In this document: piece by piece, positions 1 through 33,700 of the stretch | Layout of the letters: each line of letters begins with the position of its first letter | Position numbering within the stretch: position 1 is the first letter of the stretch | Translations under genes and position numbers: made by a program | NCBI GenBank assembly: GCA_030680835.1 | Contig: JAUXUD010000066.1 | Span: 1-33,700 of the forward strand | Direction: 5' to 3' | Origin: Bacteroidota bacterium | GTDB taxonomy: Bacteria > Bacteroidota > Bacteroidia > UKL13-3 | Length of the DNA: 33,700 nucleotides | Notes under the pieces: generated by a model | Databases searched by the model: none | What the model saw: only the letters and a program-made list of their open reading frames with translations | What the model was told of the DNA's origin: nothing

Positions 1-1550
<1,550 letters not shown>

Positions 1551-1582
1551 CGTTTAAGTTTCAATTTTAGAAATTTACCCGC

Positions 1583-2101
1583 TTATGTTCCGAAGAACAG
1601 CGCCTTCAGCTCAGTGGCATCATCCGGTTTCATTTTGCCGGCCAGGATCAAACGCAATTGCCTGCGTCTCAGTGCACCATCAAATCGTTTCCGTTCTTCC
1701 TCGGTCTCCGGCTCCAGGGGAGGCACCGGTAATGGAGAGCCTTTACGGTCGAGAGCAACAAAAGTATAATAAGCTTCATTACTTAAAAACTTTTCTCCGG
1801 TGGGAATATTTTCAGCCCATACTTTAATATAAATTTCCATGGAAGTATGGAAGGCGCGCGAAACTTCAGCCTGCAAGGTTACCACATCTCCCAGTTGAAT
1901 GGATTTGGCAAAACTTACCGTATCTACTGAGGCAGTTACCACGGTTTTACCCGAATGTTTCTGGGCTGCAATGGCAGCTGCGATATCCATAAAATGCAAT
2001 AACCTTCCCCCCATTAAATTGTGAAGGGTATTGGTATCATTGGGTAATACCATTTCGTTCATGATGGTACGCGAATGGCTGGGTTTTTTGGTTTCCTGCA
2101 T
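1583..2101 (-). CDS. Hotdog-fold acyl-CoA thioesterase (YciA/BACH-like)
   Basis: A 172-residue single-hotdog-domain acyl-CoA thioesterase, expected to hydrolyse acyl-CoA to free acid and CoA in the cytoplasm. Visible family features are LPNDTNTLHNLMGGRLLHFMD (about residues 19-39, with the conserved N24, the GG and D39 in the helix N-cap region) and VDTVSFAKSIQLGDVV (about 59-74), the second strand block. The C-terminal 40 residues are charged (EETEEERKRFDGALRRR-like) as in other acyl-CoA thioesterases with a short tail. It sits upstream of atpD on the same strand, but atpD has its own promoter in the 94-bp gap, so a functional link is not implied. The chain-length specificity cannot be read from sequence. 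Confidence 0.85.
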   Translation of the reverse strand: MQETKKPSHSRTIMNEMVLPNDTNTLHNLMGGRLLHFMDIAAAIAAQKHSGKTVVTASVDTVSFAKSIQLGDVVTLQAEVSRAFHTSMEIYIKVWAENIPTGEKFLSNEAYYTFVALDRKGSPLPVPPLEPETEEERKRFDGALRRRQLRLILAGKMKPDDATELKALFFGT

Positions 2102-2126
2102 ATATATTTTAGATTAATATAGTTAA

Positions 2127-2156
2127 ACAACTTACCTCCTGTTTTGTTGAACCAAA
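2127..2156 (-). promoter_or_regulatory. Possible promoter of the thioesterase gene
   Basis: The minus strand carries TTTG (complement of 2153-2156), an 18-bp spacer and TAAGTTGT (complement of 2127-2134), seven of eight matches to TAnnTTTG. It lies about 25 bp before the ATG at 2101. The spacing agrees with the atpD and tRNA-Gly promoters in this window. Confidence 0.35.
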
Positions 2157-2312
2157 CATTGAATTAACAAAAATTCTTTCAGTGCGTTTAACCGGGTTCA
2201 AAATTAGATTCAAAGCATGAAACTTTATTGATTATTTTTTTTATCTATTGAACTGAGTTTTCATTTTAATGACAAATTGCTTGTGTAATTTAAGCATAAA
2301 TCTCCTCAAAAC

Positions 2313-2326
2313 CTGATAAATATCAT
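2313..2326. promoter_or_regulatory. FNR/CRP-like palindromic box
   Basis: CTGAT-AAAT-ATCAT is an 8/10 match to the FNR consensus TTGAT-N4-ATCAA. It lies 50 bp upstream of the ATG of the small membrane ORF at 2376, a position suitable for activation. It is a single short motif in AT-rich DNA, so chance occurrence is possible. Confidence 0.3.
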
Positions 2327-2375
2327 CGTAAAAAAATATTGATTTAAACAACTTGCAGTATTAAATTTTCAGGTT

Positions 2376-2483
2376 ATGAAAGAGCAAAGGCACCCTGTTA
2401 TTGAAGGATTTGCAATCACAGTCATCTTGTTTCTAATTTTGGCAGTTGTAGTACTGATGTTTTTTACCAAATGGGGTTTTTAA
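2376..2483 (+). CDS. Possible 35-residue single-pass membrane peptide
   Basis: A 35-codon ORF encoding MKEQRHPVIEGF followed by an uninterrupted hydrophobic stretch (about residues 12-30) and a short KWGF end. The charged N-terminus, one clean transmembrane helix and a tail starting with Lys look like a real small membrane protein rather than random AT-rich translation. It lies alone in a 422-bp gap, with an FNR-like box 50 bp upstream, which suggests (inference only) a respiratory or low-oxygen role. I do not recognise the family. It could be chance. Confidence 0.4.
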   Translation: MKEQRHPVIEGFAITVILFLILAVVVLMFFTKWGF

Positions 2484-2523
2484 CCCATTGAAAAACCATT
2501 TTATTTAAAATAAAAAATAGCAA

Positions 2524-2919
2524 TTATTCTGTATTGCCTGCAATGCTAATTCTAAACGTGTAGCGGTCATCATCATCATCGTTCCCACACTTGCTTCCTC
2601 TGCCCCTGCGTCCCTTATCAACGGCACTTACCACTACTTCATCTGATCCCACATAATTGAGAGCGGGCGTGTATTCAAAAAGTGTAGCCTGAGAGTTGGC
2701 AACTGGTGATACCCTGCTGATCAGTGCATGAGCAGCATCTTTGGTTATCTGCACCTGTTCATCTTCATCACCCAGTTTCGGAATCTGATAGGTATATGCC
2801 TGGTTAGGTGTAAGGGTAACCGCAACGATAACATCTACGTCTGCTTCTTCCTTTTCACAGGAAGAGTTCAAAAATAAAAAGCAGATAAACGCAATGGGAA
2901 TAATCAGTGACTTTTTCAT
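2524..2919 (-). CDS. Small hypothetical lipoprotein with Asp-rich loop
   Basis: A 131-residue exported lipoprotein. MKK is followed by a hydrophobic core and a lipobox ending LNSSC, with the lipidated cysteine at residue 21. The mature part (EKEEADVDVIV...) looks all-beta; residues near 85-100 (EYTPALNYVGSDEVVVSAVDKG) resemble an Ig-like or cadherin-type strand pair (inference). A basic RRGRGSKCG segment followed by five consecutive aspartates lies near residues 105-118 and may be a flexible or metal-binding loop. It is a single-gene unit. No function is assigned. Confidence 0.75.
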   Translation of the reverse strand: MKKSLIIPIAFICFLFLNSSCEKEEADVDVIVAVTLTPNQAYTYQIPKLGDEDEQVQITKDAAHALISRVSPVANSQATLFEYTPALNYVGSDEVVVSAVDKGRRGRGSKCGNDDDDDRYTFRISIAGNTE

Positions 2920-3058
2920 ATCATGGTGATTTTAAGATGTAAAAGTAAAACTCAAGATAGGAAATTCCTAGTAAAAATTGTTTATAACTCCTAAACCGGT
3001 ATTTATATGTTTAATTGTCATTAAAAATAAGCCAGTTAATCATGGGACATTCCTCTTT

Positions 3059-3090
3059 TTTGCGCTATCTCAAAATTTCCATTACCTTCG
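3059..3090 (+). promoter_or_regulatory. Promoter of the tRNA-Arg transcription unit
   Basis: TTTG at 3059-3062, a 20-bp spacer and TACCTTCG at 3083-3090 (consensus TAnnTTTG, one mismatch). The predicted start near 3096-3098 is only a few bases before the long hairpin at 3100, so that hairpin would form the 5' end of the transcript. Confidence 0.6.
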
Positions 3091-3099
3091 CAGTCAGGT

Positions 3100-3160
3100 G
3101 AAACAGAAACAGAGCAGAGAAACAGTGTGTAATCTTCTTTCTCCGCTCTGTTTCTGTTTC
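3100..3160 (+). repeat. Long inverted repeat, 23-bp stem hairpin
   Basis: Positions 3100-3122 and 3138-3160 are inverted repeats of 23 bp with one mismatch, separated by 15 nt. The outer 16 bp (starting GAAACAGAAACAGAGC) pair perfectly. There is no T-tract after it, and it precedes rather than follows a gene, so a simple terminator is unlikely. It may be a 5' leader structure or a small mobile palindrome. Confidence 0.7.
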
Positions 3161-3167
3161 TCAATTT

Positions 3168-3228
3168 GCACCCATAGTTCTCCCGATAGCTATCGGGAGG
3201 ATAGAATTTCAGATTCTATTTGGGTGCA
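3168..3228 (+). pseudogene. Broken tRNA-Arg copy with palindrome in D-loop
   Basis: This stretch copies the intact tRNA-Arg just downstream. The 5' acceptor strand GCACCCA, TA, the D-stem start GTTC, then GGATAGAATTTCAGATTC and the 3' acceptor TGGGTGCA all match. Two changes destroy it. The three D-loop bases AAT are replaced by an 18-bp palindrome (3181-3198), and about 30 bases covering the anticodon, variable loop and T-arm are missing. The acceptor strands can still pair over 7 bp, so a short tRNA-like hairpin may be made, but it cannot decode. The preceding bases (TTTG) are also shared with the functional copy. Confidence 0.8.
3181..3198. repeat. 18-bp perfect palindrome inserted in the tRNA copy
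   Basis: TCCCGATAGCTATCGGGA is a perfect palindrome found where the D-loop of the broken tRNA-Arg should be. From memory, this sequence type is common as a dispersed palindrome in Bacteroidota genomes; I see no second copy in this window. Confidence 0.75.
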
Positions 3229-3249
3229 GGGTTTGTTCTTTTAATATTT

Positions 3250-3321
3250 GCACCCATAGTTCAATGGATAGAATTTCAGATTCCGGTTCTGAAGATGGGG
3301 GTTCGAATCCCTTTGGGTGCA
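3250..3321 (+). tRNA. tRNA-Arg(CCG)
   Basis: A complete cloverleaf. Acceptor GCACCCA/TGGGTGC; D-stem GTTC/GAAT; anticodon stem TCAGA/TCTGA with loop TTCCGGT, giving anticodon CCG (reads CGG, Arg); T-arm loop TTCGAAT closed by GGGGG/CCCTT with two G-T pairs; discriminator A at 3321. CCA is not encoded. It is probably transcribed from the promoter at 3059-3090 together with the broken upstream copy. Confidence 0.95.
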
Positions 3322-3339
3322 CGAGGTGATCAAGACCGG

Positions 3340-3480
3340 CACATTTAAATCGCGAAGTAAAACTCAAGCCTTAAAGCTTGAAGTTTTATGCAGTGATTTA
3401 AATGCAGACCGATAGGGCTGCGGGATTGATCCAAGCCGAGTTTGAAAAGGGATCATGGAGCGCAAGCGGAATAATCCTTT
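3340..3480 (+). ncRNA. Candidate structured RNA downstream of tRNA-Arg
   Basis: Two foldable modules follow the tRNA. In the first, CATTTAAATCGC (3342-3353) pairs with GTGATTTAAATG (3393-3404) through 12 bp with one G-T, and encloses an inner stem AAAACTCAAGC (3359-3369) with GCTT-G-AAGTTTT (3376-3387), one bulge. In the second, AAAAGGGAT (from 3445) can pair with ATCCTTTT (to 3480) around a GCGCAAGC-containing loop, and then T-rich sequence follows. It could be a processed 3' trailer, a terminator or a dispersed structured repeat. No known RNA family is recognised. Confidence 0.35.
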
Positions 3481-3550
3481 TAGTTAAATGACAATAACTG
3501 CACCCTTTAATTAAATTGGATAAATTTTTTAACATCTAAATAATAATTTT

Positions 3551-3943
3551 ATGAATGAGAAAATGAGTGCTGAGACCAATGCAATTAACTGGTTTGAAAT
3601 TCCCGCAACAGACATTGCGCGTGCGAAAAAATTTTATGAGAGTATTTTTGAGATTAAAATGGAAGAAATGGAAATGGGTGGAATGAAGTATGCGATGTTT
3701 CCTTTCAACCCAATGATTGGAAAGGTGGCGGGGGGCCTGGCTCAAAGCGCAATGCACACCCCGGCTACAACGGGCTCAATCATATACCTGAATGCAAACC
3801 CTGATCTACAGCTGGTTTTGGATCGCGTAGAACGTGCAGGTGCCAAGATAACTATGCCCAAAACTTCTATTGGCCAAAACGGGTTCATGGCATTTTTCAC
3901 AGATAGCGAAGGAAATAACATGGCGCTGCATTCAAACACCTGA
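3551..3943 (+). CDS. VOC-superfamily (glyoxalase/bleomycin-resistance-like) protein
   Basis: A 130-residue vicinal-oxygen-chelate fold protein with the two beta-alpha-beta-beta-beta units expected. NWFEIPATDIARAKKFYESIF (about 13-33) is the first strand and helix, and GFMAFFTDSEGNNMALHSN (about 110-129) is the C-terminal metal-site strand. The last unit ends in LHS, as in the short stand-alone COG3324-like VOC proteins, where the substrate is unknown. Two starts are possible, the ATG at 3551 and another at 3563 (M5); both give a complete fold. It precedes a decayed hydrolase with only one base between the two frames, so the two may once have been an operon. Confidence 0.8.
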   Translation: MNEKMSAETNAINWFEIPATDIARAKKFYESIFEIKMEEMEMGGMKYAMFPFNPMIGKVAGGLAQSAMHTPATTGSIIYLNANPDLQLVLDRVERAGAKITMPKTSIGQNGFMAFFTDSEGNNMALHSNT

Positions 3944-3944
3944 G

Positions 3945-4154
3945 TTGAATTTGATAAAGTCCCGCAAGCTATCCATAACGGTTTCTAAGGAAATCGGCAA
4001 AGTATCTGCCGAATTGATTACGCCTGCTGATCCCATCTGAATTGTGACAATTGCTCACGGAGCCGGAGCAGGAATGAACCACGACTTGCTTCAATAACTG
4101 ACTATCAACCTTCAAGAGTTCGGCTACCGTCCCTTCCTAAAATTCTTTTTTTAA
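3945..4154 (+). pseudogene. Remnant of an alpha/beta hydrolase (KANL3/Tex30-like)
   Basis: One reading frame right after the VOC stop codon translates as ...VSKEIGKVSAELITPADPI, stop, IVTIAHGAGAGMNHDLLQ, stop, LTINLQEFGYRPFL and a final stop. AHGAGAGMNH is the hallmark of the KANL3/Tex30-type alpha/beta-hydrolase family, and the surrounding spacing fits its first strand, oxyanion region and next helix (family knowledge). The TGA at 4038 and TAA at 4095 interrupt the frame. The downstream two-thirds of the domain, including the catalytic serine region, is absent. There is no start codon. It is a nonfunctional fragment. Confidence 0.65.
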
Positions 4155-4183
4155 CTACGGATTATTCAGGTACATTCGTCACT

Positions 4184-4891
4184 GTGCAAAAAATAATTGA
4201 AAAAATAATATTTTCCTTGTTTGTACTGCAATTTTTTTCATGCTCAAAAGAAAAGGATAATGGGTGTCCCATGTATGGTGGTAAAGGGGATCAGGAATAT
4301 AACACAAATAAAGGAAGTTTAACCGATGCATCATTGGCACTTTTTCCTTCGAGTATACCAGCAACGGCGGTGTTTAAGAATAATTTGGGTTTTACTAACC
4401 TATTGTCAAAAAGCACTTTGCAAAAAGAAACAAGAAAATGGACAGATAATAAAGTGTATGTTGCTGATCCATGTTTTCCCTATTTTAATATTTATACAAC
4501 CAGCGTCAATATAGAAAGCATTGTATCAATCCCTTTTGATCAGCCCAATTTCTATCATTACTATTCAAGGACAAGGCATGTAGACTATTTCGGCTATCTG
4601 AATGTTTCATCCAAAGTCAAGATAGATAGTTCTTATGAAATAATTACTACTTCGATTCGCAACTATCGCTTTCTCATCCCAATTGGAAAAACAAAAAATC
4701 TGGTTACAAATTATAAGTTTTACGATACAATCACCATTTCCGGCACTTTATTCAATAATATTTATCACATATACAGTGACAGTGAATACTATAATTTTAA
4801 TAAAGTAATACCTCAAGGTATTTACTATAATGAAAGTGAAGGACTGGTTGGTTATTATTTATCTAATGGTGAATTATGGGTAAGACAGTAG
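4184..4891 (+). CDS. Hypothetical AT-rich lipoprotein
   Basis: About 235 residues. The N-terminus (QKIIEKIIFSLFVLQFFSC) is a type II signal peptide with the lipidated cysteine at about residue 20, followed by SKEKDNGCP. The mature part is rich in Tyr, Asn and Ser and ends with a beta-type pattern EGLVGYYLSNGELWVRQ. No catalytic motif is seen. The only candidate start at the right place is GTG 4184; a TACATTCG box at 4171-4178 may be its -7 element, which would make the message nearly leaderless, so the start is uncertain. It overlaps the next lipoprotein gene by 16 bp in another frame, which implies co-expression. Base composition is clearly more AT-rich than the flanking housekeeping genes. 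Confidence 0.65.
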   Translation: MQKIIEKIIFSLFVLQFFSCSKEKDNGCPMYGGKGDQEYNTNKGSLTDASLALFPSSIPATAVFKNNLGFTNLLSKSTLQKETRKWTDNKVYVADPCFPYFNIYTTSVNIESIVSIPFDQPNFYHYYSRTRHVDYFGYLNVSSKVKIDSSYEIITTSIRNYRFLIPIGKTKNLVTNYKFYDTITISGTLFNNIYHIYSDSEYYNFNKVIPQGIYYNESEGLVGYYLSNGELWVRQ

Positions 4892-5502
4892 TACTAATAT
4901 TATTTATGTCTACATTTTTTTGTTGTAAAAAAATCAAAGAATGTCCTCCTGATTCAGTTCTACCCTTCAATCCTAATTTTGTAGAATGGGGCAAACTGTA
5001 TCCTTCAGACTCTATCAATTATACCAGGTACAAATCAAATAAAGGACAAGAAGAGTCATTGGTGAGTTTTGGCGGTAATGCGCCTATAGTTCTTAAGGAT
5101 AATGAAAATGATTGCACCAGTATGAAGGGCGAATTTCGCAGGCGTGATCTTAGCTCAACAATTTACTACAAATTGTTTGAGATTGTTTTCGCCCAATTCA
5201 GTTCTACCGAAACACGTCTTACCATAATAAATCGTTGTGGGATTTTACAGGAAGGAGAAATTACATTTTCCACTGGTAATCCTTTGAAAATTATAAGAAG
5301 TCCCTGCGATACCTGCATTCATACTTACACCAATTTAGAATTAAACAATAAGATTTATTCTGAAATTATTAGAATTCATTTTTCATTTTCAGATACTCGC
5401 AAAAATTCTGAAAGTGTAAAAGAAATCTATTGGGCCAAAGGATATGGAATCGTTCAGTATACCGCATGTGATAGTGCTGTTTGGAATATTGTTTTTCAAT
5501 GA
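4876..5502 (+). CDS. Hypothetical lipoprotein, second of an overlapping pair
   Basis: A 208-residue predicted lipoprotein with a short signal MGKTVVLILFMSTFFCC; a lipobox-type STFFC places the lipidated cysteine at residue 16 or 17. Mature start KKIKECPPDS resembles the Lys/Cys-rich start of the gene before it. The C-terminus (KEIYWAKGYGIVQYTACDSAVWNIVFQ) repeats the scheme of an aromatic strand, G-x-G-[IV] and a final hydrophobic strand, also seen in the 4184 gene and in the lipoprotein at 32892. These three may be distant members of one fast-evolving Bacteroidota lipoprotein group (inference). The ATG lies inside the preceding gene, suggesting translational coupling. Confidence 0.7.
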   Translation: MGKTVVLILFMSTFFCCKKIKECPPDSVLPFNPNFVEWGKLYPSDSINYTRYKSNKGQEESLVSFGGNAPIVLKDNENDCTSMKGEFRRRDLSSTIYYKLFEIVFAQFSSTETRLTIINRCGILQEGEITFSTGNPLKIIRSPCDTCIHTYTNLELNNKIYSEIIRIHFSFSDTRKNSESVKEIYWAKGYGIVQYTACDSAVWNIVFQ

Positions 5503-5621
5503 TTTATTCCAGCGGAATTATTTCTTAATTATATCATAATTGAAGGCCAACCTCTTTAATAATTGAATTGCATTTGTTACTCTTGTAAACTATGTTAAAA
5601 CTACCAAAAATAACTAAAACT

Positions 5622-6953
5622 ATGAAAGACACAATCAAATCAGGCAAGCTCTTTGTTTGCTTTACCGCCCTGCTTACTTTTAGTGCAAATGCGCAATTGA
5701 TTACACAAACAGGTTCATTACCACAAATAAGAACTTCTCACAGTTCTGAGTTGTTATCAAATGGCAAAGTTTTGGTCATGGGTGGCAATGACGGTACTTT
5801 TCTTAACCTGAAACTGTACCGTTCGGCCGCATTATATAATAACGGTACCTGGAGCAGCACGGCTAACATGAGCACAGAAAGAGATGAAGTTGCGTCGATA
5901 TTACTTGATAACGGCAATGTGTTGGTGGCCGGTGGTGAAAACGATACCAGCGAATTGAAGTCATGTGAAATCTATAATGTATCGACCGGAACCTGGTCGG
6001 CTACAGGTAATATGAATATTAAGCGTTCAGGTAGCAAACTCATAAAGCTCAACAATGGCAAAATACTGGCTGTTGGTGGCAATTACCAGAAGAGCTGCGA
6101 ATTATATGACCAGGGCACTGGTACTTGGACAATTACAGGCGCCTTTAATTTGTCACGAGGTACCAGCGTAGAAGCAACTAAATTACCCAATGGCGATGTG
6201 TTGCTAACCGGCTCCTCCGATTCGGCAGAAATTTACAGTGCCGCAAATGGTACCTGGAGCAGGGTGCCGGCAGCAATGAAAGACAGATCACACGCCTCCG
6301 CTATACTAATGTCCAACGGGAAAGTTTTGATAGCCGGCGGAAGCGCAGATTACACCACTGAAGTCTTCGATCCTGTAACTAAGACTATAACCAAAGTGGG
6401 CGACCTGAATGAATATGCTTCGAGTTGTAAAATGATTAACCTTAATAACGGCAATGTACTGATCTACGGCATGGGTGACATATTTTCAATAGACCGCAAA
6501 GCGCTGCAGGTATATAATGTGAATAGCGCAAAATGGACTTATGCAGGTACAGTTGGACCATCAGTAATTACAGGGTTTGACTATACGGTGAATCGCCTCC
6601 CAACCGGAAAAATCCTTTACGCAGGTGGAATGTTTTCAACCGGCAATGGCGCAAACCAGTATTGTTATCTTGTAAACGAAGCGAGCATAATAAATGGAAT
6701 AGAGACATCAACCGAAAATAAATCGACCTTCAGTTGTTACCCTAGCCCGGCACAAGGTAGTTTATATGTCCAGTCAAATATTAACCTTGTTGGCACGTCT
6801 TATCAGATATACGACCAGGCGGGCCGGCTGGCACTTCGCGGTGAATTTAGTACCACTGATTATGTTATTAATCTTAATGACCTTCAGTCAGGTATTTACT
6901 TCCTGCAATTATCAGTTGCCGGTGGTAAAGCATTCAAAATTATGGTAGAGTAA
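5622..6953 (+). CDS. Secreted Kelch-repeat protein with T9SS sorting domain
   Basis: About 443 residues from the ATG at 5622, which gives the natural signal peptide MKDTIKSGKLFVCFTALLTFSANA; an upstream in-frame ATG at 5592 would add ten residues before it. At least seven Kelch-type blades are visible by the recurring NGKVLVMGGN-type strand (NGNVLVAGGE, NGKILAVGGN, NGDVLLTG, NGKVLIAGG, NGNVLIYG, TGKILYAGG), each followed by a Y...G.W strand. The last 75 residues (CYPSPAQGSLYV ... GRLALRG ... LNDLQSGIYFLQL ... FKIMVE) are a type A T9SS C-terminal sorting domain, so the propeller should be exported across the outer membrane and attached or released. Its ligand is unknown. A TACTCTTG box at 5578-5585 could be its -7 element and also favours the downstream start. 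Confidence 0.85.
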   Translation: MKDTIKSGKLFVCFTALLTFSANAQLITQTGSLPQIRTSHSSELLSNGKVLVMGGNDGTFLNLKLYRSAALYNNGTWSSTANMSTERDEVASILLDNGNVLVAGGENDTSELKSCEIYNVSTGTWSATGNMNIKRSGSKLIKLNNGKILAVGGNYQKSCELYDQGTGTWTITGAFNLSRGTSVEATKLPNGDVLLTGSSDSAEIYSAANGTWSRVPAAMKDRSHASAILMSNGKVLIAGGSADYTTEVFDPVTKTITKVGDLNEYASSCKMINLNNGNVLIYGMGDIFSIDRKALQVYNVNSAKWTYAGTVGPSVITGFDYTVNRLPTGKILYAGGMFSTGNGANQYCYLVNEASIINGIETSTENKSTFSCYPSPAQGSLYVQSNINLVGTSYQIYDQAGRLALRGEFSTTDYVINLNDLQSGIYFLQLSVAGGKAFKIMVE

Positions 6954-7151
6954 TTTATTTTATTCTTTAGAAAAATTCTCGCTGACAATTAAGTTTTCAA
7001 AATTTATCAGTGATGGGTATATAGCATTCCGTCTTCAATGCATTCATTCAGAAAAGCATAAGTTGTATGAAGACATTCTTTGTTAATGCGTGGATGATTA
7101 TCTGGAATTTGTTGCGCATTTCAACTTCATGCATTTGCATCACTGTAAATA

Positions 7152-10100
7152 TTACTCCTTAACAAGTTTCAGCACCATCATTTCTTCTCCCCCGGTAATC
7201 AGTATGAAATAGATACCGTGCTGCAGTGATTCCAGGTTATCGAGTTTAATAAGATTTCTTCCAGCCTGACATAAATGGTTCTGAGATAAAAGCGTTTTTC
7301 CCTGCAAATCCATGATTTCAATAATCACCTGGGTAGCTGAAGTCATGTCGGCTTTTAATATTGCCTGCGATTCAAACGGATTGGGATAAACAATGCTTCC
7401 ATTGCTTAATGCATCATTCGAATAAATACTGATTAGCTTCGAATAACTAAAAAGAGCGTTGGCATCAATCATTTTAAGTCTGTAAAAAAGCCGGGTGGTG
7501 TTGCCTCTGAATGCAAGTTTATCAATGAAATCATAAGACAGTATTTTGTTAGCATTGCCTGCTGCTTTCACCGTGCCTGCAACTTCAAAATTCTCTGCAT
7601 CCATTGACCTTTCTACAATAAATGCTTTGCTGTTTATTTCCGAGGCAGTTAACCAGTTCAGCACAGCATCATGATCAATCTTGCTCCCTTTTAAGTAAAG
7701 CAATTCAACGGGCATGGGAGCTGTATTTTCTGTTCCTGTAAATAATGAAAATGAATTCAGGGTGGGTGAACTCAAAATATTTTTAGAGGTGTCAATTGTA
7801 GACGTTGTTATTAACCCGTTTATCCAACTGTTATTATATTGTTTTTTTGCAATAATCAGGTTCGATTCATTGGCTGTATTGCCCAACCATTTTGTTCTGT
7901 AATATATTTTAATGGTGTAATTGAAAGCACCAATCGAATCCGCAGAAACATCATCATAAAAGTACATATATTTCAGTGCTGTGGTATCTCCAATGTGTTT
8001 AGGCAAAACTCCGGAATAGCGTTTGTACCTGATTGCAGAAGGAGGTGTACTGGCAAGACTCCAGTTTATTTTTGCCACAGTATCATATGCAAAAACAAAT
8101 ACCTGCAATCCGCCATTTGCCGATATTGCCTGTGCAGGTGTGGCTGGTATTGCAATGGCATTGGGTGCGGTGGAAACAGGTGTAAATTCATAAGCGCCAA
8201 GATCAACCGGGCCAGTTCGAATTTCCATACTTCGCGAACTGTCATTTATGTCTTTATGGATCCAGCCTGAGGGTGTTCCTCTTCCATTAATCGCCCAGCC
8301 TGCACTGTCGCTTATTGAAGGGGCCAGATTAGAAGTATCGCTAATAAAAGGAGGCCGGTACGAAACCGAATTCATTTCATATCCTGAAACAGAACGCCAT
8401 ACATTCAGGTTCGCATAAAGCGGACCACTTGCCAACCATTGCCAGTATACCAGGTTGGATCCTGCCGAATAAAGATTGTTGTAATCTGTTTGAACGCCAG
8501 ATGAAAGGGGTGCGCTGGCCCATGTCATTGCAGAACCGGTTCCTGTATTGGATAAAATGTTATTGCGTATTAGCACATTGGTACAATTCTGCTGGTCCAT
8601 GGAAAGCGCCGCGCTCTTAGAGTTTATTGTATTGTGAAAGAACCTGATATTTGAACTTACCGAGCCCAGTGAACAAGTGCCGAACTTCAGCAACATTTCA
8701 TTATTGTAAATATCCATGTAATGGTTATCATAAACAAATGAGGTTCTTACCTGCGCATTTCCCACTGCGATGAACCTGTTGTTAAATATCTTTATCCGGT
8801 TTGTCTGATTGCCTGCATTATTTGAAAACACCATATTTACCACATCAACAATCCCGCCCGTGGTAATGCGATTACCGCTGAATTCAAACGCGGAATCACA
8901 ACGCTGGAAGTTAAACCACACGTTATTATAATTGCCATTACATTTGAATTCATTGTTCCGGATCTTGAAATTAATGGTACTGTTCGTGAGGTATAAGGGA
9001 CTATAAAATGCATTCTGAACCGTATTGCTATCGAATACGCTGTTTCTGATTCTTGTGCCATTAACAACAGGTACCAGCCAGATGCCATAGTAACTCCCCG
9101 TAAACAGGCATTTTCGGATAGCAATGTCCGACATATCTGCATCAGATTTAAGCGTGGCGCTTCCTGCAACTCCCGTAACCGGTGCACTGATTTTACAGTT
9201 GTAAAACGTATCGGCAGCAATAAACCCAGCGGTTAAAACTGCAATTCCATACATCGACTCCTGGCTTATGGTAACATTTCTGAAGCTGATGTTAGAGGCT
9301 TCAAGTCGGAGTGTGATGTTTCCGGTGCTTGTAATTCTTACCGAGTCGCGGTTATTATTCAGTGATCTGAACACAATAGGATTGCTTACTGATGAACCGT
9401 TAACCGGTAACAATCTTAAACTGTCATTGTATACCCCGGCCTTTATGTTAAAATATACAGGCCCTGAAATTCCAACATCATTGAGTGCATTCACTGCATT
9501 TCTGATTGTTGTAAAATCTGATGGAGCTATGCCAACAGTATAAATACCATTCAGGGGCAAACCAATCGATCGGGTAATGGTATCATTCAGCTTATTTGCA
9601 TCGCTTGTTCCGTTTGGATTTTGGCTGTATACTTTTAGAATATGAATACCTGTTGCAGGAAGATTCAGTTGGTTGCTTCCACTAAAAGATAATGTTATGG
9701 TATCGCAGGGATTCAATGTGCCCATCCAACTCATATTTACGGCTGCACCGCTGTTTACTTTATAGGATAGTGTGAATGAACTCACAGCATTCGAACCGGT
9801 ATTCCTTACCCTGGCAACCACATTTTGCAAGCCGGCCGACATTGGATAAACAGGGGTTAGAAGCATTTCAACACTTAGATCATTATTGAGTTGTGGAACT
9901 TCATCTGCTCCAATGGTTGGTAATGCCGACCTTTGCTGTCCATCAACATCATATTGAATAAAAGGAAAGCTCATTCCCTTTCTGCAATTATCAAAGATAT
10001 GAAGGTTTGTATCGTTCAAAAATCCCGGAAGGTCGAATCTTGAATTAGAATTGAATCCTCCCGCTCCTCTGAAATTTGTACTGTTATAATTGCTGTCAAT

Positions 10101-13100
10101 TTTTACAAGAATGTGATCAGAAGTATCAGCCCGGTAAAAAATATTATAATCCATGGTATCAGCCATACTTGCAGAAGCCATATAAAGGGGCAAACCCGGG
10201 GAGCTCGTATTCACTGCAAAAAGGTTATTGCAAACTGTTAGACCCGAATCAGAGAACAGGTACATTCCCCCATAATCCGGTCCGAGTGTAGAATGGGTAT
10301 TGCTGATACTATTATTAACGATATACCAGTATTTACTGTTTGTTATAATTGCCCCCAAGGCATATCCATAACGCTGGCCACCCCCAATCATGTTATTGGT
10401 AAAATGTCCTTTCGAATTGGCCAGATTGATACAGGCATTGAGCACCACGCCCCGGTAACCATAATTATAAACCCGGTTTCCATTAATTACCAATGGGTGT
10501 TCATTTGTATGATTCTTTAAGCCGTATAGATAAATTCCGTCATTGGTTTGATTGGCTGATGAGGGTACCACCTTGTTATATTCAATCCTCAAACCATTTT
10601 GATAGGAATAAAGATAAATACCTGCCGCATGGGAATGCATAATATTGTTGTTCCTGATTTTATTAAGCAATGCGATGCTACCAAAATTTGAACTGTTATC
10701 AGAAACAATGCCCATATAACCGTTATAGATTGTGTTTGAATCAATTTCAAGACTATCGACCCGTGCATAGCCTGTATTGTAACTTATTTCAGACCCGCCA
10801 ATCAGAATGCCCAGGCATGTCATTGCAGGATAAACAGGAACTGTGATATTGCAGCTTTTTACTTTGCATGCGTGCGCACCCTGTGCAATAAAAACGCCGA
10901 TTCCGGAATTGGAATTCGTAGCAACAATTGAGAAATTTCTTATTGTTATATATTTCGCAGACAACTTTATCACAGCGGGTGATGCAGAAGCATTGTAAGA
11001 AATGATTCTGTTTGCTTTATTGATGCCGTCAAATGTAATCGTATTAGTGTGTGATGACCCGGGTATGGGCCCGCTAATATTAACTTGTTCATTGTATGTT
11101 CCCGGTGCAACCAGGAATGTAACCGGGCCGCTTACCCCATAATGTAAGGCATCGGCAGCCAAACTGAAATTCGCATAATTTGCCCCCGTACCGCCTATGG
11201 TATAAATCCCGTTCAGGGGTGCAGTGAGGGTTGTTCTTATTGTATCGTTTAATACATTGGAATCAGCTGACCAATTGGGGCCGGAAGTAAATGCTCTCAG
11301 GTAATTTGAATGAATAAGTGATACCTGCTGGACTCCGGTAAATAGAACCGCTAATGTATCACAGGCATTCATATTTGTGTAGACTGTTTGTGTAACTGCA
11401 GCATTGTTATTTAGCTTATACCCGGCATCGAATGGGTAAACCGAATTGTTGCCAATATTTTTAACAATTATTTCTACATCCTGACTGCCTGTTGTTATGG
11501 GGGCCAGTGGCGTCACAAACTTAATAACGCTTATGTCATTTCCCAATCGTATAACCTGATCAGCACCCACATGAGGTGTAGTGGAATAAGGTTCGCCATC
11601 TGCATCATACGTTGCTGTATACGTGAGATCCACTCCTGTAGAAGCGCATCCATCCTGAAGATGAAGATTACTGTCATTCTGAATAAAAGATGAAAGCAGA
11701 TTAAAGGATGAATCACCACCGGCATTGGCTGCTTTATAGTTACTGGCAAAATAATAGGTGCCCGTGCGGTACAACATTACCGTGCCCGCCTTGTTATAGT
11801 AAATATTATAATTGATTACATTGCCGGAAAGCGTGGTTGCAACATGTAGTGGTATTGCGGTACTGGATGCATGGGTAATAGCGAATATATTATTCTTGAT
11901 AAAGGACGTTCCGGTTGGGCTGTAAAAATACAGTCCTTGCCCTCCTGATGCCTGATTGATATTAATGGTATTGTGATATATTTCATATGCGCCTGTCTGA
12001 CCACTGCCATTATAAATGTTGAATCCATAATTATTTCCCGACCGCATATTCATCACCATATTCGAATGTATTTTTGTCGGATTGATATTTGAAGCTGATA
12101 TGTTTCCTAAAAGATTAGCATATCCGCCGATAAATTTGTTTCCAATAATTCGATGTGAAGCATTCCCTGAAAAATGATTGAAGCAATAATACATATACAA
12201 TGCATTATTCGAGCTCAATGGGTCCATACTAACCGTATTGAACATGAAATCGATCCCATTTTGCACATACGTGATTTGAATACCATTATAGTGCGCATTG
12301 AGAAAACGGTTGCCTCTTATTTTTATATCCCTGTTTCTTGCATTCGACTGTGTGTTTGGGCCCTGCATATAAAAACCAAAATAGCCTCCGACGATAATAT
12401 TTGAATCGATACGCAATGAGTCGGCCCAGGTAACCCCCAGTCCATGACCCGATGCATTGGGATTTACAGTAATCCCATAGCTAAGAAAAGTGCTGTTTGT
12501 ATTGGGAAGACTGATGATACAGTTATTCACAAAACATCCCGTGCCGGCATTTGATGATGTGCTCCCGATAATTCCAACGCCCGAATAAACCGTATTTGAT
12601 CCTGCGGTATTTGTAATACTGAGATTCCGGATTCCCACATATTTGCAAGTACTGAGTGCAAAAACCGCTGTACCCGGAAGTAAACCTGTAATGATTCGGG
12701 AAGAAGCATTCCCATTACCGCCATCAAAAGTTACCGTATTTATGTTTGATGTGCCTGGCACAAAGGGAACTTCAATCATCGTGCTGATGTTATAGGTACC
12801 GGATGATACAAAAAATTCAACCGGACCTGAAACTCCAAATGGTGTTGCGTTGCTTGGACCGGCATCAGGACGGCTGTTGGAACCGGTTAGATAAAAAATG
12901 GCCGATTGAAAATCCCTGAAATTTGTTGTACTGGCAGGAGCTGCCGGATTAATGGTGTATGCTCCATTAAGCTGTATGGCATAACATGGAGATATATGCC
13001 TCATCAAAATGAAGAAAAGAAATGCAAACTTGCCAATGGCAATCCCGCTCTCACTCCCGAAGAGAAGCTTGTTTTTATGGATAAGAATTTTTAATCGCGT

Positions 13101-13115
13101 GTAAATGTGCATCAT
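7152..13115 (-). CDS. Giant secreted beta-helix protein with three repeat modules and T9SS domain
   Basis: A 1987-residue exported protein. The signal peptide has an extended N-region and a core GKFAFLFFILMRHISPCYA (about 28-46). Three modules begin at about residues 49, 632 and 1185, each with LNG-x-YT[IV]G-like strands, an SGPV-x-F...G-x-Y start and then many Asn-rich parallel beta-helix rungs of the pattern I-x-N-N-x-I/F (right-handed beta-helix, pectate-lyase-like fold). Modules 1 and 2 are each followed by a CARDB-like Ig domain (DISVIKFVTPLAP..., DLSVEMLLTPVYP...). The C-terminal about 75 residues (VYPNPFESQAIL ... GKTLL ... LQHGIYFILI ... LKLVKE) form a T9SS type A sorting domain. The likely role is a surface adhesin or polysaccharide-binding protein; no catalytic residues can be named. 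ATG 13112 is an alternative start. Confidence 0.85.
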   Translation of the reverse strand: MMHIYTRLKILIHKNKLLFGSESGIAIGKFAFLFFILMRHISPCYAIQLNGAYTINPAAPASTTNFRDFQSAIFYLTGSNSRPDAGPSNATPFGVSGPVEFFVSSGTYNISTMIEVPFVPGTSNINTVTFDGGNGNASSRIITGLLPGTAVFALSTCKYVGIRNLSITNTAGSNTVYSGVGIIGSTSSNAGTGCFVNNCIISLPNTNSTFLSYGITVNPNASGHGLGVTWADSLRIDSNIIVGGYFGFYMQGPNTQSNARNRDIKIRGNRFLNAHYNGIQITYVQNGIDFMFNTVSMDPLSSNNALYMYYCFNHFSGNASHRIIGNKFIGGYANLLGNISASNINPTKIHSNMVMNMRSGNNYGFNIYNGSGQTGAYEIYHNTININQASGGQGLYFYSPTGTSFIKNNIFAITHASSTAIPLHVATTLSGNVINYNIYYNKAGTVMLYRTGTYYFASNYKAANAGGDSSFNLLSSFIQNDSNLHLQDGCASTGVDLTYTATYDADGEPYSTTPHVGADQVIRLGNDISVIKFVTPLAPITTGSQDVEIIVKNIGNNSVYPFDAGYKLNNNAAVTQTVYTNMNACDTLAVLFTGVQQVSLIHSNYLRAFTSGPNWSADSNVLNDTIRTTLTAPLNGIYTIGGTGANYANFSLAADALHYGVSGPVTFLVAPGTYNEQVNISGPIPGSSHTNTITFDGINKANRIISYNASASPAVIKLSAKYITIRNFSIVATNSNSGIGVFIAQGAHACKVKSCNITVPVYPAMTCLGILIGGSEISYNTGYARVDSLEIDSNTIYNGYMGIVSDNSSNFGSIALLNKIRNNNIMHSHAAGIYLYSYQNGLRIEYNKVVPSSANQTNDGIYLYGLKNHTNEHPLVINGNRVYNYGYRGVVLNACINLANSKGHFTNNMIGGGQRYGYALGAIITNSKYWYIVNNSISNTHSTLGPDYGGMYLFSDSGLTVCNNLFAVNTSSPGLPLYMASASMADTMDYNIFYRADTSDHILVKIDSNYNSTNFRGAGGFNSNSRFDLPGFLNDTNLHIFDNCRKGMSFPFIQYDVDGQQRSALPTIGADEVPQLNNDLSVEMLLTPVYPMSAGLQNVVARVRNTGSNAVSSFTLSYKVNSGAAVNMSWMGTLNPCDTITLSFSGSNQLNLPATGIHILKVYSQNPNGTSDANKLNDTITRSIGLPLNGIYTVGIAPSDFTTIRNAVNALNDVGISGPVYFNIKAGVYNDSLRLLPVNGSSVSNPIVFRSLNNNRDSVRITSTGNITLRLEASNISFRNVTISQESMYGIAVLTAGFIAADTFYNCKISAPVTGVAGSATLKSDADMSDIAIRKCLFTGSYYGIWLVPVVNGTRIRNSVFDSNTVQNAFYSPLYLTNSTINFKIRNNEFKCNGNYNNVWFNFQRCDSAFEFSGNRITTGGIVDVVNMVFSNNAGNQTNRIKIFNNRFIAVGNAQVRTSFVYDNHYMDIYNNEMLLKFGTCSLGSVSSNIRFFHNTINSKSAALSMDQQNCTNVLIRNNILSNTGTGSAMTWASAPLSSGVQTDYNNLYSAGSNLVYWQWLASGPLYANLNVWRSVSGYEMNSVSYRPPFISDTSNLAPSISDSAGWAINGRGTPSGWIHKDINDSSRSMEIRTGPVDLGAYEFTPVSTAPNAIAIPATPAQAISANGGLQVFVFAYDTVAKINWSLASTPPSAIRYKRYSGVLPKHIGDTTALKYMYFYDDVSADSIGAFNYTIKIYYRTKWLGNTANESNLIIAKKQYNNSWINGLITTSTIDTSKNILSSPTLNSFSLFTGTENTAPMPVELLYLKGSKIDHDAVLNWLTASEINSKAFIVERSMDAENFEVAGTVKAAGNANKILSYDFIDKLAFRGNTTRLFYRLKMIDANALFSYSKLISIYSNDALSNGSIVYPNPFESQAILKADMTSATQVIIEIMDLQGKTLLSQNHLCQAGRNLIKLDNLESLQHGIYFILITGGEEMMVLKLVKE

Positions 13116-13135
13116 ATAGTAAACTTTTTGATTAT

Positions 13136-13167
13136 CGAAAATAATAAATATATCAGAAAATTACAAA
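13136..13167 (-). promoter_or_regulatory. Promoter of the giant beta-helix gene
   Basis: On the minus strand, TTTG (complement of 13164-13167), a 20-bp spacer and TATTTTCG (complement of 13136-13143) match the Bacteroidota promoter with one mismatch. The predicted start near 13130 leaves a leader of about 15 nt before the ATG at 13115. Confidence 0.6.
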
Positions 13168-13193
13168 ATGCTGTGCCTTCTTAAAAACCGAAC

Positions 13194-13201
13194 TACCTTT
13201 G
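13194..13201 (+). promoter_or_regulatory. -7 box of the TonB-receptor-like gene
   Basis: TACCTTTG is a perfect TAnnTTTG box. The -33 element is weak (TGTG at 13172-13175, 18-bp spacer). It overlaps the TTG at 13199, which therefore cannot be the start codon, and favours the ATG at 13226. Confidence 0.5.
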
Positions 13202-13225
13202 CACGAAATTGGAACCCACCTTTTT

Positions 13226-15733
13226 ATGTTTAAGAATTTTATGCGCGATTTGAAAATAAACAGTCTTGTTATTTTATCTTTATTCTTTCTTCCCTTATCT
13301 GTGGCGGCTCAACGCCCAGGTGCTGCGTTCAGCGGTCGCCTCTACGGCAAGGTGCTCGATGAAATAAGTCATGAAGCTGTATCATTTGCTTCTGTAAGCC
13401 TCCTGGCTATGCAAAAGGACAGTTTGGTTGCCGCTTGTCTGGTGAAAACGAACGGGGACTTTTCACTCGAGAATCTTCCGGCCGGAACGTTCAGACTGCG
13501 TATTTTTTTTCTGGGTTATAAAACCTTTGAACAAAATGTGAGTGTAACTATGCAACAGCCTGAGAAAGACCAGGGCAATCTTATTTTAAGTCGTGACACA
13601 AAAGTATTAAATGAAGTTGCCGTTTCCGGCAATCGCGATGTTATGCAAATGAGTATTGATCGCAAGGTTTATAATGTATCAAAGGATATCTCCACAAGAG
13701 GAGGTACTGGCCTTGATGCGGTGAAGAATATTCCATCTGTTACAGTAGATGCTGAAGGAAGTGTTTCGCTAAGAAATAATTCCGTTCAGGTATATGTGGA
13801 TGGAAGACCTACGAGCATAACCCTGCAGCAAATACCTGCCGACCAGATTGAACAGGTGGAAGTGATTACCAATCCCTCGGTAAAGTTTGATGCCGGTATT
13901 ACCGGAGGCATTTTGAATGTGGTGATGAAAAAAAACACCAAGCCCGGTTATAATGGAATGGTTATGGCAGGCATAGGTTCAAACAAGCGGTATAATACCA
14001 TGCTGAACCTGAATGTAAGAACCGGTAAATTCAATTTTTTTGGGATGTATAATTACAATACAGGCCAAAACAAAAATGATGGTTTTACCAATCGTACATC
14101 TCTTAGTCTGCCTGCACCGGATTCGGTAACGGGTGCGGTTAATAAATATTATACCCAAACCAATATCAACACCATGCTAAATACCTTCCAGTTTGGTCGC
14201 CTTGGTTTTGATTATCAGATGAACAACAGAAATAGTTTTACCCTAACTACGAATATTACCCACGGTGAATTTGGCTCCGACGATTATCAAACTTTTTCCT
14301 ATTCCGATACAAACAAAGCACCTGTAAGTTCAGGTAACCGGCTGAATACGCAAAACACTTATTTTACAAGTTATTCGGGTCAGCTGCAATACAAACATAC
14401 TTTTCCCAAACAGGATAAGGAACTCACATCAGATCTCACCCTCAATACAAGCAACGCAGCCACTGAGTATCTTTTCGACACACACCTTTTTGATAAGAAT
14501 AATACTGAGTATTCCCAGTCACCTGTGAAACAAAAAAGCAATGGAGCTGCATCGGGTTGGAACTATACCTGGCAAACAGATTTTGTTAATCCTTTAAAGA
14601 ACGGGGCTAAATTTGAAACGGGTATACGCAGCTATTACAGCTTCAGCATCAATTCACAGGAGACTTATAACCGTGATTCTGCAGGCACATACATATCCTT
14701 TTCAGACCTGAGCAATAACTACCAGATCAGGAGTCTCATTAATGCAGCTTATGTTAATTATATCGGTAAGGCCCGGGGCTTCGGATATCAGGCAGGACTT
14801 CGATTTGAACAAACCTGGTACAAAGGTGAAATCAGCAATAAGAACATCTCATTCGAATATAATTATCCGGGTTCTAATCTGAAGCAGATTATGTACAGCC
14901 TCTTCCCGGCCATGTATATTTCACGTAAATTAAAGGCGAACCAGGAGCTGCAGTTCAATGTTTCAAGAAAGATTAACAGACCCAATTATTTTCAATTGAT
15001 GCCTTATGTGATGTTTGCTGATAATGCCAATATCAGAATAGGAAATCCCAAACTCGAACCTGAATTTGTGAACCTCAGTGAAATCAATTACAGTCTGACT
15101 TATAAAAAATATAACTTTTTCCATTCGCTTTATTTCAGGCATAAGGAGAACCCCATCACCACAATTGCTTATCCCATGAACGGCAATCCCAATATACTCG
15201 TAAACACATTCAGCAATGGCAGCAATAGTTTAAATTTTGGGCTTGATAATACCATCAGGGGTAATTTTTACCGCTTTATAGATATCAGCCTGAACGCTAA
15301 TATTTTTCGTTCGGAAATAAATTATACTTCGGCCGGAAGCAGATTTTCCAACAAAGGGTATAGCTGGACGGGCAAAACCATGTTAAGTATGCGCATGCCT
15401 GCTGCATTCAGTTTACAGGTTAATGGCAATTACCAGGCACCACAAATTATTCCGCAGGGCAAAACAAGACCTACCTGGTATCTGGATATTACGCTGTCGA
15501 AAGTTCTTAAACAGAAATTCACCTTCACCCTTCTGTTTAGTGATGTATTTAACAGCAAGCGAATGGGCACGGATTATATCACACCGGATTATACCCAGGA
15601 ATTATCGCGGAGACGTGAAACACGTTATGTACGCTTAAGTATCAGCTATATTTTCGGCAAGGCAACATTCAAAAAACCCAAAGCAAAGAGCAGTAATGAT
15701 TCGATTGGTAATCAGGACGGGCTTGATTTTTAA
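13226..15733 (+). CDS. TonB-dependent-receptor-like outer membrane beta-barrel protein
   Basis: About 835 residues. After a signal peptide ending near SVAAQ (residue 29) there is a carboxypeptidase-regulatory-like domain (GRLYGKVLDE ... NGDFSLENLPAGTFRLRIFFLGY, about 38-107), a plug domain (VLNEVAVSG ... NIPSVTVDAEGSVSLRNNSVQVYVDG ... GGILNVVMKK, about 127-235) and a long outer-membrane barrel rich in alternating aromatic strands. This order fits the Bacteroidota outer membrane beta-barrel family rather than SusC; no SusD partner is adjacent. The usual role is TonB-driven uptake of an unknown substrate, but the barrel alone does not reveal it. The C-terminus (KKPKAKSSNDSIGNQDG) is a hydrophilic tail. 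The start at 13226 is set by the promoter box ending at 13201; ATG 13241 is also possible. Confidence 0.85.
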   Translation: MFKNFMRDLKINSLVILSLFFLPLSVAAQRPGAAFSGRLYGKVLDEISHEAVSFASVSLLAMQKDSLVAACLVKTNGDFSLENLPAGTFRLRIFFLGYKTFEQNVSVTMQQPEKDQGNLILSRDTKVLNEVAVSGNRDVMQMSIDRKVYNVSKDISTRGGTGLDAVKNIPSVTVDAEGSVSLRNNSVQVYVDGRPTSITLQQIPADQIEQVEVITNPSVKFDAGITGGILNVVMKKNTKPGYNGMVMAGIGSNKRYNTMLNLNVRTGKFNFFGMYNYNTGQNKNDGFTNRTSLSLPAPDSVTGAVNKYYTQTNINTMLNTFQFGRLGFDYQMNNRNSFTLTTNITHGEFGSDDYQTFSYSDTNKAPVSSGNRLNTQNTYFTSYSGQLQYKHTFPKQDKELTSDLTLNTSNAATEYLFDTHLFDKNNTEYSQSPVKQKSNGAASGWNYTWQTDFVNPLKNGAKFETGIRSYYSFSINSQETYNRDSAGTYISFSDLSNNYQIRSLINAAYVNYIGKARGFGYQAGLRFEQTWYKGEISNKNISFEYNYPGSNLKQIMYSLFPAMYISRKLKANQELQFNVSRKINRPNYFQLMPYVMFADNANIRIGNPKLEPEFVNLSEINYSLTYKKYNFFHSLYFRHKENPITTIAYPMNGNPNILVNTFSNGSNSLNFGLDNTIRGNFYRFIDISLNANIFRSEINYTSAGSRFSNKGYSWTGKTMLSMRMPAAFSLQVNGNYQAPQIIPQGKTRPTWYLDITLSKVLKQKFTFTLLFSDVFNSKRMGTDYITPDYTQELSRRRETRYVRLSISYIFGKATFKKPKAKSSNDSIGNQDGLDF

Positions 15734-15926
15734 AAAATAAAGGCCACCCGTATTGCTACTTGTGACCCTTATTATGAAGAAGTCTTAATATTTATTTTTT
15801 AAGAGATTGCTTCTTTACCACTTACTCAAGTTTTACATTAATTATCATTGGTTCAGGTTAACTATTCATGATGTTGTTATGTATTGCTTTTTCAGTTCGT
15901 TTCTTTGTTGTCCGCTTTTCGCAGAA

Positions 15927-16388
15927 TTAGTTTTCAGCAAAAGTGCGGATATATAGTACTACACTCCATCTTTCAATATCAGACAATTCATCTTTAAATG
16001 AAGGCATGGGTTTTCTTCCTTCTGTTGCTTTCCAGAACAATTCCCCGTCTGATGCCTGCTGATATTTATGAGAGGAAAAATCACCGATGGGAACATCAAT
16101 TTTAGAGGCTTTAACACCATCGCCTCTTCCTTTTTTACCATGGCATGATTTGCATTGAGTGAGCCATATTTCTTTACCGGTTGCCAAAATACCTTCCTGG
16201 GGTTTTATTGGATTGGATAAAGCAGTAACTTTCTCCGGACATACCCATGGCTTGCTGGTATTTTTAGCATTTGCCTTAGTAGCGGCATTGCCATTAACGG
16301 GTTCCTGAAGACTTGCTCCATAAAGGAGAAAACCACCGACAGTAACTGCTGTCAGAAGTGTGAGTACATTTTTAATTGACTTTTTCAT
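15927..16388 (-). CDS. Mono-haem cytochrome c, last gene of the FeS-NrfD operon
   Basis: A 153-residue c-type cytochrome held at the periplasmic side by an N-terminal hydrophobic segment (about residues 8-26) that may be an uncleaved anchor or a signal peptide. The haem-binding motif is C79-K-S-C82-H83, followed by GKKGRGDG, and Met128 in KPMPSF is the probable sixth ligand. An extra cysteine lies at residue 50 (PWVCPEK). It follows the Ig-like membrane protein by 24 bp and shares its strand, so it is probably the electron acceptor from, or a subunit of, the complex encoded upstream. The domain size is normal for class I cytochromes c. Confidence 0.88.
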   Translation of the reverse strand: MKKSIKNVLTLLTAVTVGGFLLYGASLQEPVNGNAATKANAKNTSKPWVCPEKVTALSNPIKPQEGILATGKEIWLTQCKSCHGKKGRGDGVKASKIDVPIGDFSSHKYQQASDGELFWKATEGRKPMPSFKDELSDIERWSVVLYIRTFAEN

Positions 16389-16412
16389 AACTTTAAATTT
16401 AAATGGTACGTA

Positions 16413-16994
16413 TTATTTATTTGACTGTAGGTCTATTTTTTTATAAGATTGATCTTGCATTCCAATTTTCCGGATTTTATAAAATACCTGATACACGATA
16501 TATGCCATAACGCCCCAAATTGCGATAATGATTAAATTGGAAATTAGCATAAGGGTGAGGGCTACATTGGATCTTGGTGCCCATAGCGCATTTTTTTTAG
16601 CCACGTCCTCCGGACTTATTTTAATGCCCCAGGGCGAATTTGCTTCAGCAGCAATCGATTCATCATCTTCAAGTCTTACCACTACAACAACATTTCCTTT
16701 GTCGTCGGCAGGAACTGATAATGGATAATTTACAGTGGCAACTCCCTTTTCATCTGTGCTTACAGATGTTCCAATCGGCAGCATTCCGAAAAACCGTTTT
16801 ACAAAAAATGCTACGCTTACATCTTTGGCAGGTTCTGTTTCGCTGTTCATCACAACAGCTTTACAAACTTTAACCGTATCCTGTATTATAAAACTAAGTT
16901 TTATGGAAGGATATTGTGCACATGTAAAAAGTGGTAACAGCAATGCGGAGCTTAAGAGAATCTCCGGTATCATATATTTTAAATACTTGTTCAT
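16413..16994 (-). CDS. Exported Ig-like protein with C-terminal membrane anchor
   Basis: A 193-residue protein I do not recognise as a named family. An N-terminal signal peptide (about 1-26, ending FTCAQ) is followed by a beta-sandwich-like region of about 110 residues. There, KDVSVAFFVKRFFGMLPIG, TDEKGVATVNYPL and GNVVVVVRLEDDESI look like Ig-type strands. One transmembrane helix (about 143-170, LTLMLISNLIIIAIWGVMAYIV) and a short basic cytoplasmic tail end the protein. Its ATG overlaps the stop of the NrfD gene by 4 bp (ATGA), so the two are translationally coupled and the product is probably a dedicated subunit of the same membrane complex. No metal or haem motif is present. Confidence 0.75.
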   Translation of the reverse strand: MNKYLKYMIPEILLSSALLLPLFTCAQYPSIKLSFIIQDTVKVCKAVVMNSETEPAKDVSVAFFVKRFFGMLPIGTSVSTDEKGVATVNYPLSVPADDKGNVVVVVRLEDDESIAAEANSPWGIKISPEDVAKKNALWAPRSNVALTLMLISNLIIIAIWGVMAYIVYQVFYKIRKIGMQDQSYKKIDLQSNK

Positions 16995-18460
16995 ATTTTT
17001 TTCTTGTTAAGGGGTTCATGAATTTCCTGAATATCCACACCTTCTCCCTCGGCCACCTGCCAGATTGAAATGATGGGTACAAACCTTGAAAACATTGTGA
17101 TGATAAGAAGCAATGCGGCAAACGTTGCAGTAACAATAGTCATCTCTACCATGCTGGGTGAATATTGGGTCCATGATTCGGGAACATCCTGAATCGGTAG
17201 ATAAGGATGCGACAAACCGGGTATTACGATGAGATAACGTTTGAACCAGGCGGCAACAACAGCCAGCAATGCGATTATTGTTAGCGGCAAAGGTTTACGC
17301 ATCGAGCGCAGCATGGGCAGGAACGAAGGAACGATAATTCCAAAAACTGCAACCATCCAATATAAGGGTGCTGTATCCTGTGTAAATAAATCAAGCAAAT
17401 GATTTGCATGAAGTCCGCTCATTTTATAGGATGGAACGAGGTATTCATTTACATTGGTGTAAAAATAACACAAGGAAAGGAATACGAGCATTTTCCCCAT
17501 ATAATCAAAATGTTTATCCGTGAGATATTTTTCAAAATGATATAATTTTCTGAAAGCATATACCGCCACAATCATTGCTGCAGAGGCTAGCAGGCAGGCA
17601 CCCGAAATAAAGTAAACCCCGAAATTGGTACTGTCCCATTCTGCACGGAGTGTGGTTGCAAAAAGCCATGCATCTACTGTTTGAATGGCAACTGCAAGGG
17701 GTATAATCAGTATGGCCAATATCTTGATGCTCTTTTTCAATAATTTCCATTGCTCAGGGGTTCCTTTCCATCCAAACGATAGTTTGCTGTATAACCATTT
17801 TTGCCATACAGGTTTATCTTCCAAACGCTCCTCACATATTTTCATACAGGGCAGGATGGGTACAAGCAGCATCAGTAAGCTTACCGCAACATAAGTGGCA
17901 ATTACAATCACATCCCATGTTACCGGCGATTGAATCTTGGCATAAAGTATTAAATAATGCAAGCGGTCGGGGCGGCCCATAGCCACCATGATACATAATC
18001 CTGCCATAATAATGGAGGCCAGTGCAATGAGTTCTGCTATTCGCGATAAGGGCCGGTACCATTCAAACTTTATCAGTTTTAAAATAGCCGACATCAATGC
18101 ACCAACCATGCTCAGGGCAACATAAAATACAAAGGTGGAAATATATACACCCCACATTGTATAATCACGTATGGAAATGGTTTCATACTTACTCCGGGTT
18201 TCCTGCAGATAATAAGCATATATACCTGCCAGAGTTACTGCTACCAGAAAACCGATCCATATTTTTCCGTAGGTACCGATTTTACGTATCGGGTGTAACA
18301 GGTCTTCCTCCATTTGCATATACTTTTGTGCGAGCCTGTTTTTATTTTCAATGAATTTGAGAAATTCTGCTTTCCACTTTCTCTCATTCACCTCCATCAA
18401 TTCCGTATCCTGTTCCTGAATCCCGGTGAGTTGTTCCTCTGTTGTATTTTGCATATTCAT
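16991..18460 (-). CDS. NrfD/PsrC-like quinone-interacting membrane subunit
   Basis: A 489-residue polytopic membrane protein of the NrfD/PsrC family, which exchanges electrons between the quinone pool and a partner iron-sulfur protein. A hydrophilic N-terminal extension of about 60 residues precedes roughly nine to ten hydrophobic helices. The second half repeats the layout with LPSFLPMLRSMRKPLPLTIIALLAVV and a last helix VEMTIVTATFAALLLIITMF. It starts 2 bp after the ferredoxin gene ends (ATG at 18460; M3 at 18454 is an alternative) and overlaps the next gene by 4 bp. The neighbours indicate a quinol-oxidising or quinone-reducing module. The family assignment rests on topology and context rather than a single signature motif. 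Confidence 0.82.
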   Translation of the reverse strand: MNMQNTTEEQLTGIQEQDTELMEVNERKWKAEFLKFIENKNRLAQKYMQMEEDLLHPIRKIGTYGKIWIGFLVAVTLAGIYAYYLQETRSKYETISIRDYTMWGVYISTFVFYVALSMVGALMSAILKLIKFEWYRPLSRIAELIALASIIMAGLCIMVAMGRPDRLHYLILYAKIQSPVTWDVIVIATYVAVSLLMLLVPILPCMKICEERLEDKPVWQKWLYSKLSFGWKGTPEQWKLLKKSIKILAILIIPLAVAIQTVDAWLFATTLRAEWDSTNFGVYFISGACLLASAAMIVAVYAFRKLYHFEKYLTDKHFDYMGKMLVFLSLCYFYTNVNEYLVPSYKMSGLHANHLLDLFTQDTAPLYWMVAVFGIIVPSFLPMLRSMRKPLPLTIIALLAVVAAWFKRYLIVIPGLSHPYLPIQDVPESWTQYSPSMVEMTIVTATFAALLLIITMFSRFVPIISIWQVAEGEGVDIQEIHEPLNKKKI

Positions 18461-18462
18461 GA

Positions 18463-19407
18463 TTATTCTTCAGTATTATGTTTAACAGTTGCTTCTTCAA
18501 ATGGGAAAATGCGTTTGTCCTGTGGCAAATAATATACTCTGGGTTCTGTACCCAGTGTTTCAAACTGCCTGTAACCCGCACGGCTTCCAATGAGTTCGGA
18601 GAGCTGGAAAACTTCGTCACCGTTGGTTACGGTATCTTCATTCTCGTCGCCCACAAACATCACTCCGTTCGGACATTCGGTTACGCATACAGGCAGTTTT
18701 CCCTGGGCGAGTTCATCGGGGCACATATCGCATTTGGAAACTGTACCCACTGCGTTTGAGCGTGCGGCTCCGCATATTCCGATATCATTTTTATGTTCTT
18801 CGTTATAGGCAACCTGTTTGGGTTTCCCGAAATTAAATACCCTTGCCGAATACGGACAGGCGGCCATGCAGAATTTGCATCCCACACACCGTTCCGGATC
18901 AACTCCAACCAAACCATCGGTTCTTTTAAAAGTAGCATCAACCGGACATACCTTTATACAAGGCGGATTGTCGCAATGATAACAATGTGTAGGAAACCAA
19001 TAAGGCCTGGCCAGTTTCGAATCCTGCATTCGTTTCACTTTTAAATATTCGATGGGAGGCAATGTATTATGCATCTTCTGACAAGCCTCAACGCAAGTCC
19101 TTTTATTCTCGCATCGTGCCAGATCAATAACCATAACAAATTTTTTCCCGGGAACCCCTTTTCTTAAGATACTTTCGGGTGACTCAGGAACATTTTTTAC
19201 TTTCTCCTGATCCACTTCAATCAATTTTCCATCAATGGTAAGTGCTTTTACTTTTTCACCCGAAGGCTCATCTGTTTTACTGAAAAGATTCACAGCCCCT
19301 CCTGCCAATAATGCAACACCGCCCGTCAGCATTCCGAGTTTAAGCATTTCCCTCCGGGTTGATTTAAGTTCTTTTGGATGGGTATTGTTTTCATTAACTT
19401 CTTTCAT
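18463..19407 (-). CDS. Tat-exported multi-cluster [Fe-S] ferredoxin subunit
   Basis: A 314-residue iron-sulfur protein of the DmsB/NrfC/PsrB type with a twin-arginine signal (STRREMLKLG, Arg18-Arg19) and hydrophobic segment (about 25-41), so it should act on the periplasmic side. Cluster motifs are C99-x5-C105-x3-C109; C142-x2-C145-x4-C150-x3-C154-P; C174-x2-C177-x2-C180-x3-C184-P; and C226-x2-C229-x11-C241-x3-C245-P. The first motif lacks one of the usual four cysteines, so 15 of the expected 16 ligands are present. It is the first gene of the operon with NrfD, the Ig-like protein and cytochrome c, and should relay electrons between the membrane subunit and haem c. No molybdopterin enzyme is next to it. 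Confidence 0.9.
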   Translation of the reverse strand: MKEVNENNTHPKELKSTRREMLKLGMLTGGVALLAGGAVNLFSKTDEPSGEKVKALTIDGKLIEVDQEKVKNVPESPESILRKGVPGKKFVMVIDLARCENKRTCVEACQKMHNTLPPIEYLKVKRMQDSKLARPYWFPTHCYHCDNPPCIKVCPVDATFKRTDGLVGVDPERCVGCKFCMAACPYSARVFNFGKPKQVAYNEEHKNDIGICGAARSNAVGTVSKCDMCPDELAQGKLPVCVTECPNGVMFVGDENEDTVTNGDEVFQLSELIGSRAGYRQFETLGTEPRVYYLPQDKRIFPFEEATVKHNTEE

Positions 19408-19666
19408 AATACTATTTCCTGTTATTGATTATTATTGAAATTTACTTTTATCAACATCCTCATTTGCGGGTTCAAAATAAAAGGCGAAATAGAGCCCAGC
19501 CAATGACTTAGGAAAGTTTTTATAAAGACAGTTGCCTGTTAAAATATAGACATAAGCCTTTTTAATTCGGGCGTTAAAAAGAGTAGATTCTACTCCGTTA
19601 TTTCATTTTAAATGAAAATTGAATTTGAATTTGATAAAAAATAAATAGGATTAATTAAATAATAAA
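19408..19666. promoter_or_regulatory. Upstream region of the FeS-NrfD operon, with two palindromes
   Basis: No gene is seen here. Two perfect inverted repeats stand close together: GAGTAGA-T-TCTACTC at 19581-19595 and TTTCATTT-T-AAATGAAA at 19601-19617. They lie about 175-210 bp upstream of the ATG at 19407 and could be operator sites, for example for the adjacent Crp/Fnr protein, or local hairpins. A weak promoter candidate on the minus strand is TTG-N21-TATTTTG nearer the gene. No clear TTGAT-N4-ATCAA box is found. Confidence 0.3.
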
Positions 19667-19700
19667 AGAGGCCTTATCCATTTGAATGCATAAGGCCTTT
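19667..19700 (-). terminator. Rho-independent terminator of the Crp/Fnr gene
   Basis: Stem AGGCCTTAT (19669-19677) pairs with ATAAGGCCT (19690-19698) perfectly over 9 bp, extendable by a G-T and an A-T pair, with a 12-nt loop. Reading on the minus strand, it is followed by a T-rich run (complement of 19661-19667, AATAAAA). It lies 31 bp after the stop codon of the regulator gene and separates it from the FeS-NrfD operon. Confidence 0.75.
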
Positions 19701-19730
19701 AAAGAAAATATTTTTAATAATTGTTTGGGA

Positions 19731-20450
19731 TCAGAGGTACTGCGAAATTATTTTTTCCAGTCTTGATTTATCAAGTATTTTTATACATTGACCGTGAACT
19801 TCAAGCAAATTATCCTCTTCAAATTCCGAAAACTGTTTTACAATCCGGTCTGTACTGATGCCTGCTATAGAAGCAATTTCCTCGCGCGAAAGTTTAATGG
19901 CAAGGGTTGCTTCATCTCCATCCAAACCAAACTCTTCAGTAAGATGCAGAATGGCATCGGCTGTTTTTTCACGTACATTCATTTCAGCCATGTTTCGTAA
20001 CTTTTTTTCTACCATACCCAGTTTGCCAACATACTTCCACAATACCTGGTGGTATAATTCCTGGTTCTCCTGTAGTATTTGTCCAAAAACATCTTTAGAA
20101 ACAATATAAATACAGGAGTCCTCAATGGTAGTGGCTGAGAGGTTATACTTTGTTTTTTGTCCGCAACCCCGGTAACCCAAAATATCACCATCTTTTGCAA
20201 AAGAAACAATCATGTCGTGGGAGTGAATTCCTTCCATCCAGAGCTTCAGTTTACCCTTATAAATAATGTATATAAATGAAGCAGGTTGAAAGTCATAAAA
20301 AATAACATTATTTTTTCTGTAGATATGCCGGGTTGCACTTTCCTGAAGCATCTTTTTTTGATTGGAAGTGCAATAATTGTCTAATATGGGAATTGTTCTG
20401 ATAAAATCTTCTTCAACTTCCTGAATACTTTGTAAGGTCTGGGTTTTCAT
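19731..20450 (-). CDS. Crp/Fnr-family transcriptional regulator
   Basis: A 239-residue regulator with an N-terminal cyclic-nucleotide-binding-like sensor domain (about 20-130; IYRKNNVIFYDFQPASFIYIIYKGKLKLWM and FAKDGDILGYRG are the beta-roll strands), a dimer helix (about 135-165) and a C-terminal Crp-type winged helix (LSREEIASIAGISTDRIVKQFSEFEEDNLL, about 188-217). There is no N-terminal cysteine cluster of the FNR type; the four cysteines are scattered, so direct oxygen sensing through a [4Fe-4S] cluster is unlikely and the signal is unknown. It lies upstream of, and on the same strand as, the FeS-NrfD-cytochrome operon and is the natural candidate to control it, though a terminator separates them. 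Confidence 0.88.
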   Translation of the reverse strand: MKTQTLQSIQEVEEDFIRTIPILDNYCTSNQKKMLQESATRHIYRKNNVIFYDFQPASFIYIIYKGKLKLWMEGIHSHDMIVSFAKDGDILGYRGCGQKTKYNLSATTIEDSCIYIVSKDVFGQILQENQELYHQVLWKYVGKLGMVEKKLRNMAEMNVREKTADAILHLTEEFGLDGDEATLAIKLSREEIASIAGISTDRIVKQFSEFEEDNLLEVHGQCIKILDKSRLEKIISQYL

Positions 20451-20733
20451 AATAAAAACTTTTTAATTTTCCTTCTTGGGGAATAATTAATTTCTCCTGA
20501 ACCAATTTCGCCACAATGATATTGGTTAATGGCTTTAATAAATATGATATATATTAAGATTCTGCTGGGCATTTGCCCTTTTTAAAAACGGTAAATGCCT
20601 CTATGAAGTGCTGTTTTATAAGGGGTCTTGCCCAAACTTATAAATATTTATTAAAATTATTTCAAACCTGATACTCGTCAAACATGACTTATTGCATTGT
20701 AAATTTAAGTGTAATGGGTACACTTAGAGAAGA
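20451..20733. promoter_or_regulatory. Gene-free region upstream of the Crp/Fnr gene
   Basis: No ORF of interest. It contains two inverted repeats, AACCAAT/ATTGGTT around 20510-20527 and GGCATTT (20568-20574)/AAATGCC (20593-20599), and an AT-rich stretch. These could be operators for autoregulation but match no site I know. No convincing promoter box pair was found. Confidence 0.25.
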
Positions 20734-20786
20734 AAGAGAAAGGGAAAGAGAAAGAGATTGACACTCTTTCAGTTGCCCTTTCTCTT
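20734..20786 (-). terminator. Hairpin downstream of the first tandem T9SS gene
   Basis: AAGAGAAAGGG (20734-20744) is the exact reverse complement of CCCTTTCTCTT (20776-20786), and AGAG/CTCT can pair again inside the loop. It begins 7 bp after the stop codon at 20793 on the minus strand. The position suggests transcription termination, but no T-tract follows and the purine-rich arms may be partly fortuitous. Confidence 0.4.
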
Positions 20787-20792
20787 GGATTA

Positions 20793-23700
20793 TTACTCTA
20801 TAACAAACCGCTTCACCTGTTGGAAATGGGTGTCCGAAATTCTCAGAAAATAAATTCCCGATACCCGCGGAAGTTCTATTTCCATATCGTTTTTGCCCGG
20901 TTTAAAACCGGCCGAAAGCGTATAAACGATATCCCCTAAGGCATTGAATATTTGAATGCTATAATTACCAGACTTTATAATGCCGGCTGAGACAATGAAA
21001 TTGCCATTATTGGGGTTCGGAAATATTTGCAAAGTCTGAAACTGCGTCATTTCATTCATGCCGGTGCTTATTACAGTCACATTCATAAGATTTGAATCGT
21101 TGCAATTTTGCTGATTGGATCCTTCAACTTTTATACTTCCTGACCCACTATTTGTCCATGTAACATTTACAGAAGCTGTTCCCTGGCCTGCGTTTATCGT
21201 CCCGTTTGTGATTGTCCATACATAGCTTACATTCACTTGCGACAGAACTGAATAGGTATAAGATGTATCAGTCCGCAAAGCGGTTTTCTGGCCTGTTATT
21301 ACAATTGCATTGGGTCTTTGAATCACATCGAATATTACCGTATCGGATGCCAGGCAGCCTCCTGTTGGGGATGGAGCCGTATAACCGGAAAGTGCAGGAT
21401 TAAACACCACAGTATTGCTAAGCGGGTAAGTTACAATAAACTTGTATGTGATGATATTCGTGTCTATTTTAACCCCGGTTGCCTGCGGGTTGAAGGCATA
21501 ATAATTCTGGCCCGCATTGGGTTTAAAAATACCATTCCCCAACCAAAGTTCATTGATAGCCATTGCTCCCCCATTAGGGGTGTATAGCTGTGTGCCGGGT
21601 GTTATGTTAAAGGTACCTGCATAGTCACAGAACTGTCTGTGCGGACCTGCATTAATAACAGGTCGTGGGAATATGGCAATAATTAATGAATCCTTTACCT
21701 TGCATCCATCCGAATCACTAACCGTTACGTTTACAAAGTTACCTGCCGCGTTCGAAGGCGGTGATGCCGGTTGGTTCAGCAAATTGGCTGTGATTACCTG
21801 ATTGCCACTGATGGCTGATGGATTTAACGGATAGGTCCATGCCCAGGTAATCTGACCCGGTTTATTGGTTGATATAATAACAGGTAGTGTTATCATTCCT
21901 GTATTTTTGCAAATAGATATATCTGCAGGATGGTTAATGATGGGTGAGGGTTTTACCAATACGCTTACGGTATCTGTATTACTACAGGTTACTCCTCCAT
22001 AAGTAATAAATCCTTTAACCTGGTAGCTGGTATTTACGCCGGGTGCGATGGTTAAAGAAGCAGTTCGTGCCAATATAATAGCCGGATCAATTACCGGTAG
22101 TTGCCTCCATTGAAAACTGTCAATTGCTGCGGTGGTTCCATTTGCAATAAGGCTAAGCAGGGCATTGTTTGAACACAAACTCCTGTCAGAACCTGCTGAT
22201 AACTGAACCGCCGGGTTCACATAAACCATGGCTATATCATAGTGAATACAGCCCATGCTATCCATTTTTTGAACCACATATCTTCCACTGTCTTTAGCAA
22301 TTATTTTCTGCGAAAAAATATTTTCCATTGCAGGCAGAGCAGGTGATTTAAACCAATGCCAGTTAATAACGGAACCATTATTATTTCCTGCATCAAGTGT
22401 ATCTGACATGCCGTAACATAAACGCATGTTTGTTGTCATTTCATGTGGAAGAGGAGAACCGGTATTGATGGTAAATATTGTTGAATCACTGCATCCGTTT
22501 GAATCGGTAATAACTACTTTATAATGCATGTTGCCTGCTGCCGAAGCATTAATAATAATATTTGAATCTGGATTTAGTGCTCTGATAATTGTGCTTGAAC
22601 TGAGATCCCCCGCATAAAAAGAATAACGGTATCCCAAACCAAAAGGAACTCCCCCACTCCCATGAGCCTGAAGTTTTACCGATTGTCCAAAACAAACTGA
22701 GGTATCACCAATGCTCGCCTGAACCGGGCTTGTAATCAGGATTGAATCATAAATATTATCATTCGCACATCCATTAGGTGCAGGAGGAGGCATTGTTCTC
22801 ATCCGCAATTTAATTTGATGATATCCACCTTGCATGAAAGTGTGATTAGAGACTGAACTTCCATTATAAGTGATATAGTTATTACTATGTGGCGCTGTTT
22901 CCACCTGGAATTGGGTATAGGAACTATCCACGGCAACTCCGTTGTATAGTGAATAAGCAAAATCATATTTTCTACAACCCTTATTCGTTTTTGTAATAGT
23001 AGCCAATGGAATTCGCCTTACCAATATTGAAAATGAACGGCTTGTGCGCCCCGGCAAGGGACAGGCTCTATCTTTTGCATTGACCACAAAATAATAAGGC
23101 AGGTTTTGAGCCATACTGGCCGGAGGGGTCCAGCAAAAACGCATACTATCCAGGCGTGGACCTGTTGTAATGCGTGTTGAAGCATTATAGGCTTTCACAA
23201 AAGTTGCCCCGTTGCTGACGAGATTTGATGGTGCATTCCAGCTTAAATCTGTTGTATCCGTTGATGCAGCATTATCCCATGCGGTAACATAAAAACACAA
23301 TTGCTGGCCCGCACAAACTGAATATGCAAAATTGGGTTGCGGAGATGATAAAGTTGCGTTTGCATCATAGGTACGATGTATAGGAGGGTTATTGTTTGGA
23401 CATAGGATGCTGTAAAACTGAATATCGCGTCGTGTCACTCCCATCAAAGTGGGCACACCACCCATGTTCTTCCATTGTTTTACTTCAATAACCATAGTAG
23501 CAATAAAAAAACCTAAGGGTCTAAAGCGTATATCTCCAGTAATAGGATCAAAAGATATTCCTGCCGGAGGGAGAAGAGGAACGCCCTGAATGGGTGCTCC
23601 TAAATAAGGAATCGGCACCGTAGGACTATAAGGTGAAACATAGGGTGCTGTAACTCCATGATAAATAAGTGCGGACCTGAATGCATAACTCAATGAATCA

Positions 23701-24386
23701 CCATCGGGGTCAAGAGCTCCCGGATTATAATAATAATCCTGGCCCGCACATACAACGGCAACGGGCGCATTTGTGAAAATTGGGGCTGAATTGCATGGCG
23801 TAATACAACGGTTAATGGTGGCTTCGGTATAGAAGTTTAATGTACCCGGATTAAGCAATGAAATGATGGCAGCATTACGGCAACAGGATGAATACCCAAT
23901 GCTTACCATACAGCAACCTGATGGCAGTGAATTTAAATTAATCTCCCCCTTAAAAACATACACCTCAATCCCCGGAGAAAAAGAACCCGGTGTACGGGTA
24001 CCACAATTGCTGCAAATTGATTTTGAGGTATCGCACAATTGAACGATATCAAAACTACTTATAGCTGTTATAAGGGTTAAGGTTTGAGTTCCAAAAACTG
24101 TGTTTGAACATGTACCTGAAGCTCCAATTTTGCTTACCTGAACCACACAGTTTGAGCTCAATCCACCGGGACAACTTGCACACAACTGGGCCTCTGAACA
24201 ATCCCGGTATACCTTAAGCGTTATGTTATAAACCCCGGGTGTACTTGTGCACTCGTATGATATATCCGCACCTGCTACATGAGATGCAACAGCATAATTT
24301 GAGTAGCCATAAAAAATAATTAGCAGGATAGCATTCAGAAGGATATTGATACTTCTGATGGCTCTGTTGGTACAATTCCTTTTCAT
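20793..24386 (-). CDS. Large secreted Ig/PKD-type T9SS protein, tandem paralog 1
   Basis: A 1197-residue exported protein. A signal peptide (about 10-35, ending YAVAS) precedes a cysteine-rich N-terminal domain beginning SHVAGADISYECTSTPGVYNITLKVYRDC, a module common at the start of Bacteroidota T9SS or gliding-associated proteins. A cadherin-like segment (DPDGDSLSYAF, about 225-240), then several Ig/PKD-like domains, then a T9SS type A sorting domain (LQIFPNPNNGNFIVSAG ... SGIYFLRIS ... KRFVIE) follow. It is the tandem copy of the gene at 24569, with long identical or near-identical stretches. It carries about 170 extra residues (roughly 21945-22455), two Ig-like units, and lacks a different 100-residue segment present in the other copy. 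Surface adhesion is plausible; no enzyme motif is seen. Confidence 0.85.
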   Translation of the reverse strand: MKRNCTNRAIRSINILLNAILLIIFYGYSNYAVASHVAGADISYECTSTPGVYNITLKVYRDCSEAQLCASCPGGLSSNCVVQVSKIGASGTCSNTVFGTQTLTLITAISSFDIVQLCDTSKSICSNCGTRTPGSFSPGIEVYVFKGEINLNSLPSGCCMVSIGYSSCCRNAAIISLLNPGTLNFYTEATINRCITPCNSAPIFTNAPVAVVCAGQDYYYNPGALDPDGDSLSYAFRSALIYHGVTAPYVSPYSPTVPIPYLGAPIQGVPLLPPAGISFDPITGDIRFRPLGFFIATMVIEVKQWKNMGGVPTLMGVTRRDIQFYSILCPNNNPPIHRTYDANATLSSPQPNFAYSVCAGQQLCFYVTAWDNAASTDTTDLSWNAPSNLVSNGATFVKAYNASTRITTGPRLDSMRFCWTPPASMAQNLPYYFVVNAKDRACPLPGRTSRSFSILVRRIPLATITKTNKGCRKYDFAYSLYNGVAVDSSYTQFQVETAPHSNNYITYNGSSVSNHTFMQGGYHQIKLRMRTMPPPAPNGCANDNIYDSILITSPVQASIGDTSVCFGQSVKLQAHGSGGVPFGLGYRYSFYAGDLSSSTIIRALNPDSNIIINASAAGNMHYKVVITDSNGCSDSTIFTINTGSPLPHEMTTNMRLCYGMSDTLDAGNNNGSVINWHWFKSPALPAMENIFSQKIIAKDSGRYVVQKMDSMGCIHYDIAMVYVNPAVQLSAGSDRSLCSNNALLSLIANGTTAAIDSFQWRQLPVIDPAIILARTASLTIAPGVNTSYQVKGFITYGGVTCSNTDTVSVLVKPSPIINHPADISICKNTGMITLPVIISTNKPGQITWAWTYPLNPSAISGNQVITANLLNQPASPPSNAAGNFVNVTVSDSDGCKVKDSLIIAIFPRPVINAGPHRQFCDYAGTFNITPGTQLYTPNGGAMAINELWLGNGIFKPNAGQNYYAFNPQATGVKIDTNIITYKFIVTYPLSNTVVFNPALSGYTAPSPTGGCLASDTVIFDVIQRPNAIVITGQKTALRTDTSYTYSVLSQVNVSYVWTITNGTINAGQGTASVNVTWTNSGSGSIKVEGSNQQNCNDSNLMNVTVISTGMNEMTQFQTLQIFPNPNNGNFIVSAGIIKSGNYSIQIFNALGDIVYTLSAGFKPGKNDMEIELPRVSGIYFLRISDTHFQQVKRFVIE

Positions 24387-24513
24387 AAGAATTAAATTAA
24401 TAAGTAAATTTAATCTATTGAACCAACCTGTTGTTCAGCACGCATCAGAAATAATAAAATATTATGATAGAAATAATAAAAAATTAAGAATCGTGATGTA
24501 TTTACTCAGTGAG

Positions 24514-24556
24514 CTCTGTGTTAAAATGCAAAGTCGGGAAGATAAAACGCACAGAG
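24514..24556. repeat. Short inverted CTCTGTG repeat between the tandem genes
   Basis: CTCTGTG (24514-24520) and CACAGAG (24550-24556) are inverted, with CTCAGTG just outside the left arm (24506-24512) and an AGAGG-AGCT stretch outside the right. The same words occur in the longer inverted repeat at 28788-28912, so both may be degraded copies of one dispersed element. It lies just after the stop codon of the gene at 24569 and might also act as a transcript end. Confidence 0.4.
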
Positions 24557-24568
24557 GAAGAGGAGCTG

Positions 24569-27500
24569 TTAATCTATAACAAATCTTTTAACAAGCTGAG
24601 ATTTGTGATCAGAAATTCTGAGGAAATAAACCCCGGATGCCCGCGGAAGTTTGATTTCCATATCATTTTTGCCAGATTTAAAATCTGCTGTAATCATATG
24701 AACGATATCACCTAAGGCATTAAATATTTGAACACTATAATTACCCGCCTTTAAGATGCCTACTGAAATAACGAAATTGCCATTATTGGGATTCGGGAAT
24801 ATTTGCAAAGCCTGAAGCTGCGTCAATTCATTGATTCCGGTACTCCCGATGAACACATTCATTTGGTTCAGGTCGCTGCAATTTTGCAGATTGGTCACTT
24901 CAACTTTTATACTTCCTGCCCCACTATTTGTCCAGGTTACATGCACCGAAGAAGTTCCCTGGCCTGTGTTTATCGTCCCATTGATGAGGGTCCACATATA
25001 GCTGACATTGGCCTGCGAAAGGACTGAATAGGTATAGGAAGTATCGGTTCGCAAAGCGGTTTTCTGGCCTGTTATTACAACCGCATCCGGACTTTCTTTT
25101 ACCTCGATAAAGGTTGTATCTGCTACCCTGCAGGTTGTACTTGTATCGGCATAAACCAGTACATATTGTTTGGTATATCTTTCAATGATTGGATGTTTGG
25201 GTACAAACACCCTACCCCTGCTAATGGCCGGACGGTATGCCTCATCGGGTGCTCCAATATACCAATAACTAAATAATGGATTATAAGAAGTGGTTGACCT
25301 GCCTACCATATAAGCATCCAAATATATACTATCACTGAGTTTACAAACCGGATCAGCCAAACCAGCTTCCAGTTTTGGTGTTTCAATCACATCAAAAATA
25401 ACGGTATCTGATGCCTGGCAGCCTCCTGTTGGAGATGGTGCTGTATAACCCGATAGTACAGGATTAAACACCACAGTATTGCTTAGTGGAAAGTTTACAA
25501 TAAATTTATACGTAATAATATTGGTATCTTTTCTTACCCCGGGTGCCTGCGGATTGAATGCATAATAATTTTGACCCGCATTGGGTTTAAAAATACCATT
25601 CCCAAACCAAAGTTCATTAGCTGCCATTACCCCTCCATTGGGTGTATACAATTGTGTGCCCGGAGTTATATTAAAGTTGCCTGCATAGTCACAGAAATGC
25701 CTGCGCGGACCTGCATTAATAATCGGTTTCGGAAATATGGCAATGATTAATGAATCCTTTACACTACAGCCGGACGAATCACTTACCGTTACATTTATAA
25801 AGTTGCCTGCCGCGTTCGAAGGCGGCGTTGCCGGTTGGTTCAGTAAATTGGCTGCGATAACCTGATTGCCATTGATGGCTGATGGATTTAAGGGATAAGT
25901 CCAGACCCATGTTACCTGGCCGGGTTTATTGGTTGATACGATATTGGGCAAGGCAATCATTCCTGAATTATAGCAGGCAGAAATCAGAGCAGGATGAATT
26001 ATTTCAGGCGATGCAGTTACTCCTGATGTTATTGTAAATGCAGCCGAATCGGTACATCCATTCAAATCAGTGATGACAACTTTATAATTGTGAATGCCTG
26101 CAGTTGCCGGAGTAAGGGTAATATTCGAATCGGGATTTAGTGCCCTGATAATAGTGGTTGAACTGATATCTCCGGAATAAAAGGTATAACGGTATCCCAA
26201 ACCAAAAGGAACTCCCCAACTTCCATGAGCCTGAAGTTTAACAGATTTTCCAAAACAAACAGAAGTATCCTGCATACTTACTTTAACTGGCATGGTAACC
26301 AATATTGAATCAAAAATATTGTCGTTTGGACAACCATTGGGCATAGGTGGTGTAACAGTGGTCAATCGCAATTTTATACGATGCATGCCTCCTTGTAAAA
26401 ACCTGTGATTGCTTACTGCTGTATTGTTATAGCTTGTAAAAACATTGCTGCCCGGGGCGGTTTCAATCTGGAATTGAGCATATGCGTTATTCAGTGAAAC
26501 ACTATTTGTTAATGAATAACCAAAATCATAGTATCCACAATTACGGTTTGTTTTTGTTATAAATGCCGTTGGAATTCTCCGAACGATGATTGAAAATGAA
26601 TGGCTTGTGCGCCCGGATACCGGACAGGCTCTGTCTCTTGCATTGACCACAAAATAATAAGGCAGGTTTTGAGCCGCACTGGTTGGTGGGGTCCAGCAAA
26701 AGCGCATACTGTCAAGGCGTGGCCCAAGTGTGCTGCGTGTTGAATTATTATATGCTTTTACAAAAGTTGCACCGTTGCTGACTAGATATGATGGTGCATT
26801 CCAGCTTATATCTGTTGTATCTGTGGTTGAAGCATTATCCCATGCCCCAACCGTAAAACACAACTGCTGGCCGGCACAAACTGAGTAGGCATAATTGGGT
26901 TGCGGAGTGGTTAAGGTTCCGCTTGCATCATAGGTTCGTAATACAGGAGGATTGTTGGCAGCACAAGTGATGCTGTAAAACTGAATATCGCGCCTGTTAA
27001 TGCCCACCAAAGTAGGAACTCCGGCAATGTTTTTCCATTGTTTTACTTCAATTACCAGATTAGATACATAAGTGCCCTGTGGCCTGAAACGCAAATCACC
27101 AGTAATGGCATCGAGGGTAATGCATAAAGGAGGTAGTGCCGGAGGACATGTAATTGGGAAACCTACATAAGAAAATGGAAGATTCGGACTATATGGACTC
27201 ACATAGGGCGCCGGTGTATTTGCGCCTGTTAATGAAGCTCCGAAAGCATAACTTAATGAATCCCCATCGGGATCAATTGCACCTATATTATAAGTAAAAT
27301 CCTGGCCTGCACATGCAACAACAACAGGCTCATTGGTAAATGATGGAGTAGAATTACATGGTGTTACGCAACGGTTTAATATTGCTTCGGTATAATAATT
27401 TAAACTCGACGAGTTAACTAAAACAGTATTAGAGGAATTGCGGCAGCATTCACCAAAACCCAAACTCACCATGCAACAACTGGCGGGTATTGCATTTAAG

Positions 27501-27952
27501 TTAATCTGACCACTAAAAACGTATACTTCAATTCCTGGTGAAAAAGAACCCGGTGTACGTAGGCCGCAATTATTACAAATAGTTGTTTGTGCAGCGCATA
27601 ATTGTATCACATCAAAAGCGCTTACGACTGTAATCACAGTTAAATTCTGAGAACCAAAATTTGTTCCATAACAAGCACCGCCTGCACCCACAATGTTAAT
27701 GCTTTTAGCGCAAGTTGGACTTAAAGGGCCCGTTGGGCAATTGGAGCATATTGGGACTCCTGAACAATCTTTATATATTTTTAGTGTAACATTGAATATT
27801 CCAGGTGTACCTGTACAATGGTAGCTAATTTCAGATCCCACCATATGTGATGCGCTGCTGAAATTTGAAGATATAAATAACAAAAGGAATAAAATTGCGC
27901 TCAGCAGAAATTTATTATTTCTGAGGGGTGATTGGATAAAATAGTATTTCAT
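24569..27952 (-). CDS. Large secreted Ig/PKD-type T9SS protein, tandem paralog 2
   Basis: A 1127-residue paralog of the preceding gene. The signal peptide (LLSAILFLLLFISSNFSSAS) leads into SHMVGSEISYHCTGTPGIFNVTLKIYKDC, the same Cys-rich N-terminal module, then DPDGDSLSYAF, Ig-like domains and a T9SS type A sorting domain (LQIFPNPNNGNFVISVG ... SGVYFLRIS ... KRFVID). About 100 residues (roughly 25095-25385, beginning ETPKLEAGLADPVCKLS) are unique to this copy. Near-identical DNA with the other copy, for example 31 bases at 25050-25080 and 21274-21304, suggests recent duplication or gene conversion. A possible -7 box TAGATTCG lies at the complement of 27986-27993. The 182-bp gap between the pair shows they are separate genes, perhaps one transcript. 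Confidence 0.85.
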   Translation of the reverse strand: MKYYFIQSPLRNNKFLLSAILFLLLFISSNFSSASHMVGSEISYHCTGTPGIFNVTLKIYKDCSGVPICSNCPTGPLSPTCAKSINIVGAGGACYGTNFGSQNLTVITVVSAFDVIQLCAAQTTICNNCGLRTPGSFSPGIEVYVFSGQINLNAIPASCCMVSLGFGECCRNSSNTVLVNSSSLNYYTEAILNRCVTPCNSTPSFTNEPVVVACAGQDFTYNIGAIDPDGDSLSYAFGASLTGANTPAPYVSPYSPNLPFSYVGFPITCPPALPPLCITLDAITGDLRFRPQGTYVSNLVIEVKQWKNIAGVPTLVGINRRDIQFYSITCAANNPPVLRTYDASGTLTTPQPNYAYSVCAGQQLCFTVGAWDNASTTDTTDISWNAPSYLVSNGATFVKAYNNSTRSTLGPRLDSMRFCWTPPTSAAQNLPYYFVVNARDRACPVSGRTSHSFSIIVRRIPTAFITKTNRNCGYYDFGYSLTNSVSLNNAYAQFQIETAPGSNVFTSYNNTAVSNHRFLQGGMHRIKLRLTTVTPPMPNGCPNDNIFDSILVTMPVKVSMQDTSVCFGKSVKLQAHGSWGVPFGLGYRYTFYSGDISSTTIIRALNPDSNITLTPATAGIHNYKVVITDLNGCTDSAAFTITSGVTASPEIIHPALISACYNSGMIALPNIVSTNKPGQVTWVWTYPLNPSAINGNQVIAANLLNQPATPPSNAAGNFINVTVSDSSGCSVKDSLIIAIFPKPIINAGPRRHFCDYAGNFNITPGTQLYTPNGGVMAANELWFGNGIFKPNAGQNYYAFNPQAPGVRKDTNIITYKFIVNFPLSNTVVFNPVLSGYTAPSPTGGCQASDTVIFDVIETPKLEAGLADPVCKLSDSIYLDAYMVGRSTTSYNPLFSYWYIGAPDEAYRPAISRGRVFVPKHPIIERYTKQYVLVYADTSTTCRVADTTFIEVKESPDAVVITGQKTALRTDTSYTYSVLSQANVSYMWTLINGTINTGQGTSSVHVTWTNSGAGSIKVEVTNLQNCSDLNQMNVFIGSTGINELTQLQALQIFPNPNNGNFVISVGILKAGNYSVQIFNALGDIVHMITADFKSGKNDMEIKLPRASGVYFLRISDHKSQLVKRFVID

Positions 27953-28223
27953 AATAGTAGATATTAAACCGAAATTTACAGAAACCGAATCTAAAAATAT
28001 TCATAAAATAACAACCGCATCGTTCCGGTTGAACCCATAGACATGTTTTAAAGACTCAATTCATGCATATTAGGTTGCTTGCTTAGAATAATTATTAATA
28101 TTAAAGACATATCAGACATTCAAATATTCTTTTCAATAAGTTTTAATATATTTAATAAAATTATCTTGATTTGCCAAAATTTCATACCTTAGTGACTCAT
28201 TTAAAACAAACACTTCCCAAAAA

Positions 28224-28742
28224 ATGGATATCGCTAAAAAAATACTTATTTTCATCGGACTGAGCATCCTCAATCTGGGTTTAATTGCTCTTGGCTACTA
28301 TTTTTATATTAAAATTGTAAGACCTGATACGGTTTATGTTGCAAGTCCCGATTTTTTTCAAGAGATAATAGCCGTTGTACTTTTGATGATTGGTTTACCG
28401 CTGTTAACTCTAAAACCTTTTAAATTATTCCGCTCGGTAAGTATAGGTTTTATGGCATTATTTATTCCGGCTTTTATTTATGTAATTTTCTTAGTCAATA
28501 ATATTGGCAGCACCCGTTCATACCATCGTTTGTATCCAATCGAATCAAAAACAAAAATGCAGAATGAGATTATTCTGGAAGTATATATTTACGAAAAAAG
28601 CAATACGGTAACCTTTGCAATTAATGATGACAAATGCAATAAATTAGACTCCATCCAAATTAAAATTAAAGAAGGTTTACTGGGCATGCAAATTATAACC
28701 CACGATATCTCCCTTGCAAAAAAACCTGATTGTGAAGGTTAA
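28224..28742 (+). CDS. Hypothetical membrane protein with three N-terminal helices
   Basis: A 172-residue protein. Three hydrophobic segments (about 6-31, 46-62 and 71-92) are followed by an extramembrane domain of about 75 residues (IESKTKMQNEIILEVYIYEKSNTVTFAINDDKCNKLDSIQIKIKEG), beta-rich and without recognisable motifs. No family is recognised. The ATG at 28224 is the only good start and is supported by MDIAKKIL, a charged end before helix 1. It is isolated between the secreted protein on the other strand and the repeat element, with no operon partners. Confidence 0.65.
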   Translation: MDIAKKILIFIGLSILNLGLIALGYYFYIKIVRPDTVYVASPDFFQEIIAVVLLMIGLPLLTLKPFKLFRSVSIGFMALFIPAFIYVIFLVNNIGSTRSYHRLYPIESKTKMQNEIILEVYIYEKSNTVTFAINDDKCNKLDSIQIKIKEGLLGMQIITHDISLAKKPDCEG

Positions 28743-28787
28743 TAAAATAATTCCTCTGTGCGCTCTGTGTAGTATTCTCTCAGTGCC

Positions 28788-28912
28788 CTCTGTGGTAAAA
28801 TACAAATATTATATGAACGCCAATCTTAAATATGTTTAACAAATTTCAAGTAATTATTGCAATTTTTGCGGATCAATAAGTTGCAAGTTTTAGATTTCAT
28901 TTTACCACAGAG
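28788..28912. repeat. Inverted-repeat element, 14-bp perfect arms
   Basis: CTCTGTGGTAAAAT (28788-28801) and its exact complement ATTTTACCACAGAG (28899-28912) enclose 97 bp without a gene. Further related words flank both arms: CTCAGTG before the left arm, CTCTGTG at 28753-28759 and 28763-28769, and ACACTGAGG after the right arm. From memory, similar ACCACAGAGAACACGAAG-type sequences are widespread dispersed repeats in Bacteroidota. It resembles a small non-autonomous mobile or REP-like element and no transposase is near. Confidence 0.6.
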
Positions 28913-28947
28913 AACACGAAGTTAAGACACACTGAGGAAAAGGAGAT

Positions 28948-30573
28948 TTATTTCACTTTAACTCCGTTTAAATAAACAGCGAGTGGTTTGGCATTTCTTA
29001 TTTTATGCAGATCATCTTTTAACAAATTCACATCTAGTACCACAAAATCGGCAAATTTGCCTGCAGCCAAACTTCCCTTTTTCGCTTCTTCAAAGGCTGC
29101 CATTGCCGCCCATATCGTCATTCCTTTTAGTGCTTCTTCACGGGTAAGCGCTTCTTTAATCTGAAATCCGATTAATGGAAAACCATTGGCATCTTTTCTT
29201 GAAACGGCCGCATCAAGAGTATAAAACGGAGATACGGCTTCCACCGGAAAATCTGTTCCCAATGGCAGCCAGCCTAATTGGTTCAGCAATGATTTATATG
29301 CATAGGCATTTTGCAAACGCGCTGCTCCCAGGCGTTCTTCAGCCCAATACATATCGCTGGTTGCATGTGTAGGCTGAACCGAAGGTACAATACCCAAAGC
29401 CCCAAACCGAACCCGGTCAATTGGATCAACCACCTGAGCGTGCTCGATACGCCAGCGTCTGTCTTTCATTTTAGGGCCTGCTTTTGCAATCAGCTCCAGT
29501 ATTATACGATTGGTTGAATCGCCAATGGCGTGTGTATTTAACTGAAAGCGGCTATTTGCCAGTTTATTTATAAACAGTTCCATGTCGGGAATGGATGTAA
29601 GTAAAAAACCCGAATGTTCCGGTAAATCGTGATAAGGTTTTAACAAACAGGCTCCCCTTGAACCAAGTGAACCATCGCCGTACATTTTAAAACTGTTTAC
29701 CTGCAGGCGGTCTTTGATAATAATCCCTTTCTTCAGATAATATTCCAGGTTTGCAGGAGTTAAACTTACCATGGCATTAACCCTTATTTTTATAATGCCC
29801 AAAGTTTGAAGGGAGTCAATTAATTCAATCAAATCAGGATCCAAACCTGCATCCTGCACGCTGGTTAACCCATAATCAAAGCATTGGGACTGAGCTTCCA
29901 TCAATGCTTTAATTTTTTCTTTTAAAGAAGGTTTGGGCATGATGTTCTCAACCAAATCTACTGCATTGTCGATTAACACGCCTGTTAATTTTCCATTTTG
30001 CTGGATGAGTTCACCTCCGTCTATTTTTGTTTGAATATTTAAATGCGCAAGGTTCAGTGCACAGTCATTTGCAATGGCTGCGTGTCCGTCAACCCGCTTT
30101 AATAATACCGGCACATCGGGAAATGCATTGTTTAATTCTTCATTTGTCGGAAATGCTTTATCCGGCCACTTGTTCTGATCCCATCCCCTGCCCAGTAAAT
30201 AATTTTTTTGCTGACGTGCATAAAACTTCATACATAAACTTACCGCCTCTTTAAAGTCACGGGTGCCGGTTAAATCAACCCTTTGCATAAACAAGCCCAG
30301 ACCATAAAAATGGCAATGCGCATCTATCAGTCCGGGATAAACATATAGCTGGTTTAAATTAACCTGGGTATCTGCTTTAAATTTATTCAGCAATTCTTTT
30401 TGGGTACCCAGTTCAACAATCTTTCCGTCCTTTACAACAAATGCTTCCGTTTCATTTAAAACAGAATCCATTGTTTGTATATGACCGTTATAATAAAGGG
30501 CATCAACCTTTTGTTTTTGCATACAGGAATACAAAACAAACAAGAGACAAAATATAGGGGTCAGAGATTTCAT
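28948..30573 (-). CDS. Amidohydrolase (YtcJ-like, Amidohydro_3) lipoprotein
   Basis: A 541-residue predicted metal-dependent hydrolase of the amidohydrolase superfamily (YtcJ/Amidohydro_3), membrane-anchored by a lipobox (LYSC, Cys17) after a short signal peptide. The TIM barrel carries the HxH metal motif in YPGLIDAHCHFYGLG (H86, H88), then YGDGSLGSRGA (about 296-306), THAIGD and IEHAQVV (about 347-380) with conserved histidines, and PLGTDFPVE (about 437-445) with the catalytic aspartate. The substrate (amide or lactam-type, or other) cannot be deduced. It is the last gene of a minus-strand run, 23 bp after the acyltransferase stop, so probably co-transcribed. Confidence 0.88.
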   Translation of the reverse strand: MKSLTPIFCLLFVLYSCMQKQKVDALYYNGHIQTMDSVLNETEAFVVKDGKIVELGTQKELLNKFKADTQVNLNQLYVYPGLIDAHCHFYGLGLFMQRVDLTGTRDFKEAVSLCMKFYARQQKNYLLGRGWDQNKWPDKAFPTNEELNNAFPDVPVLLKRVDGHAAIANDCALNLAHLNIQTKIDGGELIQQNGKLTGVLIDNAVDLVENIMPKPSLKEKIKALMEAQSQCFDYGLTSVQDAGLDPDLIELIDSLQTLGIIKIRVNAMVSLTPANLEYYLKKGIIIKDRLQVNSFKMYGDGSLGSRGACLLKPYHDLPEHSGFLLTSIPDMELFINKLANSRFQLNTHAIGDSTNRIILELIAKAGPKMKDRRWRIEHAQVVDPIDRVRFGALGIVPSVQPTHATSDMYWAEERLGAARLQNAYAYKSLLNQLGWLPLGTDFPVEAVSPFYTLDAAVSRKDANGFPLIGFQIKEALTREEALKGMTIWAAMAAFEEAKKGSLAAGKFADFVVLDVNLLKDDLHKIRNAKPLAVYLNGVKVK

Positions 30574-30596
30574 TATGTATTTTATTTGCGAATATA

Positions 30597-31472
30597 CTAC
30601 AAGTTTGGTCTTTTATGTTTCCACCTTCTGTGACTCCATAGCCAGGCCTCGGGTTGTTTCAGTATTTGTTGCTCCAGAGCAGCAGCAAACAGCTCCGTAA
30701 TTTCAAAATCTTTTGTAAGGGTGGGTTCAGCACATAACATCGAAAAATAAACCGCGTAATGTCCCCTTTGCGTACGATAGGCTGCTGCAAAAACTACAGG
30801 ATAATTAAACTTCTTTGCCACTTTTTCGGCGCCCAGAAAAAAAGGAGTATCCTGATTTAAAAAATTTGTCCAATGGCAGTTCTCCGGACCGGAGGTTTGA
30901 TCGGCAATAAAAGTAATGGCAGAAGGGATCTGTTTGCGTTGAACCATTTCGCGCAGGGATGTTTGCATGGGCACCGGATACAACCCGAAGCGGGCACGTG
31001 CCCGGTATAAAAACCAGTTAAACCATTTGCTGCTCAAAGGGTGGTACAAACCATCAACCTGTTTGCTGTTAAGCTGCAATGCCTGCCCTGCCCATTCCCA
31101 GTTGCCGCTATGTCCACAAAGCAAAATAAAGGGCTGGTTTTTATTGTTTAGTTCATGAACCAAATCCATTCCAAACAACTTTATTCTTTTGTTTAAAAAC
31201 GAATCCGATGCGCTTGCCATTTTAATGGTTTCAAGTGTAACATCAAACAAATTCCGGTAGAAATCAAAAGCCGTTTTTTTTATCCATGTGTCCGATTTAT
31301 CCGGAAACGCATTTTTTAAATTGGCAAATACAATCTGCTTGCGGTAAGCAAATATATGGTATACAAAAAATCGCATGAGATCAGAAAGCACAAACAATAC
31401 CGGCATGGGTAAAATAGCCAGCAGGTACAGCGGGAGCGAAAACAGAAAATAATACCAGCGAAAAATGGGCAT
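30597..31472 (-). CDS. LpxL/HtrB-like lipid A acyltransferase
   Basis: A 291-residue lysophospholipid-acyltransferase-superfamily protein of the LpxL/HtrB type, expected to add a secondary acyl chain to lipid A at the inner membrane. An N-terminal hydrophobic anchor (about 6-40) precedes the catalytic HX4E motif HSGNWE (His121, Glu126). The block ITFIADQTSGP with downstream PFFLGAEKVAKKFNYPVVFAAAYR corresponds to the second conserved family region. The end, LWSHRRWKHKR, matches the typical W-x-H-[KR]-R-[FW] finish. It lies 8 bp after the VOC gene on the same strand. The symbol is not given because LpxL, LpxM and other acyltransferases cannot be told apart here. Confidence 0.87.
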   Translation of the reverse strand: MPIFRWYYFLFSLPLYLLAILPMPVLFVLSDLMRFFVYHIFAYRKQIVFANLKNAFPDKSDTWIKKTAFDFYRNLFDVTLETIKMASASDSFLNKRIKLFGMDLVHELNNKNQPFILLCGHSGNWEWAGQALQLNSKQVDGLYHPLSSKWFNWFLYRARARFGLYPVPMQTSLREMVQRKQIPSAITFIADQTSGPENCHWTNFLNQDTPFFLGAEKVAKKFNYPVVFAAAYRTQRGHYAVYFSMLCAEPTLTKDFEITELFAAALEQQILKQPEAWLWSHRRWKHKRPNL

Positions 31473-31480
31473 AAATTAAA

Positions 31481-31867
31481 TTAAACAGTTGGATCAGGGG
31501 GTTGCCAGAGTTCAATTTTATTGCCTTCGGGATCAAGCACCCAGCCAAATTTGCCAAACTCACCCGCTTCTGTTTTATCGATAACCGTAACTCCTTCTGC
31601 TTTTAATTGTGCCAGCAATTCATGCAGATTATCTACTGTAAAATTAATCATGAATGAAGATTGCGAAGGTTCAAAATGCTTACTTTCTTCTTTAAATAAA
31701 CTCCATACATTATAGGCGGCAGGATGATGCTTCAATGTTTCACCCAACTGAAAAACAGCACCCCAGTCTTCGGCTTCAATACCCAAATGCGTGCGGTACC
31801 ATTTGAGCATATTTTCCTTGTCTTTGCATTTATAAAAAACACCTCCAAGTCCGGTAACTCTTGCCAT
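31481..31867 (-). CDS. VOC-superfamily protein (glyoxalase-like)
   Basis: A 128-residue single-domain VOC protein. Its first unit is GLGGVFYKCKDKENMLKWYRTHLGI (about 6-30), and the second ends FGWVLDPEGNKIELWQP (about 107-123), where Glu in the last strand is the usual metal ligand of glyoxalase/extradiol-type proteins. It is a different subtype from the VOC protein at 3551. The gene sits between DUF4199 and the acyltransferase with gaps of 12 and 8 bp, so it is part of one transcription unit. Its substrate is unknown; hydrolysis or isomerisation of a small metabolite or antibiotic binding are general family possibilities only. Confidence 0.82.
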   Translation of the reverse strand: MARVTGLGGVFYKCKDKENMLKWYRTHLGIEAEDWGAVFQLGETLKHHPAAYNVWSLFKEESKHFEPSQSSFMINFTVDNLHELLAQLKAEGVTVIDKTEAGEFGKFGWVLDPEGNKIELWQPPDPTV

Positions 31868-31879
31868 ATATTTTATTAA

Positions 31880-32398
31880 TTAATTGGGTTTGCGTTTAAA
31901 AACCAGTGCACTCAATAATGCTACAAGCGTTCCGATCGGCAAAATTTCGGCAATGGTAATCAAATAGGCCAGAATCGGGTTTTTATATATCTCTTTATAT
32001 TTCAACAATTCCGCTTCCCTTACTTTAAGCAATTCGTCAGAGAGTCCAGCCGACTTGCATTTTGCCAGGTCGGCGGCGGCATAATCATCCCAGAAATTGG
32101 GGTACAGATAATGGTTGATAAACATCCAGGCGAGTGCATAAATTACCGAAGATATCAGTGCAATGAGCAAACCCAGTGTAAATGCCCTGCCAAACGAAAG
32201 GCCCTGATCACCCAGCTGCTTTCTGTACAAATAGGTAGCCACAAAAATAAGTGATAAAGCAACAAGCATGAATGCGTAGCCCATAAGCATGCTGTGTGAA
32301 AAATCGGGATTATCAGAAATTTGTGACCAATATGCGAACATGCAAACAGCATTAATCGCACCCGAAAACAAACCGAACCTCCATACAAGTAATTTCAT
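31880..32398 (-). CDS. DUF4199-family membrane protein
   Basis: A 172-residue protein with four transmembrane helices (about 6-25, 38-58, 75-97 and 143-165) and a charged loop between helices 3 and 4 (YAAADLAKCKSAGLSDELLKVREAELLKYKEIYKNP). The SFGRAFTLGLLIALISSVIYALAWMF stretch is typical of DUF4199, a family almost limited to Bacteroidota, of unknown function. It is the first coding gene after tRNA-Gly, whose 3' end lies only 16 bp upstream, leaving no room for its own promoter or a terminator between them, so it may be read from the tRNA promoter. Confidence 0.85.
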   Translation of the reverse strand: MKLLVWRFGLFSGAINAVCMFAYWSQISDNPDFSHSMLMGYAFMLVALSLIFVATYLYRKQLGDQGLSFGRAFTLGLLIALISSVIYALAWMFINHYLYPNFWDDYAAADLAKCKSAGLSDELLKVREAELLKYKEIYKNPILAYLITIAEILPIGTLVALLSALVFKRKPN

Positions 32399-32414
32399 GG
32401 TCTATATATATTGG

Positions 32415-32487
32415 AGCGGAAGACGAGACTCGAACCCGCGACCCTCAGCTTGGGAAGCTGATGCTCTACCAACTGAGCTACTCCCGC
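32415..32487 (-). tRNA. tRNA-Gly(CCC)
   Basis: A complete 73-nt cloverleaf on the minus strand. Acceptor GCGGGAG with CTTCCGC; D-stem GCTC/GAGC; anticodon stem TCAGC/GCTGA with loop TTCCCAA, so anticodon CCC (reads GGG, Gly); T-arm GCGGG-TTCGAGT-CTCGT; discriminator T. CCA is not encoded. Confidence 0.95.
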
Positions 32488-32497
32488 TTATTTATTT

Positions 32498-32527
32498 CAA
32501 ATGTATCATTTTTTTGAGAATAACAAA
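32498..32527 (-). promoter_or_regulatory. Promoter of tRNA-Gly and probably the DUF4199 operon
   Basis: On the minus strand, TTTG (complement of 32524-32527), an 18-bp spacer and TACATTTG (complement of 32498-32505) are an exact match to TTTG / TAnnTTTG. The start would be near 32490, a few bases before the mature tRNA 5' end at 32487. Confidence 0.65.
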
Positions 32528-32627
32528 ATATATTTATCGGCTGAAACCCTTGTATCTATTGATAATTAGCAAATTTCAACTATTTTCCGTTAACTAAATT
32601 TTTCTAAATCAAAAAGGCTAAAATATC

Positions 32628-32640
32628 CTGTTTTAAACAG
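32628..32640. repeat. 13-bp palindrome beside the direct-repeat array
   Basis: CTGTTT-T-AAACAG is a perfect inverted repeat, with ATAT on both sides at similar distance. It lies 18 bp from the phased repeat array and about 100 bp beyond the tRNA-Gly promoter. It could be a recombinase core-type or regulator site; nothing else supports either. Confidence 0.35.
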
Positions 32641-32658
32641 AAATATTACCAAATTATT

Positions 32659-32754
32659 GCACTAAAAAGCACAATTTGGAACAATTTAGCACCATATAGC
32701 ACCCCAAATGTGACTCGGATGTGACTTGAAATGTGACTTGAAAAGTGAATCAAA
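32659..32754. repeat. Helically phased array of short direct repeats (iteron-like)
   Basis: GCAC occurs at 32659, 32669, 32689 and 32699, with a degenerate GAAC at 32679, an exact 10-bp register of five units with AT-rich tails. It passes directly into a second set, TGTGAC at 32709, 32720 and 32732 and AGTGAA at 32744, spaced 11-12 bp, with CTTGAAA tails. The whole array occupies the same face of the helix, as expected for cooperative protein binding. It stands in a gene-free, AT-rich 404-bp region (32488-32891). Confidence 0.65.
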
Positions 32755-32867
32755 CTGACGCAAAAATTTAAGATGGAAGGTGCGATATTTGTTGCAATTT
32801 TGATAAGGATTTTTTATCCCTGTAATAGTTTTCCAGAAAAAGACGAATTAATTTGTCCGTTATGTTT

Positions 32868-32889
32868 ATAATAAATGCAAATTTATTAT
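32868..32889 (-). terminator. AT-only hairpin after the lipoprotein gene
   Basis: ATAATAAAT (32868-32876) pairs exactly with ATTTATTAT (32881-32889) around GCAA, 2 bp beyond the stop codon at 32892 on the minus strand. The stem is weak because it has no G-C pair, so termination is only suggested. Confidence 0.35.
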
Positions 32890-32891
32890 TG

Positions 32892-33506
32892 TCATTTAAT
32901 TATTTCATAATAGTCATTACTGTCCAACTGAATTTTTAATACTCCATTGTCACTATTAAAAATTAGCTCCGATTTAACTGAATTGCTATTGCCACTACAA
33001 ATTTTCCCATAACTTTTGTAAATGCCGTGATAAACAACTTCATTTATAGTCATTGAGATATTTGAAACAAAATCATACGGAATCCAATAGAAAAAATATA
33101 TGTTATTTATTTTTGCTCTCATAGTATTGGGAAAATCATATTCAAAAGAACAGTCATGACTTGAGCTACAATAAGTCCCAAATTCAAGATTTAGATTTCG
33201 TAAATCAGAACGTAAGACAATTTTTACGTACTCAACTAATTTGTCAGGTGTCCCACAGGGTAATGCTTGATAATAGTGTAGTCTTTCATAGTCATTTATT
33301 CTGCTAATAACCCTAAAGGTTATTGTGTCCCCTAAAGTATGTTTAAATAGCACTGTGTCATTAATATTGTATTTAATAAAGTCTTTTAATTTAGGAGTCA
33401 TATAACACATATTTTCTTTACTGCTATATCCACTGCATGGGCTTTCTTGTTTACAAGAAGTTAGTATAAGTAAATAAATTAAAATATAGTTTAATAATCG
33501 GGTCAT
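32892..33506 (-). CDS. Hypothetical AT-rich lipoprotein
   Basis: About 204 residues from the ATG at 33506, which gives a compact type II signal peptide (MTRLLNYILIYLLILTSC, lipidated Cys18); an upstream in-frame start at 33530 would add eight residues before the charged end and is less natural. The mature protein contains several cysteines (CSGYSSKENMC, CGTP, CSSSHDC, CSGN) that could pair after export, and aromatic beta-strand patterns. It ends LKIQLDSNDYYEIIK after FNSDNGV, a layout like that of the two lipoproteins at 4184 and 4876. It has no recognised domain. The gene is markedly AT-rich compared with the operon on the other side of tRNA-Gly. Confidence 0.65.
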   Translation of the reverse strand: MTRLLNYILIYLLILTSCKQESPCSGYSSKENMCYMTPKLKDFIKYNINDTVLFKHTLGDTITFRVISRINDYERLHYYQALPCGTPDKLVEYVKIVLRSDLRNLNLEFGTYCSSSHDCSFEYDFPNTMRAKINNIYFFYWIPYDFVSNISMTINEVVYHGIYKSYGKICSGNSNSVKSELIFNSDNGVLKIQLDSNDYYEIIK

Positions 33507-33700
33507 ATATGTAAATAAATAAAAATTCAATATATTTATGTCAGCACTATTGGATTGAAACAGTTAAAATGTATTATATATAACTTCTTCATTACATCCA
33601 AAAACCCACAAGTATCAAACGCTGCATGTGACTAAGTGGCTGCATTCCGTGCTCAAAACTATGGTATTTTAATAAGTTATCAAACGAACCTTTTAAGTTT

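Follow-up and report, generated by a model that had tools for sequence, protein, structure and literature searches.

A four-gene operon and its upstream neighbour

The DNA analysed here (the window) is a stretch of 33,700 nucleotides from a Bacteroidota contig, JAUXUD010000066.1. The genes considered, and the one hairpin between them, all lie on the minus strand and are given in the order of transcription.

19,731–20,450, minus strand: Crp/Fnr-type regulator, 239 aa (open reading frame and profile matches); a neighbour, probably its own unit
19,669–19,698, minus strand: terminator-like hairpin between the Crp and FeS genes (folding, −16.9 kcal/mol, z −4.3)
18,463–19,407, minus strand: Tat-exported FeS subunit P0004, 314 aa, with four Cys groups (Pfam 4Fe-4S domains; resembles DsrO and the B2 domain at the C-terminus of ActB)
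16,991–18,460, minus strand: NrfD-type integral membrane protein, 489 aa, ActC-like, with a putative quinone site (Pfam, PDB match and tree)
16,413–16,994, minus strand: Ig-like single-pass membrane protein P0002, 193 aa, with an export signal, a periplasmic beta-sandwich and a C-terminal membrane helix (predicted structure and gene linkage)
15,927–16,388, minus strand: exported mono-haem cytochrome c, 153 aa (open reading frame and Pfam)

The list of open reading frames confirmed the gene order FeS, NrfD, Ig-like, cytochrome c, with intergenic distances of 2 bp, −4 bp (an overlap) and 24 bp, respectively. The tight operon of these four genes described in an earlier, sequence-only reading of this DNA is thus correct in its coordinates and its gaps. 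The same order recurs across many Bacteroidota loci, indicating that the arrangement is more than chance.

That reading also placed a Crp/Fnr gene upstream of the operon. The gene is indeed present, on the strand of the operon and 323 bp upstream of the FeS gene, but the gap contains a strong hairpin with a U-rich tail and the Crp gene is therefore probably a separate transcription unit. This hairpin was not among the results of a consensus promoter and terminator scan with a loop limit of 8, which counted about as many sites in the region as in shuffled sequences. Simple pattern searches of the 323-bp gap gave neither a Crp/Fnr-like site nor a Bacteroidetes-type promoter. Of the 94 homologous NrfD neighbourhoods, 10 have a Crp-like gene no more than seven genes away on the NrfD strand.

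The NrfD and FeS subunits resemble ActC and ActB

The NrfD protein scored 82.1 bits against the Pfam NrfD model (PF03916; cut-off 25.8), and in a search of the PDB the closest protein was ActC of Alternative Complex III (ACIII; E 6.7e-43). A tree was built from 92 of the 94 homologous NrfD proteins (those above 380 aa) and 10 reference rows, with two long frames, L080 and L087, trimmed at 500 residues; frames of 300 aa or shorter had been left out before counting. The NrfD family is not part of the ActC group and is separated from it by two ACIII-like intermediates in which ActB is split.

We compared the putative quinone site with the ActC pocket residues given in the available text of PMC8076601. 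The residue at the first of these positions in the window protein is:

18,107–18,109, minus strand: Met118 of the NrfD protein, at the position of the quinone-site His139 of ActC (comparison with ActC)

Of the 94 homologues, 91 have no histidine here, one of these having a gap instead. The Asp253 position is Leu or Ile in all 94 (Leu266 in the window copy). Two further pocket residues are retained: the Ser164 position in 94 of 94, and the Asp169 position in 93 of 94. According to the same available text, the pocket serine is absent only from ActF.

P0004 has a twin-arginine motif, RREML, close to its N-terminal start and consists of FeS domains only; the Mo-like B1 domain that is fused to them in ActB is absent. 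Its first cysteine group is unusual:

19,081–19,113, minus strand: Cys group I of the FeS subunit, C99-x5-C105-x3-C109, in which Lys102 replaces the second Cys of the usual CxxCxxCxxxC

This second cysteine is missing in 85 of 88 FeS homologues (frames of 240 aa or shorter being left out), and group I is predicted to hold a [3Fe-4S] cluster or an otherwise altered one. The loss of the group I cysteine and that of the ActC histidine argue for a changed mechanism.

The Ig-like protein is tied to the NrfD gene

The 193-residue protein P0002 matched no Pfam or NCBIfam model above cut-off. Against Big_1 (PF02369; cut-off 34.9) it reached 14.3 bits and a two-domain paralogue on contig C8 reached 29.2 bits, both below the cut-off. 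Its structure was modelled from an alignment of 57 of 79 Ig stretches, five fused ones and P0002 itself, giving a mean pLDDT of 86 and two main elements:

16,617–16,916, minus strand: Ig-type beta-sandwich, residues 27–126 (structure model)
16,419–16,559, minus strand: long C-terminal helix with a membrane span, residues 146–192 (structure model)

The fold matches include intimin and complement C3 (Z about 9 for each). We considered whether the protein could itself be a redox protein and rejected this, as it resembles ordinary beta-sandwiches and shows no recognisable cofactor site. We came across no account of the Ig subunit or of this lineage in the literature searched.

Linkage was examined in 80 loci selected with NrfD patterns taken from four Ig-linked copies in a single genome, a selection that is biased toward linkage; the majority of the loci come from metagenome assemblies. 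Entries L018 and L033 refer to a single gene. L115, although labelled Bifidobacterium, groups among Flavobacteriaceae rows and was retained. The FeS gene is directly upstream of NrfD in 89 of the 94 homologues, the other five beginning at a locus edge. On the downstream side, an Ig gene directly follows NrfD in 80, Ig is fused to the cytochrome in nine, and Ig is fused to NrfD in two (L080 and L087); the remaining three neighbourhoods are interrupted by contig ends. The cytochrome–Ig fusions all belong to one clade and so count as one event. Misassembly could conceivably account for the two NrfD–Ig fusions. In L032, the Ig gene sits between the FeS and NrfD matches rather than after NrfD.

Two kinds of apparent exception were rejected. 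Bacteroidales-type loci that seemed to lack Ig encode cytochromes of 287–327 aa which include the Ig and membrane segments, and L080, which seemed to be a true absence, has its Ig segment inside the NrfD frame.

We also looked for the Ig-like protein outside this gene context. When Ig alone was searched for in 98 genomes (its own included), all 28 genes found (29 rows) adjoin an NrfD gene, as do all 14 strong rows from 395 genomes of the phylum. Three weak profile matches, G303, G318 and G485 (E 2e-5 to 3e-4), lie away from any NrfD gene; the Ig model nevertheless matches the G318 protein. The Ig-like protein, proposed earlier as the novel component of the set, thus accompanies 91 of the 94 homologous NrfD proteins.

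The link to the cytochrome is looser. The cytochrome of the window carries a single haem-binding motif:

16,140–16,154, minus strand: CKSCH, residues 79–83 of the cytochrome (sequence)

Met128, invariant across seven aligned sequences, is likely to be the distal haem ligand. Only 80 of the 94 NrfD neighbourhoods have a same-strand cytochrome gene at most seven genes away, making the Ig link the tighter one. Of the 14 others, seven end less than 1 kb past NrfD and seven have room for such a gene on that strand, among them L047, L074, L091 and L111. At C8/L035 there are cytochrome genes nearby, the closest on the opposite strand. Some copies of the module may share a cytochrome.

Genes near the module and elsewhere in the genome

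Seven of the nine cytochrome-fused loci contain COX1, with the oxidase genes coming after the module; CcoNO, FixP and COX2 genes were identified in two of the fused loci. A plain COX1 query gave matches in seven loci only, all fused, and the COX1 flag in three unfused rows (L048 twice, L056) arose from the CcoNO query alone, which includes a cytochrome domain. In L113, the module is followed by genes for a molybdopterin oxidoreductase, which we read as NapA, and by napB and nrfA.

An outer-membrane barrel gene accompanies 54 of the 94 homologues (50 of the 80 unfused copies), at a distance of up to seven genes on the NrfD strand, and 50 of these 54 neighbourhoods also have a gene for a small haem lipoprotein. 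A looser lipobox rule over-called, often on haem cysteines, and was superseded by a stricter one. With the stricter rule, a lipobox-like pattern is enriched in EB_dh (19/33), small haem (30/58) and YceI-like (10/19) proteins, compared with cytochrome c (11/100), Ig (9/81) and barrel proteins (2/61). Hexahaem proteins with MtrC/MtrF-like domains occur near the barrel in L052, a locus of Flavobacterium fluvii, and in L098, and phmmer found such proteins in four loci.

The barrel (DUF5777), modelled from 52 of the 54 stretches, has 12 strands, and the small porins NanC and KdgM are among the matches listed. An MtrB-type sheath is a larger barrel, so that, given the strand number and the small-porin matches, the modelled protein is probably too small for this role; no large cytochrome-sheathing barrel is among the 50 matches listed, an absence which in itself proves nothing. 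The term DUF5777 was not found in the literature searched. The window copy has no adjacent terminal partner gene and none of the outer-membrane genes. The earlier description of the set as minimal suits the window copy but not the many relatives with a barrel gene nearby.

The genome was compared for bc1, ACIII and molybdoenzymes. It encodes ACIII elsewhere, with genes read as ActA and ActF beside ActB and ActC on contig C60, and the four-gene set was therefore rejected as the sole complex III-type enzyme of the cell. No bc1 cytochrome b was found in the genome. A search with PF00384 gave two proteins, both with NuoG-type 2Fe-2S/4Fe-4S domains and with neighbours read as NuoE/NuoF-like. The single PF02335 match, at 23.9 bits, is just below the cut-off of 24.1.

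A probable compact quinol:cytochrome c oxidoreductase

The window operon encodes no catalytic molybdopterin subunit, and phmmer with three Mo queries found one in only one of the 94 homologous neighbourhoods (L113). This agrees with the earlier proposal of a quinol:cytochrome c type module lacking such a subunit. We consider it likely, with some reserve, that the products of the operon form a compact quinol:cytochrome c oxidoreductase, descended from the ActB2–ActC half of ACIII, in which the Ig-like protein fixes the cytochrome to the NrfD/FeS core. Menaquinol would be oxidised on the periplasmic side of the NrfD protein, and the electrons would travel along the chain of clusters in the FeS protein to the mono-haem cytochrome and from there to a terminal partner. 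The Ig-like protein, having no recognised cofactor, would anchor the cytochrome on the core at the membrane, replacing the lost ActA/ActB1/ActE scaffold; it is probably the membrane mount on which the cytochrome docks. The parts, their order, the conserved linkage, the natural fusions and the position in the tree are observations; the quinol-to-cytochrome direction, the docking role, the cluster type and any energy coupling are inferred. Counting against this reading are the replaced His139 and Asp253 positions, so that quinone binding is a prediction, the 14 neighbourhoods with no cytochrome gene close by, and the lack of a terminal partner beside the window copy.

An extension of this reading, compatible with it, is that the complex forms the inner-membrane step of extracellular electron transfer, feeding surface haem lipoproteins where outer-membrane genes are present. 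The frequent barrel and haem-lipoprotein genes, the lipobox enrichment and the hexahaem proteins of L052 and L098 are all consistent with such a route. The small size of the barrel and the lack of every outer-membrane gene beside the window copy count against it, and we regard it as possible but rather unlikely.

The same outer-membrane genes could also serve electron intake. The complex would then run in reverse, from an outside or periplasmic donor through the cytochrome to menaquinone, as in Qrc-type complexes; the altered quinone site and the presence of ACIII for the forward reaction fit this. However, the fused clade precedes oxidase or nitrate/nitrite reductase genes, which need quinol electrons, and ACIII, the nearest characterised relative, oxidises quinol. 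Reverse flow is thus improbable.

Still less probable is that the set serves an unrecognised catalytic subunit, Mo-dependent or other, encoded elsewhere, with the cytochrome as an accessory. Mo enzymes are commonly served by FeS and NrfD pairs, one such gene follows the module in L113, and 14 neighbourhoods are without a nearby cytochrome gene. A Mo subunit elsewhere was looked for, and a Mo-dependent enzyme was rejected, given the NuoG-type domains of both PF00384 proteins and the single positive neighbourhood. Moreover, the catalytic subunit of CISM enzymes docks at the FeS group I site, and by analogy the presumed docking site is the one that has lost its cysteine here. Finally, that the NrfD protein has ceased to bind quinone and is only an ion path or anchor, like ActF, would fit the lost His139 and Asp253 positions but is very improbable given the retained Asp169 position and the serine absent only from ActF, and the set encodes no other quinone-binding subunit.

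Relationship to known systems

More broadly, and tentatively, since we would put it at somewhat short of even, the module may represent a separate Bacteroidota lineage of quinol:cytochrome c oxidoreductases, neither bc1 nor ACIII. An ACIII-like ancestor would have lost the Mo-like domain and the haem wire, gained an Ig-type cytochrome mount and altered its quinone site, with the odd FeS cluster shifted from the end near the membrane to the end where electrons leave. The resulting module would then have been exchanged between pathways, supplying electrons to oxidases, to nitrate/nitrite reduction or to surface haem lipoproteins. The role of three of the four ACIII clusters is called elusive, and the Mo-like B1 domain is described as having no prosthetic group, in the available text of PMC5928083 (cf. 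PMC8552683). A natural four-protein version without this domain, with split-ActB intermediates still extant, would make it possible to test which components quinol oxidation and energy coupling require. An unnamed protein family in many Bacteroidota genomes thereby gains a testable role, and a quinol-dehydrogenase-like module is linked in this phylum with an outer-membrane barrel and with haem lipoproteins; a limited literature search listed no paper on a route of this kind.

The Ig-like protein shares its beta-sandwich fold with bacterial Ig-like group 1/intimin and macroglobulin domains, but in the window protein the fold is joined to a membrane helix, the gene belongs to a redox operon and there is no Pfam match above cut-off. 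In NrfBCD with NrfA, FeS and NrfD proteins pass electrons to a c-type cytochrome; the window FeS subunit is below the NrfC cut-off (115 bits versus 378) and no NrfA is adjacent. For DsrMKJOP, DsrO and DsrP are the best NCBIfam models for the FeS and NrfD proteins, but both scores are below the cut-offs (161 bits versus 200 and 78 versus 350, respectively) and DsrM, DsrK and DsrJ are absent from the operon.

An FeS and NrfD set without its own catalytic Mo subunit had been taken as unusual. This kind is already known from SirCD, CbcSTU and ACIII. SirCD of Shewanella and CbcSTU of Geobacter are described, in the available text of PMC11434368 and PMC4954811, as FeS and NrfD-type quinol dehydrogenases acting toward c-type cytochromes, with CbcU labelled b-type. 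The likeness drawn here is one of described function; those passages mention no Ig-like subunit, and the window cytochrome is mono-haem.

ACIII (ActABCDEF) is alike in that ActC is the PDB entry nearest to the NrfD protein, although the tree places the latter outside the ActC group, the FeS subunit resembles ActB domain B2, there is a mono-haem cytochrome and there is no Mo cofactor. The window operon is without the pentahaem ActA, the ActB1 domain, ActD and ActF, and has the Ig-like subunit in addition. The odd Cys site is in group I rather than in group III as in ACIII, and the ActC residues His139 and Asp253 are replaced whereas Asp169 is retained.

Organization of the operon and its surroundings

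The sequence-only reading had described a tight four-gene operon, and its coordinates and spacing (gaps of 2, −4 and 24 bp) were both confirmed:

18463–19407, minus strand, 4Fe-4S protein (FeS)
16991–18460, minus strand, NrfD protein
16413–16994, minus strand, Ig-like single-pass membrane protein (193 residues)
15927–16388, minus strand, mono-haem cytochrome c

Pfam and NCBIfam matches identified the 4Fe-4S, NrfD and cytochrome c proteins, and the Ig-like protein had no match over the cut-off in either database. The Crp/Fnr gene said to lie upstream is present, 323 bp away; since a strong hairpin followed by a U-rich tail lies in this gap, the gene is probably a transcription unit of its own, apart from the four-gene set. 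From reading the sequence, two adjacent long exported paralogues with very similar stretches (20793–24386 and 24569–27952) and a 1987-residue exported protein (7152–13115) have the look of secreted surface proteins.

Linkage of the Ig-like protein to NrfD

An NrfD-pattern scan of named genome contigs confirmed at least 474 loci; the best 80 of these, with the window and contigs C8 and C20 of the same genome, gave 94 NrfD frames of more than 300 residues. The FeS gene is directly upstream of NrfD in 89, and the NrfD of the remaining five begins at the locus edge. The Ig-like gene is directly downstream in 80/94; in nine, a 287–327-residue cytochrome includes the Ig segment and a membrane span; in two, the segment lies within the NrfD frame (741 residues, and 653 residues ended by the contig end); and in the last three, contig ends interrupt the locus. 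Because the NrfD patterns were taken from Ig-linked copies, this sampling favours linkage, and we therefore also ran the Ig-like protein alone as query. Among 98 genomes (the source included), 17 gave 29 rows representing 28 genes, every one adjoining an NrfD gene, which bears out the suggested tie to this gene context; at one locus (L032) the gene order differs and the Ig-like gene still adjoins NrfD. Across 395 genomes of the phylum, all 14 strong rows adjoin NrfD (four in the source genome and 10 in nine others), and three weak rows are not NrfD-adjacent. The gene set is real and conserved.

In 80/94 a gene for a cytochrome stands on the same strand no more than seven genes away; seven of the other 14 loci stop less than 1 kb past NrfD and seven have room. 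This recount slightly lowered our confidence in the best explanation, a compact quinol:cytochrome c oxidoreductase derived from the ActB2–ActC half of Alternative Complex III (ACIII), which we still regard as reasonably probable.

A structure model of the Ig-like protein (63 sequences; mean pLDDT 86, pTM 0.61) has a sandwich at residues 27–126 and a helix at 146–192. It matches generic folds: the C-terminal domain of Nir2 at Z 10.7, and domains from complement C3 and intimin at Z values of about 9. No cofactor site was recognised. Members of about 300 residues with two Ig domains also occur in the family. The protein is proposed to serve as a mount or docking part, mainly on the strength of its natural fusions: those to cytochrome form one clade, and those to NrfD (L080 and L087) fall in two separate places in the tree.

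Respiratory genes of the genome and origin of the set

The 4.3-Mb source genome (104 contigs, the window being the whole of one) has five PF03916 matches. One sits in an ACIII cluster on contig C60, where ActB and ActC match the Flavobacterium johnsoniae ACIII chains (E 2.6e-233 and 1.6e-199) and ActA-, D-, E- and F-like genes were named from gene order and sequence reading; three further matches are paralogues of the window set (one on C8, two on C20). No bc1 cytochrome b was found in the genome, using a search whose control gave matches in 8 of 14 genomes. A genome search for a molybdopterin subunit (PF00384) found two proteins, both with NuoG-type domains, and their neighbours read as NuoE/NuoF-like. 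Three COX1 matches were found, one in a CcoNO-type fusion with FixO, one a typical COX1, and a weaker third that follows a mono-haem gene and with it, on reading the sequence, looks like NorCB.

At 1e-30 an NrfD query matches 289/395 genomes of the phylum, and most of the best values among those listed are near 1e-43, the ActC range. The window subfamily (1e-117 or better) occurs in 9/394 other genomes, roughly 2–3% of sampled species. Since all nine carry at least one additional NrfD match, the set is an addition to ACIII-type proteins, not a replacement.

In a quick NrfD tree, rooted at the midpoint only, support was 99 for the ActC rows, 99 for two intermediates, 99 for three copies with full group I cysteines in the FeS subunit and 100 for the nine cytochrome–Ig fusions; the ActF rows and L076_7031 form very long branches. 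The intermediates (genomes G240 and G468, loci L144 and L145) have an ActA-like multihaem gene, and their ActB is split into a 719–818-residue protein and a 227–228-residue FeS protein; no Ig match was found in either. This suggests that ACIII came first, that ActB was then split, and that the Mo-like protein was lost and Ig acquired after that. As living ACIII-like forms with split ActB and multihaem neighbours, these two deserve separate study.

Changes at the putative quinone site and at the cluster sites

The ActC His139 site is Leu in 83 of the 94 NrfDs, His in three, Tyr in three, Phe in two, Met in the window, Ser in one and a gap in one. The His rows are exactly those with full group I cysteines. 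Because, as the tree is drawn, the three Tyr rows diverge earlier than the His clade, His139 may have been lost twice, in a small sample of events. Ser164 (94/94) and Asp169 (93/94) are kept and Asp253 is Leu or Ile in 94/94, so a quinone site is plausible but rebuilt.

In the ActB of ACIII one group III cysteine is missing (the motif reads CxxTxxC in each of the five full-length rows and in the source genome's ActB), and its single [3Fe-4S] cluster is described as adjoining the quinol site (PMC5928083). In contrast, the window-family FeS protein has all four group III cysteines (88/88) and lacks the second of group I (85/88); the second of group IV is Ser in 8/88. Group I we take, from NarH-type enzymes, to be the distal end of the cluster wire. 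By this analogy, the family is predicted to have a [3Fe-4S] cluster at the opposite end from that of ActB.

A small Tat-type protein of about 80–125 residues occurs in 15 loci, mostly just before the FeS gene (L098:8774–9025, L105:8767–9021, L096:8775–9017 and a 104-residue L036 frame before the left FeS gene of C20). It shares an LTxDGKLVEVD-like motif with the FeS N-terminus, and the one tested had no Pfam match.

Neighbouring partner genes

COX1 is found in 7/9 fused loci: L110 continues with SCO1, COX1 and COX2. L079, also fused, continues with an E1-E2 ATPase, CcoNO and FixP. In a Marinilabiliaceae MAG (L113:4759–16724), FeS–NrfD–(cytochrome–Ig) precedes a molybdopterin oxidoreductase and a Fer4 protein (read as NapA and NapG), NapB and cytochrome c552/NrfA, an unusual electron feed to nitrate/nitrite reduction.

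A DUF5777 barrel lies within seven genes in 54/94 loci (50/80 unfused, 0/9 fused); its model has 12 strands and matches general and small porins. EB_dh proteins (28/94) and small haem lipoproteins (51/94) are also nearby, and 58 small haem proteins carry CX4CH (43), CXXCH (13), CX3CH (1) or no motif (1). At many loci, L035 and L036 included, EB_dh lipoproteins have CX3CH, some alongside CXXCH, and the small lipoproteins CX4CH; both are unusual, putatively haem-binding motifs. Hexahaem proteins with MtrC/MtrF-like domains occur at L052 and L098. No barrel, EB_dh, haem-lipoprotein or hexahaem neighbour was found for the window copy or its nearest relative, L038; L039 is cut upstream. The outer-membrane part can stand alone: the 14.7-kb contig C36 of the source genome (L157:6156–9321) has a DUF5777 barrel, haem-motif lipoproteins and a YceI-like gene with no FeS–NrfD set. 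L115, a Flavobacteriaceae-like locus in a record titled Bifidobacterium breve, is probably from a mislabelled or mis-binned assembly.

Mechanism and known relatives

Electrons would pass from menaquinol along the FeS wire to cytochrome c. We infer this direction, as we do partner, cluster type and docking; it is the best supported because the fused clade precedes oxidases and reductases. Ion movement has been proposed for NrfD-like subunits (PMC8076601). That survey assigns ActC/ActF and NhcC groups to Bacteroidetes, and no group resembling the window family was found in its sections 5 and 7. As far as searched, the set is undescribed as a set, and the kind of system is already known: SirCD and CbcSTU are FeS–NrfD quinol dehydrogenases without a Mo subunit of their own, SirCD described as mainly serving sulfite reductase and partly able to replace CymA, and CbcSTU as a menaquinol:ferricytochrome c oxidoreductase (PMC11434368, PMC4954811).
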